This document shows positions 1 to 64,000 of a stretch of 64,000 nucleotides of DNA, one piece after another; within the stretch, counting starts at the first letter, position 1; each line of letters opens with the position of its first letter. Both the position numbers and the translations under genes were made by a program. The notes below the pieces were generated by a model. It was given only the letters and a program-made list of their open reading frames with translations, was not told the DNA's origin and did not search any database. The DNA is from Rhodospirillaceae bacterium (GTDB taxonomy: Bacteria > Pseudomonadota > Alphaproteobacteria > MPNO01 > UBA2964): contig PBIN01000015.1 in assembly GCA_002720855.1 (NCBI GenBank), forward strand, positions 124,001 to 188,000. Reading direction: 5' to 3'.

Positions 1-255
1 AAAGCGGTGTTTCCACCAGGCATACAGACATTGCTTTGGTGTCGGTTCGGTCACACCATCAAGCAGGAATGCCGCCTTGATACGTGCGATTACGATCAAC
101 TCGGGCAGGCCGGACTCTTCCACCATCTCCTGCTGCATCCAGGCGCACGGATCAAAACTCTCATAGCGCATCCAGGTCGCAGCGGTCGCGCCCGCCACCA
201 GCAATACCAGCACCAGGAGTGTTTTAAAAAGTCGGGAAAATGCGCGTGCTGCCAA
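1..255 (-). CDS. 5' fragment of an exported or membrane-anchored protein
   Basis: The frame is open from a TTG at 253-255 to the window edge, giving 85 codons, so the C-terminus is missing. An AGAGG lies about 7 bases upstream of the TTG. The product begins with a basic segment followed by a hydrophobic stretch (about residues 12-30, rich in L, V and A), then WMRYESFDPCAWMQQEM, which looks like an extracytoplasmic domain behind a signal anchor. A later ATG at 169-171 would remove the whole hydrophobic segment, so the TTG is preferred. I do not recognise the family. Confidence 0.55.
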   Translation of the reverse strand, partial: MAARAFSRLFKTLLVLVLLVAGATAATWMRYESFDPCAWMQQEMVEESGLPELIVIARIKAAFLLDGVTEPTPKQCLYAWWKHRF

Positions 256-297
256 GGGGACCTCTAACCGCCTAAAACTGATTGAATTTCTGGAAGG

Positions 298-309
298 CGT
301 ACCGGTACG
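298..309. promoter_or_regulatory. 12-bp perfect palindrome CGTACCGGTACG
   Basis: A perfect palindrome sits about 43 bases upstream of the TTG start at 255, in the 145-base gap between that gene and the end of the SecD-head gene. It could be an operator. Nothing else was recognised in this gap. Confidence 0.25.
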
Positions 310-400
310 AAACGGCAACGCCCCACCCGTCAAATCGGGCCGCCGTTATGTGCCACAGCAAGGGCAGAGAGTAAAGGTAGCGGCGCCACGATGGGGAAGG

Positions 401-835
401 TTATTGGGAAGGAGGCAATAAGAGGGCGTCTCGAATTGCCTCGGCTTCCTTCTTTGTCATCGAATTTAAGATGACAACGCCGCCCAAACCAGCATCGCGA
501 ACGATCGGATCGATTATTGTCCGGCCATGTAATGTAAGCCTAAAGCGTTTGCCAATATTTTCTTTTGTCATTCTAAAATAGGCATCATCGCCCTTTTTCG
601 TAAAATCAAAACTCACGTAATAACCCGTTTGAGTAGGGTTATTCGCCGTCCAATTTTTCGAAAATTTTAGTGCCGCGGCCGAGGCAACGGTCGAACTATT
701 TAGCTCGATTGGCGAACCAACTGTCGGAACAAAACGGATAACGCTCTTTTTGTGATCTGAAGCACCAGCGATGCCGACAAAGAGCAAGAACAGCGTAGTA
801 ATGGGTATGGCGGTGAGTGACCGGGGATGAAGCAT
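401..835 (-). CDS. Exported stand-alone SecD P1-head-like domain protein
   Basis: 144 residues. Residues 1-26 form a signal peptide ending GIAGAS. The rest resembles the P1 head subdomain of SecD/SecDF: a strand-rich first half, then SFDFTKKGDDAYFRMT, then GKRFRLTLHGRTIIDPIV, an AGLGGVVIL strand and a closing helix TKKEAEAIRDALLL. This matches the family pattern of F..LT..N.GK..A..LdG.v...P.i followed by an FT..EA..L helix. The 12 SecD membrane helices are absent, so it cannot be a translocase motor by itself. Such free-standing heads occur as secreted proteins of unknown role. The domain call is inferred from motif spacing. Confidence 0.6.
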   Translation of the reverse strand: MLHPRSLTAIPITTLFLLFVGIAGASDHKKSVIRFVPTVGSPIELNSSTVASAAALKFSKNWTANNPTQTGYYVSFDFTKKGDDAYFRMTKENIGKRFRLTLHGRTIIDPIVRDAGLGGVVILNSMTKKEAEAIRDALLLPPSQ

Positions 836-950
836 CGGTTCTGGCTCTAAAGTTTATTACTGAATCTGATCACAAGTTATATAGGTATTTAATATGGTGC
901 AGTGACAGGGTGCCATGGACAATCGAGCGACCAAAACACAGCCAAGCTTA

Positions 951-1214
951 CTATACATCCGGTCGAAAATGCCCCGGCCCGTGTTCTTTCTCCTTGAAGA
1001 ACCGTAAGCCGGTGAGTTCCATGTGATTGACGACGTGCTGCGCCCAGGCACTGAAATCGTCTTCCGTGAAATGGTCGCGCCTGTTGGGGCGGTGTTTGAA
1101 GTTCTGCGCCAGCGCATAACGGATGACGAAAAGCAGATGCTCGCGTTCCGCCTCAATCAGCTCTTGTTCTTTTTTTGTGTTCGCCACGTATGTGTCTTCT
1201 GCCTGCCGTTTCAT
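951..1214 (-). CDS. Small hypothetical alpha-helical protein
   Basis: 87 residues, rich in charged amino acids and predicted mostly helical (KKEQELIEAEREHLLFVIRY near the N-terminus, HVVNHMELTGLRFF near the C-terminus). It has no signal peptide or membrane segment. The ATG at 1212-1214 is preferred to a TTG at 1250, whose upstream AGGA is only two bases away. An overlapping reading frame at 857-1156 on the same strand has poor composition and was rejected. I do not recognise the family, and a real gene is likely but not certain. Confidence 0.45.
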   Translation of the reverse strand: MKRQAEDTYVANTKKEQELIEAEREHLLFVIRYALAQNFKHRPNRRDHFTEDDFSAWAQHVVNHMELTGLRFFKEKEHGPGHFRPDV

Positions 1215-1346
1215 GACATCGGTGATAGCAGCCGAACAAAACAGGAACAAGTTCCTAAAAGGAAAAATACCGCATATTATCCACAGTTTATGGTATTTTT
1301 ACCACCTATTAAAAACTAAGTTAGCAGCTCTGCTACCGGGGGTGGA

Positions 1347-2000
1347 TTAGAAGTGGACAATAAATGCCCAGCCTTTGACGCGTTCGAAAAATCCCGAAGG
1401 CGGTTTCTGATATTTGCCATTAGGGTAGTAACATAAGTAGTGCAGGTCGAGAAAACCGGTCGGCAAATCAACACAAAGGGTCCAACTATTGCCACCGGAA
1501 CGAATATTCTTCCCGTCTTTGGAACGCCAAAAATCGAACTTGGTCCTTTTGGACAAACCCACTTTAGGAATCCGATCGATATACTTGGGCACCAATTGTT
1601 CCAGAGAGATCGGTGGTTGCTTTTCGTCCCGCGAAAAAGACTTAATTGCCGTTATTAAGGGCTGGCTTCTGACGACGAATTTTTCAAACTCCGCCAGCTG
1701 AACTGACCAACTTATACTTCCCGAAATCCAGAATGACACCGGAAGCAGACAAATAGTTAACAGCATTAATATACAAATCTTTTGTGCTGCAATGGATTTG
1801 AAGGAAAATGGGAATGCAAATACGAAAACGAAGGCACAAAAAATAAAAATGTACACGCAGAAAATCCAAGCAATCATGGAGAGAATATCTCCCCCACCAT
1901 CGCCATCAGGCTGAAGTGAAGACCAGGTTGCGATGGGGGGAACTGCGCACCAGAAAGCTGCATGTGCGAGAGCGAGTAATACGATCGTCCGTTTTTTCAT
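1347..2000 (-). CDS. Membrane protein with periplasmic tail, paralogue of the 2730-3389 product
   Basis: 217 residues from the ATG at 2000, which has GGAG nine bases upstream; a GTG at 2006 would sit too close to it. There are three hydrophobic helices: about residues 5-30, 40-66 and 75-100. A soluble tail follows with SQPLITAIKSF, then LEQLVPKYIDRIPKVG, a pattern also seen in pseudopilin-like periplasmic domains (L..LVP.Y...IP). The product at 2730-3389 has the same length, topology and central motif, so the two are diverged duplicates. They flank an unrelated exported protein on the same strand. Function unknown. Confidence 0.7.
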   Translation of the reverse strand: MKKRTIVLLALAHAAFWCAVPPIATWSSLQPDGDGGGDILSMIAWIFCVYIFIFCAFVFVFAFPFSFKSIAAQKICILMLLTICLLPVSFWISGSISWSVQLAEFEKFVVRSQPLITAIKSFSRDEKQPPISLEQLVPKYIDRIPKVGLSKRTKFDFWRSKDGKNIRSGGNSWTLCVDLPTGFLDLHYLCYYPNGKYQKPPSGFFERVKGWAFIVHF

Positions 2001-2103
2001 AAGCACCTACTCCGGTGTTAATGAACCAACGGCCCCTCCGTATTCAATCTGTAGATGAGAGGCTAACGCCAATCACGCTGTCATTCAAAAGAATTCGGCG
2101 GTG

Positions 2104-2724
2104 CTATTTCGCCGGCTCAAGGTCAGCGGGTACGGTGCTCTCGTTTGATTTCTTCTTTGCAACACCCAAAGCCGCCAAACCGACAAAAAAGAGACTCCCA
2201 TTGGCATTAGCGGCCTTTTTGGAACTCGATGAACTGATCAGCGAAACCGTCATTTTCTGGAAGTAGGCGACCGTTGATTTTGTATACCGGACAGCGCCGC
2301 CCGACCATCGCGCTTCCCGCTCACTAACAAAAACGGTCATAGATTTATGGGAAACCCGTTTGGGATCCGATAACTTATATGTCACGTCTGGCGCTGCTCT
2401 GGCCTGGAGTTGACGGAACGCAATTTCCTTGCCTCTTTTGAACATCTCGAAATTGGGGGTCGTCGGCGCAAAAATAATATAGCTGACCTCCGAACCGATG
2501 ACACAGGCCGGTCTCTGGCAATTGAAGGAATGTACCCGGTGCTGCGGCAGATATCGGTAGTCAAAACCACCGACCGAAATCGGCGGCTTCTGTTTCTGAG
2601 CGTCCTGCGCCAGGGACGACGCCCCCCACAAGAGCATCAGCATAAACGCCAAACTGGCCCATATCGCGGATGGCAAAACACCAATTTTATTTTTTATCAC
2701 ATGACAAATCCCTGTACCCATCAT
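2104..2724 (-). CDS. Hypothetical exported protein
   Basis: 206 residues with a long signal peptide (hydrophobic about residues 20-37, cleavage near SSLAQ at 39). The mature part has two cysteines close together (FNCQRPACVIG), which could form a disulfide, and a hydrophobic C-terminal patch SLFFVGLAALGVA near residues 178-190, possibly a second membrane segment. The ATG lies five bases after the stop of the 2730-3389 gene, and the 1347-2000 gene follows about 100 bases downstream, so the three probably share a transcript. I do not recognise the family. Confidence 0.6.
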   Translation of the reverse strand: MMGTGICHVIKNKIGVLPSAIWASLAFMLMLLWGASSLAQDAQKQKPPISVGGFDYRYLPQHRVHSFNCQRPACVIGSEVSYIIFAPTTPNFEMFKRGKEIAFRQLQARAAPDVTYKLSDPKRVSHKSMTVFVSEREARWSGGAVRYTKSTVAYFQKMTVSLISSSSSKKAANANGSLFFVGLAALGVAKKKSNESTVPADLEPAK

Positions 2725-2729
2725 CGACC

Positions 2730-3389
2730 TTACCAGCCCACGTAATGGTAAAACCAGTTTCCGACCTTCTTCTTAAGTCCTGTCTGCTGCGTCGTGTAGT
2801 TGCCATCGGGCCGGTACCGCAGCTCAAGAAAAGAACCCATATATTGGGAAAGGTCGATATATAAATACCACCGATCCACCGCGATAAATTTTATGCCGGG
2901 ATCGTCGGGGCGATGAATTTTAAAATCCGGAAACGCTCCCATGCCGGTTTTAGGAATAGCCGAGATGTATTTTGGCACAAGGTCGGAAAGCTGCGTCGGC
3001 AAACGATTTTCCGCTTCAGCAAATTTATCGATGGCATCGGTGAGCGGTTTGCTGCGTTCAACAAGTTGATCAAGCGACGACCAGTATACCGTATCGGCGG
3101 CGGTTTTTCCCAGCGAGCCGATCCCAAAAATGGAAAGCACCGTCAAGAGAGTCAATGCAAATGGACGCCGTAGGGATTTATGACCCGATGCGATAAGCAA
3201 CATGCAAAAACAGAAGGCCACCCCCAGAAAGCACAGCAGCACCCAGATCCAGGTAAACACCATAACTATCCACCGCGCATCGCTGCCGAACGGCTGAAAA
3301 AGCAGCCAGGTTAGGCCGACAAAAAGCAAAAAGAAAAACAGGCCAGGCGCGAGCGCCACCAGAAAAATAGTGCGGTTTGTCCAATCCAT
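2730..3389 (-). CDS. Membrane protein with periplasmic tail, first of a paralogous pair
   Basis: 219 residues. Hydrophobic helices lie at about residues 7-32, 40-66 and 77-98, followed by a soluble tail containing ERSKPLTDAIDKFAEAENRL and then LSDLVPKYISAIPKTG. This block aligns with that of the 1347-2000 product (SQPLITAIKSF and LEQLVPKYIDRIPKVG). The C-terminal halves of both are rich in aromatic residues and end in a similar YP/RPDGNY-type turn. It is the first gene of a three-gene minus-strand run. Function unknown; the tail may sense or bind something outside the cell. Confidence 0.7.
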   Translation of the reverse strand: MDWTNRTIFLVALAPGLFFFLLFVGLTWLLFQPFGSDARWIVMVFTWIWVLLCFLGVAFCFCMLLIASGHKSLRRPFALTLLTVLSIFGIGSLGKTAADTVYWSSLDQLVERSKPLTDAIDKFAEAENRLPTQLSDLVPKYISAIPKTGMGAFPDFKIHRPDDPGIKFIAVDRWYLYIDLSQYMGSFLELRYRPDGNYTTQQTGLKKKVGNWFYHYVGW

Positions 3390-3510
3390 TCAAGCCAACC
3401 GAACTGACTAAAACACGGAATGATCGTAGAACCTCCTCGTTCCATTTGCTACTGTTGGTATGTAAGTCAAGATAGACTCTAGCGTAAGACAGACGGGAGC
3501 ATTCAGGGGC

Positions 3511-3921
3511 TTGCTCAAAAAGCTTCTATTGGATTTTCGGTTAATTATCGGGCTCATCATAGCGCCGATTCTCCTGCCGTTGTCGTTAGACGGCGTTGTT
3601 TCCGGAAGCGTCTTTAGTCACCCAATAATATTTGTAAATAGCTACGGCATCTTTCTCGTATTTGTTTTGCCGCCCCATCTTTTAATAGGTAGCGGTAAAC
3701 TGCGCCTTCTTGGGAAAGGTGGAATACTTTCCTATACGCTCCTTGGGTTGTTGCTTGGCTGGCTATTCATGTATTTGCTCCTTTTCAATGTTAAGGATGT
3801 CGACCCGTTGACTTTTGCCATAGCCTTCATGGGCGGTATCTCTATGGCATCACATGTAATCTTTTTCTGGTTCATCGTCGTCTGGCGCAACCCGCATTTT
3901 GGGTATGTTGCAACCAAATGA
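3511..3921 (+). CDS. Four-helix membrane protein ending in NPHFGYV
   Basis: 136 residues from a TTG at 3511, with GGAG 11 bases upstream and a nearer AGGGG; no ATG is available in frame. There are four hydrophobic helices (about residues 10-30, 40-60, 70-92 and 100-125) and a short tail WRNPHFGYVATK. The same tail, CNPDFGYV, ends the product at 4545-5015, so these two are distant paralogues. It is the first gene of a tight cassette, and its stop overlaps the next ATG by four bases (ATGA). Function unknown. Confidence 0.6.
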   Translation: MLKKLLLDFRLIIGLIIAPILLPLSLDGVVSGSVFSHPIIFVNSYGIFLVFVLPPHLLIGSGKLRLLGKGGILSYTLLGLLLGWLFMYLLLFNVKDVDPLTFAIAFMGGISMASHVIFFWFIVVWRNPHFGYVATK

Positions 3922-4544
3922 GCGACGACAAGCCAACATACGAGTTTCACTATCCACGTTTTTCGAATTTCCTTTTCGGTACGTTCCTGTGCGGGTTCGC
4001 TGTTCTGCCCTCCTTTGTGGAATACACAACCATCCTTCCGGAATTCATTATGTTCCTGCTTAGAGGGGGCTGTCTGATCGGTGGATTATATTGCTTTAGG
4101 CGCGTACTCCGGAAAAAACCTGTTATGACGATTACCCAGGATGGCATTTTTCACAGCACACAAATGCGCCGCGCGACGCCCTGGTCAGAGATCGAGTCAA
4201 TCGGTTTTGAGTCTGAAACAGGAGAGGACTGCACTGAGGTTTCTTATTTCCGGTTATCCCTCAAAAACAGCGAGATGTACCGTCGTCCTAAGCCCGCCCT
4301 AATCGAAGCATTCGCTATACTGTGTCGGGGAGGAAAAGTACCGCCAATTGAAATTTACGCCAATGAGTTCCGCGAAGACGCAGAAGAGGTCTACAAAGTC
4401 TTGGTCGCTTTCGGACCCGATTTACCGTCGGAAGCCCATGAAAAACTGGGACCCGAAAGCCAAAAAGAAGAAAATTTCGATTGGTGGGGTATCATTATTT
4501 GGGTCGTATTCGCCGCGCTCTTCTTCTGGCCAATTTTGGACTAA
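3918..4544 (+). CDS. STM3941-like membrane protein with a PH-like domain
   Basis: 208 residues. Two hydrophobic helices lie at about residues 16-35 and 40-58. A beta-rich domain follows, starting KKPVMTITQDGIFHSTQ and continuing with PWSEIESIGFE, the usual opening of STM3941/PH-like membrane-associated domains. Acidic residues follow, and a C-terminal helix WWGIIIWVVFAALFFWP ends the protein. It starts inside the stop of the previous gene (ATGA), and the next gene begins on the base after its own stop, so translation is probably coupled. The family's role is unknown. The domain call is inferred from the strand pattern. Confidence 0.6.
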   Translation: MSDDKPTYEFHYPRFSNFLFGTFLCGFAVLPSFVEYTTILPEFIMFLLRGGCLIGGLYCFRRVLRKKPVMTITQDGIFHSTQMRRATPWSEIESIGFESETGEDCTEVSYFRLSLKNSEMYRRPKPALIEAFAILCRGGKVPPIEIYANEFREDAEEVYKVLVAFGPDLPSEAHEKLGPESQKEENFDWWGIIIWVVFAALFFWPILD

Positions 4545-5015
4545 ATGGCGGACAAAAAGCCACCTAAGAAGATTAATCGCCACGCCGAATGGGGGTTTAT
4601 TTTGGCGCCGCTTATTGGCCCAACAGCTGTTGTAATTTTTCACATCGTCTTTAAGTCATTCGATGACCACTACCTCCGCTCGACCTTCCATATTTTAGGA
4701 TGGCCATTCTTCATCATACCGTCGTATGTCCTGACGGTTGTATTTGGCCTGCCTGTTCACATTATTCTCAAAAGAAAGAGGTTTAACCTCACCACCACAA
4801 AATGGATGGCGTTCTACATCGCTTATGGCGGGTTGGTCGGCTCGTTATTCCTGTGGCCGTTTATCGACCATCCAATTGACAGCGCTGGTATGATTTTTGG
4901 CATCAACACCTCAATCATGGGAGCAATTTCCGGTTTTTCAATGTGGTTGATTGGCGTTCGATGCAATCCCGATTTTGGGTATGTAAATGACAGCGATCAG
5001 GGACAGACTCAATGA
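4545..5015 (+). CDS. Four-helix membrane protein ending in NPDFGYV
   Basis: 156 residues with a basic N-terminus (KKPPKKINRH) and four hydrophobic helices at about residues 17-37, 48-73, 90-106 and 113-137. It then ends in VRCNPDFGYVNDSDQGQTQ. The CNPDFGYV block and overall topology match the 3511-3921 product. The ATG follows directly on the TAA of the previous gene and its own stop overlaps the next start by four bases. Function unknown. Confidence 0.6.
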   Translation: MADKKPPKKINRHAEWGFILAPLIGPTAVVIFHIVFKSFDDHYLRSTFHILGWPFFIIPSYVLTVVFGLPVHIILKRKRFNLTTTKWMAFYIAYGGLVGSLFLWPFIDHPIDSAGMIFGINTSIMGAISGFSMWLIGVRCNPDFGYVNDSDQGQTQ

Positions 5016-5236
5016 GTGGTATTTCGTACCTTTTGAGCAGGACAATTGACATGCTCCGCAACCTGAACAACAGGTTGACCCATGTGCGTTGTCCGAAGTG
5101 TGGTCTCTATTCCGCCACGTGGAAAGGCGGATTAGGCGTCAATGCCGATCGAGGGCTACCAAATTACATTTATCACTGCAAAAGCTGCGGCAACACATTT
5201 GTCAAACCGGAGGCGGACCGTCGCCTCAGATACTGA
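5012..5236 (+). CDS. Small zinc-ribbon protein
   Basis: 74 residues with two CxxC pairs, VRCPKCGLY (about residues 27-30) and YHCKSCGNTF (about 55-58). This is the spacing of a zinc ribbon resembling rubredoxin-type or Ogr-like knuckles. It starts inside the stop of the preceding membrane protein gene (ATGA). A second in-frame ATG at codon 14 could be used instead. The fold suggests nucleic-acid or protein binding, but no specific family is recognised. Confidence 0.6.
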   Translation: MSGISYLLSRTIDMLRNLNNRLTHVRCPKCGLYSATWKGGLGVNADRGLPNYIYHCKSCGNTFVKPEADRRLRY

Positions 5237-5257
5237 CTTCAAGGCAATTCTCTATTT

Positions 5258-5875
5258 TTAACCCACCGGCAATCCCGGTTCGGCACCCTCGGGCAGTTGC
5301 ACATCGAATGTGGCAAGCAATATCGCGGTGGCTGAGTACGCCCCCATCAGCGCAATAAGATCGACCAGCGTGCCGCGCTCAAACGCTTTGCTGGCGCGAA
5401 CGAAGGTTTCGGAATCCAGCGCATGGGTCTGAAACAACTGGCGGCCGATCTCAATCAACACAGCATGGGTTTCTGGCAGGCCATCGGTTGGCCGGCGATG
5501 GCGTATGATATCGATGGTCTCCGGCGGCAGCCCGACCCGAAGCCCCTCTTTTTCGTGGGCGCACCATTCGAACTGCGCATCGTGCTCGCGCGCCGTGATG
5601 AGGATCGCGACCTCGCGCTCCTGCTCGGTGTAGTCGGCCCCGTGACGCAGATAATGTTGCGCGGGTGCAGCAAGGCCTGAAAGTTTTTTGGAATGCAGCC
5701 TGATGCCACCCGGCCCATACAGCCCGGCGAGCGACTTGCCGGCGGCCGGGTCGATCTTGACATGTGCGTCATAAACCACGCGCGCTGCCTCATCGAGATC
5801 GTCGCGGTTGGGCAATGGCACGCGCGAGCGGCTATCAGGCAGAACATCGGGCGGAAAATCCTTACTGTCGGTCAT
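5258..5875 (-). CDS. Carboxymuconolactone decarboxylase family protein
   Basis: 205 residues. The AhpD/CMD core lies at about residues 60-140: LSGLAAPAQHYLRHG, then TEQEREVAILITARE, then QFEWCAHEKEGLRVGLP. This last block corresponds to the E.xWC.H helix that carries the active residues. Only one cysteine is present where AhpD peroxidases have CxxC, so a redox role is less likely than a decarboxylase- or lactone-type activity. Such proteins often sit in aromatic or heterocycle catabolic clusters, which fits the neighbourhood. The exact substrate is unknown. It is transcribed away from the MetE-like gene. Confidence 0.8.
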   Translation of the reverse strand: MTDSKDFPPDVLPDSRSRVPLPNRDDLDEAARVVYDAHVKIDPAAGKSLAGLYGPGGIRLHSKKLSGLAAPAQHYLRHGADYTEQEREVAILITAREHDAQFEWCAHEKEGLRVGLPPETIDIIRHRRPTDGLPETHAVLIEIGRQLFQTHALDSETFVRASKAFERGTLVDLIALMGAYSATAILLATFDVQLPEGAEPGLPVG

Positions 5876-5975
5876 GTGGGTTTAGCTCCGTAAAAGAGGG
5901 CATCGCAGGCGATATTGTCCGGATGATAGCAACGCGTTGCGATTATTCCAAAAGGGCTGGGTTTTTGTCATCTGG

Positions 5976-6113
5976 ATGAGCGGGTTCCTGCACCTGCCGG
6001 AAGTCACGTATGTGATTATTTTCATCTGGCTGATGATTACCGGGTTGGAACGGCTTAGTATCGACCATGCGATTGCCCCGAAGTTGGGGCCACGTGACGA
6101 CTGTTTGGGGTAG
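5976..6113 (+). other. Short open frame with one membrane helix, possible gene remnant
   Basis: 45 codons starting ATG AGC GGG, ending five bases before the MetE-like ATG. The same frame is open back to 5886. It encodes a hydrophobic stretch VTYVIIFIWLMITG followed by LERLSIDHAIAPKLG, reminiscent of the last helix and tail of an ABC permease. No convincing ribosome binding site precedes the ATG. It may be the 3' relic of a deleted membrane protein gene, a small membrane protein, or chance. Confidence 0.25.
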
Positions 6114-6118
6114 ACCAT

Positions 6119-7294
6119 ATGAAAACCAGCACGGACCGCATTCTCACCACGCATGTCGGGAGCCTGCCTCGACCGCTTGATCTCTTCGATATGCTCACCG
6201 CCGAGGACCAAAATCAGCCGCATGATGCTGACGCGCTTGAGAGACGGGTTGCAGAAGCCGTCCGCGACGTTGTCGCCAAACAGGTCGATTGCGGTATCGA
6301 TACTGTCTCGGACGGCGATATGGGGAAAATCTCCTATACTTTCTATGTCCGGCACCGGCTATCCAATATCAATCCGGGAGCACCACCGGGCGCAGAGATT
6401 CCCAAGGATAATGCCAACCTCGATATTATCGAACACCCTGAGTTCGAAGCCCGCGTCAAAAAACAGCGTGGCGGCTGGGGATTACAATATGGCCGCCCTT
6501 GGGTGGTGGGCCCTCTCGCCTATGTCAATGAAGAGCCCCTCAACCGCGATCTTACGCACCTGAAAGCCGCAATAGACCAAAGCGCGCCAACAGAAGCCTT
6601 TATGACGGCCGCATCGCCGGGTGTATTGAGTAAATTCGTGCCGGACGATTACTACAAAAACGAAGAAAGCTATATCGCCGCCATGGCGGATGCCATGAAA
6701 ACGGAATACGAAGCGATCCATAAAGCGGGAATTATCCTGCAGATCGACTGTCCGGATTTTGGCTCGGCGCGCCATAATCAATACAAAGACCTGACCGATG
6801 ATGAGTTTCTCAAAATCGCCTGGCGTAATATGGAAGCGGTCAATGCCGCGACAGCCAATATCCCACCAGAAGCGATGCGGCTTCATGTCTGCTGGGGCAA
6901 TTATGAAGGCCCGCACAATCACGATTTCCCGCTGGCAAAAATCTTTCCGGTTTTGATGGCAGCGCGCCCTGCGGCGATTCTGTTTGAAGGCGCCAACCCA
7001 CGTCACGAACATGAATGGGAAGATATCAAGGGGATGGAAATACCCGATCACAAGATTTTCATTCCAGGCGTTATCGATTCGACCAGTAATTTCGTGGAGC
7101 ACCCAAAACTGATTGCACAACGGCTTTGCAATTGGGGGGGCGTTGTCGGGCGCGAGCGTGTGATGGCGGGCTCCGATTGCGGCTTCGGTACCTTCGCGCG
7201 ACTTGAGCCTCAGGTTACTGCGGACGTCGTCTGGTCAAAATTCAGGTGCATGGCCGAAGGGGCTGCAATCGCGACCGACCGGCTGTGGTCATAG
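6119..7294 (+). CDS. MetE-like zinc methyltransferase homologue
   Basis: 391 residues, the size of the catalytic C-terminal half of cobalamin-independent methionine synthase without its N-terminal domain. It opens RILTTHVGSLPRP. The zinc-ligand positions are visible as H256 and C258 (LHVCWGNYEGPH), E290 (FEGANPRHEHEW) and C354 (GSDCGFGTF). The family moves methyl or alkyl groups to or from thiols; it includes core MetE proteins and epoxyalkane:coenzyme M transferase relatives. A GGGGTAG lies upstream of the ATG. It is convergent with the ACMSD-like gene, with one base between the stops. The thiol substrate cannot be read from sequence. Confidence 0.8.
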   Translation: MKTSTDRILTTHVGSLPRPLDLFDMLTAEDQNQPHDADALERRVAEAVRDVVAKQVDCGIDTVSDGDMGKISYTFYVRHRLSNINPGAPPGAEIPKDNANLDIIEHPEFEARVKKQRGGWGLQYGRPWVVGPLAYVNEEPLNRDLTHLKAAIDQSAPTEAFMTAASPGVLSKFVPDDYYKNEESYIAAMADAMKTEYEAIHKAGIILQIDCPDFGSARHNQYKDLTDDEFLKIAWRNMEAVNAATANIPPEAMRLHVCWGNYEGPHNHDFPLAKIFPVLMAARPAAILFEGANPRHEHEWEDIKGMEIPDHKIFIPGVIDSTSNFVEHPKLIAQRLCNWGGVVGRERVMAGSDCGFGTFARLEPQVTADVVWSKFRCMAEGAAIATDRLWS

Positions 7295-7295
7295 A

Positions 7296-8288
7296 TTACA
7301 GGTCGTAGAGTGCGCGCGGGTTGGTTTCTGCGATCTGTTCGATATCGCCGCCACTGAACTCAGCGCCCCGAAGCGTCGCAAGCGGATCTGGGTCACCTGG
7401 TGGAAACGGTAAATCGGTGCCCAATACGATTTGATTGATGCCTACGAGATCGCGCAGATACCGCAGCGCCGGGCCATGATGCAGGATCGTGTCGTAATGC
7501 ATCTGATCAAGATAGGTGGAGGGCGGGTTTTCCGCGACTGTGCCGGTCATTTTGTGCGGTGCCGCGTGATGCATCCTGTCGAACCGGCCAATCAGCCACG
7601 GTACTGAGCCGCCGCCATGCGAGAGAACCAGCTGCAGATCGGGGAAACGATCCAGCACACCATTTGAGATCATCGAGCCCACAGTCAAAGTCGTATCATT
7701 GGTATAGGCAACGACCTGATTGAGCGCGAATTTCTTGGCGCGCTGTGGCGCGATGGGTTGCGCCGGATGCAAAAATACCGGTGCCTTGAGCTCAACGCAG
7801 GCCGCCCAAAATTCATCGAGATCGCACTCGCCAAGATTTTCATGATCAATATGTGTCGCGGCAATGGCGCCAACAGCCCCTGCCGCCATCGAACGTTCCA
7901 GCTCGCGCGCAGCAGCGGCAGGATCCTGCATAGGACCCGATGCCATCCAGGAAAACTGCGCCGCATGTTTTTCGCAGAGGTCTGCAAGACATTCATTCAT
8001 CAACCGATGCCAGGCGAGGCCTTTGTCGCCGGGCATTTCGTAACCAAAAATATCTGTCCAAAGGGACAAAACCTGGTGATTGAGTCCGACTTTCTCCATC
8101 TCTTTGAGACGAATATCGACATTTGTCAAAGTGTCGAAAAATGGCCGGATTTGAATACCGGACGCAAACTTGCAGCAATGGCAACCGGGCTCGGTTTCCA
8201 CGAGATTGATCCCGAAATCGGCACCGCGATCCGCCAACGTTTCGATGACAGAAGGCGGTACAAAATGGGCATGAACATCGATCGCCAT
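7296..8288 (-). CDS. ACMSD-like amidohydrolase or decarboxylase
   Basis: 330 residues of the amidohydrolase_2 family, which includes aminocarboxymuconate-semialdehyde, gamma-resorcylate and isoorotate decarboxylases. Metal-binding positions are visible: H6 and H8 (DVHAHFVPP), H174 (VFLHPAQP), H224 (LVLSHGGGSVPWLIGRFDR) and D292 (VLGTDLPFPPGDP). AAGGAGTTTGAG precedes the ATG. The upstream molybdenum-hydroxylase gene stops two bases before it, so the two are co-transcribed. A ring hydroxylation followed by decarboxylation or hydrolysis of a heterocyclic acid is a reasonable inference; the substrate is unknown. Confidence 0.85.
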   Translation of the reverse strand: MAIDVHAHFVPPSVIETLADRGADFGINLVETEPGCHCCKFASGIQIRPFFDTLTNVDIRLKEMEKVGLNHQVLSLWTDIFGYEMPGDKGLAWHRLMNECLADLCEKHAAQFSWMASGPMQDPAAAARELERSMAAGAVGAIAATHIDHENLGECDLDEFWAACVELKAPVFLHPAQPIAPQRAKKFALNQVVAYTNDTTLTVGSMISNGVLDRFPDLQLVLSHGGGSVPWLIGRFDRMHHAAPHKMTGTVAENPPSTYLDQMHYDTILHHGPALRYLRDLVGINQIVLGTDLPFPPGDPDPLATLRGAEFSGGDIEQIAETNPRALYDL

Positions 8289-8289
8289 C

Positions 8290-10599
8290 TCAAACTCCTT
8301 TCTCGACCAGTAGCTCTCTAATTCGCATTGGCGACAGCGGCAGATCGGTAATCTTTACATTATATTGGCGCAATGCTTTTGAAACTGCGTTTCCGACAGC
8401 GCCAGCCACAGCGACGATGCCACCCTCACCCGCCCCCTTAAATCCCATGGGATTGAATTTGGAGGGGCTTTCCTCCAGGGCGATGGCGGTTATTTCCGGA
8501 AGGCCCGTCGCGACCGGCAGCAAATACTCCGCGAAATTCGTGGTCATCAGCTGTCCATCGTCGTCATAAATGAAGTGGTCTAGCAACGTGCCGCCGAGCC
8601 CCTGTACCAACCCGCCAACAGCTTGCCCATTAACCATTGCGGGATTTAGGGCACGGCCAATTTCTTCGATTATCGCATACTTGATCAGTTCGATATCACC
8701 CGTCTCAATATCGACGGCGACAAGCGCAGAATGGGCACCATATGAATAAGAAAGCTTGCCGTCGTTGCTAAACGAACTTTCTGCCGACAGGGCGTCATTC
8801 TCACGTGTCGCCGCAAATGCGGCGATCTCAGACAAACTCAGCCGTTCTCCATGCGCCGTGGTGACGCCCCCAGATTCGTAAGTAAGGCTATCCGCAGAAA
8901 CATTCCAGCGCAAAGCGGCAAGTTCCAATGCCTTATCGCGCAACGCGTCAGCGGCCTTGCGAACCGCATTGCCCGCCATAACCGTACAACGGCTATGGAA
9001 CGTGCCGCCGCCGGTATCCATGACCGTTGTGCTTCCATGTTGTACGGAAATTCTGCCTATATCCGTTTGGAGTCCTTCGGCACAAATCTGTGCCATACCG
9101 GTTTCCAACCCCTGCCCCACCGACGACGCCCCCGTGCCGATATCGATATCGCCGTTTTCGCCTACTGTGATCCGTGCAGTTTCGGGCGGCCCTGCGGCGC
9201 TGCTCTCGATAAAAATCGCCAGGCCAAGACCCATCAACTTGCCATCACACTCTGTTCCCTGACGGTCTTTCCACTGTTCGTAGTCAACAGCTTCCAGTAG
9301 TTGCCGGAATGCCGACGCGTAATCGCCGTCATCGAATGTTGCGTTGGCATCCCCAGGTATGAGTTCCCCAATCCGAAATGGTAATTCGTCGGGCGCCATG
9401 AGATTGCGAAGTCGAAGCTCAGCCGGATCAATGTCAAGATCATCAGCCATCATGTCGAGCATCCGTTCGCGGCAAAAGCTGGCCTCGAAACGACCGGGTC
9501 CGCGCATCGTACCGACAGGCGTTTTGTTCGTAACAATTGCTTTCATTGTCGATGCGAATGCCGGAACACGATAAGGGCCTGGCATGAATTGAACCGCTTT
9601 CGAGGGCACGACACCCCCATTTGTCCGAATATAGGCACCGAGATCCCCCCGAACCTCGCACCGTAATCCGAGGATTTTACCATCACGAGTAGCGGCAATC
9701 TCGAGATCACAAGTAATGTCGCGCGAATGATTACACGCCATCAGGTTTTCGCGGCGATCTTCGATCCACTTTACCGGCCGACCAACGCGTTGAGATGCGA
9801 TCAGAACAAGATAATCTTCTGGATAAAGCTCGCCACGCGCACCGAATCCGCCTCCAACATCCAACTCTATTAACTCAACCTGATTTTCCTCGAGCCCAAA
9901 TGCGGTGGCCAGATGCCGCCGATTGAAAAATGTAACTTTAGCGGCTCCGGTTAACCTGAGTACTCCAGATCGGGGGTCACACTCACCGATCAGGCCACGC
10001 GTTTCCAAGGGGCACGCCGCATGACGATTGGTGACAAACCTTTCACGGCGAACATATGCCGCGGCTTTAAAAGCCGCTTCAATATCACCACGACCAACAT
10101 CATATGCAGCACCTACATTTTCACCAGCATCATCATGCAACAATATGTCGCCCGTCTCCGCCTGCTCTACATCAGTGACTGCGGGCAGTGTCTCCAAGTC
10201 GAAAGAAATTGCCGCCAGTGCGTCTTCGGCGAGATAGCGATCCTCAGCGATAACAACTGCGAAGGGCTCGCCGACATATCGCACCTTTTCAACTGCAATT
10301 GGTTTCTGGAGAAAACGTTCAAACCCTTTAAACGGGGCCAAGCGCAGTGGAATTTCGGGTAATGCCATCTCAATATCAGTGGCGGAGAAGGCATCAATGA
10401 CTCCCGGCATTTCTTTTGCCGCCTCGACGTCAATGCTGTTTATCAGAGCGTGGGCCTGCGGACTTCGCAGAATTGCCATATGAACCATATCTGGCAGAGC
10501 GACGTCATCTATGAATTGCCCCCTACCAGTGAGAAGCCTCCCATCTTCAATGCGGGTTACAGGCTCACCGATATAGCGAATTGGTATGGATTCATTCAT
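8290..10599 (-). CDS. Molybdenum hydroxylase large subunit (CoxL/XdhB type), orphan
   Basis: 769 residues. The aldehyde-oxidase a/b hammerhead domain starts IRYIGEPVTRIEDGRLL (about residues 6-140). The molybdopterin-binding domains follow, with VGGGFGARGELYPED (about 250), GTMRGPGRFEASF (about 362), GASSVGQGLETGM (about 495) and GFKGAGEGGIVAVAGAVGNA near the C-terminus. The Glu in GAGEGG is the expected catalytic base. The enzyme class hydroxylates N-heterocycles or aldehydes with water. No FAD or [2Fe-2S] subunit gene is adjacent, although both are normally needed. The ACMSD-like gene follows in the same operon. Confidence 0.88.
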   Translation of the reverse strand: MNESIPIRYIGEPVTRIEDGRLLTGRGQFIDDVALPDMVHMAILRSPQAHALINSIDVEAAKEMPGVIDAFSATDIEMALPEIPLRLAPFKGFERFLQKPIAVEKVRYVGEPFAVVIAEDRYLAEDALAAISFDLETLPAVTDVEQAETGDILLHDDAGENVGAAYDVGRGDIEAAFKAAAYVRRERFVTNRHAACPLETRGLIGECDPRSGVLRLTGAAKVTFFNRRHLATAFGLEENQVELIELDVGGGFGARGELYPEDYLVLIASQRVGRPVKWIEDRRENLMACNHSRDITCDLEIAATRDGKILGLRCEVRGDLGAYIRTNGGVVPSKAVQFMPGPYRVPAFASTMKAIVTNKTPVGTMRGPGRFEASFCRERMLDMMADDLDIDPAELRLRNLMAPDELPFRIGELIPGDANATFDDGDYASAFRQLLEAVDYEQWKDRQGTECDGKLMGLGLAIFIESSAAGPPETARITVGENGDIDIGTGASSVGQGLETGMAQICAEGLQTDIGRISVQHGSTTVMDTGGGTFHSRCTVMAGNAVRKAADALRDKALELAALRWNVSADSLTYESGGVTTAHGERLSLSEIAAFAATRENDALSAESSFSNDGKLSYSYGAHSALVAVDIETGDIELIKYAIIEEIGRALNPAMVNGQAVGGLVQGLGGTLLDHFIYDDDGQLMTTNFAEYLLPVATGLPEITAIALEESPSKFNPMGFKGAGEGGIVAVAGAVGNAVSKALRQYNVKITDLPLSPMRIRELLVEKGV

Positions 10600-10617
10600 G
10601 GGAATCGATGGTCATAA

Positions 10618-10635
10618 CTAACTTCATAACGTTAG
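10618..10635. promoter_or_regulatory. Inverted repeat CTAAC-N8-GTTAG
   Basis: Perfect 5-bp arms with an 8-base spacer, lying 19 bases upstream of the molybdenum-hydroxylase ATG in the divergent gap with the SDR gene. It is an operator candidate; no regulator gene is nearby. Confidence 0.3.
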
Positions 10636-10646
10636 AACAGCCATAA

Positions 10647-10666
10647 GGGTAGGATCAACGCTACCC
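10647..10666. promoter_or_regulatory. Inverted repeat GGGTAG-N8-CTACCC
   Basis: Perfect 6-bp arms with an 8-base spacer, the same spacer length as the repeat at 10618-10635. On the + strand it is followed by CTTTTTC, so a weak terminator is also possible, although no + strand gene ends here. The rest of this 156-base divergent gap shows no clear promoter. Confidence 0.3.
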
Positions 10667-10755
10667 AAGCCTTTTTCTCACCTCACCGTTTCCAACCAGC
10701 CAAAAAAAGGTCATGATCCGTCCATCTGTTACAACCCAAAGATACGAGAAAGAGA

Positions 10756-11565
10756 ATGGATCTGAATTTAAAAGGTAAGAAGGCCGTCGTCACAGGTGGT
10801 AGTGAAGGCATTGGCAAGGCGATTACGCTGAGTCTGGCGAAAGAGGGCGTTGATGTCGCGATCTGCGCACGCCGCAAAGAGCCGCTCGAAGCCGCCGCCA
10901 AAGAAATAGCGGACGCAACCGGGCAAAACATAGTGGCGATTACCGCCGATCTGACGGATACGGATCAAGCAAATGCTTTTGTTGATGGGGCAGCCGATGC
11001 CCTCGGAGGCCTCGATATTCTGGTAAACAATGCCGGAGCCGCGACAGGCGGTGTTCTAGAGTATTTGTCAGACGAGCAATGGGAAGATGCGCTACAGCTC
11101 AAGTTTTTCGGCTATGTCCGCTGTACGCGCGCTGCAATCCCGCATATGAAAAAACAAGGCGGAGGGCGCGTGGTCAATCTGATTGGCAATGATGGAGTCA
11201 AACAGTCTTACTGGGAAATCGCACCCGGTGCTGCAAATGCTGCGGGACAAAACTTTACGATCGCCTTGGCCGGCCAGTACGGCGCCGACGATATCAGCTT
11301 TGTCGCCGTAAACCCGGGCCCGGTGCGCACCGAACGCTGGGCAGGTCTCGTAAAAGCCATGGCGCGCGACATGAACATCAGTGTCGAGGAGGCGGATCAA
11401 CTCGCACCGCGCAGTATTCCGCTCGGCCGCATCGCTGAGACCGACGAAGTCGCCAATCTCGTGACCTACCTGGCGTCACCACTAGCGCATTTCGTGAATG
11501 GTACGATGATCGAAATCGATGGCGGGCAGCAGAAGCCAATGATGGATGCATTCCGCGACGGCTGA
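10756..11565 (+). CDS. Short-chain dehydrogenase/reductase
   Basis: 269 residues, classical SDR size. The NAD(P)-binding motif is VTGGSEGIGKA (about residues 13-23) and the strand motif is LVNNAGAATG (about 94). The catalytic region is atypical: the usual Ser-Tyr-Lys site would fall near VVNLIGNDGVKQSYWEIAPGAANAAGQ, where the YxxxK pattern is not evident. NPGPVRTERW follows as the usual PG motif. It may therefore be an SDR with an altered active site. AGAAAGAGA precedes the ATG. It converges on the ThDP-enzyme gene with six bases between stops. Confidence 0.8.
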   Translation: MDLNLKGKKAVVTGGSEGIGKAITLSLAKEGVDVAICARRKEPLEAAAKEIADATGQNIVAITADLTDTDQANAFVDGAADALGGLDILVNNAGAATGGVLEYLSDEQWEDALQLKFFGYVRCTRAAIPHMKKQGGGRVVNLIGNDGVKQSYWEIAPGAANAAGQNFTIALAGQYGADDISFVAVNPGPVRTERWAGLVKAMARDMNISVEEADQLAPRSIPLGRIAETDEVANLVTYLASPLAHFVNGTMIEIDGGQQKPMMDAFRDG

Positions 11566-11571
11566 GGGTAG

Positions 11572-13221
11572 CTAAAGCCCCGCCACCTTATCACGCGAGA
11601 AGTCGTGACCTTCTTTCACGACAAATTCAAGCAGATAGGGTGACCCTGACTGAGTGATCGCAACGGCTTCCTTAATCGCCGATACTATGTCATCGGGCGA
11701 CTCTATCCGTTGTGACTGAACATTGAGACCTTCAGCGACTTTGGCGTAGTTGCCCCCGACGTCGAGTGCACCGTATTTCTCGGTCGAGAGGACCAATACA
11801 TCACGCTCAGCGCCCATAACGCCGTTATTGAAGACAATCGTCAGTGTCGCAATGCCATTTCTCGCTGCGGTTTCCAGATCCATTCCAGTCATACCGATTG
11901 CGGCGTCACCCATCACGTTGATACAAATTTTGTCAGGAGCAGCGAGCTTGGCACCCATATTGAGACCAAGGCCGTAGCCTAGCTGAGTTGATTTACCCCA
12001 CCCCATATATGAACCTGATCTTGTGGATTCCCAGCTCGACATCATCTGCTCCCGCGGGCTGCCGGAATCGTGGGTAATGATTACCTGGTCCCGGTCGACA
12101 GTATTCATTAGTTCCTGAATGACACGATACTGGTTGATTGGCACTTCGCCCGATGTCCGATGATCGTTCCAGTCTGCAAGCCAGGCTGCCTTGATCGAGG
12201 CAACCTCATCTTTCAAACCCTGCGCGGCACTTTCTTCCACCGCGCCGCGTTGCTCTTTGATTTCCGCTATCAGCGCCTCTGCGACCAGTTTGGCATCACC
12301 GATCACTGCATGATCGGCGCGATAGTCTTTGTTGATATCCGATGGGTCATTTGTTGAATGGACAATGCGTTTGCCGGGCGGGACCTTTGGTCCGAAATTT
12401 GTAATCGTCAGGCTGGAGCCAATCGCAAACACAAGATCGGCACGATCCATAAATTCCGACAACATCCTTGGCCGCGAACGGGTGCTGGCACCGAGGGCCA
12501 ACGGATGATTTTCTGGAATGGCACTTTTACCGGGGTTGGTCATCATCACAGGTGCGGGGATGAGTTCGGCGAGTTCGATCACAGCATCGCTCGCTTCCGC
12601 ATAGAGTACGCCTTGCCCCGCCCAGATGATTGGGTTTTTCGCCTCGAGCAGCAGTTTTGCAGCTTCCGCTATAGCTGTTGGGTCAGGTGCAAGCGGGTAG
12701 GGCCGCACCGGTTCATATCCCAGTTCGTCATCAAAATCCTGATCCCAAACTTCCTGCGGGATTTCAAGAAGCACCGGCCCGCCCTTGCCTGTTCGCATTG
12801 CATGATATGCCTGACGCATCAGATCTGGGATTTCCTGCACCGTAGACGCTCTCGCGGACCATTTCGTTACAGGCGCAAAAACGTCAACAGCGCTGAATGT
12901 GGGATGACGGTACTGCCGCCCTGAACCCATGCCACCTGGCAAAATCAGAATTGGTACATTTTCGCTATAGGCTTGCGCGACGCCCGGAAAGGCGTTCTCA
13001 ATTCCAGGACCGGCCTGCGCCGCAAAAACACCGTTTACTTTGCCGCGCCTGATCCTTGTGTATCCGTCTGCAATCCCCACACCGACACGTTCCTGACGGC
13101 ACAAAATCGGACGAATGCCCCGTTTTGTGCATTCTTCAATGACAGGATTACGGGGATAGCAGGAGAGAAATTCAGTCTCCTCGATTTTCAGAATTTCTGC
13201 GATGAGAGCTGCACCATCCAT
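11572..13221 (-). CDS. ThDP-dependent enzyme of the acetolactate synthase family
   Basis: 549 residues with the three-domain layout of acetolactate synthase, oxalyl-CoA decarboxylase and benzoylformate decarboxylase. The ThDP-activating Glu is E43 in CRQERVGVGIADGY. The central domain contains NPIIWAGQGVLYAEA (about residue 205). The ThDP/Mg-binding motif is MGDAAIGMTGMDLETAARN (about 445), continuing to TIVFNNGVMG. AGGAGAGGAAAATAAG precedes the ATG. It is the last gene of a minus-strand run behind the ABC permeases. An oxo-acid decarboxylase or ligase is likely; the substrate is not readable. Confidence 0.82.
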   Translation of the reverse strand: MDGAALIAEILKIEETEFLSCYPRNPVIEECTKRGIRPILCRQERVGVGIADGYTRIRRGKVNGVFAAQAGPGIENAFPGVAQAYSENVPILILPGGMGSGRQYRHPTFSAVDVFAPVTKWSARASTVQEIPDLMRQAYHAMRTGKGGPVLLEIPQEVWDQDFDDELGYEPVRPYPLAPDPTAIAEAAKLLLEAKNPIIWAGQGVLYAEASDAVIELAELIPAPVMMTNPGKSAIPENHPLALGASTRSRPRMLSEFMDRADLVFAIGSSLTITNFGPKVPPGKRIVHSTNDPSDINKDYRADHAVIGDAKLVAEALIAEIKEQRGAVEESAAQGLKDEVASIKAAWLADWNDHRTSGEVPINQYRVIQELMNTVDRDQVIITHDSGSPREQMMSSWESTRSGSYMGWGKSTQLGYGLGLNMGAKLAAPDKICINVMGDAAIGMTGMDLETAARNGIATLTIVFNNGVMGAERDVLVLSTEKYGALDVGGNYAKVAEGLNVQSQRIESPDDIVSAIKEAVAITQSGSPYLLEFVVKEGHDFSRDKVAGL

Positions 13222-13324
13222 CTTATTTTCCTCTCCTTGCTGCAGTGATAGGGGCGTCGTCAGCGATCAACAACTCTTTGTCTTCGCGAGAAAACAGCGA
13301 GAGGATGCCACAAAGCTCGCAATT

Positions 13325-14239
13325 TTAACCGACGCCAGATCCGGAACGTTTCAGACGTGGGTCAAAGATATCGCGCATCCCATCGCCAAGCAGGTTGATA
13401 CCCAAAACAGTAAAGAAAATACAAAGGCCGGGGAAGAGTGCGAGCCACCACGAGGTACTAATATAGGCACGGCCATCAGCCAACATGCTGCCCCAAGTTG
13501 GAATCTCGGGCGGCACGCCGAGTCCAAGAAAGCTGAGGCTGGCTTCGGATATAATTGCCGTCGCCATGGCAAATGTCCCGATCACCATTGCCGCCTGCAT
13601 TAAATTGGGCAGGATATGTTTGATAATTATCCGCGTATCTCGTGCACCAAGGGAACGAGCCGCGTCCACAAAGTCACGTGTTCTCAGAGACAAAGCCTGG
13701 CCACGCGAGACGCGGCAATAGGGTATCCAGCGCTGCGCAACGAGTGCCGCAATCAAAATCCACAACCCCTGGCCAAAGAAGGCGAGCACTGCGATGGCGA
13801 GAAGAAGCGGCGGAAATGCCCAGACAACCTCAACCAGTTTCTGAATAAAGAAATCAGTGCGGCCGGCGAAATATCCAGAGATCGCTCCGAGACCGACGCC
13901 GATGACACCGGATATCACCACCACCGTTCCCGCAATCACCAAAGAGATACGCGCGCCATAAAATATCCGACTCAGGATATCGCGCCCTACGTGATCTGTT
14001 CCAAGAAAATGGTCACCACCCCACCATTGCGGCGCCTTCAAGGTGTTCGATAGGTTTTGCAGGTTGGGATCAAATGGCGAAAGCACCGGAGCCAGCACGC
14101 CCATAAAGACAAGTAGGAACACCAAACTGCCACCCATGATAATTTTTGGCTTCAACCATGGACGGAGTTTTTTGCGGAATTCAGATACTTTGGTTTCCAC
14201 AAGAGCCTGTGCAGCATGTGATGCGGGACTATTTGTCAA
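13325..14239 (-). CDS. Dipeptide-type ABC transporter permease (DppC/OppC family)
   Basis: 304 residues from a TTG at 14239, with AGGA six bases upstream; it overlaps the end of the first permease gene by 11 bases. An in-frame ATG at 14266 would extend this overlap and has no ribosome binding site. Features are an N-terminal helix (LVFLLVFMGVLAPVLSPFDP), DHFLGTDHVGRDILSR, and the permease EAA region SLGARDTRIIIKHILPN. A C-terminal FLGLGVPPEIPTWG follows. It forms the channel with the DppB-like protein. Confidence 0.9.
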   Translation of the reverse strand: MTNSPASHAAQALVETKVSEFRKKLRPWLKPKIIMGGSLVFLLVFMGVLAPVLSPFDPNLQNLSNTLKAPQWWGGDHFLGTDHVGRDILSRIFYGARISLVIAGTVVVISGVIGVGLGAISGYFAGRTDFFIQKLVEVVWAFPPLLLAIAVLAFFGQGLWILIAALVAQRWIPYCRVSRGQALSLRTRDFVDAARSLGARDTRIIIKHILPNLMQAAMVIGTFAMATAIISEASLSFLGLGVPPEIPTWGSMLADGRAYISTSWWLALFPGLCIFFTVLGINLLGDGMRDIFDPRLKRSGSGVG

Positions 14240-15236
14240 AACGAATCCTCGGATCAATAAGCCCATACAGAATATCGATGATGAAATTAATCATCACAAA
14301 CGCAAAAGTATAAGTCAGTACTGTGCCGGTGATTAAAGGATAATCGCGGGCGGTTATCGCGGTAATGAGTAGTGAACCACCTCCAGGCCAGGAAAATACG
14401 GTCTCCACAATAATGGATCCCGATAACAAGGTGCCGAGTTCCAAACCGACGACGGTGATTATCGGGATCAATGCATTACGGACGGCATGGTGCCATAGCA
14501 CCCTACTTTCCTTGACGCCTTTCGCGCGTGCTGTTGTCACGTAATCTTCATGCATGACCTCCAGTACCGATGATCGCGTTACGCGCATCATAATACCCAT
14601 CATGTTGGTACCGAGCGCGGTCGCCGGCAAAATGATATATTTCAGGCCATCCCAGACGGCCGTCCAATTGCGTTGGATGATACTATCTAGGATATAAAAC
14701 CCGGTGATGGGGTCCCCTGGTATACCGTAGGTTTCTCTTCCCGCTGACGGCAGGAGATTGAATACCCCCGATACGACGAGAATGAGCATAATACCGAACC
14801 AGAAATTCGGCATGCTGATGCCAAAGAACCCGACAATAGAGCCAAGATTATCGGCCCAGGAATTCGGTCTGGCGCCTGCCCAAACGCCGAGGGGCAACGC
14901 CACGACGATGGCAATTAGGATTGAAAAAACTGCAAGTTCAATAGTCGCCGGAAGACGTTCAACAATCAGCAGAAGAACGGGATCGGCATATCGGAACGAC
15001 ATTCCGAGGTCGCCCTGCAAGGCAGCAACAAGGAACCGCCAATATTGTACATAGACAGGTTGGTCGAGTCCCCAGCGCTGCCGAGCCTCTTCGATATCCT
15101 CTTTTGACGCCTCGTCGGAGAGGAGAATGTCCGCCGGATCGCCCGGCGCCGCCTGAACGAGCATAAACACCAATAGCGAAATCAGGAGCATTACGGGAAG
15201 CGTCCCGATCATTCGGCGTACGATGTAACTAAACAT
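14229..15236 (-). CDS. Dipeptide-type ABC transporter permease (DppB/OppB family)
   Basis: 335 residues. The ATG at 15236 (MFSYIVRRMIGTLPV) fits the family N-terminus and has GGAGG ten bases upstream; the longer frame to 15272 adds only a cysteine-rich leader. Family blocks are APGDPADILL near residue 33, RWGLDQPVYVQYWRF, and the EAA loop TARAKGVKESRVLWHHAVRN. The end is YGLIDPRIRFDK. It is paired with the overlapping DppC-like gene. Confidence 0.9.
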   Translation of the reverse strand: MFSYIVRRMIGTLPVMLLISLLVFMLVQAAPGDPADILLSDEASKEDIEEARQRWGLDQPVYVQYWRFLVAALQGDLGMSFRYADPVLLLIVERLPATIELAVFSILIAIVVALPLGVWAGARPNSWADNLGSIVGFFGISMPNFWFGIMLILVVSGVFNLLPSAGRETYGIPGDPITGFYILDSIIQRNWTAVWDGLKYIILPATALGTNMMGIMMRVTRSSVLEVMHEDYVTTARAKGVKESRVLWHHAVRNALIPIITVVGLELGTLLSGSIIVETVFSWPGGGSLLITAITARDYPLITGTVLTYTFAFVMINFIIDILYGLIDPRIRFDK

Positions 15237-15310
15237 CTTCCGACAAACCTCCGCGCATGATACTGCAAACAAGTATCCGACAAGCCGAATGGTTGCAGCG
15301 CCCCGTCATG

Positions 15311-16198
15311 TCAATCGGCCTCACAATTTCCGACGAACGCATGTATCAACTCATTGAACGCTTTCGGATGCTCGCGATAGGAAAAATGTCCCGCTTGATT
15401 TAAAATATGAAATTGCGCATCGGAACGATGTTTGGCGATCAGGTCCCAAAGAACCCAACCCTGCGCAATTGAAGCCGTCGGATCGTTTTTCCCCCAAATA
15501 ATTTGTGTCGGACGTTTCAAACCTTCATCTCGAAGCATGGCAAACATCTTCGATTTATCTGCCGCGAGCCCGGGCGCAAACTGTTTAAGCCGCAATCCAT
15601 CGGTCTCCATTTTATTCCATGCGGCTTTATATTCAGGGCGGGCAACGATTTCACAACAAACATCCAGCCAGTCGTCCGTGATATGATTTGGGCTGTATGA
15701 ATAGTGTTCAAATATCCACCGGTGACTTTCGCGTGAAAGACGCGGCTCAGGCGGATTACCAAGTATGATCGCGTTAAGCTCAACGCCGGGTGAGCTCGTA
15801 TTACTGTCGACAATCGTGCAACTGCGGACCAGCTCCGGACAATCCAGCGCTAGGCGACAGGTCAAATAACCGCCACGGGAATGCCCAACGAGATCGGCGG
15901 GGCCTAGGTCGAGAGCCCGCAATGTATCTGCTGCATGTGAAACAGTCGCAGCCATGCAATAGTCAGCGTCTGATTTCGGAATATCGGTAAAGCCCTGACC
16001 TAGCTTATCGACTGCAATTACGTGATAACGTTCGGCCAAAGCGTCAAAATTGGTACTCCAATCCCAGGCGCTGTCCGCTGCAGTGGGATGGCCGAACGCC
16101 CCACCATGAAACAGGACCAGGGGCGTTCCTTCCCCTTTTTCGTAATAGTGGGTTTTGATCCCACCAGCGTCGATAAACTTTCCGTCTTCCTTGCGCAT
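15311..16198 (-). CDS. Alpha/beta hydrolase of the meta-cleavage-product hydrolase type
   Basis: 295 residues from the ATG at 16198, which has GGAGG 11 bases upstream; a GTG at 16216 lies within that signal. The oxyanion-hole motif is VLFHGGAFG. The nucleophile elbow is GHSRGG with serine at about residue 107. The acid is in IWGKNDPTAS and the histidine in NQAGHFSYREHP. The fold and length match BphD/MhpC-like C-C or ester hydrolases, which fits a ring-catabolic setting. It lies between the binding-protein gene and the permease genes on the same strand. Confidence 0.85.
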   Translation of the reverse strand: MRKEDGKFIDAGGIKTHYYEKGEGTPLVLFHGGAFGHPTAADSAWDWSTNFDALAERYHVIAVDKLGQGFTDIPKSDADYCMAATVSHAADTLRALDLGPADLVGHSRGGYLTCRLALDCPELVRSCTIVDSNTSSPGVELNAIILGNPPEPRLSRESHRWIFEHYSYSPNHITDDWLDVCCEIVARPEYKAAWNKMETDGLRLKQFAPGLAADKSKMFAMLRDEGLKRPTQIIWGKNDPTASIAQGWVLWDLIAKHRSDAQFHILNQAGHFSYREHPKAFNELIHAFVGNCEAD

Positions 16199-16282
16199 AA
16201 TTTGCGCGGCCTCCACTCAACTAGGGATGAGGCCCGCCCCCGAAGGGACGGGCCTCAACGCTTTTCATTACATCCGATCAGT

Positions 16283-17815
16283 TTACTTGATACGAATGTT
16301 TTCGCCGTAGATTCGGCCATTGGCCGGCGGCGAGATACTTACATTGTTGGCCACGCCATAGGCCAGTTTATGACGCCACATGAAAACAGCCGGGACGTCA
16401 TCAACAAGTATCTTGATAGCATCATTGATCAACTTCTGCCGCTTCTTGGGATCAAACTCCTGAGCGACCTTGTCAAACAACGCATCGTATTTTGGGTTGG
16501 AGTATTTTATCCGTGGCGATACGCCGGTCTTGAAGTACTGAGCAAGCGCAGGACCTGGATCGATTACCGAACCGCGGCCCTGGTAGAAGAATGAACGTTT
16601 ACCCTTGCGAACGTTAGCCCACTGGGTTGACCACTCCGGCGTCAGCAACTTGGCCCGAATACCAACTTTCGCCAGCATGGGAACGATAGCCTGAGAAATG
16701 ATCTTATCATTCACATAACGTCCAACCGGCGTCGACATTTCAACGTCTACACCGTTAGGAAATCCTGCTTCCTTAACCAGCTTCTTGGCAAGCTCTGGAT
16801 CATATTTCAGATCGAAAGCCTGTGACCGTGCGGCGTCATAGCCGATTTGACCCGGACCTATGGAGCCCTTCAACTTTTGCGCCATGCCTTGCAAAATCGT
16901 TTTAATGATTTTTTCGCGATCGATCGCATGCGCAACAGCTTTACGAAGCTTCTTGTTGTCCCAAGGCTTAAATGCCGGGTTCATTAACAGCATCATGATC
17001 TCAACAGAATCGGTGAAGGACAGCTTGGTGTTTTTGCCGTCATCCACACGTTTCATGAGATGCGGTGGGATAAACTGCGCGATTTGGATTTCGCCGTTTA
17101 GTAGGGCTGTAACCCGCTGCTCGACTTCTGTCATCTTGCGCCAGATTAAAATATCCGGGTTATCTTTGTTACCAAACACGCTGTTTTTCGCTTTGCGGGT
17201 AATTACCTGCTCACCAATAACAACCCGATCCAACTTGTAGGGCCCGAAGCCATCCGGATGTTTGCGGTCAGCATTTCGAGAACCGTGCTTGTCGAAAACA
17301 GCTTTACGGGTAATCGCGTATATGTCGCAAACATGCTGCAACAAATGCGCGGTGGGGATTTTAGTGATCAGCTTAACGGTGTGCTTATCAACAGCGATCG
17401 CTGTCTTCAAAGGCCTTACGTTCTGCTTTTGAGAACTTTGCTTGTCCGTTTTGATCCGATTAATCGTATGGACGACGTCAGCCGCGGTAAGATCAGCACC
17501 AGAATGGCTCTTAACATCCTTGCGAAGTTTAAAAGTCCACTCGTTGCGATCCTTTGGATTAATGCTCCAGCTTTCCGCAAGCATCGGTGAGTAGTTGGCC
17601 TTATCGAAGTCATAGCGGCACAAACAGCCATAAACGTTGCACCAGATGCCGTACATCTGAGCAGCCGAATCCTGATAAGGATTCCATCCGTAAATGTTAC
17701 CGGTAGCACCTATGACCACTTTCTTTTGCGCGGTCGCAGGGGTCACCGCCATAACCATGGCGATAGCCACAGCAAAGGCTGCCAGCGCGGAACTAAATTT
17801 TGGTATTTTACACAT
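16283..17815 (-). CDS. ABC transporter substrate-binding protein, family 5 (dipeptide/opine type)
   Basis: 510 residues. The signal peptide runs to about residue 29 (VTPATAQ), with no lipobox cysteine. Family-5 hallmarks are SWSINPKDRNEWTFKLRKDV (about residue 85), TAADVVHTINRI, then FKPWDNKKLRKAVAHAIDRE near residue 295 and AKKLVKEAGFPNGVDVEM. AAGGAGGGAGACAG precedes the ATG. It captures a solute in the periplasm for the permeases at 13325-15236 and, presumably, the ATPases at 23636-25616. The solute is unknown; neighbours suggest an amide or heterocycle. Confidence 0.92.
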   Translation of the reverse strand: MCKIPKFSSALAAFAVAIAMVMAVTPATAQKKVVIGATGNIYGWNPYQDSAAQMYGIWCNVYGCLCRYDFDKANYSPMLAESWSINPKDRNEWTFKLRKDVKSHSGADLTAADVVHTINRIKTDKQSSQKQNVRPLKTAIAVDKHTVKLITKIPTAHLLQHVCDIYAITRKAVFDKHGSRNADRKHPDGFGPYKLDRVVIGEQVITRKAKNSVFGNKDNPDILIWRKMTEVEQRVTALLNGEIQIAQFIPPHLMKRVDDGKNTKLSFTDSVEIMMLLMNPAFKPWDNKKLRKAVAHAIDREKIIKTILQGMAQKLKGSIGPGQIGYDAARSQAFDLKYDPELAKKLVKEAGFPNGVDVEMSTPVGRYVNDKIISQAIVPMLAKVGIRAKLLTPEWSTQWANVRKGKRSFFYQGRGSVIDPGPALAQYFKTGVSPRIKYSNPKYDALFDKVAQEFDPKKRQKLINDAIKILVDDVPAVFMWRHKLAYGVANNVSISPPANGRIYGENIRIK

Positions 17816-17858
17816 CTCTGTCTCCCTCCTTCTTTGTAGAACTCAGTGAAAGAAATAT

Positions 17859-19193
17859 TTATTGCTCGAAATAGCCGTTCATTATCGCATCATGCCAAAC
17901 CTTAGTTACCACCGGACATACGCCAAGCGGCAAACCGTCCTCCGTTCGCCAATATGAGTGAACGCCGGTGCCAAGTTGGATAAAACGGAATTTAGGTGCC
18001 GGATTTACCTGTGAATATCGCTCGGTCAGAAATTCGTAGGTCGGTACTGTATGGTCACGGCTGTATTCACAAATACCGTGCAGCAGATTAGGTACCGGCT
18101 TTACGCCCTCACCTTCTAGCGGGACACCGTAGTTAAGGTATTCGTCGATTAATGCGTCGGTTTCTTCCTTGTTAAATCCCTGAAATTCCGCCGCGACCTG
18201 CGCCGCTTCAGTCAGACAAGAGAGCGTACGGTTATGATACCAGTTCTCAGCCTTAAACTGTGGAAAGCGTTTGGATTCGGACCACTGTTCAAACAGCTCT
18301 TCCATAACCTGTGCCAATCGGAAGAGCGGTTTCTCGCCCTCGGCTAAAGCCAGCTCCGCACCTTTATACCGAGCCAGCTCCCGCCAATCGCGGATCAACA
18401 CATAATTGAAGGGTGTCGGCCAATCATGCTTTGTCATTTCATTGAAGAATTGCCCAAAGGGCGAATTTTCAATACCGATCAGGCCACGTACATTTTCAAC
18501 CCGCTGCATTGTCGTGTGCACGAAAGGACCACCTGTCGAATGCCCGTGCACATAGATTGACCATTCCTCTGGTGGAAAATGCCTGGCACAGACATCCAGC
18601 ATTGCATCGACAATCGCTTTGGGCCAAGCACCCATACGGAAGTGAAATAGCGAACCGGGCTTGGAAACCGCATAGCGGCGCGAGCCATAGATTTCGCGAA
18701 AACTGTCATCAAGTTTCACATCATATTGATCGGCGGTAATTTCCTCGCCCTTCAGCCAAATCGGCGTGCGAACCGTTCCATCTTCGTGAAAGGTGTCATC
18801 CGGCCAGTTATGTTCGGGATCATCGAAATAGAAGCGACCCGGGTAGGTCATATTGCAGACCTTGTAACCCCGCTTTCCGCAAAACGTTCTTGCCAACCGT
18901 TCAATCGACCGCCAGTCAGAAGCCCCGCCATGCATCATAAAAACGGCGAGTTTCTTACCGTCAGGCCCAACAGCTATTTTCGAAGAGTCCGTCGGTTCAT
19001 AGACAACATTGCCAATATCCCAATCCAGACCATTGGAATGAATACGGAAGACATCTTCGGTTTCATTATAAGAGATGTCAGGCTCGGCAAGGATAGCGTC
19101 CGAAATTCGGACGAGTTCATCCTTTTCAATTCGGCTGGGTGGTTCCCACCCGCCTGACGTAATGTCTCCCGACTTTGCGGCGGTAGCAGCCAT
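17859..19193 (-). CDS. Large alpha/beta hydrolase-like protein with GHSTGG
   Basis: 444 residues. The frame contains VFMMHGGASDW (about residues 84-94, oxyanion-hole type) and a nucleophile elbow YVHGHSTGGPF with Ser219. A late histidine in QLGTGVHSYW is a possible catalytic base. A long insert separates the first motif from the elbow. The neighbour at 19311-20591 has an elbow in the same place (Ser219) and a similar length, so the two are paralogues. AGGGGGCGCAT precedes the ATG. The reaction is unknown; ester or amide hydrolysis of an imported compound is a guess from context. Confidence 0.7.
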   Translation of the reverse strand: MAATAAKSGDITSGGWEPPSRIEKDELVRISDAILAEPDISYNETEDVFRIHSNGLDWDIGNVVYEPTDSSKIAVGPDGKKLAVFMMHGGASDWRSIERLARTFCGKRGYKVCNMTYPGRFYFDDPEHNWPDDTFHEDGTVRTPIWLKGEEITADQYDVKLDDSFREIYGSRRYAVSKPGSLFHFRMGAWPKAIVDAMLDVCARHFPPEEWSIYVHGHSTGGPFVHTTMQRVENVRGLIGIENSPFGQFFNEMTKHDWPTPFNYVLIRDWRELARYKGAELALAEGEKPLFRLAQVMEELFEQWSESKRFPQFKAENWYHNRTLSCLTEAAQVAAEFQGFNKEETDALIDEYLNYGVPLEGEGVKPVPNLLHGICEYSRDHTVPTYEFLTERYSQVNPAPKFRFIQLGTGVHSYWRTEDGLPLGVCPVVTKVWHDAIMNGYFEQ

Positions 19194-19310
19194 ATGCGCC
19201 CCCTGTGACGCTGTAAACCATCCCTTTTTCGGGACATGTCTGGTTAATTAGAGGCAACGCTATCACGAGATTTAGGTTCTGGCGAGTCCCGCACAGCAGA
19301 CTCTCAACAA

Positions 19311-20591
19311 TTAGTCGTAATACCCACTATCGATCAACTTAAACCAAAGTCGGCCAACGGTTTTGCAGGTATCATGCAAAATATCGTGACGGAAGTCTTC
19401 CAACCGGGCGATTCGATACCGTTTGCAATATCGTTCGGATACCTTGCGTGCTGCATCGACCTTCCAGGGCTGGATGACTTGGTCCAGCGTACCATTCATT
19501 TCAAACACCGAAACATCACGCAATTCATCCGCCGGATAAAGCGGCTCCAGTATTTTCTGTAAAAACCTGGCAAAACCGCGTCGCCGTTCTTCGTCCGGCA
19601 AAAAGTCAGATTCCCAAAGCCGCGTCGTATGTTCGGTCAATGCCGCGATGTTGTAGTGCATAAATACATCCTCAATGGATTTGAAATTGGGCGCATGCAT
19701 GGACTCCTGGAACCATTCCTCTCTAAGCTCTTCATCGATGTGGGTGGTATAGAACAGAAAGTCGGGCCGCCCCCGTTCTCGAACGCGAAGGCAAGATTCT
19801 TCATACGGCCAGTCGTGATTGCCTGTACTCGCGCGGCTATAGAGATAAGCTGAAGGATTGTTGGACATACCCCACCCGAGCGTTCCATCGGGGGTCAAAT
19901 ACCGACACAATGCCCACAAAAACGGGCCACCCGTAGAGAAACCCCAATAGAGCAATAGTAACTCTTCGCGGGATTTTGTGTGATTTTCTAGCGCACGCGC
20001 AGCGCCCTGCCGATACCCTTCGACGATCGTATCGGGCGTCGCCGCCAGCATGTGATCATAGAGTTCCGTGCCTTCAACCGGCAGACGGTAAGTATCGCTT
20101 CCGGTCGGACTGGCCTGCCCTTTCGAGGCATGGCTTGTATAATCTTCTTTGGACCAGTAGGCATTTTGGTGCCTGGAAAAAACGGGCATACGCTCGCCGA
20201 GGGGGATGTCCATCCAGCTTCCACCTTCATCGAAAAAGTTCCAACGTCCAAGGCGGGGAACTATTGCAACCGTAATGCCACGGCTTGCTAGCCAGGGCGC
20301 CATACCCGGTTTTTTTTCATAGGTCTCAATAAATCCGTTGCCATTATCTTTGCCACCCTCCCCGCAAATCAGCAGGATTTCACGCCCTTTGTGGAGTCGC
20401 GGTGTATCCGGCGCAAACGTCGTCAGAACCTGCGTAAACGATTTACCGTGCCGGTCGAAATCGATGAATTCTACGGTTTTCGTATAACCCGTTGTCTCGG
20501 GATAGGCGTCGCTGGCCATGATCGCCGCAACGGTTTCCTTCGGTAAAATACCGTTGTCCTCGGGCAGGACGACAATGTCTTCCTCACTCAT
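19311..20591 (-). CDS. Large alpha/beta hydrolase-like protein with GFSTGG
   Basis: 426 residues. LLICGEGGKDNGNGF (about residues 73-87) occupies the oxyanion-hole position and YWGFSTGGPFLWAL carries the nucleophile elbow with Ser219. The C-terminal EMNGTLDQVIQPWKV provides a candidate acid, and FRHDILHDTCK a candidate histidine. It is the first gene of a minus-strand run, followed by its paralogue at 17859-19193. AGGAGAGTAAT precedes the ATG. Function unknown. Confidence 0.7.
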   Translation of the reverse strand: MSEEDIVVLPEDNGILPKETVAAIMASDAYPETTGYTKTVEFIDFDRHGKSFTQVLTTFAPDTPRLHKGREILLICGEGGKDNGNGFIETYEKKPGMAPWLASRGITVAIVPRLGRWNFFDEGGSWMDIPLGERMPVFSRHQNAYWSKEDYTSHASKGQASPTGSDTYRLPVEGTELYDHMLAATPDTIVEGYRQGAARALENHTKSREELLLLYWGFSTGGPFLWALCRYLTPDGTLGWGMSNNPSAYLYSRASTGNHDWPYEESCLRVRERGRPDFLFYTTHIDEELREEWFQESMHAPNFKSIEDVFMHYNIAALTEHTTRLWESDFLPDEERRRGFARFLQKILEPLYPADELRDVSVFEMNGTLDQVIQPWKVDAARKVSERYCKRYRIARLEDFRHDILHDTCKTVGRLWFKLIDSGYYD

Positions 20592-20694
20592 ATTACTCTC
20601 CTTGAATCTGTGAACTCTTCAAAGGGTGCCATTTTGTTTCCGCTCGAAAAGCATTAGGGTTTTATCAAATCAACCATAATTTGGAGGCGACGTC

Positions 20695-22083
20695 ATGGCA
20701 CCCGAAGGGACTCAGTCCGCATTAGGTCAAAATTATGATCCGAAATCTTCCGGCACAATTACATGGCATGATGCTGTTCCAAACTTTCTTGAAGGGAATG
20801 ATACGCCGCGCGCCTATCTGGAACGCTGTTTGGAGACGATTGAAATTCGCGAACCAACGGTTCGCGCCTTTGTCTCTATTGATATAGAAGTCGCCCGCAA
20901 GGCCGCTGACAAGGCAACAATCCGGTTCAAGAACAATCAACCATTGTCGGCCGTCGACGGAATGCCGTTCATTGTCAAGGACCTCTACGAAGTCAAAGGA
21001 ATGCCGACGGAACTTGGCAGCCCCGCAATGCGGGGCTATGGCGGCGATAAAGACTGCGCGCATGCGCGTGCCATGCGCGACGGTGGCGCCGTCATTCTTG
21101 CAAAATCTGTTACAACAGAATTCGGCTCATCAGATCCCGGACCAACACGAAACCCCTTTGACCAGACCCGCACACCGGGAGGGTCTTCCAGTGGCACATC
21201 CGCCGCAGTAGGGGCAGGATTTGTGCCGGCCGGCAGCGGCAGCCAGGTGCGAGGTTCGATTTTACGTCCGGCAGGTTACTGTAGCAATTTTGCGCTTAAA
21301 CCGACATTTGGTGCTCTGAACAGATTAGGTGGCCATTCGATGGCGCCTTCACAATCTGTGCTGGGGATTCAGGCAGGCGCAATCGAAGACGTCTGGAATA
21401 CGGCTTTTTATATTTCTTCGATCGCGGGCGGCGACCCCGGCCATCCCGGACTTTTTGGTGAAGCCTGCCTTGGCAGCGCAAAAAATCCAACACGTCTGGT
21501 CCGCCTCGACTCTCTGGGCTGGGATGGCACTGAAAATGAAACCAAAGCGAAGTTCGACGAGTTTTTAGGCGAAGTTTCCGACCTGGGTATCGAGATTGTA
21601 TCGCGCAAAGATGACCCGGATATTGAGGCGTTCGAGATGGTGCTTCGCACAATTCCTGACTTTCTGGGCGATATGTTCTGCTGGGAAATGCAGTGGCCGG
21701 GCAAGATGCAGCGCGACAAAGGCGAACAATTTATTTCGCAGGCAATTCTCGACCGGATTGCCCATGGTGAAACTATGACAATCGAGGATTACCGTCGTTG
21801 TCTCGATATGCGGCAGGCGCTGCGCGATAGCTTTGAAACAGTGCGCGGCAAAGCGGATGCGTTTATTTTGCTTTCGGCACAGGGTCCCGCACCGTTGGCG
21901 TCCACAGGCATTGGCAATCCAATATATGGCGACGTGACATCCTGTCTTGGTGCACCGGGCTACAATCTACCGCTGCTCGAAGATCGCGGTATGCCGATGG
22001 GTATTCAGATTATGGGATTTCCACATGACGATTTTGTACTCGGGCAAATCGGCAAATGGTTTAGCGAAGAGTTTTTAGGATAG
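20695..22083 (+). CDS. Amidase-signature family hydrolase
   Basis: 462 residues. The catalytic lysine is K95 in PFIVKDLYEVKG. The cis-serine lies in TPGGSSSGTSAAVGAGFVP (about residues 163-166). The nucleophile position is S188 in GSQVRGSILRPAGYC, where most members read GTDTGGSIRIPA; the TGG turn is thus replaced by QVRG. The C-terminal half ends with GYNLPLLEDRGMPMGIQIMG. The family cleaves amides, including allophanate, glutamyl-tRNA and nitrile-derived amides. GGAGGCGACGTC precedes the ATG. It is divergent from the GFSTGG hydrolase gene. Confidence 0.85.
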   Translation: MAPEGTQSALGQNYDPKSSGTITWHDAVPNFLEGNDTPRAYLERCLETIEIREPTVRAFVSIDIEVARKAADKATIRFKNNQPLSAVDGMPFIVKDLYEVKGMPTELGSPAMRGYGGDKDCAHARAMRDGGAVILAKSVTTEFGSSDPGPTRNPFDQTRTPGGSSSGTSAAVGAGFVPAGSGSQVRGSILRPAGYCSNFALKPTFGALNRLGGHSMAPSQSVLGIQAGAIEDVWNTAFYISSIAGGDPGHPGLFGEACLGSAKNPTRLVRLDSLGWDGTENETKAKFDEFLGEVSDLGIEIVSRKDDPDIEAFEMVLRTIPDFLGDMFCWEMQWPGKMQRDKGEQFISQAILDRIAHGETMTIEDYRRCLDMRQALRDSFETVRGKADAFILLSAQGPAPLASTGIGNPIYGDVTSCLGAPGYNLPLLEDRGMPMGIQIMGFPHDDFVLGQIGKWFSEEFLG

Positions 22084-22150
22084 AAACTAAGTACCAATTT
22101 AGAGATTCAGTTTAGCGAACCCGTTAAGCGGTTGATTCTGGACTTACGCA

Positions 22151-22171
22151 ACAATGCGTCTTCCGCATTGT
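22151..22171. terminator. Stem-loop between convergent amidase and protease genes
   Basis: A perfect 8-bp stem ACAATGCG/CGCATTGT with a 5-base loop TCTTC lies between the amidase stop (22083) and the protease stop (22174). There is no T-run on either side, so it would be a weak or factor-assisted terminator, or an RNA end stabiliser. Confidence 0.45.
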
Positions 22172-22173
22172 CG

Positions 22174-23079
22174 TTAGCGCCCCGCCAGGGAGGGGACAGA
22201 CTCCAGCGGCTCACCAATAGGATTATGTACCGGTTGAACGGGCCGGAAGCCTGCCTTTTCTTCATTGACCATCCGAACCTCAACACCCCGGCGAGCCAAA
22301 TTCATAAGAGTATTAGTTATGCCATGTCCCGTAATGGCAACACCACTGGCGACAGACTTATCAAAGCGCCTTGTGGCAATATGGAGCCCAACTATTTCGT
22401 ATCTGCCGTTTCTCTCAATCATAATTGGAGAACCGGAATCGCCATGTGTTGCATCGCAATTGTGATACATCAAACCGTTGCTTCGAAAAAACAATGTAAT
22501 GCTGCACCCAATATGTTGCGTCAACGTTTCGCTTTGATCATAGCTGTAACCTGCCTGGATCAGTTTCAAGCCCTGACGTCGAAGCTTTTTCCAGATCGCC
22601 ATCGTAAAGTTCGCAAGCGGGATCGGCTTAATAGAGGCTCTAATCGGCTGCCGCAGTTTTAAAACCGCCCAGTCACTATTGTTTTTCAGGCTACGCGATT
22701 TCTGATCCACCAATCCGTTCGGCAGAAAATAGGATTCGATGGCCGCGCGTTCTTCATACTTACCGGCCCGATAGCCCGCAAGAAAACTGATTTCATAAAC
22801 CGGTAACCATCGCAAAGTCTTTTTCCGCCAAAGACAATGTGCTGCGGTTGCTACGCGATCAGGTGCGATTAATACACCCGTGCAGTACAAACCCGCGCTC
22901 GTGCTGACACGCCCTATGGCATTCCAGGGTGGCTTGGAGCTATCGACAATCGTCCTGTTATCTACACCTTTGATACCGTTTGCTGAACCAGGTTGCTTCC
23001 CTAATTCCGCACCCCCAACCCCGGCGATTTGTCCAAGCGTAATCAAAGCAGCGAATGCTGCCGTCCTTCCCCTGCGCAT
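22174..23079 (-). CDS. Secreted trypsin-like serine protease (S1 family)
   Basis: 301 residues. Residues 1-24 form a signal peptide. The catalytic triad is visible as H81 (VATAAHCLW), D136 (NNSDWAVLKL) and S215 (HGDSGSPIM). C66-C82 is the usual disulfide around the histidine; C192 and C208 may form a second. GGGAGTCGAGA precedes the ATG. Unlike its neighbours it is not metabolic, and it interrupts the catabolic block between the amidase and the VOC gene. Confidence 0.9.
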   Translation of the reverse strand: MRRGRTAAFAALITLGQIAGVGGAELGKQPGSANGIKGVDNRTIVDSSKPPWNAIGRVSTSAGLYCTGVLIAPDRVATAAHCLWRKKTLRWLPVYEISFLAGYRAGKYEERAAIESYFLPNGLVDQKSRSLKNNSDWAVLKLRQPIRASIKPIPLANFTMAIWKKLRRQGLKLIQAGYSYDQSETLTQHIGCSITLFFRSNGLMYHNCDATHGDSGSPIMIERNGRYEIVGLHIATRRFDKSVASGVAITGHGITNTLMNLARRGVEVRMVNEEKAGFRPVQPVHNPIGEPLESVPSLAGR

Positions 23080-23194
23080 TCTCGACTCCCAAACGCGCGC
23101 CGGTTAAACAATCGCATTGGATATGACAAAGCCGCTACTGCCTGTCAAACGAATAAATTATGATGAATCAGTCTCTTATCGGAATTTAGTGAGA

Positions 23195-23599
23195 TTACTC
23201 AACCGGCACGCGCCATGAGGATGTCGCGTGTTCCTTGCTGGTTACGTCGAGAACAACACCGTTGGGATCACGATATTTACGCTCAAACTCAGGTCCGTTT
23301 CCCACATTTAAAATCTGACCATGGTATGTACCGCCGGCCTCTTCAACGTCGGCGCTAGCCTCCGGTACGTCATCGACCAGAAAACCCATATGATGTAGCC
23401 CGATATAGTCAGGGCCTCTCTCATCGGGTGCATTGTCGTTCGACCGCAGATGGAGAATTGCCAGAGATACAACACCATCCGACAACATTATTGCCACCTT
23501 TGATTGCCGAACCCGTTCCATACCAAAGGCCTTCTCATAAAATTGCGCCGTCGTTTCCAGGTCGCGTGCGCTGATGGCAATATGCCGTAACTTAGCCAT
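23195..23599 (-). CDS. VOC (glyoxalase/dioxygenase superfamily) protein
   Basis: 134 residues from the ATG at 23599, which has GGAG six bases upstream; an ATG four codons earlier lacks this. It opens KLRHIAISARDLETTAQFYEKAF, the first beta-alpha-beta module, and repeats the fold with YIGLHHMGFLVDDVPE. Candidate metal ligands are H6 (LRHIA), H in GLHHMGF and the Glu in FERKYRDPNGVVLDV. Reactions in this superfamily vary (isomerase, epimerase, dioxygenase), so the activity is left open. It lies downstream of the two ABC ATPase genes. Confidence 0.85.
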   Translation of the reverse strand: MAKLRHIAISARDLETTAQFYEKAFGMERVRQSKVAIMLSDGVVSLAILHLRSNDNAPDERGPDYIGLHHMGFLVDDVPEASADVEEAGGTYHGQILNVGNGPEFERKYRDPNGVVLDVTSKEHATSSWRVPVE

Positions 23600-23635
23600 A
23601 AAATTCTCCATTCTTCTTGTGATTAATATTAGCCT

Positions 23636-24619
23636 CTAATTGGGTTTGACGGTCGCCCCTGGCCCAAAGATGTGACAGGCAACACCATGATCTCCATCAA
23701 ATTCCAGCTGCGGCTCGACCTCTGAACAGATCTTTTGTGCAAACGGGCAACGTGGATGGAAACTGCACCCCGATGGTGGGTTGATCGGGCTCGGTACGTC
23801 GCCCTGTAACACAATGCGTTTCGCTTTACGTGTCGGATCAGGTACCGGCGCTGCGGAAAGCAGAGCGCGCGTATAGGGGTGCTGGCCATCGGAATAAATA
23901 CGATCTGCGGGTGCGATTTCAACGATCTTTCCAAGATACATCACCGCGACACGGTCACTAACATGTTCAACGACCCGCAAATCATGAGAAATGAAGAAAT
24001 AGGTGAGATCAAATTCCTCCTGAAGGTCCTGCAACAGATTGAGTATTTGCGCTTGGATGGAGACATCGAGCGCAGATACAGCTTCGTCTGCAACAATGAA
24101 CTTCGCGTTTAGTGCAAGCGCCCGCGCCACACCGATGCGTTGACGCTGGCCACCAGAAAATTCGTGCGGATAACGACCATATTGTTCTTCACGCAATCCA
24201 ACTTTTGCGAGCAGTGCCATCACGCGGTCCTTTAGTTCGGCTCCATCGGCAATGCCGTGGATTTGAAGTCCCTCACCAATAATTTCACCGACGCGCATCC
24301 TCGGATTAAGCGACGCGTAGGGATCTTGGAAAATGATCTGCATCTTACGGCGCATTTCCCGCATGCGATCAAAATCCATGCCCGTAATCTCTTCGCCTTC
24401 AAAACGGATGTCACCGGATGTCGGTTCGATAAGCCTTAGCAAACAACGACCCAATGTCGACTTGCCACAGCCCGACTCACCTACCAATCCCAAGGTCTCT
24501 CCATCTTCGACCGAAAGGGAAACACCATCTACTGCTTTAACATCTCCCGTTTTGCGTCCGAAAAACCCGGCAGAAATGGGAAAATGCTTGACGAGACTAT
24601 CGATTTCGAGAAGCGCCAT
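23636..24619 (-). CDS. Dipeptide-type ABC transporter ATPase (DppF/OppF family)
   Basis: 327 residues from the ATG at 24619, preceded by AGGAGGGACCGG; the longer frame to 24688 has no such signal. Walker A is [12 protein letters not shown], the signature is [15 protein letters not shown] and Walker B is [14 protein letters not shown]. The C-terminal oligopeptide extension contains [18 protein letters not shown], a cysteine-rich motif typical of this subfamily that can hold a [4Fe-4S] cluster. It is paired with the DppD-like gene ten bases upstream. Confidence 0.92.
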
Positions 24620-24629
24620 CCGGTCCCTC

Positions 24630-25616
24630 CTAAGCCGCGTTTGCCGTAGCGGGCACTTTAAGACAAGACACCCAATGACCAGGCTCAATTTCGATCAGAT
24701 CGGGCTGTGCATGAGCGCAGCTTTCTTCAGCCGATGAGCACCTGTCCCGAAAACGGCAACCTGACGGCCAATGTAGAGGGCTCGGAACTATTCCAGGAAT
24801 AGCCTGCAACCGGTTCTTGGTTTTCTCGGTTACTCCAGGCACAGAATTCATTAACCCGATTGTGTAGGGATGCGATGGTCGGGCAAATATGATTTCCGGC
24901 TTTGCGCGCTCGACAATTTTTCCGGCATACATCACCGCGACTTCATCAGCCTGCTCCGCAACCACGCCGAGGTCGTGGGTAATGAGCAGAACCGACATGC
25001 CGAGCTGTTCCTGCAATTCTTTTATCAGCTCAAGGATTTGTGCCTGGATTGTGACATCAAGCGCCGTCGTGGGTTCGTCCGCCATTAACAAGGTTGGATT
25101 ACAACTAAGCGCCATGGCAATCATAACTCGTTGGCGCATTCCGCCACTTAGTTGATGGGGAAAATCTTTAATTCGCTTATGTGGCTCGGCAATCTTAACG
25201 AGCTGCAGCATTTCGACTGCCCTGTCATTCGCTTCCTTTTTGCTTACGCCTTGATGAAGACGAACGGACTCGGCAATCTGATCGCCAATGCTGAATACGG
25301 GATTCAGCGACGTCATCGGTTCCTGAAAAATCATCGAGATTTCATTGCCACGAATATCGCGCATTTTCTGATCAGAAAATTGAGCTAAATTTTCGCCACG
25401 ATAAAGAATTTCGCCGCCAACGACCCTTCCCACGCCTTTGGAGAGTAGCTGCATAACAGAGAGCGCAGTGACGCTTTTTCCGCAGCCTGACTCGCCCACA
25501 AGCCCCATGGTCTTACCTTCTTCGATGTCGAAGGTTACGCCATCAACAGCGCGCACTTGCCCATCACTTGTAAAAAATGACGTCTGTAAATTTTTAATCT
25601 GTAATAACGCTGCCAT
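24630..25616 (-). CDS. Dipeptide-type ABC transporter ATPase (DppD/OppD family)
   Basis: 328 residues. Walker A is [12 protein letters not shown], the signature is [15 protein letters not shown], and Walker B is [14 protein letters not shown]. The C-terminal extension has [20 protein letters not shown], again the cysteine motif of peptide importers. It is transcribed with the DppF-like gene and the VOC gene. The permeases and binding protein that should complete the importer lie 6-12 kb away on the same strand, separated by hydrolase, amidase and protease genes. Confidence 0.92.
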
Positions 25617-25709
25617 ATCGACCCCTGTTTCGGCGCAGCTTTTACCAACATCTTTTCGTGTCTTTCCTCGATTATTTCATCAAATGTTGGCACTTGTCAC
25701 ACCCCCACC

Positions 25710-25736
25710 GGTAAATAATTTTCTGACGGGTAAATA
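25710..25736. repeat. Two direct copies of GGTAAATA
   Basis: Exact 8-base copies start 19 bases apart in the 210-base divergent gap between the DppD-like gene and the aminotransferase gene. They could mark a regulator site or a -10-like region. The same gap also has a 7-bp inverted repeat CCAACAT/ATGTTGG (25645-25690) with a long spacer. Confidence 0.2.
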
Positions 25737-25826
25737 GGGAAGAATTTGGCGCCCCACGACACTGAAACCAAAAGATGCTACTGTCGCGTGCCTCGCCACA
25801 ATCGATAGCAAATGAAGGGTTTTGTC

Positions 25827-27155
25827 ATGCCCGACTCAGCGCATAGACCGATCAACGATCTTCAATCGTACTGGATGCCTTTTACGGCAAATCAACAATT
25901 CAAATCGGCACCACGCATGCTGGTGAGCGCTAAAGGTATGTATTACAAAACCGATACGGGCAGAGAAGTTCTCGACGGCGTCTCGGGAATGTGGTGTGTC
26001 AACGCCGGCCACAACCGTGACCCGATTACGGAAGCGATCCGTGAACAGGCCGGCCAAATGGATTACGCAACCGCATTCCAGATAGGTCATCCACTTGCAT
26101 TTGAAGTTGCCAATCGACTGACGGCAATCTTGCCGGAAAATTTGGAACATGTGTTCTTCGCCAATTCAGGATCAGAAGCCGTCGACACCGCGCTCAAAAT
26201 TGCGTTGGCGTATCACCGGGCGCGCGGAGAAGGCACGCGCACCAGATTTATTGGTCGGGAACGGGGGTATCACGGAGTTGGATTTGGCGGGACAGCCGTC
26301 GGTGGCATCGTCAATAACCGTAAGCAGTTCGGAAACATGCTCGGCGGTGTCGATCATCTGCCCCACACCCATAACCTCGAAAAAAATGCCTTTAGCCGCG
26401 GGCAACCAGAATGGGGTGCGGATCTGGCGGATGACCTCGAAAGGCTAGTTGCCCTCCATGACGCTTCGACAATCGCTGCGGTAATCGTAGAACCGATGGC
26501 TGGTTCCACAGGTGTCCTCGTACCACCGGTAGGATATCTTGAGCGATTGAGAACAATTTGTGACCGCCATGGAATCCTGCTGATTTTCGATGAAGTCATT
26601 ACGGGGTTTGGGCGTACGGGCGCGGCATTCGGAGCTGAGCGGTTCAGCGTTAAGCCCGATTTAATGACAATGGCCAAGGGACTCACCAATGGCGCCGTTC
26701 CAATGTCGGCAGTAGCCACAACACGCGGGATTTACGACGCGATGATGGACGGTCCGCCGGACGTTATTGAGCTCTTCCATGGCTATACATACTCCGCGCA
26801 CCCACTTGCTTGCGCCGCAGCCCTTGCCTCATTGGATTTGTATCTGGAGGAGGGGCTATTTGATCGCGCGAGCGAGCTCGCCTCATATTGGGAAGAATCG
26901 GTTCACTCTCTCAAGGACGCCAAGAACGTAATCGACATTCGCAATATTGGCCTAGTCGCTGGAATCGAACTTAAACCAAGAGGTGATGACCCAGCGAAGC
27001 GGGGATATGATTGTTTTGTCCGTTGTTTTGAGGAGGGCTTGCTGTTTCGCCAGACCGGCGACACCATCGCTTTAGCACCGCCTCTCATAATCCAAAAATC
27101 TGAAATCGACCATATCGTCGACACTTTGGGAAAGATCTTGAACGAACTTCAATAA
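25827..27155 (+). CDS. Class III aminotransferase (omega-amino acid:pyruvate type)
   Basis: 442 residues from the ATG at 25827, which has AAGGG eight bases upstream; the ATG at 25812 overlaps that signal. It begins QSYWMPFTANQQFKSAPRM, typical of beta-alanine/omega-amino acid:pyruvate transaminases. The PLP-binding features are NSGSEAVDTALK (about residue 112), LLIFDEVITGFGRTG and the Schiff-base lysine in MTMAKGLTNGAVPMS (about 280). It starts a run of + strand genes into the purine operon. A role in handling beta-alanine or ureido-amino acids is possible but not shown. Confidence 0.88.
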   Translation: MPDSAHRPINDLQSYWMPFTANQQFKSAPRMLVSAKGMYYKTDTGREVLDGVSGMWCVNAGHNRDPITEAIREQAGQMDYATAFQIGHPLAFEVANRLTAILPENLEHVFFANSGSEAVDTALKIALAYHRARGEGTRTRFIGRERGYHGVGFGGTAVGGIVNNRKQFGNMLGGVDHLPHTHNLEKNAFSRGQPEWGADLADDLERLVALHDASTIAAVIVEPMAGSTGVLVPPVGYLERLRTICDRHGILLIFDEVITGFGRTGAAFGAERFSVKPDLMTMAKGLTNGAVPMSAVATTRGIYDAMMDGPPDVIELFHGYTYSAHPLACAAALASLDLYLEEGLFDRASELASYWEESVHSLKDAKNVIDIRNIGLVAGIELKPRGDDPAKRGYDCFVRCFEEGLLFRQTGDTIALAPPLIIQKSEIDHIVDTLGKILNELQ

Positions 27156-27194
27156 ACATCAGCGACAGATCGCCGAATTCGGGAGGAAACGATC

Positions 27195-28856
27195 ATGAGC
27201 GTAGCTGCACTAAGTCCAGATCTAATATTGACGAATGGCGTCATTCTGACGGCGGACAAAAATAACAACCAAGCAGAGGCGGTAGCCGTTTGGAACGGCA
27301 AAATTGGGGCTGTTGGATCCAAAAGCGAAATTGACAGTTTGGGTGATGCCCGAACCCAGACGATTGATCTAAAAGGTCGTTGCGTTCTTCCTGGCCTCAC
27401 TGACCCGCACGTTCACTTCGCCGATGGCGGAGCCTCAATGATGCATCGTCTCGATTGTCGCGATTTTTATTCCAACGTTCGCTCAATTCCACAAATTGTA
27501 GAAAAAATTTCAGAGCAGGCCCAATCGCAAGCACCCGGCAGCTGGGTTATCGCCCATGGCAGCCCTATGCAGGACTTTCGCATGCCGGAAGGCCGTTTCC
27601 CCAACAGACACGAATTGGATGCCGCATCACCAAACAACCCTGTTTCGATCAACTTTGGTGCTCATATAACGATTGCCAATTCCAAAGCACTCGAGATTGC
27701 CGGTATCAACAAAAGCACGGAAACGCCAGCGGGTGGTGCCATTGAGGTTGACGAGAGTGGCGAATTAACCGGCAAACTGGTTGAACGGGCTCAATACCTG
27801 GTTCGCTCGGTAATTCCCGAGTACAGCTACGATCAAATGAAGAAAGGCATTTTGTTTGCCTCTGATCGCTGCTTGGCGCGCGGCATAACCAATATCCATG
27901 ACATCGTCACCAACCAGGAATCAATTCGTGCCTATCAGGAGTTGGCACAAGCAGAAGAGTTACCCATTCGCGTGAGCCTTCTGATACGGGTAATTGAAGC
28001 GGCAATTCAGAAGGAAAGTCTGCTCAACTTGGGTATTAAAACCGGGTTTGGCGATGACTGGTTGCGCATTGGTGGCGTGAAAATGTCGATCGACGGTGGG
28101 ATTACGGGCCACGTCGCCAAATTCTATGAACCCTATGTCGATGACCCTTGTCACGAAGGGCTCATCAGGATTGAGCAAGACGAGCTGGACGAGACCGTCA
28201 GCGCCTACCATAAGGCCGGACATCGAATCTGCATCCATGCCATTGGCGACGTTGCAATGGATATGGCCTTGCGCTCGCTGGATGGTGTTTTGAAGGAAGA
28301 CCCGCGCGATGATCATCGCCACCGCATCGAACATCTTGGCAATTGGCTCGTCAACGACGAAAGGCTCGACCTCATCAAGCGTAACCAGATTCTACCTGTC
28401 CCAAACATTCCTTTTATGCATTTTATCTGGGAGTCTTTACTTGCCTGCATTGGCGATGAACGGCTTGAAGACAGTTTCAATATTCGAACGATGCTGGATG
28501 CTGGTTTGCAAATTACGTCGGGATCAGATGGGCCCGCCTACTGGCCGTTGGATTCCTTGCGGGACCTCGGGACAGCGGTATCAAGACAAACGTGGACAGG
28601 GAAAGTTGTCGGTCCGGATCAATCGATTACGGTCGACGAAGCGATCCGTATGTTCACTATCAATGCCGCTTACAACGCGTTTGAAGAAAAAATCAAAGGT
28701 TCTATCGAGGTCGGCAAGATCGCTGACTTCGCGATTCTTGCGGAGAATCCGCACGATATCGAACCAACGAAAATAAAAGATATCCCCGTGGACATGACCA
28801 TTGTGGATGGGAAAATGGCGTTTTTTAGGGACGGTGCCGAAGGGCTAACTGCCTAA
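27195..28856 (+). CDS. Amidohydrolase family 3 (YtcJ-like) metal hydrolase
   Basis: 553 residues. The N-terminal beta-sandwich is followed by the metal motif GLTDPHVHFADGG (HxH at about residues 75-77). Later metal residues lie in ICIHAIGDVAMDMAL and RHRIEHLGNW, and the C-terminal aspartate in TSGSDGPAYWPLD (about 440). This matches YtcJ/AtzF-neighbour amidohydrolases that act on cyclic or acyl amides. GGGAGGAAACGATC precedes the ATG, 40 bases after the aminotransferase stop. The substrate is unknown. Confidence 0.85.
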   Translation: MSVAALSPDLILTNGVILTADKNNNQAEAVAVWNGKIGAVGSKSEIDSLGDARTQTIDLKGRCVLPGLTDPHVHFADGGASMMHRLDCRDFYSNVRSIPQIVEKISEQAQSQAPGSWVIAHGSPMQDFRMPEGRFPNRHELDAASPNNPVSINFGAHITIANSKALEIAGINKSTETPAGGAIEVDESGELTGKLVERAQYLVRSVIPEYSYDQMKKGILFASDRCLARGITNIHDIVTNQESIRAYQELAQAEELPIRVSLLIRVIEAAIQKESLLNLGIKTGFGDDWLRIGGVKMSIDGGITGHVAKFYEPYVDDPCHEGLIRIEQDELDETVSAYHKAGHRICIHAIGDVAMDMALRSLDGVLKEDPRDDHRHRIEHLGNWLVNDERLDLIKRNQILPVPNIPFMHFIWESLLACIGDERLEDSFNIRTMLDAGLQITSGSDGPAYWPLDSLRDLGTAVSRQTWTGKVVGPDQSITVDEAIRMFTINAAYNAFEEKIKGSIEVGKIADFAILAENPHDIEPTKIKDIPVDMTIVDGKMAFFRDGAEGLTA

Positions 28857-28952
28857 AGCCATTTATTGAGCCAAGTCGCCTGGTCGTGTAAAAAATGTTA
28901 GAGGAAATTCATCGGCGATACCTGCCTGCAGGGTAATTCAAAAAGTTTCGAT

Positions 28953-30221
28953 ATGACGGAAAATGTAATCCGAGACATCGCGCGCCGTGCGGCAGCGCAT
29001 ATCGATGAGCACCGCTTATGGCGCCGTCATATGGAAATGTCGGAAATTGGCGCGATCCCCAATAATGGCGTAAATCGTCAAGCTCTGTCGAAATCCGATA
29101 TTGCCGCGAGACAAACACTGATTGACTGGGCACGGGCACGCGATTTTAAAATCAGTCAGGACGAAATCGGCAATTTGTTTATCCGACGCCATGGCGATGG
29201 TTCAAATGCCGTTCCGGTAATGACCGGCAGCCATATGGACAGTCAACCATGCGGTGGCCGGTTCGACGGCATCTACGGTGTGTTGGCAGGCTTGGAGGCT
29301 ATTGAAGCACTCGAGGATGCCAATATAGAGACCATGCGGCCAATTGATGTGGTCGCATGGACGAATGAGGAAGGTAGCCGTTTTGACCCGGGTGGTATGG
29401 GGTCTATGGTTTTTACCGGCATCGCAAAGGTCGATGACTTCGCCCACATTCAAGACGCGGATGGAAAATACTTTGCCCACGCACTAGAGGAGACGCTAAA
29501 GGCGACACCCGTTGATAGCGAACGGCCAACGCAACACCCCATAACGGCTTATCTTGAAGCTCACATCGAACAGGGGCCTGTCCTCGAGAATACCGGCAAC
29601 ACCATCGGAGCTGTAACTGGTATCCAGGGCTCCCGGCGGTTTCAAATCAACATATCAGGCGAATCCGCGCATGCCGGCACCGCTCCACTAAAGTCACGAC
29701 GCGATGCTCTGCAGTCGGCATTGCGTTGTTTAACCGCCTTAAACGAGGTGATGGACGATCCTGACGACATCCTGCGTTACACCGTGGGCAAACTTCTCAT
29801 TACGCCGAACTCGCCAAATGCTGTCGCCAGCCGGGCTGAATTCTCAATCGATCTCCGGCACCCTGATGAAATGGTCCTTGAAAACCTCAGCGGCGAAATC
29901 GGTGACACCTGCACCAGAGCAGCCCCACCCTGCGAGATTGAAGTTTTGCAAACGTTTCGTAAAACGCCCGAAGACTTTAATTCGGAAATTGTCAGTTCTG
30001 TCGAATCCGCCTCGAAGGCACTTGGGTTTCCGACAATGAAATTACCATCGGGGGCATTTCATGACGCCGGCGTGATGGCACCCTATTGTCCATCAGCAAT
30101 GATATTCGTCCCCTGTGCGGGTGGAATCAGCCATAATGAAGCGGAATTTGCCACGGCATCAGATTTAGCGGCGGGTGCGAAGGTACTTGCCGCCTGTCTG
30201 GTAGAACTTGGTGCCAAATAG
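28953..30221 (+). CDS. Allantoate amidohydrolase-like zinc hydrolase (AllC/HpxK family)
   Basis: 422 residues of the M20 peptidase-like hydantoinase/carbamoylase family, which includes allantoate amidohydrolase, ureidoglycolate hydrolase and N-carbamoyl-amino-acid hydrolases. Metal and catalytic motifs are TGSHMDSQPCGGRFDGIYGV (about residues 87-106), WTNEEGSRFDPGGMGS, EAHIEQGPVLE and SGESAHAGTAP. Within this operon the allantoate-to-ureidoglycine step is the best fit: ring opening by PuuE makes allantoate, and the downstream genes act on oxalurate. It precedes the small FdrA-domain gene by 18 bases. Confidence 0.85.
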   Translation: MTENVIRDIARRAAAHIDEHRLWRRHMEMSEIGAIPNNGVNRQALSKSDIAARQTLIDWARARDFKISQDEIGNLFIRRHGDGSNAVPVMTGSHMDSQPCGGRFDGIYGVLAGLEAIEALEDANIETMRPIDVVAWTNEEGSRFDPGGMGSMVFTGIAKVDDFAHIQDADGKYFAHALEETLKATPVDSERPTQHPITAYLEAHIEQGPVLENTGNTIGAVTGIQGSRRFQINISGESAHAGTAPLKSRRDALQSALRCLTALNEVMDDPDDILRYTVGKLLITPNSPNAVASRAEFSIDLRHPDEMVLENLSGEIGDTCTRAAPPCEIEVLQTFRKTPEDFNSEIVSSVESASKALGFPTMKLPSGAFHDAGVMAPYCPSAMIFVPCAGGISHNEAEFATASDLAAGAKVLAACLVELGAK

Positions 30222-30239
30222 CTGAATTGGAGAAAGACT

Positions 30240-30422
30240 ATGCCGTCCGATAAAAGTCAGAGATCAACCCTGGGCGGCGAAATTTTCGTCATAAATGTCG
30301 GGTTGGAAAAGTTCGCCGTTGAGTTATCTGAACAGAACGTCCCGGTCATTCAGGTCGATTGGAAGCCTCCTGCCGGAGGCGATACCGAGCTCGCGGCACT
30401 TCTGTCGAAGATGGGCCTCTAA
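30240..30422 (+). CDS. 60-residue stand-alone FdrA/AllG-associated small domain
   Basis: The core is IFVINVGLEKFAVELSEQN followed by VPVIQVDWKPPAGGD. This resembles a short module normally fused to FdrA or YlbE-type proteins (pattern V.N.GLE.F...L..Q...V..VDW.PPA.GD); that family recollection is from memory. Here it is a separate gene with GGAGAAAGACT before the ATG, 17 bases ahead of allG. It probably forms part of the oxamate transcarbamylase complex. It is short enough to be missed by automated annotation. Confidence 0.7.
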   Translation: MPSDKSQRSTLGGEIFVINVGLEKFAVELSEQNVPVIQVDWKPPAGGDTELAALLSKMGL

Positions 30423-30438
30423 AGGCTGGACAATACAA

Positions 30439-31689
30439 ATGCAGCTCATTGAACAAGGCAATCAAGAAGCCATTAGGCGCATGCTCAGCGCCGAGCCAGT
30501 CCTTATTGACGTCGTACCGGCGAAAGAAATTGTTCCCGGCCTGAAAGATCGCATGATCCTTCACGCTGGACCACCGATCACTTGGGATCGAATGTGCGGC
30601 CCAATGCAGGGTGCGATAGCGGGAATTATTGTTTTTGAAGGCTGGGCGAAAGACCTCGATGCAGCACTGGATATGGCCGCTGCAGGTGAAATTGAATTTG
30701 ACCCGAACCATCATCATGACGCCGTTGGCCCGATGACAGGCATGACGACTGTCAGCCAGCCAATGCTCGTGGTCGAAAACAAAACCGGTGGCAATAGGGC
30801 CTACTGCGCCATCAATGAAGGGCTTGGCAAGGTCATGCGGTTTGGCGGAAATGACCAAGAGGTCCTCAATCGGCTTGCCTGGATTCGCGATGTTCTTGGA
30901 CCGGGGATGGGCGGAGCGCTAAGGGAAATGGGCGGCATAGAATTGAAACCCCTTATTGCTCGCGGTTTGTCGATGGGCGATGAGATGCATCAGCGCAATG
31001 TCGCTTGTTCGGGCCTCGTCCTGCGCGCTATCGCATCTTCGATGGCAAAAACCAGTAAAGACGCAACAGCATTGTCGGAAGCACTGGCTTTCATCAGTGC
31101 CAACGATCAATTCCACCTCAATATCGCAATGGCGATGGGGAAAGCGATTATGGATCCTCTGCGCGATATCGAGGGGTCTTCGATCGTCACCGCAATGTCT
31201 CGCAACGGAACAGAGTTTGGTATTCGCGTCAGCGGCACCGGAGATGAATGGTTTACTGCACCCGTAGAAATGCCGGAGGGACTTTACTTTGCCGGCTACA
31301 CGGAAGCGGATGCAAATCCCGATATGGGCGATTCAACCATTGTCGAGACGATCGGGCTGGGCGGCTTTGCAATGGGCGCTTCGCCGGCGGTTGCAGGCTT
31401 TGTCGGCGCGGGTGCCGCATCAGAAGCGGCCAACTACACTCATCGTATGGGCGAAATTTGTGCAAGCGAGAATCCCGAATGGACCATTCCGGCGATGGAT
31501 TATCTCGGTGTACCAACCGGCATCGATATCCGTCTTGTGGTTGAAACCGGTATCGTCCCAACCATTAACACCGGCATCGCCCATCGCGAACCCGGTGTAG
31601 GACAGGTCGGGGCCGGCGTCGTCCGGGCACCAATGGCTTGCTTTGAACAGGCGGTCAGGCGTCTCGCAGAGAAGCTAGGAATTTCCTGA
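30439..31689 (+). CDS. allG: Oxamate carbamoyltransferase subunit AllG-like (YlbE, DUF1116)
   Basis: 416 residues from the ATG at 30439; a longer frame that runs back through the small-domain gene in another phase was not used. DUF1116 blocks are MILHAGPPITWDRMCGPMQ (about residues 35-53), IVFEGWAKDLDAA, and a central GMGGALREMGGIELKPLIAR. The C-terminal block is PTINTGIAHREPGVGQVGAG. With FdrA and YlbF homologues it forms the enzyme that converts oxalurate and phosphate to oxamate and carbamoyl phosphate. Its stop overlaps the fdrA start. A distant second copy lies at 55088-56284. Confidence 0.88.
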   Translation: MQLIEQGNQEAIRRMLSAEPVLIDVVPAKEIVPGLKDRMILHAGPPITWDRMCGPMQGAIAGIIVFEGWAKDLDAALDMAAAGEIEFDPNHHHDAVGPMTGMTTVSQPMLVVENKTGGNRAYCAINEGLGKVMRFGGNDQEVLNRLAWIRDVLGPGMGGALREMGGIELKPLIARGLSMGDEMHQRNVACSGLVLRAIASSMAKTSKDATALSEALAFISANDQFHLNIAMAMGKAIMDPLRDIEGSSIVTAMSRNGTEFGIRVSGTGDEWFTAPVEMPEGLYFAGYTEADANPDMGDSTIVETIGLGGFAMGASPAVAGFVGAGAASEAANYTHRMGEICASENPEWTIPAMDYLGVPTGIDIRLVVETGIVPTINTGIAHREPGVGQVGAGVVRAPMACFEQAVRRLAEKLGIS

Positions 31690-33179
31690 TGGAATTCACG
31701 CTCAACAAAGTATTGCAAGGATTCTACAAGGATTCAGTCGCTCTCATGCGGCTTTCTCGCGATCTTGTCGCTATGGAAGGCGTCAACGAAGCAGCGCTTA
31801 TGATAGGATCTCCTTCAAATAAACAAATATTACGTGATGCAGGACTACTGGCATCAGAAGGTGACGCGGCTGAAGGCGGCGATCTTGTGGTTGCAATCCG
31901 CGCAAAAGATTCAAAAGCCGCCCACGCCGCCGCGGAGGCCATAGAGCCCCAAATCATGAGCCAAACGCGCGCCAGTGATGATGATATTGACTGGCGGCCA
32001 CAATCGATCCGCAGCGCTGCCAAAGCTAGTCCGGATGCCAACCTCGCCCTGATTTCAGTACCCGGAGAATTTGCTGCCGCTGAAGCCCGCAAGGCATTAA
32101 GCCGTGGGCTGCATGTCATGATGTTTAGTGACAACGTCTCAGTCGAAGATGAAATTGCTTTAAAGATCCAGGCGCGCGAACGAGGGTTGCTAATGATGGG
32201 ACCCGACTGCGGCACTGCAATCCTGGATGGTGTACCCCTGGCGTTTGCAAACAACGTAGCCGGGGGAGAAATAGGAATTGTCGGGGCTTCGGGTACCGGA
32301 ATTCAGGAAGTCACAACGCTGATTTCTAATAATGGTGGCGGCATTTCGCAGGCTATTGGTGTCGGCGGCAGAGACCTCAAAAATGAGGTAGGAGGCATTT
32401 CAACATTGTTGGGAATTGACCGGCTCGATTCTGACCCGTCCACATCTCACATTGTTCTGATTTCAAAACCGCCGGGCGACAGGGTGCTACCAAAGATATT
32501 GGACCGGATAACCGAGAGCTCAAAACCCTTCACAATTTGTTTCATAGGTGCGTCCAATTTCAACGTTCCAGCCAACGCCACGGTTACGCGAACCTTAAAA
32601 GAGGCTGCTCAATCAGCGCTCGGCGGCAAATCAATTGGAAGTGAGATAGTGTCGAAGAATCAGGTTTCTAAAGAAGGAAAACAAATTCGGGGTTTGTATT
32701 CGGGTGGTACGCTCGCAGCGGAGTCTCAGGTTATCCTGCTTGATGCGGGGTTAGAGGTTGCTTCAAATGCCGCTGTGCCGGGTGCGAGCGATCTAAAAAA
32801 CGCGGCTGGGATGCATCAGATTATCGACCTTGGCGACGATCAATATACCCAAGGCCGCCCGCACCCGATGATAGATCCTGAAATTCGGCGGGAGCCGCTA
32901 GAAGAAGCGATGAATAACCCGAATGTTGGCGTCATTTTGATTGATATCGTTATCGGATTCGGTGCGCATCCTGATCCCGCCGGACAACTTGTTTCAATGC
33001 TTGCGGGGACAGATAAGAAGAACCAACCCGAAATCATTGCGTCCATTACGGGAACGGAGCAGGATCCACAAATCCGCTCGACGCAAGTAAAAACCTTGCA
33101 ATCGGCTGGGGTTCACGTTGCAGATTCGAATGCCGATGCGGCAATCGCCGCCCTCCAAATGTTGAGGGTCAACAGCTAA
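31689..33179 (+). CDS. fdrA: FdrA / oxamate carbamoyltransferase subunit AllF-like
   Basis: 496 residues. FdrA resembles a succinyl-CoA synthetase alpha subunit: a CoA-binding-like Rossmann region contains GPDCGTAILDGVPLAFANNV and GIVGASGTGIQEVTTLIS (about residues 180-215), and the C-terminal half has IRGLYSGGTLAAESQ (about 335) and DDQYTQGRPHPMIDP. The N-terminus is EFTLNKVLQGFYKDSVALM, characteristic of FdrA. The ATG shares one base with the allG stop. It is expected to form a complex with AllG and AllH. Confidence 0.9.
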   Translation: MEFTLNKVLQGFYKDSVALMRLSRDLVAMEGVNEAALMIGSPSNKQILRDAGLLASEGDAAEGGDLVVAIRAKDSKAAHAAAEAIEPQIMSQTRASDDDIDWRPQSIRSAAKASPDANLALISVPGEFAAAEARKALSRGLHVMMFSDNVSVEDEIALKIQARERGLLMMGPDCGTAILDGVPLAFANNVAGGEIGIVGASGTGIQEVTTLISNNGGGISQAIGVGGRDLKNEVGGISTLLGIDRLDSDPSTSHIVLISKPPGDRVLPKILDRITESSKPFTICFIGASNFNVPANATVTRTLKEAAQSALGGKSIGSEIVSKNQVSKEGKQIRGLYSGGTLAAESQVILLDAGLEVASNAAVPGASDLKNAAGMHQIIDLGDDQYTQGRPHPMIDPEIRREPLEEAMNNPNVGVILIDIVIGFGAHPDPAGQLVSMLAGTDKKNQPEIIASITGTEQDPQIRSTQVKTLQSAGVHVADSNADAAIAALQMLRVNS

Positions 33180-33191
33180 GGGAGATACGCC

Positions 33192-34160
33192 ATGCCAAAA
33201 GGCGACACGATTCCCACCAAGCTTGTTATTGCAATCGGGGGCAACGCCACTCACCCCGAAGATATTAAAGGCACCTCTAAAGAACAGGAAGAAATAGCTG
33301 CCAAAACCGCAGATGCGTTGCTGCCACTCGCCCAATCGGTTGAACAGTTGATCATTACCCATGGTAACGGTCCTGTTGTCGGAAAAATTTTGATGCGCCA
33401 AGCCCTCACTCGGGATCGTATCGCACCAATGCCCCTCGATATCTGTGTTGCGCATAGCCAGGGCGGTATCGCCTACCTTTTGGTACAGGCCATGGAAAAT
33501 GCCTTGCGAGAGGTTGATGACCCGCGCCACGTCGCCTGCCTACTGACGCAGGTCGAGGTAGATGAAAATGACCCGGCCTTTCAAAACCCAACGAAACCTG
33601 TCGGCCCATTCTTTAGCGAGGAGGATGCAAAATCAGTGCAGGACGAACTAGGCTGGCAGATGGCAGAGGATTCTGGCCGCGGTTGGCGCCATATCGTTCC
33701 TTCCCCAATCCCAAAACATGTCTGTGATATTTCGCTGGTCGAAGTGTTGGCGCAGAGGGGGTCCGTGGTTATCGCGGGCGGCGGCGGCGGCATTCCGGTA
33801 ATTCGCGGTGAAAAAGGGGTCCGGCATGGTGTTTCTGCCGTCGTCGACAAAGACCTCACCTCGGCTCTGATGGCCAATATCCTCGGAATGGACACCTTTA
33901 TGATTCTAACGGCGACGCCGAAGGTCGCGATTAACTTTGGCAAGCCCGATCAGAAGTTTCTCGACCAGGTTACGTTGTCAGATATCAAAGAGTTAAACGT
34001 TGAAGGCCATTTCCCACCTGGCAGTATGGGTCCGAAGATCGATGCAGCGATCCGGTTTCTAGAAAACGGCGGCAAACAGGTCATTATCGCTGATCTCTCC
34101 GAAGCAATGAGTGCACTTCATGGCGACACCGGTACGCGCATCGTTTCCGACGATGGCTGA
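33192..34160 (+). CDS. arcC: Carbamate kinase
   Basis: 322 residues of the amino-acid kinase fold. Motifs are VIAIGGNATHPED (about residues 12-24), ITHGNGPVVG (about 55), VIAGGGGGIPVIRG and DKDLTSALMANIL, with LRE-like substrate contacts between them. It makes ATP from carbamoyl phosphate and ADP, releasing carbamate that decays to ammonia and CO2. In this operon it corresponds to AllK/YbcF of E. coli. AGGGAGATACGCC precedes the ATG, and its stop overlaps the allH start. Confidence 0.93.
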   Translation: MPKGDTIPTKLVIAIGGNATHPEDIKGTSKEQEEIAAKTADALLPLAQSVEQLIITHGNGPVVGKILMRQALTRDRIAPMPLDICVAHSQGGIAYLLVQAMENALREVDDPRHVACLLTQVEVDENDPAFQNPTKPVGPFFSEEDAKSVQDELGWQMAEDSGRGWRHIVPSPIPKHVCDISLVEVLAQRGSVVIAGGGGGIPVIRGEKGVRHGVSAVVDKDLTSALMANILGMDTFMILTATPKVAINFGKPDQKFLDQVTLSDIKELNVEGHFPPGSMGPKIDAAIRFLENGGKQVIIADLSEAMSALHGDTGTRIVSDDG

Positions 34161-35034
34161 CGACTCTGGCGCTCAATCTTTTGCGATCACAGAAGCAGGT
34201 GCGATTGCATTTGATTCAATCAATTTTTCCTCAAAAGGCCGCGTCACCGCCCTTTTCGAACGTAGTTTCTATATTGAAACAGAAGAATGCTGGATGTGTT
34301 TCGGTCCAGATGGTCTTTATCTTGGGCCGTTGAATATCCGTACAAATGCACCGCCGACTATTAATTGGCAGGCAAGTGGCCTATCGGTCGATGATCGGGT
34401 GCGTGCATCATCTTCCGATATTTTTATTGGCAACCGTTTCTCATTTTCATACCGCGATGTGGTCATTTGGCGGCCCGATCCGCCGCCGGTTCTAGAAAAG
34501 GAGAAAATTAGGATCGGGCTTTCCAATATCGCGAACATTGGGACCGAGTTGGCACCATCGGAAGGACTGGCCCCCTATGTGTTCAACACTTCGGACAGAA
34601 GTCACATTCTTTCAAACGCAAAATCTGCAATCGGCAATCTGGAAAAAATATTTCAACGCCAAGATTTTGAGCGTCCTGTTTCGTTGATGATAGGCCTCGG
34701 TCCAGGCCTTACCCCGTCTGGAGATGATTTTCTGGGTGGCATGATGATAACGCTTAAAATTTTAGGAGAAGACAGGCTGCAAGAGGACCTCACGGCGAGA
34801 ATAAAAACCGTCTATTCGGCGACCAATGAAATCAGCCGTGCGCACCTCGACTCTGCCGCGCTGGGTGTGGGCGCTGAACCGCTTCATGCGGCAATCGACT
34901 CTATAATTTCAAATAACGAGACCGAAATGGCAGATGTCTTGAAGCGGGTCAGCGCGATAGGCCATTGTTCGGGATGGGATGCATTGACCGGTGCCGTCGT
35001 TACTTTGCGTGCCTGGTTGGCTCAGGAGTCTTAA
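34153..35034 (+). CDS. allH: Oxamate carbamoyltransferase subunit AllH-like (YlbF, DUF2877)
   Basis: 293 residues. The start ATG at 34153 overlaps the carbamate kinase stop by eight bases; the earlier in-frame ATG at 34111 lies deeper inside arcC and is less likely. The DUF2877 hallmark MIGLGPGLTPSGDDFLGGM appears at about residues 178-196. ISRAHLDSAALGVG and a C-terminal GHCSGWDALTGAVV follow. It is the third subunit of oxamate transcarbamylase. Its stop codon overlaps that of the convergent hpxW-like gene, sharing a TTAA. Confidence 0.88.
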   Translation: MADDSGAQSFAITEAGAIAFDSINFSSKGRVTALFERSFYIETEECWMCFGPDGLYLGPLNIRTNAPPTINWQASGLSVDDRVRASSSDIFIGNRFSFSYRDVVIWRPDPPPVLEKEKIRIGLSNIANIGTELAPSEGLAPYVFNTSDRSHILSNAKSAIGNLEKIFQRQDFERPVSLMIGLGPGLTPSGDDFLGGMMITLKILGEDRLQEDLTARIKTVYSATNEISRAHLDSAALGVGAEPLHAAIDSIISNNETEMADVLKRVSAIGHCSGWDALTGAVVTLRAWLAQES

Positions 35035-36623
35035 AGAGCGTCTGTAACCGCAGAGCCGTCACAACGCGGGTCGGAAGCACCTTCGATTGTTCCACCGGCA
35101 TGCCAAACGATGGCGCCCGCATGGCCCATCATTTCCTCAAAGCCCCCTACCACCTCGAGATCATGGCCAGCTGTACGCAAAGCCTCGATGGTGCCGGTAT
35201 CGAAACGATTCTCAATACGGAGTTTGGCTGTTTCCTCACCCCAAGTCCTACCAAGCAACCAGCGGGGTGCCGCAATTGCTTCCTCCAGGCCTTCTCCGAA
35301 ATCAACATAGCGCGTGAAAATAGCAGCCTGGGTTTGCGGCTGTCCTTCTCCGCCCATGGTGCCATAGACCATTTGCCGCCCATCGTCCAAAACCGCCATG
35401 GCTGGATGGATCGTGTGGAACGGACGGCGCCCCGGGCCTAAAGGGTTGGGATTACTTGTATCCAGACTGAAACTGGTACCCCGATTCTGCCAGACAATTC
35501 CGGTCTCCGGCAGAACCACACCCGACCCAAACTCCCAATAGATGCTTTGAATCATGCTGACAGAACAGCCGTCACTATCGATCGCCCCGAGCCACACTGT
35601 ATCACCGGGTGGGCCCGCCTCGGGCCAAGATGAGGCATGCTTCGGGTCAATCTCGTTGGACAATGTTTCCAGGGTTTCATCAGAAAGGAAATTGAATGGA
35701 TCGACAGTCATATAATTCGGGTCTGAAACATATTGATCACGAATTCGAAATGCCTTTTTGCTCGCTTCAACAATTGAGTGAACGTGCTCAAAACCCTCAG
35801 CTTCTTTCACCCCCAGCCTGTCCCACATCCCTAGAATCATCATCGACGCCAGTCCCTGGGTCGGTGGCGGCATTGTGTAAGCAACGCCGCTCTTCAATTT
35901 GACCGACAATGGCTCAACCGTAAGAGCGGCGTGCTCGGCTAAATCGACCAAGCGAAGCGGGCTACCGACCGATTCCAAATCCTTGACCAGCGATCGGGCA
36001 ATGTCCCCGCAATAAAAATCATCCAAACCTGATAGGGTCAGTTGCTCCAAAGTATCCGCTAAAGTTGGAAATACGATGTCGCTCCCTTCGGCATAAGGGG
36101 ATTTATCGGTCAAAAAAATCTCCGAGAAACCAGGCACATTCGAAAGTTCATCGAATTTGGCAACCGAATTTCTATGTAACGTTCCTGACACTGGCGTGCC
36201 ATGCTTTGCTTGTTGAATGGCATCTTCAAACAAGCGTCTTAAGGGCAGCTTGCCACCCCGCCGTTTGCTTTCTTCCAATGCCAACTGCCAACCCGAAACC
36301 GCACCGGCAACCGTTAGCGCTGCCATCGGGCCTCTCGATGGAATTTCTTCCAAACCGAGATCACGGTAGAAATCAATGCTGGCCAGCTTTGCGGCTGCAC
36401 CGCAGGCATCAATCGCTAAAGGTTTACCGCCGTCTCCAATCAGGAAAAAATTATCTCCGCCCAGGGAATTCATATGCGGATAGACCACGACGATTGAGGC
36501 CGCAGCGGCAATCATAGCCTCGATGGCATTCCCGCCTTCACTGAGCACGCGAGCGCCAGCTTCCGCCGCAAGAAAATGCGGCGCAACCACAATGCCACCG
36601 GACTCGGTGCGAGCATACTTCAT
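35031..36623 (-). CDS. hpxW: Gamma-glutamyltransferase-family Ntn hydrolase, probable oxamate amidohydrolase (HpxW-like)
   Basis: 530 residues. The processing and nucleophile threonine is T342 in PPGDTVWLGAIDSDG, followed by SMIQSIYWEFGSGVVLPETG and a C-terminal MVYGTMGGEGQPQ. These match the GGT fold, a precursor that cuts itself before the threonine. There is no evident signal peptide, whereas true GGTs are exported. From memory, HpxW of Klebsiella is a GGT homologue of similar size that hydrolyses oxamate to oxalate and ammonia. Its position next to the oxamate-forming operon makes that the best call. It is transcribed with gpt. Confidence 0.78.
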   Translation of the reverse strand: MKYARTESGGIVVAPHFLAAEAGARVLSEGGNAIEAMIAAAASIVVVYPHMNSLGGDNFFLIGDGGKPLAIDACGAAAKLASIDFYRDLGLEEIPSRGPMAALTVAGAVSGWQLALEESKRRGGKLPLRRLFEDAIQQAKHGTPVSGTLHRNSVAKFDELSNVPGFSEIFLTDKSPYAEGSDIVFPTLADTLEQLTLSGLDDFYCGDIARSLVKDLESVGSPLRLVDLAEHAALTVEPLSVKLKSGVAYTMPPPTQGLASMMILGMWDRLGVKEAEGFEHVHSIVEASKKAFRIRDQYVSDPNYMTVDPFNFLSDETLETLSNEIDPKHASSWPEAGPPGDTVWLGAIDSDGCSVSMIQSIYWEFGSGVVLPETGIVWQNRGTSFSLDTSNPNPLGPGRRPFHTIHPAMAVLDDGRQMVYGTMGGEGQPQTQAAIFTRYVDFGEGLEEAIAAPRWLLGRTWGEETAKLRIENRFDTGTIEALRTAGHDLEVVGGFEEMMGHAGAIVWHAGGTIEGASDPRCDGSAVTDAL

Positions 36624-36627
36624 GAGT

Positions 36628-37113
36628 TCAGGGCCGATTGTTGGCGATCGGCTCGACGAAACTGAGCTCTGTATCCCAGGGGAAGAAAATCCATGTATCC
36701 TGACTGACCTCGGTCACAAAGCTATCGACCATAGGGCGCCCTTCCGGTTTGGCATAGACGGTTGCGAAATGCGCATCGGGCAACATTTCCCGAACAACTT
36801 TCGCTGTGCGCCCCGTGTCCACCAGATCATCAATCAGAAGAACGCCCTTTCCGGACCCTTCGATCTGTTTGATAACTTCCACGCCGCTCTGACTTTGGTG
36901 ATCATAGGACGACACACAGACCGTATCGATCATGCGAATTTCCAGTTCACGCGCGATAATCGCTGACGGAACCAACCCGCCTCTTGTAATCGCAACAACG
37001 GACTCCCATGGCCCCATGTCGGCAAGTCGCCAGGCAAGGGCTTTTGCATCTCGATGAAGTTGATCCCACGAAACGGGAAAGGATTTTTGATAACGTTCTG
37101 CAGTGTCTTCCAT
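36628..37113 (-). CDS. gpt: Xanthine-guanine phosphoribosyltransferase
   Basis: 161 residues. The PRPP-binding motif is [19 protein letters not shown] (about residues 91-109). The N-terminal [19 protein letters not shown] and the C-terminal WIFFPWDTE are typical of bacterial Gpt. It recycles xanthine and guanine to nucleotides in the cytoplasm, competing with the catabolic route. The hpxW-like gene starts four bases after its stop. The divergent partner is guanine deaminase, with an inverted repeat between them. Confidence 0.9.
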
Positions 37114-37126
37114 AAGTAACTTCCAA

Positions 37127-37172
37127 CTATTCGGACTTCATTCGGGTTCTTATTACATACGGACCCGAATAG
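37127..37172. promoter_or_regulatory. Nested inverted repeats between gpt and guanine deaminase
   Basis: Two overlapping perfect repeats are present. ATTCGGGT (37140-37147) pairs with ACCCGAAT (37163-37170), and CTATTCGG (37127-37134) pairs with CCGAATAG (37165-37172). Three half-sites of one motif therefore sit in the divergent gap, a layout expected for a purine-responsive repressor acting on both genes. The regulator is not in the window. Confidence 0.5.
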
Positions 37173-37233
37173 CCAATCAACCGGCGCACAACAAACAATT
37201 GGCATAAACCCGAAGGTGGTAAACAATACCGGC

Positions 37234-38550
37234 ATGAGTGAATCAAAAATAACAGCAATTCGGGGGTCAGCAATTACCTTTGGAGACGATCCGTTTGGAG
37301 AAGCCAAAGACACAGCTTTGCAATACGAAACCGATGCCCTGCTCATCATCGAGGATGGTTTCATAAAATCATTTGGGAATGCCGAAACGCTAATGCCTGA
37401 ACTGCCCCCAGGCGTAAAAGTAACAACCTACACCGACAGTTTAGTTCTGCCGGGCTTTATTGATTGTCACGTCCACTATCCACAGACCCAAATCATTGGT
37501 GCGGGTGGCGAGGCACTGATTGATTGGCTCGACAAATATACATTCGTAGCCGAGCAAAGTTTCTCAGATGATGAACACTCCCTAAAAACTGCAGACACGT
37601 TTTGCGATGAGCTTATTCGAAATGGAACAACCTCAGCCGCCGTCTTTTGCACGGTACATGCCCAATCGGTAGACAGCTTTTTCAAGAGTGCGTCATCCCG
37701 AAAAATGAGAATGATAGCCGGAAAGGTCTTAATGGATCGCAATGCACCGGAGGGCCTTTGCGATTCTGTCCAGCGTGGCCACGACCTGTCCAAACAGCTG
37801 ATCGACAGGTGGCACGGCAAGGATCGAATCCTTTATGCAATTACGCCACGGTATGCGGCGTCCTCAACTCCGGAGCAGTTAGACATTGCTGGAACCCTCT
37901 GGCGTGAAAACCCCGGTACTTACGTCCAATCACATATTTCGGAGAGCCAGAAAGAAATCGAGTGGGTAAACGCTCTGTTTCCCGATTGCGACGGTTATCT
38001 TGATACATATGGACGTTTCGGACTAATCGGCCCGCGAAGTATTTTCGGTCACGGAATCCATTTGACCGAGGCTGAATGGCAGCGATGCCACGAGACAGGC
38101 ACAGCTATCGCTCATTGTCCGACATCCAATATGTTTCTCGGCAGCGGCCTGTTCGACATCAAAAAAGCCAAAGACGCTTCGCGACCGGCGCAGATAGGAC
38201 TCGCAACCGATCTCGGCGCCGGAACCAGCTTTTCGATGTTCCAAACAATGGGCGCGGCCTATCAAGTTGCGCGATTGGCCGGCGCCGATTTATCTGCCGC
38301 ACAGGCGCTGTATCTGGCTACCACGGGAGCTGCAAAAGCGCTTTCGCTCGAGGACAAAATCGGCACGCTTGAACCAGGAACCGAAGCCGATCTTGCGATC
38401 GTTGATCTCAAATCAACACCGATCATCGATTACCGCATGCAGTTCGCGCAGAGTATCGAAGAAATACTTTTCGTACTTATGACGATGGCGGACGACCGTG
38501 CTGTACGGGCCACCTATATCTCAGGTGATCTCGCTTACACCCGCGATTGA
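37234..38550 (+). CDS. guaD: Guanine deaminase
   Basis: 438 residues from the ATG at 37234; a GTG at 37216 would add six residues and neither start has a strong ribosome binding site. The metal and substrate motif is PGFIDCHVHYPQTQIIGAGG (about residues 74-93). Further motifs are THISES-type VQSHISESQKEIEWV (about 235), FGHGIHLTE and ATDLGAGTSFSMFQTM. This is the amidohydrolase-type guanine deaminase that makes xanthine and ammonia. It is convergent with puuD, with three bases between stops. Confidence 0.92.
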   Translation: MSESKITAIRGSAITFGDDPFGEAKDTALQYETDALLIIEDGFIKSFGNAETLMPELPPGVKVTTYTDSLVLPGFIDCHVHYPQTQIIGAGGEALIDWLDKYTFVAEQSFSDDEHSLKTADTFCDELIRNGTTSAAVFCTVHAQSVDSFFKSASSRKMRMIAGKVLMDRNAPEGLCDSVQRGHDLSKQLIDRWHGKDRILYAITPRYAASSTPEQLDIAGTLWRENPGTYVQSHISESQKEIEWVNALFPDCDGYLDTYGRFGLIGPRSIFGHGIHLTEAEWQRCHETGTAIAHCPTSNMFLGSGLFDIKKAKDASRPAQIGLATDLGAGTSFSMFQTMGAAYQVARLAGADLSAAQALYLATTGAAKALSLEDKIGTLEPGTEADLAIVDLKSTPIIDYRMQFAQSIEEILFVLMTMADDRAVRATYISGDLAYTRD

Positions 38551-38553
38551 GAC

Positions 38554-39753
38554 CTACTCGGACGGCATGCCGCTTGCAATCCATTTACCGACGGCCAACC
38601 GCTCTTCCTTGGACATCTTCGTCGCGTTTCCGAGCGGCATTGTATTTGTCGCAACGGTTGTTTTTTGGATTTGCGCCGCATGTTTTCTGATCTCGGCCTC
38701 TGTTTCCAATTTGATATTTTTAGGTGGCGTCTCGATGCCTTCATAAGTCGGCTTCGCGGAATGGCAGGCTGCACAGCGCGTCTTCATGATTGCCTGAACT
38801 TCGGAAAAAACGACCTTTCGTTTTAGGCCTTCTTTCTCCGGACCCGTAAACCCCGGTACGGATACGTAACCGGCCAGCATGATTATGGATATAATCGCCA
38901 CCGGTACGGGCCAAATCGCATCAGAACCAGAATTCCGCAAATTGAACCAATGGCGTACTAACGCACCGATAATAAATATCGCAATAAGAACCGCCCAATT
39001 GAGTTCATGCCCAAAGGTCATTGGGTAATGACTGCTAATCATTACGAACACGACCGGCAGAGTCAGATAGTTGTTGTGGACAGAACGCTGTTTGGCGCGA
39101 ATACCGTAAGTTGGGTCGGGTTCTTCACCGGCTTTTCGGGCGTCTACCAGATTGTGCTGGCCGGGAATGATCCGTATCCAGACATTTAGCACCATAATTA
39201 TTCCAATCAGCGCGCCGACATGAATATAGGCAGCACGACCCGACAGGACCTGGCTCAGCCCATAGGCAACGACACACAAGCCAATAAACCCGATCGCACC
39301 AGACAGCTTGGTATATTTATTGCCCCACTCGGACATATACATGCCGTCATAAACCAGCCAGCCTATGACGAGGGTGGCGACCCCGATTCCAACAGCCTCC
39401 ATTTTGGTAATGTCTGCGACATCCGGATCGATCAGGAATGCCGCCGATCCAAGATAATAAACAACCGCGAGCAGCAGGACGCCGGTAACACCCGTCCACC
39501 AGGCCTCCCATTTAAACCAGTGCAGATGCCGCGGCATGATTTTGGGTGCGACCATAATCTTGTCGACCCGATAAAATCCGCCGCTATGAACCATCCAAAG
39601 CTGCCCTTCGACTTCTTCATCAGGCACGGTCGGGTCTTCGAGGTGGGAATCCAACCACATGAAGTAGAATGAAGACCCAATCCACGCGATACCGACAATG
39701 ATATGGGTCCAACGCAGTATAAGCGCGAGCCAATCCAGAAGGACGGTCTCCAT
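38554..39753 (-). CDS. puuD: Membrane urate hydroxylase with cytochrome c domain (PuuD)
   Basis: 399 residues. About eight hydrophobic helices occupy residues 8-300, starting LALILRWTHIIVGIAWIGSS. A C-terminal cytochrome c domain has the haem motif CAACH at 327-331 and a candidate axial Met in NTMPLGN (M372). PuuD oxidises urate to 5-hydroxyisourate, passing electrons to the haem and respiratory chain rather than making hydrogen peroxide. It follows uraD by seven bases and is the last gene of the puuE-pucG-xdhAB-uraD-puuD run. Confidence 0.93.
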   Translation of the reverse strand: METVLLDWLALILRWTHIIVGIAWIGSSFYFMWLDSHLEDPTVPDEEVEGQLWMVHSGGFYRVDKIMVAPKIMPRHLHWFKWEAWWTGVTGVLLLAVVYYLGSAAFLIDPDVADITKMEAVGIGVATLVIGWLVYDGMYMSEWGNKYTKLSGAIGFIGLCVVAYGLSQVLSGRAAYIHVGALIGIIMVLNVWIRIIPGQHNLVDARKAGEEPDPTYGIRAKQRSVHNNYLTLPVVFVMISSHYPMTFGHELNWAVLIAIFIIGALVRHWFNLRNSGSDAIWPVPVAIISIIMLAGYVSVPGFTGPEKEGLKRKVVFSEVQAIMKTRCAACHSAKPTYEGIETPPKNIKLETEAEIRKHAAQIQKTTVATNTMPLGNATKMSKEERLAVGKWIASGMPSE

Positions 39754-39760
39754 CGATATA

Positions 39761-40270
39761 CTACTCCGTTACCGTGCTTATGACGCGCAAACTAACGATG
39801 CGTCCGATATTCTTGATTGCTTCTTCAATCTGACTTTCGCGATCATTTTTGAGCCGTTCTTCAAATGCCGCAAGGATGGATTCCTTGGTGTGGTCGAGCA
39901 CAGCGATAATAAAAGGAAATCCGAATTTCTCCTTATAGGCGTCGTTGAAAGCTGTAAACCGGTCATATTCTCCGTCAGACAGTTGATCGAGCCCGGCGCT
40001 CGATTGCTCGCGACGGGAATGATCAGTCAAATCACCTGCCCGTGCGGCCTTTCCGGCAAGATCGGGATGGGCGCAAATCAGGGCAAGTTTTTCGTCCTCT
40101 GCCGCCTCGCGCATCGCCACCATTAGCGCATCAATAAGGGCATCACGTGTGGCGAATGGCCGGGCGGATGCTGTGCGGGCTACAAGCCAGGGCGAATGCT
40201 CAAAAACATCACCAAGGGCAGCAATGAAATCATCTTCTTCCCCCTTATTTAACGCGCTCAGAGAAACCAT
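39761..40270 (-). CDS. uraD: OHCU decarboxylase
   Basis: 169 residues from the ATG at 40270, one base after the xdhB stop, with GGAG 12 bases upstream; an ATG at 40282 overlaps xdhB but has GGAG directly against it. Motifs of the family are FEHSPWLVARTASARPFA (about residues 17-34), CAHPDLAGKAA with the catalytic histidine, SRREQSSAGL and KFGFPFIIAV. It decarboxylates 2-oxo-4-hydroxy-4-carboxy-5-ureidoimidazoline to S-allantoin. Confidence 0.92.
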   Translation of the reverse strand: MVSLSALNKGEEDDFIAALGDVFEHSPWLVARTASARPFATRDALIDALMVAMREAAEDEKLALICAHPDLAGKAARAGDLTDHSRREQSSAGLDQLSDGEYDRFTAFNDAYKEKFGFPFIIAVLDHTKESILAAFEERLKNDRESQIEEAIKNIGRIVSLRVISTVTE

Positions 40271-40271
40271 A

Positions 40272-42605
40272 TTACGTGCCATCTCCCGCCCGCTCCTGAA
40301 TGTCAGCGACTGCCATAAGGACGGCTTCCGCTGTCGCCGGAGCATCAAGGTTTGGCAAATGCCCGTGTCCGCCAACGCTTGCCACCGCATCCCGCAAAGC
40401 GAGCCACACCGACAAAGCCAGCATCAACGGTGGTTCACCAATCGCTTTTGAGCGGAATATTGTTGGTTCCCGATTTGGTGCATCTTCAAGAATATGTACA
40501 TTGAATTCGGGCGGTACATCACGGCTGCCAGGGATTTTATAGGTCGAAGGACCATGCGTGCGAAGCGCGCCTTTCTCGTCCCACCACAGCTCTTCCATTG
40601 TCAACCAACCCATACCCTGTACAAATGCACCTTCGATTTGACCAAGATCAATGGCGGGATTCAATGATCGGCCGCAGTCCTGCAATATATCGCTGCGCAA
40701 AACGCGGTTCTCTCCGGTCAAAGTGTCGATCACAACCTCGGAAACGCAGGCACCATAGGAAAAGTAATAAAAGGGTCGCCCGGTCATAGTCTCGTCATCC
40801 CAACTTATATCGGGTGTACTATAAAATCCCGTTGCCGAAAGTGAGACCCGGTGTTCCCATGTCAACTGCGCCAACTCAGCAAAGCTGAGACTGTCATTAC
40901 GCGCATATATTCGATTATTGCGGAACTCGATTTCGCTTTCATCAACTTCAAAATGCTCTGCCGCCACCCCCGCCATGCGATCTCTGATCTGGGTAGCGGC
41001 ATCGTGAGCCGCCATACCATTCAAATCTGATCCTGATGAAGCGGCGGTCGCTGACGTATTGGGTACTTTCGCCGTGTTGGTAGATGAAATTTTGACGTTG
41101 TCGATATCGATTTGGAACGTGGAGGCAACAACTTGTGCAACTTTTATATAGAGTCCCTGCCCCATTTCGGTGCCGCCATGATTCAAATGTACGCTGCCAT
41201 CGGTATAAACGTGCACAAGCGCTCCTGCCTGATTGAGCGTTGGTAAATTGAAGGAAATTCCGAATTTAACGGGCATCAATGCGATGCCTTTTTTTAGGAT
41301 GGTATTTTCCTGATTAAAGGCCGCGACAGCCGCCTTTCGGGCAGGATAATCAATCTCACGCGACAGGCTATCCACTATCTCCGTGATGATATTATCTGTG
41401 ACTTTTTGCCCATAATGGGTCGTATCGCGATCTCCTGTGTCATAATAATTTGCACGGCGTACATCGTCGGAATCCGTACCAAGATCTTGCGCTATATGAT
41501 CAATCACGGTTTCGATCGCGACCATCCCCTGCGGGCCGCCAAATCCACGAAAACCGGTATTGGATACGGTATTGGTTTTGCAAGGATAGCCATGAATATG
41601 TGCGTTTGGGAGATAGTATGCATTGTCGCCATGGCACAGGGCCCTGACCAGAACCGAGGACGACAAGTCCGCAACATTGCCGGCCCGGGAAGCCATTAAA
41701 ATATCGATACCTTCAATGCGGCCTGTATCGTCAAACCCAACTTCATAACGAAATAGAAAATCATGCCGCTTGCCGGTAATAACCATATCGTCATCGCGGG
41801 CGAGCCTTAATTTTACGGGCTGTCTCGTCTTATCCGCCATCAATGCGGCTAAGGCGGCAATAATCGTGGACTGGCTTTCTTTTCCTCCAAACCCGCCACC
41901 CATCCGGCGAATTTCAGTGGTAACAGCGTTGACCGGAAGTCCAAGCACAGTAGCAACGCCGTGTTGCACTTCCGTCGGGTGTTGGGTCGAGGAATAAACC
42001 AGCATATCGCGATCTTCCTGGGGAACAGCGAGTGCAATATGGCTTTCGAGATAAAAGTGATCCTGTCCACCACAACGTACTTCACCGGATATCTGGTGCG
42101 GAGCGTCGGAAATTCCCCGCGCGCTATCGCCGCGCCGCATAATCTGCGGTGGTGACGTATAACTTTCGCGCTCTAACGCTTCATCAATCGTTAAAACCGG
42201 CTCAAGTTCCTCATACTCAACAACGACCATGGATGCCGCTGCGCGTGCAATATCCATTGAATCTGCCGCAATCGCTGCAATAGGGTGTCCGATATACTCG
42301 ACAAGACCTTTCGCCAGGATAGGCTCGTCCTCAAAAATCGGCGCAACATCGTTCCGGCCAGGAATGTCATCGGCTACCAGGACCGCATGCACGCCGGTAA
42401 GTTCCCTGGCGGCATTCAGATCTATTGATTTGATCACAGCATGCGCATGCGGACTCTTGACAAGAGCGCCGTGTAACGTCCCCGGAACGTTGGGCATATC
42501 ATCAATAAACACCGACCTGCCCGTGACGTGATTTACGGCACTGTCATGCCGGACGTCCGTATGGACGCCGCCTTTTATCTGGTCCATTTGCCGCGCCGTA
42601 CTCAT
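40272..42605 (-). CDS. xdhB: Xanthine dehydrogenase molybdopterin subunit
   Basis: 777 residues. The hammerhead domain covers about residues 20-140 (GRSVFIDDMPNVPGTLHGAL). Cofactor and active-site motifs are MGGGFGGKESQSTIIAA (about residue 236), GFRGFGGPQGMVAIE (about 347), GGTEMGQGLYIKVAQV and the catalytic glutamate in SKAIGEPPLMLALSVW (about 733). GEPPL is the xanthine dehydrogenase-type signature, in contrast to GEGG in the two orphan large subunits of this window. Its ATG overlaps the xdhA stop by four bases. It makes urate from hypoxanthine and xanthine. Confidence 0.94.
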   Translation of the reverse strand: MSTARQMDQIKGGVHTDVRHDSAVNHVTGRSVFIDDMPNVPGTLHGALVKSPHAHAVIKSIDLNAARELTGVHAVLVADDIPGRNDVAPIFEDEPILAKGLVEYIGHPIAAIAADSMDIARAAASMVVVEYEELEPVLTIDEALERESYTSPPQIMRRGDSARGISDAPHQISGEVRCGGQDHFYLESHIALAVPQEDRDMLVYSSTQHPTEVQHGVATVLGLPVNAVTTEIRRMGGGFGGKESQSTIIAALAALMADKTRQPVKLRLARDDDMVITGKRHDFLFRYEVGFDDTGRIEGIDILMASRAGNVADLSSSVLVRALCHGDNAYYLPNAHIHGYPCKTNTVSNTGFRGFGGPQGMVAIETVIDHIAQDLGTDSDDVRRANYYDTGDRDTTHYGQKVTDNIITEIVDSLSREIDYPARKAAVAAFNQENTILKKGIALMPVKFGISFNLPTLNQAGALVHVYTDGSVHLNHGGTEMGQGLYIKVAQVVASTFQIDIDNVKISSTNTAKVPNTSATAASSGSDLNGMAAHDAATQIRDRMAGVAAEHFEVDESEIEFRNNRIYARNDSLSFAELAQLTWEHRVSLSATGFYSTPDISWDDETMTGRPFYYFSYGACVSEVVIDTLTGENRVLRSDILQDCGRSLNPAIDLGQIEGAFVQGMGWLTMEELWWDEKGALRTHGPSTYKIPGSRDVPPEFNVHILEDAPNREPTIFRSKAIGEPPLMLALSVWLALRDAVASVGGHGHLPNLDAPATAEAVLMAVADIQERAGDGT

Positions 42606-43996
42606 AGAGACATGACCTCAGTGACAAAATCATTCTCGTCACTGTCGTGATAGAGCCTGCGCAAAAGATTGCTTGCAACGCGCATTCTATAATCCTCTGA
42701 AGCGCGAAAATCCGTCAGCGGTGTAAAATCGCCACTGATCGCAGTTCCTGCCGCGATTGCCGTTTCAAAAACCCATGGCTTCCCGATCAACGCGTTCTCG
42801 CATGCATTCGCTCGGGCAGGTGTAGCTGCCATACCGCCAAATGCAACGCGTGCGGATTTTACCATTCCATCTTCTACTTCAAGCGCAAATGCACCGACCA
42901 CTGCGGAGATATCCTGGTCAAATCTTTTCGAAATCTTGTAGGCACGGAACAACATGTCCGGTTGAGGTAACGGGATCCTAAGAGCCTCCAGGATTTCGTC
43001 TGGGTTCAAGGCTGTTTTGCGATAGTCGATAAAAAATTCTTCAGCCGGAATCTCGCGCTGGCCTTTTGGCCCGTGAACGATCATCACTGCGTTTAGCGCA
43101 ATGAGACAAGGTGGCGTATCGCCAATCGGCGATGCATTGCACACATTACCACCGATAGTGCCAAGATTACGGATTTGGCGCGATCCAATCCGACGCACGA
43201 GCTCTGCAAAAGAGGGGGCAATTTCATCGAGGACGGGTAAAGCATCGGTATAAGTGACCGCCGCACCCAATGTCACAGATCCATCGCTTTGTTCGACGCG
43301 TTTTAATTCGGAAACATGCGATGTTGAAATTACCCTGCCATACGATTCGCGGTCCTTGCTGGCACGCATACCCAGATCTGTACCACCGGCATAGACATAC
43401 GCATTGGGGTGTTCCAAGCGAAGTTTGACGAGTTCTGTCAACGTCGTCGGCGCAAAGAAATCCTCATCTCCATCAGTATAATGACTAGAGTGTTCCAAGG
43501 CTGGTGGAACATGTTTTTCGGGGACGCAATCCACTGACATCGCGGCGTCAACAATCGGCCTATAGCCCGTACAGCGACAGAGATTTCCAGCAATGGCTTC
43601 ATGGACTGTTTCGGCGGTTGCCGCTTCTCCGGATTGTTCAAACGCAAATAGCGCCATCACAAAACCTGGCGTGCAGAAACCGCATTGGGCGGCGTGATTA
43701 TCGACGAACGCCCGTTGTACCGGGTGTAGGGGAGAATCTGGCTGCGATAGACCTTCCACCGTTGTGACAGATAGACCATCGAGTTGTGGCACCAGCATAA
43801 GGCAAGAGTTGACCGCCTCAACGTTACCCTGCGGCAACTGCACCGCGATTGTGCAAGCGCCGCAATCTCCTTCCGCACATCCCTCTTTGGTGCCTTTCAA
43901 CCCTTCAGATTCACGAAGATAGTCGAGCACTGTCATCGAGGGCGGAACCTCGCTCTCCTCAATCAATATCCCGTTCAACTGAAACCGGACCGGCAT
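42602..43996 (-). CDS. xdhA: Xanthine dehydrogenase [2Fe-2S]/FAD subunit
   Basis: 464 residues. The plant-type [2Fe-2S] cluster ligands are C40, C45, C48 and C65 (GCAEGDCGACTIAV). The second cluster uses C105, C108, C140 and C142 (QCGFCTPGFV and CRCTGYRPIVD). The FAD domain starts near residue 178, with AYVYAGGTDLG and GTIGGNVCNASPIGD. It carries electrons from the molybdenum site in XdhB to NAD. GGGAGGCGAG precedes the ATG. No xdhC cofactor-insertion gene was seen in the window. Confidence 0.94.
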   Translation of the reverse strand: MPVRFQLNGILIEESEVPPSMTVLDYLRESEGLKGTKEGCAEGDCGACTIAVQLPQGNVEAVNSCLMLVPQLDGLSVTTVEGLSQPDSPLHPVQRAFVDNHAAQCGFCTPGFVMALFAFEQSGEAATAETVHEAIAGNLCRCTGYRPIVDAAMSVDCVPEKHVPPALEHSSHYTDGDEDFFAPTTLTELVKLRLEHPNAYVYAGGTDLGMRASKDRESYGRVISTSHVSELKRVEQSDGSVTLGAAVTYTDALPVLDEIAPSFAELVRRIGSRQIRNLGTIGGNVCNASPIGDTPPCLIALNAVMIVHGPKGQREIPAEEFFIDYRKTALNPDEILEALRIPLPQPDMLFRAYKISKRFDQDISAVVGAFALEVEDGMVKSARVAFGGMAATPARANACENALIGKPWVFETAIAAGTAISGDFTPLTDFRASEDYRMRVASNLLRRLYHDSDENDFVTEVMSL

Positions 43997-44024
43997 CTCG
44001 CCTCCCGCTTAACGTTCGTATTCT

Positions 44025-45266
44025 CTATTGCCCTGCTGCACGATATTCCGCCAATGCGGCATCAACTCCGCCACCTGCAGGCATTGAAACACTATGCTGT
44101 CGCAAGATGGTTTCGAGCGCCGCCAAACAGGTCAGAATATTGTGTTTCTGACAATTGTACCCCATCGCCCCAATGCGCCAGATTTTGCCGTGTAACGGTC
44201 CAAACGATGTTCCAATCTCGATCCCGAAATCATGCAACATCTCTGAACGAATTGCTTCACCATCAACACCATCGGGGATGTACACGCCAGTAACATTGGG
44301 CATTTTATTTGTCTTATCGCCGAAGACTTTCAGGCCAAGACCTTCAAGCCCTGCGACCATCGCTTTGCTTGCCAGTGCATGGCGATCAAATCCGGCTTGG
44401 AGGCCTTCTTTAAGAACCACCCGCGCGCATTCGCGCGCCGCATAGAGCATCGATGTCGCCTCTGTATGATGGTTCAACCGCGCTTCAGACCAATAATCCA
44501 TCAGCATACCGAGGTCGAAATAATTTGAAGCGACCATCGGTCCACTCGCCGCTTCAAAGCCCTCTGGCCGGATACCTTTTTCAATGTGCTTGCGGCGGTT
44601 TACGAGGTCTGCTACCCGGTCATTAAAGGTAATCGGTGCGATGCCAGGCGGACCAGCAAGACATTTCTGCAAGCTTACCGACACACAATCGATTTTCCAT
44701 TTATCGACGGGTAAATCCATGCCGACGAGACTGGCGGTCGCATCGACATAGGAGAATGCGTCAAAGCGCGAACAAATTTCTCCCACCGCTGCCAGTGGCT
44801 GAGCCACAGTTGTCGAAGTATCACCCTGACACAGCGCAACGACCTTGGGTCGAACGCGCTTCACCGCATCTTCAATTTGTTGCGGATCGAAGACATTTCC
44901 CCATTCGACTTCAATAATTTCAACATCAGCCCCGCAACGCTCAGCTATTTCGGTCAGTAAATGGCCAAACCGGCCAAAGACGGGCACCAGCACTTTATCC
45001 CCTGGTTCGATGGTCGAAACCATAAACGTTTCGATCGCGGCACGGGCAGTTCCATCGATCAAAAATGTCCAACGGTTTTTGGTTTGAAACACTTGCCGAT
45101 ACAGAACCATCACCTCGTTCATATACTCAGTAAACGCCGGATCGAATTGACCGAGCAATGGCATCGACATTGCGTTTAGCACGCGCGGATCTACATTGAC
45201 GGGCCCCGGCCCCATCATCAAACGCGGCGGCGGGTTCAATTCGTCAAAAATCTCACTACTGGACAT
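44025..45266 (-). CDS. pucG: (S)-ureidoglycine:glyoxylate aminotransferase-like class V transaminase (PucG/HpxJ)
   Basis: 413 residues of the alanine:glyoxylate transaminase group. It opens PPPRLMMGPGPVNVDPRVL; the PLP aspartate lies in AFSYVDATASLVGMD, and the Schiff-base lysine is K201 in SVSLQKCLAGPPG. The SLQKCLAGPPG variant resembles PucG/HpxJ. Between allantoate hydrolysis and oxamate transcarbamylase, the expected reaction is ureidoglycine plus glyoxylate to oxalurate plus glycine. It follows puuE by 35 bases and precedes xdhA by 28. Confidence 0.87.
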   Translation of the reverse strand: MSSSEIFDELNPPPRLMMGPGPVNVDPRVLNAMSMPLLGQFDPAFTEYMNEVMVLYRQVFQTKNRWTFLIDGTARAAIETFMVSTIEPGDKVLVPVFGRFGHLLTEIAERCGADVEIIEVEWGNVFDPQQIEDAVKRVRPKVVALCQGDTSTTVAQPLAAVGEICSRFDAFSYVDATASLVGMDLPVDKWKIDCVSVSLQKCLAGPPGIAPITFNDRVADLVNRRKHIEKGIRPEGFEAASGPMVASNYFDLGMLMDYWSEARLNHHTEATSMLYAARECARVVLKEGLQAGFDRHALASKAMVAGLEGLGLKVFGDKTNKMPNVTGVYIPDGVDGEAIRSEMLHDFGIEIGTSFGPLHGKIWRIGAMGYNCQKHNILTCLAALETILRQHSVSMPAGGGVDAALAEYRAAGQ

Positions 45267-45301
45267 CCTTGTACCTATGGTTTCGTGTTCTTGCCCAATT
45301 A

Positions 45302-46213
45302 TTAAGCTGGGTGTTCTTCATGCCAGTGGCGGGCAATATCAGCGCGCCGGCATATCCAAACATTATCATGTGAAGCGATATGATCCAGAAATCTCTGCAA
45401 TGCAAGAAATCTGCCCGGACGTCCTACAAGTCGACAATGCAGGCCAATAGACATCATTTTTGGCGCTTCTTCGCCCTCGGCATACAGACAATCAAATGTA
45501 TCGCGTAAATAGCTGAAAAACTGATCACCGGAATTGAATCCCTGATTGGTTGCAAAACGCATGTCGTTTGCATCCAGCGTGTAGGGTACGACGAGATGCG
45601 GTTTGTCGTAGCTCAGGTCCCAGTACGGCAAATCGTCGGCATAACTGTCGGCGTCATATAGAAAACCGCCTTCTTCAACGACCAAGGCACGTGTCAGAGG
45701 ACTGGTTCGGCCGGTATACCAGCCTTCTGGATGGCTGCCGGTCATCGCTGTATGGATTTCGACTGCTTTTTCAAGGTGCGTCCGCTCGGTTTTCTCATCG
45801 ACAAACTGATAATTAATCCAACGATATCCATGACTGGCAATTTCCCAATCAGCATCCAGCATGGCGGCAACAGCATCGGGATTGCGTTCCATGGCCATGG
45901 CAACACCGAATACCGTTACGGGTAGCTCGCGCGACGTAAAAAGGCGATGAAGCCGCCAAAACCCTGCACGGCTTCCATATTCGTAGATGCTTTCCATGCT
46001 CATATGGCGCGCGCCTTCAAAAGCATCGGCCCCTATGATTTCTGATAGAAAAGCTTCCGACGCTGTATCACCATGCAAAACGCAGTTTTCTCCACCTTCT
46101 TCGTAATTAATGACGAATTGTACGGCTATTCGTGCGCCGCCCGGCCACTTGGGATCAACAGGCGCTCGTCCGTAACCGATCAGATCTCGGGGATAGGTTT
46201 TGCTATCGACCAT
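45302..46213 (-). CDS. puuE: Allantoinase of the polysaccharide-deacetylase fold (PuuE)
   Basis: 303 residues. Motifs are RDLIGYGRAPVDPKWPGGAR (N-terminus), NYEEGGENCVLHGD, YEYGSRAGFWRLHRLF and the metal-site region WEIASHGYRWINYQ (about residues 142-155), which together define PuuE rather than the amidohydrolase-type AllB. GWYTGRTSPLTRALVVEEGG follows. It opens the allantoin ring to allantoate. It is the first gene of the six-gene minus-strand run, divergent from uraH. Confidence 0.93.
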   Translation of the reverse strand: MVDSKTYPRDLIGYGRAPVDPKWPGGARIAVQFVINYEEGGENCVLHGDTASEAFLSEIIGADAFEGARHMSMESIYEYGSRAGFWRLHRLFTSRELPVTVFGVAMAMERNPDAVAAMLDADWEIASHGYRWINYQFVDEKTERTHLEKAVEIHTAMTGSHPEGWYTGRTSPLTRALVVEEGGFLYDADSYADDLPYWDLSYDKPHLVVPYTLDANDMRFATNQGFNSGDQFFSYLRDTFDCLYAEGEEAPKMMSIGLHCRLVGRPGRFLALQRFLDHIASHDNVWICRRADIARHWHEEHPA

Positions 46214-46331
46214 TACTCAATATCCAATAATTCCCATTTATCGCAATCATATAGAAGCCTGTTGCCGCGGAAAGGGTTTAACGGTAGGCAAGTAACGAAG
46301 AGTGGTTTGCTCAAAACGGAGTCTTTTAGCT

Positions 46332-46685
46332 ATGGCCAGTTTAACGACCCACATTCTCGATACCGCCAATGGCGTCCCCGCGGCTGGCGTTACGATTGAA
46401 ATCGTCAAAGTTAGCGGCGAAAAACGCGTCACTTTGCGCACGATCAAGACAAATGACGATGGGCGAACCGATGCTCCTGTGCTGGCGGGCGATCAATGTA
46501 TTCCCGGTGTCTATGAGCTGGTTTTTCACATCGGGGATTATTTCCGAAACCGGAAGACCGACCCAGATCCTTCGATCTTTCTGGATACAATCCCGGTCCA
46601 GTTTATTATCTCGTCTGAAGATGAGCACTATCACGTGCCTTTGCTTGCCAGCCCATGGAGCTACTCCACCTATCGCGGCAGCTAA
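46332..46685 (+). CDS. uraH: 5-hydroxyisourate hydrolase (transthyretin-like)
   Basis: 117 residues from the ATG at 46332, with GGAG ten bases upstream. It begins LTTHILDTANGVPAAGV with the catalytic histidine at about residue 7. The active-site arginine lies near TLRTIKTNDDGRTDAPV, and the diagnostic C-terminus is YSTYRGS. It hydrolyses the product of PuuD to OHCU. It is the only + strand gene of this part of the cluster, and a bidirectional terminator follows. Confidence 0.95.
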   Translation: MASLTTHILDTANGVPAAGVTIEIVKVSGEKRVTLRTIKTNDDGRTDAPVLAGDQCIPGVYELVFHIGDYFRNRKTDPDPSIFLDTIPVQFIISSEDEHYHVPLLASPWSYSTYRGS

Positions 46686-46689
46686 ACAA

Positions 46690-46713
46690 AAAGGGCCCCC
46701 GCAGGGGCCCTTT
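46690..46713. terminator. Bidirectional rho-independent terminator
   Basis: A 10-bp perfect stem AAAGGGCCCC/GGGGCCCTTT with loop CGCA lies directly after the uraH stop and 30 bases before the end of the permease gene. On the minus strand it runs into TTTTTGTTT, so it terminates the permease transcript well and probably uraH too. Confidence 0.9.
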
Positions 46714-46743
46714 CGTGCAACCCGTAAACACGGATTTAAATAT

Positions 46744-48051
46744 TTAGTCCTCTTCAGGAAGGACTATGTTGAGGACGATTGCAACCAATGCAGAGGTAAA
46801 CAGACCCGACACCAGAAGCATCTTAAGTTCTTGCGGGAAAATCCCGATCGCTTTCGGCACGGCTGCGAGACCGAGACCAATGCCCAGAGAAAGCGCCACA
46901 ATAACCATATTGCGGCGGTTCATGGCCACTTCACCAAGCAACCGCAGACCGGCACTAGCGATCATGCCAAACATGATAATCGCAGCTCCGCCGAGTACGG
47001 CATTTGGCATAACAGCAATGACTGCACCAACTTTAGGAATCAGCCCAGCAAGAATGAGGAAGATGGCGCCACAGGTTACTACGTAACGGCTCATCATTCC
47101 CGTCAATGCCACCAACCCGACGTTTTGGCTATATGACGTATTCGGCATTGCGCCAAAGAAACCGGCGATTGCAGTGCCAAGACCGTCGGCCATGGTACCG
47201 CCCGAAATTTCCTTATCGGTCGCTTCGCGATCAGCACCGCCCTTTGTCACTCCGGAAATATCACCAACTGTTTCAACGGCACTAACCAAGGTCATGAGAC
47301 ACATGGCGATAATTGCTGCAGCGTTGAACTCAAGTGAGAAATGAGTGGGATCAGGCAGCGCAAACCATGCGGCGGAACCGACACGGGCGAAATCTACCAT
47401 TCCCATCGGAATTGCCACGAGATAACCAACAATCAGACCGATCAAGACTGCTGCTGCTGACATAAAACCCTTAAACCAGAATTTCACGCCGAGCGTCACG
47501 ACGATCACAACGGCGGCTAACGTCAGGTGATACCAGGCACCAAAATCCTTGATAAATGGACCGGCACCACCTGCTGCGTACTTGACACCGACAGGTATGA
47601 GCGCAAGACCAATCGACATAACCACAATGCCTGTCACCAATGGTGGCAGATATTTTCGTAATTTCCCGATAAACGTACCGATTATAAAGTGGAATATGCC
47701 GCCCACTATTGTAGCGCCAAAAACCGCTCCAATACCGGCACCCTTTACGATGGGAATCATGACCGGAATGAAAGCAAAGCTGGTTCCTTGAACAATCGGC
47801 AACCTGGCGCCAACAGGCCCAATTCCAATTGTCTGAATCAATGTTGCAACGCCAGCAAAGACCATTGCCATTTGTATAAGAAGAACTTTGTCGCCACCGG
47901 CAAGACCCGCTGCACCGGCAATAATAATCGGCACTGTTACGTTGCCAGCAAACATCGCCAGCACGTGCTGAATACCCAATGGAATAGCCTGACCTAGCGG
48001 CGGTTGATAATCAGGATCCTTTAATTGTTCTGGAGTGGCGTTATCACTCAT
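46744..48051 (-). CDS. NCS2-family xanthine/uracil permease
   Basis: 435 residues from the ATG at 48051, preceded by GGGGG; a TTG at 48066 is within that signal. About 12-14 hydrophobic helices are present. Family motifs are LGIQHVLAMFAGNVTVPIIIA near the start, MSAVETVGDISGVT-type LVSAVETVGDISGVTKGG and the signature QNVGLVALTGMMSRYV (about residue 320). It probably imports xanthine or urate with a cation, feeding the adjacent pathway. The exact substrate within NCS2 cannot be fixed by eye. Confidence 0.88.
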   Translation of the reverse strand: MSDNATPEQLKDPDYQPPLGQAIPLGIQHVLAMFAGNVTVPIIIAGAAGLAGGDKVLLIQMAMVFAGVATLIQTIGIGPVGARLPIVQGTSFAFIPVMIPIVKGAGIGAVFGATIVGGIFHFIIGTFIGKLRKYLPPLVTGIVVMSIGLALIPVGVKYAAGGAGPFIKDFGAWYHLTLAAVVIVVTLGVKFWFKGFMSAAAVLIGLIVGYLVAIPMGMVDFARVGSAAWFALPDPTHFSLEFNAAAIIAMCLMTLVSAVETVGDISGVTKGGADREATDKEISGGTMADGLGTAIAGFFGAMPNTSYSQNVGLVALTGMMSRYVVTCGAIFLILAGLIPKVGAVIAVMPNAVLGGAAIIMFGMIASAGLRLLGEVAMNRRNMVIVALSLGIGLGLAAVPKAIGIFPQELKMLLVSGLFTSALVAIVLNIVLPEED

Positions 48052-48100
48052 GGTGTAAACCCCCAATAATTTTCAAAAATTGACAAAATATCCACTTGCC

Positions 48101-48129
48101 AATCAAAAACACTCTTAGGATTTTTGATT
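48101..48129. promoter_or_regulatory. Perfect inverted repeat upstream of the permease gene
   Basis: AATCAAAAA (48101-48109) and TTTTTGATT (48121-48129) flank an 11-base spacer, about 50 bases before the permease ATG and 62 bases after the deaminase stop. It could be an operator for the permease or a hairpin ending the ubiD-deaminase transcript. A structured purine-binding RNA cannot be excluded, but no known aptamer was recognised. Confidence 0.4.
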
Positions 48130-48191
48130 CGTGTCAAACAAATCAAGGGGTTGCTCATTTTACTCGAGCGAAAAATAAACGAATGTCGCTG

Positions 48192-48794
48192 CTAAGAAAG
48201 GGGAATTTCGTTATCTTCTTTTGACGATTGATATTCATCGGAAAGCTCGGCGTATGTACTTTCCAGTTTTGTAATACGTTCCAAAAGTGCGGCCCGTTTG
48301 TCTGGTCCTGATTTCTCCGCTGCTTCACGCAAATCATGACACTTCCAAAACTCATTCTCGCGAGCATAGGCACCGCCTTCGATCCGAAACACCTGCTGCA
48401 GAATCTTCAAATCGTGCGGGATGTTAAAACGATCAGCCGTGTCGGTATAACCGAACAGGTAATAGAAGTTGTCGAAACCCGTCCAGGTTATTGCAGACAA
48501 ACAAAGCGAACAGGGCTCGTGTGTAGCAAGAAAGAGGCAATTTTTGGGGTCAGGCCGATCAACAGCCGCGAGCTCATAGAACTTTTTGAGGGCGTGGACC
48601 TCTCCATGCCAAAGCGGATTCTCAATCTCATTGTTGGTTTCAGCGATGACGACCGACAAGTCTTCCTTTCTTAGGATTGCCGCACCGAACAGCTTGTTAC
48701 CCGCGGCAACGCCTTTCTTCGTCTTGGGAACAATGTCTTGTTCAATGACTTCAAGAAGGCGGTCTATAAGCTCGCTGTCAGCAGATTCACTCAG
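48192..48794 (-). CDS. Cytidine/guanine deaminase-like zinc enzyme with probable CTG start
   Basis: 200 residues if started at CTG 48794. This CTG overlaps the ubiD TGA (CTGA) exactly as an ATGA overlap would, and has GGGG eight bases upstream. The only other usual start is a TTG at 48659, but that would cut off KKGVAAGNKLFGAAILRKED, which matches the first strand of the deaminase fold (G..PFGA.I). The zinc site is H63-G-E65 (WHGEVHAL) and C95/C98 (EPCSLC). HGE replaces the usual HAE. The tail after residue 150 is acidic and helical. The substrate is unknown. Confidence 0.75.
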   Translation of the reverse strand: MSESADSELIDRLLEVIEQDIVPKTKKGVAAGNKLFGAAILRKEDLSVVIAETNNEIENPLWHGEVHALKKFYELAAVDRPDPKNCLFLATHEPCSLCLSAITWTGFDNFYYLFGYTDTADRFNIPHDLKILQQVFRIEGGAYARENEFWKCHDLREAAEKSGPDKRAALLERITKLESTYAELSDEYQSSKEDNEIPLS

Positions 48795-50176
48795 AGCTCA
48801 ATCCCCGCCGAGCGAATAATTTTTTGAACACGGCTCCGCTGCTCATCCGAAATCGTCAGTCGTTCTGCAAAGTCACGGCCTGTCGGTTTGGTAGCATCAA
48901 TGCCGACTTTCGTTACTGTGTGATTTTCGGGGTCTGAGGTTGGGTCAAGAATCGCGCCCATCGCACCATGAATATAGGTGACGTCCTGATCAGCCCGTGT
49001 GCGGGTTATGACCGCCCACATAACATCGGACAGGTTGAATAAATCGACATCTTCATCAACAACGATCACCGTCTTTACATAAAACTCGGTGCCTAGAGCC
49101 GCCATGATCGCCTGTTTGGGTTGGCCTTCGGCGGTCTTTTTCATCTGAACAATCGCCATCAAGGCACCAACGGTACATAACGGCACATGCACCGCACTAA
49201 CATTAGGCAAATTGCGCCGCAGGGCGTTCAAGATTTCGGCTTCTCGGCTGATCGATGAAACCAGAATGTGGTCACCCGCGGTCCCGGATGCGACACTGTG
49301 AAATATCGCATCGCTCCTCATCTGGATGCGCTTGGCAACAAAAACGTTTTCAGTGGATCGATATGATGCGTAGCCCGTAAATTCGCCAAACGGCCCTTCT
49401 GCTTCACGTGTCTCAGCCAATATCTCGCCTTCGATCACAATCTCCGCTCCGGCAGGTATTGAGAGATCGTTCGTTTGGCAGGTCGCAACACGGTAAGGTT
49501 CGCCGAATAACGCACCAATAATTTCGTATTTTCGGACGTTAGGCGGATAGTGATACGCCATTGACCCCATATAGTGGATGGGATGAATGCCGATCGTAAT
49601 CGCCGCAGGCAATGCTTCGCCTTTCGCTTCGGCCCGCCGATGGAATTCATACATTCTGCGCCGCGAATGAAGCGACAGGCCAAGCTTGTTTTTACCCTTG
49701 AGCATCAGACGGTGAAAACCAACTGTATCTGTCTCACCGTCGGGATCCCTTGCCGTGATTTGTCCTGCCGTAATGTACGGTGCTGCATCAACATGAAAAT
49801 GTAACGGGATCGGCAATATCGTCAGATCGACGTCATCACCTTCAATGACGACGTCCTGCCACGGCGCGTCACCAACCACTTCAACAGGTTGATAGTTCTG
49901 ACAACGTTCGCGGTAGGCCAACGGCAAGTCATCTGGAGACACACCGACTGCAGCGGCCAATAGTTGACGGTTACCTGCCGTATTCGTCACCACAGGGTTT
50001 TCAAAACCTTCAACATCCTCAAATAGGAGCACGGGACTCTTGCCATTTCGCTCAAACTCGAACACCGATGACGTAATGTCGAGTTCTCGGCGTACAGGAG
50101 TGGACACACGCACAAAGTCGCTTGGAAAATTATTTTCCACCATTTCGAGGAAGCCACGCAGGCTTTGATCGGTCAT
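48791..50176 (-). CDS. UbiD-family prenylated-FMN decarboxylase
   Basis: 461 residues from the ATG at 50176; the frame runs on to 50239 without a better start. UbiD residues are visible: the arginine in TVGFHRLMLK (R156) and the glutamates E260 and E265 in EGPFGEFTGY. The C-terminal half includes TYIHGAMGAILDPTSDP. Members decarboxylate aromatic, heteroaromatic or unsaturated acids reversibly and need prFMN from UbiX, which is not in the window. It is coupled to the deaminase and upstream of the nucleobase permease, suggesting a heterocyclic carboxylate as substrate. Confidence 0.87.
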   Translation of the reverse strand: MTDQSLRGFLEMVENNFPSDFVRVSTPVRRELDITSSVFEFERNGKSPVLLFEDVEGFENPVVTNTAGNRQLLAAAVGVSPDDLPLAYRERCQNYQPVEVVGDAPWQDVVIEGDDVDLTILPIPLHFHVDAAPYITAGQITARDPDGETDTVGFHRLMLKGKNKLGLSLHSRRRMYEFHRRAEAKGEALPAAITIGIHPIHYMGSMAYHYPPNVRKYEIIGALFGEPYRVATCQTNDLSIPAGAEIVIEGEILAETREAEGPFGEFTGYASYRSTENVFVAKRIQMRSDAIFHSVASGTAGDHILVSSISREAEILNALRRNLPNVSAVHVPLCTVGALMAIVQMKKTAEGQPKQAIMAALGTEFYVKTVIVVDEDVDLFNLSDVMWAVITRTRADQDVTYIHGAMGAILDPTSDPENHTVTKVGIDATKPTGRDFAERLTISDEQRSRVQKIIRSAGIEL

Positions 50177-50229
50177 TGTTGTCTCTCTGTGCAATGTTTT
50201 AATTTTATGCTGCAGCGAGAGTAGCGGAG

Positions 50230-50250
50230 CCCGTGACAACTGTCATCGGG
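50230..50250. promoter_or_regulatory. Inverted repeat TGACA-AC-TGTCA upstream of ubiD
   Basis: A perfect TGACAACTGTCA (50234-50245) is extended by CCCG and CGGG arms with a single bulged T. It lies 58 bases upstream of the ubiD start and 17 bases past the hybrid kinase stop. There is no T-run, so an operator is more likely than a terminator. Confidence 0.4.
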
Positions 50251-50266
50251 TGGATGAATTTTGTTG

Positions 50267-53200
50267 TTAGTCGTTCGTTCCGTCTAACAATCCGTCGATG
50301 TCACCGATCAATGAATCAAGCTGTTGTTTGGCGTCTTCTGTCAAAGGTTTCTTCCCATCTTCAGGATCAACGGCTGCAACTGAAGGAGTCTGATCGATGT
50401 CGGGTAAGACGATATCACTTCGTCTAACAATCGCGCTTATAAGCTCGCGTTGATCAATAGGTTTTGAAACATAGTCATCCATACCCGATCCAAGATAGTT
50501 TTCGCGATCGCCCTGCATAGCGTTGGCGGTCATCGCAATGATTGGAATTTCTGAAATTTTGTTAGGCAGTGATCTAATTCGTTTGGTCGCTTCGACGCCA
50601 TCCATTTGTGGCATTTGGATATCCATGAGAACGAGATCGTAATTTGATCGCGTAACAGCGGCGACGGCTTCCAGTCCGTTTTGGACAATATCATATTGGC
50701 AATCGACCGGTGCCAACATCGAGGAGATTACTTTCTGATTGATTGAATTATCTTCGGCAATGAGGATACGGAGTTTTTTGTTACTCGGAACACTTGAGAC
50801 GTGATCATCGATTTCTAATGTTTGATTGAACGTTGCCGACTTTGCATCGCCTCTTTCGGCAACAACGGTAAACCAGAAAGTAGAACCTCTCCCTGGAGCG
50901 TTTTCTACCCCGATTTCCCCTCCGAACATTTCCACGAGATTCTTGCTAATCGTAAGCCCAAGGCCTGTTCCGCCATATTGACGCGTCGTTGAGCTATCGG
51001 CTTGTGAAAAAGGATTAAAGAGATTTTCGATCTGGTCTTCGTCAATTCCAATTCCTGTATCGTGAACTTCAAATTTTAGACCAACCTGGTCATCCTCCCG
51101 CGCGAGTTCAAGAACACGCACTTCGACACTGCCTTCATGAGTAAACTTGATCGCATTTCCAACAAGGTTATTGATGATCTGTCGCAATCGACCCGGATCA
51201 CTTCGAATTGAATCGCCATCCTTTACGTCATTTCGGATCGAAAACTGGATCCCTTTCTCGCTCGCGGGATGTCTCCAAAGCCCATCTGCGGCTGCAAGGA
51301 TACTGGCAACTGAGACGTCCAACATCTCAAGTTCTATCCGACCGGCTTCGATCTTCGAAAGATCCAATATGTCATTCAATAAGTCGAGTAGCGAATTTCC
51401 TGACTCCCGAATTGTTCGAACGTAATCTCGCTGTTCTTCATTTAGATTCGTTTGCGACAAGACATCTGCCATCCCCAGTACACCATTCATCGGTGTCCTA
51501 ATTTCATGGCTCATTGTTGCAACAAATCTTGACTTTGTTCGGTTTGCAGACTCAGCCTGCTGCGCCGCCATTGCGGATTGGCGTGCGGATTCCTCCGCCT
51601 GATTACGAGCCTCAAGGAGTTCGGTCTCCCGACGACGCAATGCCGTAACGTCTGTATTAATCCCACCGATGCCAAGCACCTCCCTGTTAGCGCCCATGAT
51701 CGGAAATTTAGTGATTATGAATTCCGCTGTTTCACCCTCGTGGGACGCCACTGAAAGTTCTGAAGAGGTCGCTTTCCCCGATTCCATTACCTTTCGATCG
51801 AGCGATTCGACACGCTGTCTCTCAGCTTCATCGAAGCTTGAGCCGCCCCGAGAACCAATCATTGTCGTATCTTTTACACCGTGGAATTCAAGATATTTCG
51901 TATTCACCATGGTCAGAGTGTGATCAGGCGCTTTCATATACATGATTGATGGCGAATTATCGAAAAACGCCCGAAATCTTGCATCGCTGTCCCGCAACGA
52001 AGCCTCTGCGACATGCCGTTGCCGGATATTGTTGGTCAATACGAGAATAAGAACCAGCTGAAGTGCAAAAACAAGGATTCCCGCGACAACCCAATGCGCA
52101 TATTCATTGAGAATTGTTTTCGGCGCATTGATAATTTTAGCGTCTCTTGGAAGCGCAGTTTTATTTAAGTTAAAACGGGCCAGTTCGTTATGGTCGAACA
52201 GGTATAGGTTCGGGCTTTCTTCAGTCACCATAAGGGTATCGGATGGCGTGCCAGTCAGGATTTTAAAAGCCAGCGCGGCTGCGGCTCTGCCCTGTTCGAA
52301 ATGACTGACGATTTTGCCACCGAGGGCACCATAACCTATTGGCGCCTTCTGCACGGAAAATACAGGGCCGGCATATACTTCCTTAAACCGTGCGGAAAAC
52401 GCTTTCCATTCGAGATGCGCACCAGCCACGTCTCGATGGGTAGAATTTAGAAAAACTGCGGAATCTGGAGAAATTTGATTAAAACGATCAAAGAGCTGCT
52501 GATAAGTCAGTTTCGCCAATGAATGCTTCACAACCCGCAAACCGGCATGATCATGTACAGCAACATCAAACAAGCGATCGTTTATTCTTCCTGTCGGCGT
52601 ATCGTCACCAATCACGTGTAGCGTTGTCGTCTTTGGGAACAATTTTTTAACGAGATCAAGTGTTTTGCCAACAGATCGGCGCTCAACGACACCAACAATA
52701 TTTGGATTGTCATTTTGTTTCATCGCGAATGAAACATTGTTCACCCCTAGAAACACGATTTTGGAACCGTCAAAGAGCGTGTTTTGCCTGTCGCGAGCAA
52801 AGTTCAAGGCGTTGTCATCCGCCGTAACGACAAGATCATAAGGTCGCAACTTGCTGAACTTTGTAGCCAGGTCAGCTTCCAGCGCTTTAGCGCGTAACTT
52901 TAAAGGAAATCTTTTGCTGTCCAGAAACTCAACATCAAATACATATCCTCGCTCAGGAAGACCCCGCTCTTGTAGCCCCTTCTTTAAGCCATTTATCTGA
53001 TCATAAAAGGAGTGAAATGAGGGACTGTAGGACGCGATAAAGAGGATACGTTTCTTGGCGGTCGCAGCACTTTTCGTTTGAGCGTTAGCGCCAAATGCCA
53101 AAATTGAAAGTATGAAAAGAGCCGCAAATCCGATTTGGCTAAAAAGCCCCGTTATCGAACGGGTTGGCTTGCTTTCACGCGGCCGTCGCGGACTAAACAC
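50267..53200 (-). CDS. Hybrid sensor histidine kinase with periplasmic ABC-substrate-binding-like sensor
   Basis: 977 residues from a GTG at 53200, preceded by AAGGAAAATTGG. Layout: signal anchor (about 18-40); an extracytoplasmic ABC_sub_bind-like sensor (50-345) starting [19 protein letters not shown]; a membrane helix (369-390); a PAS domain (405-520); a coiled coil (522-560); HisKA with H565 in [10 protein letters not shown]; HATPase with [10 protein letters not shown] (679-687), DTGIGI (714-719) and GTGLGL; and a receiver with phospho-acceptor D860 in [12 protein letters not shown] final tail follows REC. No HPt or separate output protein is encoded nearby. Confidence 0.92.
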
Positions 53201-53223
53201 CCAATTTTCCTTTCAAAGACAGC

Positions 53224-53274
53224 GTTTACGAATTGGAAATGTCGCAACAGATAGTTAACGAAGTGTTTACGAAT
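53224..53274. repeat. GTTTACGAAT direct repeats upstream of the hybrid kinase
   Basis: Exact copies of GTTTACGAAT lie at 53224-53233 and 53265-53274, and a near copy GTTAACGAAG at 53254-53263. They sit 24-74 bases upstream of the kinase start, a plausible site array for a regulator of this gene. Confidence 0.4.
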
Positions 53275-53344
53275 AGGGGTTCTTGAGAAAAAACCAACCG
53301 CCATTACGCCCCAGCCGAGAAATCAGGACGGTCGGCAAAATTGG

Positions 53345-55084
53345 CTATTTTCGGCTATCGTCAACGGCGGCCTGTTCAGCTTGCCGCATTCCTTCAATTA
53401 ATTGCCGCGCCGCAGAGTCGGGAACACCAGTAGCCGTCAAAACAAGTTCACTTAGCTTGAGGCTGGCTTCCGTCGTTTCGGGCACGACGTGATCCGCGCC
53501 CGAGCTTACAAGCTGGGTCGCATGATCGATATCTCTCGCTCGGGCGAATATTGTAAGGTTGGGCCAATGTCGATGAGCAGCCGTAACAACATGCTGGGCA
53601 GCTTGCGGGCTGTCCATCGTAACAACTAAAGCTGCCGCATTCTCGACACCCAATTTCCGCAGCATGTCGGGCTTACTTGCATCACCCAGGTAAATACTGC
53701 CGCCGTCGTTTCTAAACTGTGTAACCACGCCGGCATCAATATCGATACCGATATGCATCTGTTGTTGTGTTTCCAGAACGCTGCCAAGCAGCTGTCCAAC
53801 CCGACCATAGCCTACGATTATAGTGTGACCGGAGATTTGTTCAGGAACATCATGAATGGATTGATTGGCACTGATTTGCCTTGCTTCGACAACACGGGCA
53901 AGCCACCGAGCCAGTTGTGCAACGGGTGGCGTCGCCATCATGGTCAAAGCGGTGACGACAATCATAAATTGGGATGTTTCTGGTGACAGCAGCCCACCGG
54001 CAAGAGCCAGCGCGACGATTACAAAGGCAAACTCACCGGCCTGACCCAGCAAAAGAGCCAGTTCAAGAGCGACTGCGCGCGGCTCCCGGAATGTTCTTGC
54101 CAGCGTATAGAGGACGAGACCTTTGATCAGAAACAATCCGATTGCTGATCCAATTAATAGTAAAGGGGAAGCTGCGAGCGCAGCGAGGTCCACGGACATA
54201 CCAACCGACATAAAAAACAGTCCGAGTAGCAGCCCTTTGAACGGCTCAATATCAACTTCGATTTCATGGCGATACTCCGTTTCAGCCAGCAGCAGACCGG
54301 CCAGAAATGCGCCGAGCGCCATCGATAACCCTGCCTTTTCCGTTGCCAGTGCTGTACCCATGATCACTAGCAGAACAAGGCCGAGAAACATTTCACGACG
54401 TGCAAAATTTCCAATGAATCGAAATAGCGGACGAATTATCAGGCGGCCTGCCACAAGAATAATCGCGATGGCAGCCAGAGCCTGTCCCATCGCCCATGCA
54501 AATCCTTCGGAAACAGAACCATGAGACTCAGATGCCAGGGCGCCAACCAGGAACAGTACGGGCAAGACCGCCAGGTCCTGAAATAGCAAAACAGAAAATC
54601 CGGTTCGCCCCACCCGTGTACCGAGCCGTCGGTTGTCCGTCAGGACCTGCATAACTATCGCTGTTGAGGATAAAGCAAAACCCGCACCTAAAACGATGGA
54701 CGCTGACAGGCTGTTATTAAAGAGATACGCAATTACCGCGATAACAACGCCTGTAAGTATTACCTGCGTGCCACCGAGTCCGAACACCAGGTTCCGCATC
54801 GCCCAAAGTCGGGCCGTAGATAGTTCGAGCCCAATCATAAAAAGAAGAAATACGATTCCGAGTTCTGCCAGCGCCCGAACGCCATCAACATCGGAAATGA
54901 CCATGATACCGATCCATGGAACCACGTCGTCCAGCTGAGCCAACCCGTAGGGGCCGATTAACAATCCAACACCCAGAAAACCGAGGACCGGGCTAATTTT
55001 TATGCGATGAACAAGAGGCACCACAATTCCTGCGGCGACGAGAAAAATTATTACTTCGCGAAGTTCAAGTGCATGCAATGTCAT
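53345..55084 (-). CDS. KefB/KefC-like CPA2 cation:proton antiporter with RCK domain
   Basis: 579 residues. About 12 hydrophobic helices occupy residues 8-385, including IKISPVLGFLGVGLLIGPYG near residue 30 and the core motif LGAGFALSSTAIVMQVL (about 134). A TrkA-N/RCK Rossmann domain begins near residue 419 (HTIIVGYGRVGQLLG) and binds NAD or a related ligand. It exchanges K+ or Na+ for protons across the inner membrane. The ATG lies three bases after the DUF1116 stop, so it shares a transcript with the molybdenum hydroxylase and DUF1116 genes. Confidence 0.92.
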   Translation of the reverse strand: MTLHALELREVIIFLVAAGIVVPLVHRIKISPVLGFLGVGLLIGPYGLAQLDDVVPWIGIMVISDVDGVRALAELGIVFLLFMIGLELSTARLWAMRNLVFGLGGTQVILTGVVIAVIAYLFNNSLSASIVLGAGFALSSTAIVMQVLTDNRRLGTRVGRTGFSVLLFQDLAVLPVLFLVGALASESHGSVSEGFAWAMGQALAAIAIILVAGRLIIRPLFRFIGNFARREMFLGLVLLVIMGTALATEKAGLSMALGAFLAGLLLAETEYRHEIEVDIEPFKGLLLGLFFMSVGMSVDLAALAASPLLLIGSAIGLFLIKGLVLYTLARTFREPRAVALELALLLGQAGEFAFVIVALALAGGLLSPETSQFMIVVTALTMMATPPVAQLARWLARVVEARQISANQSIHDVPEQISGHTIIVGYGRVGQLLGSVLETQQQMHIGIDIDAGVVTQFRNDGGSIYLGDASKPDMLRKLGVENAAALVVTMDSPQAAQHVVTAAHRHWPNLTIFARARDIDHATQLVSSGADHVVPETTEASLKLSELVLTATGVPDSAARQLIEGMRQAEQAAVDDSRK

Positions 55085-55087
55085 CTT

Positions 55088-56284
55088 TTAAACTACCGCG
55101 TCGCAGGCTGCTGCAAACGGGGCAATGGGTGGTCGGTAAATTCCGGCTCCTAACCCACCATTCACTCCGTATTTGTCAGCAATACCAAGCTCGACAATGG
55201 GGGTGGAATTCTCTTCTACAACCGCCTGCGCCGATAGTCCGACGCGCGCCCTGCTTTTTGTCATTCCGGGATGTGTAGCCAGGAGGATTTTTTCAGGCAG
55301 TTCGAAAATGTCATCCGGCGTAAAACCGGCGTGGAGGGCTTGCATATCGGGGCAATAACTTTGCGCCATTGCCCCCAAACCAAGTCCCTCAGCAACGGCA
55401 CTATCTCCGAAAGCTCCAACGCATGTGTGAACAGTATGCGGTTCACGAATATTTCCTAATGGAGCGCTTGCCGGGCAGGTGAACCACTTCCCTGGTAGTC
55501 CGGCAACTTGCAGCCCAAATTCGTCACCATTGCCGCCAAATGCTGTAATGATTGTACTATGATCGGTTCCAATCGCGCTGGACAGGATAAGTTTCGATGC
55601 CGCCATCCAGAAATTCAGATGAAAAAACGGCCATTTTCCGATAAAGGCGCTGGTTTCTGATCCCGCGAATTCAGCATCTAACCGGTCGTGGATTATAGTC
55701 ACTAACAATTTATGCGCTTCAATGTGCCGCAAATGGCCATCGTCGCCTCGGGTCAATGCTTCATCGATTATTGGGAGCCATTGAATTGGGTCGTCTACGG
55801 GCACCGTGGATATGTCTTCTGCTACAGTGTTATTGAGAAACTGCAAGAACTCGAGCGCTGCTTCACTTTTATAGCCATACCTAGGGACCGGATCAGCCCC
55901 CGTACCGCCGCCATTTAGCGGCGCCCAGGCTCGATGCTCCGGTACATTGAGATCGACAAATTCGGTCAACCGCATTGAAGGTGAAACGACTGCAGCCATC
56001 GGCGTCACGACGCTCCAATCCTGCGCCGGTTCAAATTGAATCTCACCGTCAGCGATGAGCCTATCGGCATCTGACAGCGTAGATGCCCAGCCTTCGAAAA
56101 CACAGGCTACTGCAGCTGAGTTCAAAATGGGTGTTATCAAATTGTGTGACGGTTCTGCGGGCGGCCCGCAATGCAATAGCGTGCGATCAGAAAGACCAAA
56201 TGCTTCGGATGCTGTAACGACGCGCCGCCAAGCAGGAACTACGGAGAGCATTTTTTTGACTGCACGCCTGTCTACATCGATCAT
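55088..56284 (-). CDS. Second DUF1116 (AllG/YlbE-like) protein, without FdrA or AllH partners
   Basis: 398 residues. It aligns by eye with the AllG-like product at 30439-31689: TLLHCGPPAEPSHNLITPIL versus MILHAGPPITWDRMCGPMQ, VACVFEGWAS versus IIVFEGWAK, a central GDEFGLQVAGLPGKWFTCPA versus GTEFGIRVSGTGDEWFTAPV, and PIVELGIADKYGVNGGLGAG versus PTINTGIAHREPGVGQVGAG. It is about 18 residues shorter and clearly diverged. Its ATG overlaps the molybdenum-hydroxylase stop (ATGA). No FdrA, DUF2877 or carbamate kinase gene lies near it, so its partners and reaction are unknown. Confidence 0.82.
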   Translation of the reverse strand: MIDVDRRAVKKMLSVVPAWRRVVTASEAFGLSDRTLLHCGPPAEPSHNLITPILNSAAVACVFEGWASTLSDADRLIADGEIQFEPAQDWSVVTPMAAVVSPSMRLTEFVDLNVPEHRAWAPLNGGGTGADPVPRYGYKSEAALEFLQFLNNTVAEDISTVPVDDPIQWLPIIDEALTRGDDGHLRHIEAHKLLVTIIHDRLDAEFAGSETSAFIGKWPFFHLNFWMAASKLILSSAIGTDHSTIITAFGGNGDEFGLQVAGLPGKWFTCPASAPLGNIREPHTVHTCVGAFGDSAVAEGLGLGAMAQSYCPDMQALHAGFTPDDIFELPEKILLATHPGMTKSRARVGLSAQAVVEENSTPIVELGIADKYGVNGGLGAGIYRPPIAPFAAACDAVV

Positions 56285-58632
56285 TCTCTGTTCTCCGCGC
56301 CTTTGATCAAGTCAAACAAACGGCTCGGTGACATCGGAAGGCGGTCAACAACCACCCCTATGTCCTTGAAAGCATCGTTTACTGCATTCGCGATTGCGGC
56401 AGGCGGTCCAATAGCACCTCCCTCGCCCAAGCCTTTTTGACCAAATACTGAAAATGGCGATGGCGTTTCCATGTGGTCAATTTCAACGTTCGGCATTTCA
56501 CAAGCGCTTGGTAGTAGGTATTCCGCCAGTGTGTTGGCCATTGGCTGCCCGTTTTCGTCATACGGCATTTCTTCAAACAGTGCCGTTCCAATACCCTGAG
56601 CGGTGCCACCGACAACCTGTCCATCAACTACCATCGGATTGATCAAAACGCCGCCATCTTCGACGATAACATAGTCCAGAATCTCGACGTCGCCGATCTC
56701 GGGATCAACCGCGACCACGCAACCATGCGCGGCGTAGGAAAACGTTCCGCTATCAGGGTCTGGCCGGTACCCTTCGGTAATTTCAAGCCCGTTTGCCGCA
56801 AGTGCAGGCGGCAAGTCCTGTGGTGCTTTGTACCAGGTCCTTGCGATGTCTGAGATTGCTACTTCTCCAGAAGCCGATCTCACCGCGCCAGCTGACAGAG
56901 ACACATCACCCAATTCCGACTGCAAGAGATAAGCCCCAATTCGCAGAATCCGGTCAGCCAGTGTTTTACAACTTTCAGAGACCGCGCCTCCCGCCATGAC
57001 CGCGCACCGAGAGCCCCAGGTACCCGTTGAATAGGGCGTGTATCCGGTGTCACCATGAACGACTTTCACAACGTTGGTATTGATCGTCAAAACTTCGGCA
57101 GCGATTTGCGCCAAAGTCGTTTCAAGACTTTGACCGTGCGACTGCACCCCGACACGGATCTCAAGTCCGCCGTCGGGCGTTAGACGGATCGCGGCTTGTT
57201 CATAGCCCGGAACCATTGGTATGCCCCATCCAGAATAAACCGAGGTCCCATGGGCAGCTTGTTCACAAAATATCGACAAGCCGACGCCAATGCGTCTTCC
57301 ATCAGCCTCCCCTGCCGCCTGCCGCGCGCGCACCGCCGAGACGTCGATCGCTTTCGCAACGCGCTTCATACACCCCGGATAATCTCCGGAATCGAAGAGT
57401 TTCTTGGTTACATTGGTAAATGGCATCTTCTCGGGATGCGGCAAATTCTTGATCCGCATCTCATGAGGCTCAATGCCTAGTTGCCGGGCCAGCGGGTCAA
57501 TCAGGGTTTCAAGTGCGAAGCAAACGCCGGTTCTGGCGACACCGCGATACGGCAATATGGGCGGCTTATTTGTAGCAGATGACCAGGTACGGCAGCGAAA
57601 TCCGGGAAAATCATAGGGTCCCGGCAATATGCTGGCTATTTGTGCCGCTTCCAGACAGGCGGAAAAGGGATAAGCCGAGTATGCACCGGCATCAACTGTT
57701 GCCTCGCATTCAACCGCCAGCAATTTCCCGTCAGCCGCTGCATAGGCAGTAATCTCGTAATAATGTTCTCGGCAATTGGCATTGGCGCTAAGTTGTTCAC
57801 GCCTGTCTTCTATCCAGCAAACCGGTTGCCCCATCCGAATGGCCATCCACGACAGGGCGACTTCCTCCGCCAGTAAAATTCCCTTATACCCGAACCCACC
57901 GCCAACATCGGGGGCGACAATGCGCACCTGGCCTTCGTCGAGGCCAAGACATTCGGCGAGACCTGTTCTCACAATATGCGGCATCTGGGTGGCGCTTGTG
58001 AGCGTCAGCAACTCCAGCCGCTTGTCCCATTCGGCGACGACGCCGCGCCCTTCAATCGGCGCCATCGACTGGCGTGCCGTCTGGAATGTACGCGTCACCG
58101 TGGCTGCTGCCTGCTGTTTTAACGCTTCTATATCCGCATCAGCTTCGATAAAGGTTTCCAGAAAGACGTTGTCATCCCACTCATCGTGAACCAGCGGCGC
58201 GTTTTCTTCGCGAGCTTGGACCATGTCGGAAACGACCGGTAATGGATCGATTTCAACGTCGACCTGACTGGCCAGATCCTCGGCCTCACCGCGTGTATCA
58301 GCAACACAGGCAGCAATCATTTCACCCACATAGCGAACCTTTTCATTCGCAAAAATGGGCTGCAAAGACGATTTAAATCCGGGCAATCCCGAATCGGCAC
58401 GTATCGGTGAAACACCCACCAAATCGCCAGCGACGAAAACATCCTGTTCTCGTCCTACTGGTTTGGTGACCCTTATATGTCGTCCATGCGCCACAGGACT
58501 TCGGACAAAAGCGACCTCGCGCATACCGAACCGTTTGATATCGGCCACGAATTCTCCGCGTCCGCGCAAGTAACGTTCGTCTTCCTTGCGGATAACAGAT
58601 TTACCTACACCACCGGTCGCAATCGGTTTCAT
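56281..58632 (-). CDS. Molybdenum hydroxylase large subunit (CoxL/XdhB type), orphan
   Basis: 783 residues from the ATG at 58632, which has AGGG six bases upstream; the longer frame to 58722 is not needed. It starts GVGKSVIRKEDERYLRGRG, the hammerhead domain. Cofactor motifs are VGGGFGYKGILLAEEVAL, PYRGVARTGVCFALE, SHGQSLETTLAQIAAEVL and GQKGLGEGGAIGPPAAIANA, with the catalytic glutamate in GEGG. There is no adjacent FAD or Fe-S subunit. It is coupled to the DUF1116 gene and divergent from the cyclic amidohydrolase, suggesting oxidation of an N-heterocycle whose ring is then opened. Confidence 0.88.
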   Translation of the reverse strand: MKPIATGGVGKSVIRKEDERYLRGRGEFVADIKRFGMREVAFVRSPVAHGRHIRVTKPVGREQDVFVAGDLVGVSPIRADSGLPGFKSSLQPIFANEKVRYVGEMIAACVADTRGEAEDLASQVDVEIDPLPVVSDMVQAREENAPLVHDEWDDNVFLETFIEADADIEALKQQAAATVTRTFQTARQSMAPIEGRGVVAEWDKRLELLTLTSATQMPHIVRTGLAECLGLDEGQVRIVAPDVGGGFGYKGILLAEEVALSWMAIRMGQPVCWIEDRREQLSANANCREHYYEITAYAAADGKLLAVECEATVDAGAYSAYPFSACLEAAQIASILPGPYDFPGFRCRTWSSATNKPPILPYRGVARTGVCFALETLIDPLARQLGIEPHEMRIKNLPHPEKMPFTNVTKKLFDSGDYPGCMKRVAKAIDVSAVRARQAAGEADGRRIGVGLSIFCEQAAHGTSVYSGWGIPMVPGYEQAAIRLTPDGGLEIRVGVQSHGQSLETTLAQIAAEVLTINTNVVKVVHGDTGYTPYSTGTWGSRCAVMAGGAVSESCKTLADRILRIGAYLLQSELGDVSLSAGAVRSASGEVAISDIARTWYKAPQDLPPALAANGLEITEGYRPDPDSGTFSYAAHGCVVAVDPEIGDVEILDYVIVEDGGVLINPMVVDGQVVGGTAQGIGTALFEEMPYDENGQPMANTLAEYLLPSACEMPNVEIDHMETPSPFSVFGQKGLGEGGAIGPPAAIANAVNDAFKDIGVVVDRLPMSPSRLFDLIKGAENRE

Positions 58633-58674
58633 ACGGAACCCTATGATCTGATCACAGTTGATCGCTGTCGTTAT

Positions 58675-58703
58675 GGGGTTCATTATTAAGGCACAGCAAC
58701 CCC
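58675..58703. promoter_or_regulatory. Inverted repeat GGGGTT-N17-AACCCC in divergent promoter region
   Basis: Perfect 6-bp arms with a 17-base spacer lie midway between the molybdenum-hydroxylase start (58632) and the amidohydrolase start (58743). It is a candidate operator for both. Clustered GATC words just left of it (58646-58662) are probably chance. Confidence 0.3.
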
Positions 58704-58742
58704 TTGTCATCACCGCGTGCAATGCACTGCTCGGAGGTAAAT

Positions 58743-59993
58743 ATGGCAGACCAGTATGATCTTGTAATTAAAGGCGGACGCGTGATCGATCCGGCCAACA
58801 ATTTGGACGGCCCGAATGACGTCGGCATAAAAGATGGCAAGATTGCTGCTGTCGCGCAAAACCTTGATGCTAACAGTGCCCAAACCATTGATGCCTCAGG
58901 GAAACTCGTTATCCCTGGCATGATCGACACGCATGCACATGTATTCGAACATGTCAGCGGGCGTTTCGGCATGAACCCTGATCTCGTGGGCGTACGATCA
59001 GGCGTTACCACGGTGATCGATCAGGGCGGACCAAGTTGCATGACGTTTCCCGGTTTCCGAAATTTTATCGCCAAGCCAGCCACAACAAATGTATTGGCGT
59101 TCATATCCATATACACGGTGGGCGGCCTGGAGGGCCATTACTACCCGTATCTATATGGTCCAGGTGGTATCGATGTTGAGGCGTGTTCAAGAGCCGCCGC
59201 CGCCAACACAGACATCGTTAAAGGTATCAAAGCACACGCCGAGCCGGGCGGTATTTCTCGTTGGGGCTTGGAAACTCTCAAGATGGCGAAAGAGGCATCA
59301 CGTGAGGCTGGTATCCCGGTCTACATTCATCTCGGCGAACTTTGGCCGGTTGAGGGCGACGTTGAAATCGACATGGATGCGCGCTTGCCTGAGATTGTCG
59401 CGCTGATCGAAGAAGGCGATATCCTGGCCCACCCCTTCACCCGCCACCCTGGGGGATTTGTGAATAGTGAGGGCAAATTGCATCCGATCGTCAATGAGGC
59501 GATCGATAAGGGGGTTCTCATAGATATCGGCCACGGATCGCACTTCAGTTTTGATATGGCTCGAGCGGTGCTGGACGCGGGAGTCCTGCCGACGACCGTT
59601 GGCGCGGATATGCATGGTTATAACACGCATGTTCCGGCCGAAGCAGGTACTCCGGAAGATCATCCGGACGATGAAATGCATTTGTTTGCCGGCCAGGCCC
59701 AGTTCAGCATGTGTCATGCCATGACTGAGCTCATGGCAATGGGTGTTTCTATGGAAGATACAATCCCAATGGTCAGCTCCCACTGCGCGGAAATGATCGG
59801 CATGGAACAAGAGCTCGGCACATTGGGAATTGGGCGCGTTGCCGACATTTCAGTATTACACGACGAAACCGGCGAATGGACCTTGCATGACAATAGCGGG
59901 GTCGAGGTAAAAACGGAGCGCCGACTCCGACCGGCCTTTTGTATACGCGCAGGCGAATACTTCGAGGCCGACGCGCCAATTCTGCCTGTCTAG
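58743..59993 (+). CDS. Cyclic amidohydrolase/deacetylase (EF_0837/Atu3266-like family)
   Basis: 416 residues from the ATG at 58743, preceded by GGAGGTAAAT. Metal ligands read H64 and H66 (IDTHAHVFEH), a lysine in DIVKGIKAHAEPGG (K160 or K163, the carbamylated position), H196 (VYIHLGE), H230 (ILAHPFTRHPGGF) and D289 (VGADMHGYNTH). The family resembles dihydroorotase and is annotated as amidohydrolase/deacetylase. Its divergence from a molybdenum hydroxylase and DUF1116 suggests it opens the oxidised ring or removes an acyl or carbamoyl group. Confidence 0.83.
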   Translation: MADQYDLVIKGGRVIDPANNLDGPNDVGIKDGKIAAVAQNLDANSAQTIDASGKLVIPGMIDTHAHVFEHVSGRFGMNPDLVGVRSGVTTVIDQGGPSCMTFPGFRNFIAKPATTNVLAFISIYTVGGLEGHYYPYLYGPGGIDVEACSRAAAANTDIVKGIKAHAEPGGISRWGLETLKMAKEASREAGIPVYIHLGELWPVEGDVEIDMDARLPEIVALIEEGDILAHPFTRHPGGFVNSEGKLHPIVNEAIDKGVLIDIGHGSHFSFDMARAVLDAGVLPTTVGADMHGYNTHVPAEAGTPEDHPDDEMHLFAGQAQFSMCHAMTELMAMGVSMEDTIPMVSSHCAEMIGMEQELGTLGIGRVADISVLHDETGEWTLHDNSGVEVKTERRLRPAFCIRAGEYFEADAPILPV

Positions 59994-60002
59994 GGCCACT
60001 CC

Positions 60003-60959
60003 TTGAAGATTAGTCTCGTCACACCGGCCGGAAGACAGTCCCGTGCCGGAAACCGCACGACGGCCGTCCGCTGGGCACGAATTTTTCGGCAACTCGGTCA
60101 TCGGGTTGTCATTACCGAGCAGGATGACGCAACTAATGCCGATATGATGGTCGCTGTTCATGCATGGCGCTCGCACCACACAATTCGGAAATTTTCTGAC
60201 AAATTTCCCAACCGGCCTTTGGTTGTACTACTCGCGGGAACCGATATTTATTCCTTTCAACACAGCCATCCCGAAGAAACTCTGGATTCAATGGATCGTG
60301 CGTCCGCACTCGTTTGTTTACATGACCGCGTCGACCGAGCCATTCCAAAAAGGTTCGGCAAAAAGCTCTATGTCATTTATCAATCTGCACCGCCCTTGAC
60401 GTCTCAACGCGGTCCGAACAAAACAACCTTCGATATTTGCGTGGTAGGTCACCTGCGGGATGAAAAAGATTCGCTCCGTGCGGCATATGCCGCAAAATTA
60501 GCATCGCCCGCTTCCAAACTTCGCGTTATTCACCTTGGCAAGGCACATAACAAGAAATGGGAGGATGCAGCTCAAAAAGAGGCAAAGTCTAACCCACGTT
60601 TTATTTCCCTTGGCGAGGTCCCTGGCTGGCGGGTGCGGCGCCAATTCGCCTCCAGCCATGCGATGGTCATCAGCTCAGTTATGGAAGGGGGTGCCAATGT
60701 CGTCTCCGAAGCAGTATCCGCTGGACTACCGATAATAGCATCAGACATCGACGGTAATATCGGACTACTTGGAGAGGACTATGAAGGCTACTACGCAGTG
60801 CAAAATACTGAAGCACTTGCGACGGCCTTGCAGCGAGCGGAAACCGATCCAAACTTCCTGCCAAGACTTGCAGCTCAATGTAGAAAGAAGCAGAGTCTTT
60901 TTAAGCCTAAAGGGGAAATTGAAGCATGGAAACGACTGCTGCGAGATTTGTGCGAATAA
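60003..60959 (+). CDS. senB: Selenosugar synthase SenB-like glycosyltransferase (TIGR04348 type)
   Basis: 318 residues from a TTG at 60003, with AGGG seven bases upstream. It opens KISLVTPAGRQSRAGNRTTA, followed by the HAWRSHHTIRKF, VVLLAGTDIY, FDICVVGHLRDEKDSLRAA and SVMEGGANVVSEAVSAGLP blocks. This is the GT4-type family recorded next to SelD genes. SenB joins selenophosphate to a UDP-sugar to give a selenosugar, the precursor of selenoneine. An NDH-SelD fusion lies 1.7 kb away on the other strand. No SenA is in the window. It follows the amidohydrolase stop by nine bases. Confidence 0.83.
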   Translation: MKISLVTPAGRQSRAGNRTTAVRWARIFRQLGHRVVITEQDDATNADMMVAVHAWRSHHTIRKFSDKFPNRPLVVLLAGTDIYSFQHSHPEETLDSMDRASALVCLHDRVDRAIPKRFGKKLYVIYQSAPPLTSQRGPNKTTFDICVVGHLRDEKDSLRAAYAAKLASPASKLRVIHLGKAHNKKWEDAAQKEAKSNPRFISLGEVPGWRVRRQFASSHAMVISSVMEGGANVVSEAVSAGLPIIASDIDGNIGLLGEDYEGYYAVQNTEALATALQRAETDPNFLPRLAAQCRKKQSLFKPKGEIEAWKRLLRDLCE

Positions 60960-61813
60960 TTCCGTTGTTCGCTGTCATTGTGGTCATTCTTAATTCGAGT
61001 TCTTCGGCATTGGCGCAGAGTCCCAACTGGACAAAAGACGATCAATCGATCACCCATCCGACCGTAGAAGCCACGCTCAGCGCATTGACGAAACGCCGTG
61101 ATCTGTTAACCGCAAATATCGGTGATTGGGTACTCGCCCGAGATGTTAAAAAGAAAATTATATGGGCTTTCACAAAACCGGCTCTGGCCGCGCACCCGTC
61201 GGTTGTCCGAGAGACTGTAATTGTCGGGCCCGATGGCACAACGACGGCAAAGATCGCTACTCTGTGTGAAGCCATACGCGCCGATTGCGAACTCTTGATG
61301 GCTGATTACAAAAAACTCATTTCCAGAATGAAAACTGAAAAAGAGAAGCGCATCCGAAAACCGAAAAAAGTAAAAACAAGCAAAGCTGGTGCTACAAAAA
61401 CCGAACAAGAGGTTGCACTTCAGCTTGTAGACAGGTTCCTGGCGGCAATTCGCGTCAAGCAGTATCGCGAAGCATACAACCTGACAGCACCAGTCCTAAA
61501 AAAATCCCTTCCTTACGACCGCTATGTAGGACTTCAAAATCGATTATTTGCCCTTGGTGGCGGTAATCCTGCCTATATTTCAACCAAAGTTTTTTGGTAC
61601 CGGAATCCACAAAACAGTCCGGCAGGTCTTTATGCCGTTGTTGAAATTGTCTGCACTATCCCCAAAAAACCTTATTGCAAAGAAATAGTCACGGTTTACA
61701 AACCCCCGAACGGTCGATTTACAGTGTTGCGGCAAAATCGGGACTTCGTCGATCCCGCGACTGAAAGCAATTTGAGACAAGAGAATTTAGGTGGCAATTT
61801 AAATGCTCAATGA
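60926..61813 (+). CDS. Exported protein with C-terminal DUF4019-like domain, first of a pair
   Basis: 295 residues. The signal peptide ends near residue 31 (SSSALAQ). The middle contains a lysine-rich linker (RIRKPKKVKTSKAG, about residues 145-158). The C-terminal domain, from about 165, has QLVDRFLAAIRVKQYREAYN and a GGGNPAYISTKVFWYRNPQ block that recall DUF4019/NTF2-like domains. The next gene encodes the same two-part layout with closely matching blocks. Its ATG lies 34 bases inside the end of senB. Function unknown; it probably acts in the periplasm. Confidence 0.72.
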   Translation: METTAARFVRIIPLFAVIVVILNSSSSALAQSPNWTKDDQSITHPTVEATLSALTKRRDLLTANIGDWVLARDVKKKIIWAFTKPALAAHPSVVRETVIVGPDGTTTAKIATLCEAIRADCELLMADYKKLISRMKTEKEKRIRKPKKVKTSKAGATKTEQEVALQLVDRFLAAIRVKQYREAYNLTAPVLKKSLPYDRYVGLQNRLFALGGGNPAYISTKVFWYRNPQNSPAGLYAVVEIVCTIPKKPYCKEIVTVYKPPNGRFTVLRQNRDFVDPATESNLRQENLGGNLNAQ

Positions 61814-61826
61814 ACCAGGAAGAATG

Positions 61827-62633
61827 ATGGAAATTTAGAGATCTCTTTGGAAACAATCGGCTATTCTTCTTTTGGTTGGGATAGTTTTTACTTCTGCTCA
61901 TGCGCAAGCTTCTCAATTAGCACAAAAACAGAATTCAACCGGCTACCAGACGTTCGATGAGGCTTACAGCGCGCTATCCAGAAAACCTGGCATCGTTAAA
62001 AAAGTACGCCGAAATCTTATTATGATTCGTGACCCCGAAAAAAACGCCGCCTGGCAGTTCACCCGGCCGGGTCATTTTGCCCATCCTTCTGCTTTGAGAT
62101 CAGCAGCGTCATTTCGTTCAAAGGCAGAAGCCAATTCCGGATTTGTTTTCCTCTGCGAAGCCAAAAAAAGAGCTTGCGACCGATTCCGAGAACTTGCCAA
62201 GAACCGCTTATCAGCGAGGATCAAAGCGCTTTTGAAAACCAAGCCGGTTAGGCTCACCTGGAGTCCAAAGATTGCCGATCAAAAGAAAGCACGCACCGTT
62301 ATTCATAGCTACCTCACAGCAATCAGAATGCGAAAATTTCGCGAGGCATATGCGCTTGCAGATCCAGCGTTCAAACAGAAATTTCCACCGCAGAAATTTG
62401 TGGCCCTTCAACGCGTTAACTATGAGCGAGGTGGTGGTGATCCGACATATGTGAGCACGAAACTCGAGTGGTTTAGAAATCCCACTGGTTTACCTCCTGG
62501 AGTTTACGCATGGTTCAGATTGAGCTGCAAAGTGCCTAAAAAAAACTTCTGCGAAGAGACCGTCGTTTTGCGACGCCAGCGTTCTGGTGAAATGCGCGTT
62601 TTCGTTCAAATGCGCAAATTTAAACCCAACTAA
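61827..62633 (+). pseudogene. Exported DUF4019-like paralogue with an amber codon in its signal peptide
   Basis: AGGA sits six bases before the ATG at 61827, in phase with a full coding frame to 62633. That frame reads ATG GAA ATT TAG: the fourth codon is an amber stop at 61836-61838. After it the frame continues RSLWKQSAILLLVGIVFTSA HAQA (split here for length), a complete signal peptide, then a protein matching the 60926-61813 product (PAFKQKFPPQKFVALQ, GGGDPTYVSTKLEWFRNPTG). Restarting at the TTG at 61872 would leave a shortened signal. It is either a recent pseudogene, a suppressed stop, or a base error in the read. Confidence 0.7.
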
Positions 62634-62650
62634 TGCACTGGTCATGCATG

Positions 62651-64000
62651 TCAAACTCTAATCATAATTGGTTCCAACCGATCCGACTGTTCTAACACTT
62701 CACCGACAATTTTAGTCTCTGCATAGTCCAGCTCCTTTAGCGCTGCAACACAATGTTCAGCTTGATCTGCTGGTACACTCGCAAGCAAGCCCCCTGCAGT
62801 TTGCGGATCAAATATCAGCGGATAGCGCGGATCCTTTCCGGCTTCTTCCAGATTGGCCACAGCACGCCTTAGGCGGACATTTTGTGGTTGTAGCGATGAA
62901 ACGATTCCCGCTTTCACTGTATCAATAGCACCATCCATAAGCGGTACGGCATCGAGTTCCAAAACCACGTCGACTTCGGATGCTCGGACCATCTCGACGA
63001 GATGCCCCAGCAGTCCAAAACCGGTGATATCTGTCGCCGCCTGTGAACCGTGTTCAACCAAACATTGCGCACTCTTGTAGTTTGACATCACCATGTGATT
63101 GAGCGCAGACGCAATCCACCTTCCCTTCGCCTTATGGCGCATATCTGCGGCAAACAATGTCCCTGTGCCAATGGGTTTGGTAACGAGGAGCTTGTCGCCA
63201 GGCCGCATTCCGCCCTTGCGCATGATCTTGTCTTTGTCGATTAGCCCATTGACCGCGAAACCGAGACTAAGCTCTGGGCCTTCACTGGTATGGCCGCCAA
63301 CCAACGAACAGTTGGTGTCGTTGAGGATTTCCATCGCGCCCGACATCATCTGTGTCAGCGTATCTTCAACTTTCGCCTCTATTCCAAACGGTATCGTTGC
63401 AACCGCGAGCGCCGTCTGCGGCTCTCCGCCCATTGCATAGATATCGCCTAGGCTGTGATTGGCAGCAATCTTGCCAAATACATAGGGGTCATCGACCATC
63501 GAACGAAAATAATCCACCGTGTGAACGATGACCTTGCCGGTCGGCACCTCTACAACAGCAGCATCATCCGGTTCATGCAGGCCAATTAGGACATCGTCAC
63601 GATCCGCCGGTTCAAGATTGTTGAGAGCCCGGGATAAAACCGTCGCGCCAACTTTCGCGCCACAACCGCCACAACGCATCGCAATTGCGGAAATTTCCTT
63701 CACCACATCGGCACTCGCCAATCCATCAGGCAAATCCGTTTCTTCGTCTTCGTCCATCTCGGGCAGGTCATTAAACTTGTCCATAAAGCGCCGGTCGATC
63801 CAGTCCTTCCACCGCCAAACATCGGGCCCCTTGATCGAGAACCCACCACGAGAAGCAACGGCATACTTATCGCCAGTTGACACCAAACTGAGAAACTTCT
63901 TTTGCGGACGAAACGGACGTGGCGATTTTCCCAGAAGCAAACGGCGCAAATTGCGCTCCAGCGGCTTTCCCTGGCGAACAGCAAACACACCAGACTTGGG
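62651..64000 (-). CDS. selD: Selenide, water dikinase, C-terminal part of an FAD-oxidoreductase/SelD fusion
   Basis: The frame is open to the window edge (450 residues shown; the N-terminus lies outside). The first 100 residues, PKSGVFAVRQGKPLERNLRR followed by FLSLVSTGDKYAVASRGG and WRWKDWIDRRFMDKF, are the end of an NADH-dehydrogenase-like FAD domain. SelD then starts, with the active-site region RCGGCGAKVGATVLSRAL (cysteine in the position where some SelDs have selenocysteine) and EPDDAAVVEVPTGKVIVHTV; GGHTSEGPELSLGFAVNG and ATDITGFGLLGHLVEM follow. It makes selenophosphate from selenide and ATP. Confidence 0.92.
   Translation of the reverse strand, partial: PKSGVFAVRQGKPLERNLRRLLLGKSPRPFRPQKKFLSLVSTGDKYAVASRGGFSIKGPDVWRWKDWIDRRFMDKFNDLPEMDEDEETDLPDGLASADVVKEISAIAMRCGGCGAKVGATVLSRALNNLEPADRDDVLIGLHEPDDAAVVEVPTGKVIVHTVDYFRSMVDDPYVFGKIAANHSLGDIYAMGGEPQTALAVATIPFGIEAKVEDTLTQMMSGAMEILNDTNCSLVGGHTSEGPELSLGFAVNGLIDKDKIMRKGGMRPGDKLLVTKPIGTGTLFAADMRHKAKGRWIASALNHMVMSNYKSAQCLVEHGSQAATDITGFGLLGHLVEMVRASEVDVVLELDAVPLMDGAIDTVKAGIVSSLQPQNVRLRRAVANLEEAGKDPRYPLIFDPQTAGGLLASVPADQAEHCVAALKELDYAETKIVGEVLEQSDRLEPIMIRV

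Follow-up and report, generated by a model that had tools for sequence, protein, structure and literature searches.

What does a DUF1116 protein do when it is encoded beside a molybdenum hydroxylase? In the open literature that we found, the family's only role is that of one subunit in the three-part transcarbamylase of the allantoin pathway, and no activity is given for free-standing forms. In E. coli, AllG (YlbE, a DUF1116 protein) is one subunit of the oxamic transcarbamylase AllFGH, and all three subunits are needed (PMC11326118). Here, we analysed a stretch of 64,000 nucleotides from a Rhodospirillaceae bacterium (the window), which carries one DUF1116 gene in a canonical allGFKH operon and a second, free-standing copy. 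The explanation that we favour, at somewhat better than even chances when taken as a whole, is that the hydroxylase and the free-standing DUF1116 protein form a catabolic module, that the hydroxylase draws on a shared set of cox genes, and that an adjoining antiporter is a passenger.

The three-gene set and its neighbours

As originally predicted, three genes overlap or abut on the minus strand. They encode the large subunit of a molybdenum hydroxylase (MoCoL; 56281-58632; PF20256, 2e-72; PF02738, 5e-62; PF01315), a DUF1116/AllG-like protein of 398 aa that we call AllG2 (55088-56284; PF06545, 1.3e-47, 162.6 bits against a cut-off of 27), and a KefB/C-like CPA2 cation:proton antiporter with Na_H_Exchanger and TrkA_N domains (53345-55084; PF00999, 7e-58; PF02254, 6.5e-24). 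The DUF1116 ATG and the hydroxylase TGA overlap by four bases (ATGA, 56281-56284), an overlap that spans four to eight bases in window-type loci, and the antiporter ATG lies three bases past the DUF1116 stop. No gene for AllF, AllH, carbamate kinase, an FAD subunit or a 2Fe-2S subunit was found beside the set; within the window, AllF and AllH lie 20-22 kb from the DUF1116 copy. The locus thus contains, as had been proposed, a diverged AllG copy that starts within the hydroxylase stop and has no allantoin-type partners beside it. Promoter and terminator scans gave results near chance level.

The original prediction omitted two further neighbours: a divergently oriented gene for a metallohydrolase of the amidohydrolase/deacetylase family (AmdHyd; 58743-59993, plus strand; NF006689, 410 bits against a cut-off of 371) and a gene for a UbiD-family decarboxylase (48791-50239, minus strand; PF01977, 6e-59; nearest solved chains 6h6x/6h6v, 1e-74). 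The AmdHyd open reading frame is listed as 58704-59993, and its start is the ATG at 58743, which is preceded by GGAGGT. Between the antiporter and UbiD lies a gene, variable in relatives, for a hybrid sensor histidine kinase with an ABC_sub_bind-type sensor domain (50267-53200, minus strand; HisKA, HATPase_c, Response_reg, ABC_sub_bind). A small open reading frame adjoining the UbiD gene (48192-48659, minus strand), putatively deaminase-like when judged by eye, has sequence relatives and is kept in loci L033 and L034.

The three-gene set is not unique to the window genome, though its antiporter occurs only in the closest relatives (L033, L034 and L036, in the last of which it is split by an IS3-type transposase) and is absent from L035 and L037-L040 despite their 67-76% identical DUF1116 proteins. 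The ion-transport link that had been read into the operon is therefore not supported. The antiporter resembles the glutathione-gated K+ efflux antiporters KefB and KefC in its CPA2 exchanger and TrkA_N domains, but it scores 469 and 472 bits, short of the 804 and 752 that the respective NCBIfam equivalogs require, and differs from them as a non-conserved partner of DUF1116. It is a local addition and probably a recent passenger. AmdHyd and UbiD are better conserved partners in the loci of relatives; UbiD directly follows DUF1116 where the antiporter is absent and is 87-95% identical in all window-type loci. Nearly invariant as it is, UbiD could belong to another pathway.

Divergence of the free-standing DUF1116 protein from AllG

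As a comparison set, we used the window's own allGFKH operon (30295-35034, plus strand; PF06545, 1.2e-89; PF00549/PF02629; PF00696; PF11392, 1.2e-23), which comprises AllG (30295-31689), AllF (31689-33179), AllK (33192-34160) and AllH (34111-35034). The free-standing copy has the fold and PF06545 domain of E. coli AllG and shares core residues with it; its identity to the window's own AllG is 30%. An N-terminal shortening relative to this AllG was considered and discarded, as it reflects only a long start-codon call on AllG (relatives are 416-417 aa long). The AF2 model of the copy (pLDDT 95.5) has a sole structural match, 3clq, the solved structure of an Enterococcus faecalis DUF1116 protein (TM 0.91; VIA Z 55, with 393 residues superposed at 2.0 A), and no structural neighbour beyond it was found, so the fold offers no mechanistic hint. 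At 27-28% identity and with no assigned function, 3clq is uninformative on activity. A few unannotated phage records also match DUF1116, at 28-29% identity.

In the family tree, a 100/100 branch separates a large clade of orphan DUF1116 proteins, including the window copy, from AllG proteins linked to AllF. At 18 columns conserved in AllG, 70-100% of the orphans carry another residue (in one column, a gap). The charged or polar AllG residues H139, E175, E230, D271, R303, R311, D343 and H430 (AllG numbering) are replaced in 79-99% of the clade, and two AllG-conserved arginines are lost. The original prediction had raised the prospect that conserved active-site residues might be missing throughout the clade; instead, the polar core common to the whole family (H38, E64, N124, R135, D181, H184, R186, N224, N252, W267, D294 and S295) is retained across alpha-, beta- and gammaproteobacteria. 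This retention, together with deep synteny, also bears on whether the gene is a relic, a decaying AllG duplicate carried as unimportant cargo of the operon. DUF1116 does change faster than MoCoL and UbiD (68-77% against 78-95% identity), but its coding evolution is purifying, with pN at 0.15-0.20 against saturated pS (for most pairs this saturation makes dN/dS not computable), and we regard a relic as extremely improbable.

Might the second copy instead replace AllG in a complex with AllF and AllH borrowed from the operon 20 kb off, giving a transcarbamylase for another substrate? Both partners are present in the window genome and its genus, and L038 has the two DUF1116 operons side by side; judging by gene content, occasional cooperation with AllF/AllH may occur within the genus. 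However, AllH is missing from 36 of the 50 genomes that carry an orphan-clade DUF1116, where borrowing is impossible. Among these are four complete chromosomes (L061, L071, L078 and L084) and two genomes of the MoCo type (L089, from Azospirillum halopraeferens DSM 3675, and L098), each with one DUF1116; the molybdenum-type carriers without AllH include two Azospirillum. In 31 of the 50, the orphan-clade copy is the only DUF1116 gene. When orphans were clustered at 80% identity into 53 non-redundant groups, none had its own AllF/AllH, the sole exception being the neighbouring operon in L038. Carbamate kinase does not accompany the orphans, and the AllG-conserved charged and polar positions are mostly replaced, all of which makes borrowing very unlikely. 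A clade without its own AllF/AllH, the absence of AllH from 36 of 50 carriers and a ring-hydroxylase context (below) together support the new use of the fold that had been suggested, and not the borrowing offered as its alternative.

DUF1116 could also act alone as a transcarbamylase, using AllG chemistry without AllF/AllH to transfer carbamoyl from a ureido product onto phosphate. The retained polar core would agree with this, as would HpxZ/AtzE-type ureide amidases nearby in Azospirillum and Caballeronia, but the E. coli enzyme requires all three subunits (PMC11326118), the two AllG-conserved arginines are gone, and no AllK lies beside an orphan except in the neighbouring operon of L038. We consider this reading unlikely.

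Ring hydroxylases, amide hydrolases and a proposed pathway

A ring hydroxylase (molybdenum or Rieske) is encoded within ~8 kb of DUF1116 in 42 of the 53 groups, an amide hydrolase in 34 and both in 30, against 1, 0 and 0 of 20 control stretches drawn from five complete chromosomes; the reference proteins behind the context labels came from the DUF1116 loci themselves. No MoCo or Rieske enzyme is encoded near DUF1116 in branches L041-L047, L050 and L060. This company of ring hydroxylases and amide hydrolases again sets the orphans apart from the AllG of AllFGH.

MoCoL itself has MoCoBD_1, MoCoBD_2 and a/b hammerhead domains and the motifs GGGFG and GLGEGG (GxGEGG), and its nearest solved chain is quinoline 2-oxidoreductase (1t3q, 7e-141). 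It shares these large-subunit domains and motifs with 1t3q and other three-subunit N-heterocycle hydroxylases, but differs from them in lacking its own FAD and 2Fe-2S subunits and in its link to DUF1116. Its orthologs are 60-66% identical, the next class, on plasmids, reaching 53% or less. Orthologs belonging to a full L-M-S set occur alongside DUF1116 in Caballeronia and Paraburkholderia (Burkholderiaceae), Azospirillum, Pacificitalea and gammaproteobacteria; those of L048, L104, L106 and L154 have their own FAD and 2Fe-2S subunits beside them. Window-type, gammaproteobacterial and Burkholderiaceae loci have AmdHyd adjoining the MoCoL-DUF1116 pair, and the DUF1116 of Caballeronia and Azospirillum is accompanied by an AtzE-like amidase and by an HpxZ that is AtzH-like (a search of the HpxZ literature found nothing on this system). 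In two lineages only, Methylobacterium and Geminicoccaceae, the same AmdHyd-L-M-S operon lacks DUF1116 and has an alpha/beta hydrolase between AmdHyd and L; Sinorhizobium orthologs have neither. We assign this hydrolase, as predicted from sequence, to the ester/amide hydrolases and nothing narrower. An arylformamidase was rejected, as kynurenine formamidase ranked only third among the solved matches (1.5e-13), behind 'Lipase 1' and a putative esterase.

Rieske oxygenases accompany DUF1116 in 30 of the 53 groups. In SAR116, Ruegeria and Marinobacter, the order is Rieske-(ADC-like)-DUF1116-amidase, often with ALDH, by mgd. These operons resemble the window locus in having a free-standing DUF1116, which lies here between the genes of a ring oxygenase and an amidase, but their ring enzyme is a Rieske oxygenase instead of the molybdenum enzyme. 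Their 209-aa partner, which is not in the window, has no Pfam family; neither a profile search of solved structures nor Foldseek (E below 0.001) found a match, while the top VIA rows were all ADC-like, at borderline values (Z 8.0-8.9, rmsd 4.6-5.2 over 151-158 residues). Judging by their mgd, ALDH and amidase neighbours, these operons may belong to the homarine pathway, which we offer as a lead. PMC13390433 cites Ferrer-Gonzalez 2026 (Nat Microbiol) for that pathway.

That these gene products act in one pathway is a strong inference. We propose that MoCoL and DUF1116 would provide two steps of a single catabolic module, N-heterocycle oxidation and then amide-type C-N cleavage. MoCoL would hydroxylate a ring carbon beside the nitrogen, as quinoline 2-oxidoreductase does, to give a lactam; AmdHyd, or amidases in other species, would cleave an amide bond; and DUF1116, working without AllF/AllH and not as an oxamate transcarbamylase, would then process the resulting N-acyl or ring-opened compound, a hydrolase or acyl-transfer role being the most likely. 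This amide/N-acyl step is a more tentative assignment, with slightly less than even chances of being right. Alternatively, DUF1116 could be a non-catalytic helper of the hydroxylase, a subunit for assembly or substrate channelling whose amount the stop/start overlap of the window type would match to that of the hydroxylase. That overlap aside, the family also accompanies the unrelated Rieske oxygenases, DUF1116 lies upstream of MoCoL in Pacificitalea and several genes away in Azospirillum, and MoCoL orthologs exist without it in Methylobacterium and Sinorhizobium. A helper role thus appears improbable, a little more so than a transcarbamylase acting alone.

Orphan large subunits and the biology of the family

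The hydroxylase had been singled out as an orphan, which is true and yet ordinary in this genome: it has 35 molybdenum large subunits against 11 FAD and 12 2Fe-2S subunits. A conserved coxG-S-M-D-E-F cluster without coxL is 89-96% identical within the genus and 59-84% identical in G104 and G350; in G349 and G351, L still lies between S and M. This cluster probably serves the orphan large subunits, and we hold with moderate confidence that MoCoL shares it, so that FAD and 2Fe-2S subunits and maturation factors would come from the separate cluster. A literature search on the UbiD/molybdenum expansion found nothing on this system. The coxL-less cluster offers a simple and testable account of how some two dozen orphan molybdenum hydroxylases can be maintained in one genome.

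In its broadest form, our proposal is that DUF1116 alone is a new enzyme class (an amide, lactam or N-formyl hydrolase or an acyl transferase) acting after molybdenum or Rieske ring oxidation in many Proteobacteria, and that dozens of orphan large subunits in this order use one CoxS-CoxM-CoxG-CoxDEF set; we offer this jointly as a possibility on the doubtful side of even. With a conserved clade that lacks the other two subunits, what the fold does can be tested directly on a single protein. For annotation, the label oxamate carbamoyltransferase, which the current Pfam name implies, should be withheld from DUF1116 proteins that lack AllF/AllH. The locus marks an uncharacterised route of N-heterocycle breakdown in marine and soil bacteria, and points to a second, uncharacterised use of the DUF1116 family in dozens of other bacteria.

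The DUF1116 locus and its relatives

The window locus comprises three minus-strand genes: a molybdenum hydroxylase large subunit (MoCoL, 56281-58632); a 398-aa DUF1116 protein (55088-56284), whose start lies within an ATGA shared with the 3' end of the hydroxylase gene; and a CPA2 antiporter (53345-55084) starting three bases past the DUF1116 stop. The positions, strand, overlap and spacing agree with the original prediction. Upstream of the hydroxylase, with some 110 bases between the two starts, lies a divergent amidohydrolase/deacetylase-family gene. On the downstream side of the antiporter are genes for a hybrid histidine kinase and a UbiD decarboxylase, then a small deaminase-like ORF and a gene for a xanthine/uracil-type permease. 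The genome has one other DUF1116 gene, a canonical AllG that is 30% identical to this copy and sits in a complete allGFKH operon (30295-35034). Adjoining allH is a gamma-glutamyltransferase-family gene (35031-36623), which we take to be a candidate HpxW-like oxamate amidohydrolase that could consume oxamate; a gamma-glutamyltransferase gene is also found at an Azospirillum DUF1116 locus (L104).

A class-wide search yielded three near relatives in other genomes. With an alignment of these as the query, 70 loci were recovered from 84,980 species genomes; plasmids yielded further ones by tblastn. Because the contig scan relied on two short peptide patterns, this list is incomplete. Neighborhoods were derived by calling genes with support from homology and labeling them against reference proteins; many loci come from metagenome-assembled genomes, where an absent gene may mean an absent contig. 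The three-gene set does recur, as MoCoL-DUF1116-antiporter in L033, L034 and L036. Window-type loci have an amidohydrolase divergent from MoCoL-DUF1116-UbiD, and only in these three does the antiporter lie between DUF1116 and UbiD; in L036 it is split by two reverse-strand ORFs, readable as an IS3-type transposase pair.

Other loci encode large, FAD and 2Fe-2S subunits (L-M-S). The gammaproteobacterial L048 has an amidohydrolase divergent from L-M-S-DUF1116, and in Pacificitalea DUF1116-L-M-S adjoins a divergent amidohydrolase. The order is amidohydrolase-L-M-S-hypothetical-DUF1116 in Paraburkholderia, amidohydrolase-L-M-S-SRPBCC-DUF1116-HpxZ-amidase in Caballeronia, and L-M-S-SRPBCC-amidase-HpxZ-MarR-DUF1116 in Azospirillum. 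In a second, larger branch, DUF1116 lies with a Rieske oxygenase, an amidase and one or two 209-aa proteins. An aldehyde dehydrogenase is often present as well, and sarcosine-oxidase-like mgd genes are sometimes nearby. The 209-aa family (L095:9320-9949, L103:10728-11986 and about 45 relatives), encoded by one or two copies ahead of DUF1116, has no Pfam match; its predicted structure bears a borderline likeness to the acetoacetate decarboxylase fold (Z 8-8.9). A third context of the orphan clade is seen in L043 and L055 (around 4000-19000), where a DUF1116 about 60% identical to the window's lies beside CitE-like lyase, acyl-CoA ligase-like and mgd-like genes, with no ring hydroxylase. In the accessible portion of the open literature mentioning the domain, we found no experiments on free-standing DUF1116; a homarine-pathway paper may already name a Rieske-branch member.

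After collapse at 80% identity, a ring hydroxylase lay within about 8 kb of DUF1116 in 42 of 53 groups, an amide hydrolase in 34 and both in 30; the corresponding counts in 20 equal-size control stretches from five complete carrier chromosomes were 1, 0 and 0. Because the labeling reference proteins were drawn from these same loci and the groups share descent, the Fisher p values (5.5e-9, 1.6e-7 and 2.2e-6, respectively) show only that the association exceeds background.

The DUF1116 module is independent of AllF and AllH

In E. coli, oxamic transcarbamylase requires all three of its subunits (PMC11326118), and the original prediction was either a new use of the DUF1116 fold or borrowing of AllF/AllH from the operon 20 kb away. 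Of 50 carrier genomes, 36 have no member of the AllH family; among these are the complete chromosomes of L061, L071, L078 and L084, together with the molybdenum-type genomes of L089 and L098. Borrowing is therefore not the general mode, and we regard it as highly improbable; the module is independent of AllF/AllH. A single DUF1116 gene is present in 31 of the 50. At L038 (1477-13762), a free-standing module adjoins a canonical AllG-AllF-AllK-AllH operon, the two being separated by a pair of UbiD genes.

In a 97-protein tree, a 100/100 branch divides AllF-linked AllG from orphan DUF1116. Under midpoint rooting, and with L106 as a long branch, molybdenum-linked members are split among three positions: those of Azospirillum and of Paraburkholderia branch near the base, and the third position is the window clade, in which L048/L049 branch first. 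Thirty-eight alignment columns are nearly invariant in AllG and orphans alike, including H38, E64, N124, R135, D181, H184, R186, N224, N252, W267, D294 and S295 (window numbering). Another 18, conserved in AllG, mostly differ among orphans, with changes including H139 to Q, D343 to A, R303 to G, R311 to Q and H430 to D (AllG numbering). The sole structural match to the AlphaFold2 model of the window protein (pLDDT 95.5) was 3clq. That DUF1116 is a transcarbamylase acting alone seems to us unlikely.

Large subunits without partners

The hydroxylase, predicted to be an orphan, indeed has no partner subunits beside it. Yet this is not odd here, since large subunits far outnumber the others both in this genome (35 versus 11 FAD and 12 2Fe-2S) and across the order (large to FAD, 43 to 13 in G210 and 58 to 21 in G349). 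Order-wide, genomes encode 22-58 large subunits, about two thirds without FAD partners. One more lies in the window (8290-10599), 37% identical to the first and with no FAD subunit match nearby. UbiD decarboxylases are also expanded across the order (22-37 per genome in most, 36 in the window's), with 0-3 in each of four genomes outside it.

The window's genome carries a coxG-S-M-D-E-F cluster without coxL (L143, G000:C7:128000-147900, at 5885-11349). This arrangement is kept in G210, G344, G104 and G350; in G349 and G351, L is retained between S and M. As CoxS and CoxM remain 93-96% identical within the genus despite the loss of L, the S and M of the coxL-less cluster are best explained as serving other large subunits.

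A possible amide-cleaving role

MoCoL is 60-66% identical to DUF1116-linked large subunits of Azospirillum, Burkholderiaceae, Pacificitalea and gammaproteobacteria; the next large-subunit class in the plasmid collection reaches 53% or less. Of the enzymes with a solved structure, quinoline 2-oxidoreductase is the closest to MoCoL. A more distant Variovorax relative (49%) has a 2,5-dihydroxypyridine dioxygenase gene and a gene of the isochorismatase family as neighbors, which together resemble a pyridine-degradation set. MoCoL would yield a lactam next to the ring nitrogen, and the amidohydrolase and DUF1116 would then split amide-type bonds. Purine-degradation genes adjoining the window type may be linked to this pathway or may merely reflect shared ancestry.

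In two lineages, Methylobacterium and Geminicoccaceae, orthologous operons lack DUF1116, and the genes for the amidohydrolase and MoCoL flank one for an alpha/beta hydrolase; this suggests that DUF1116 performs a hydrolytic step. Across the tree, its neighbors are amidases, AtzE/HpxZ-type amidases, amidohydrolases and D-aminoacylase-like proteins; together with the alpha/beta hydrolase in its place, these fit N-acyl or amide chemistry. We tentatively propose that free-standing DUF1116 proteins may catalyze a hydrolase or acyl-transfer step.
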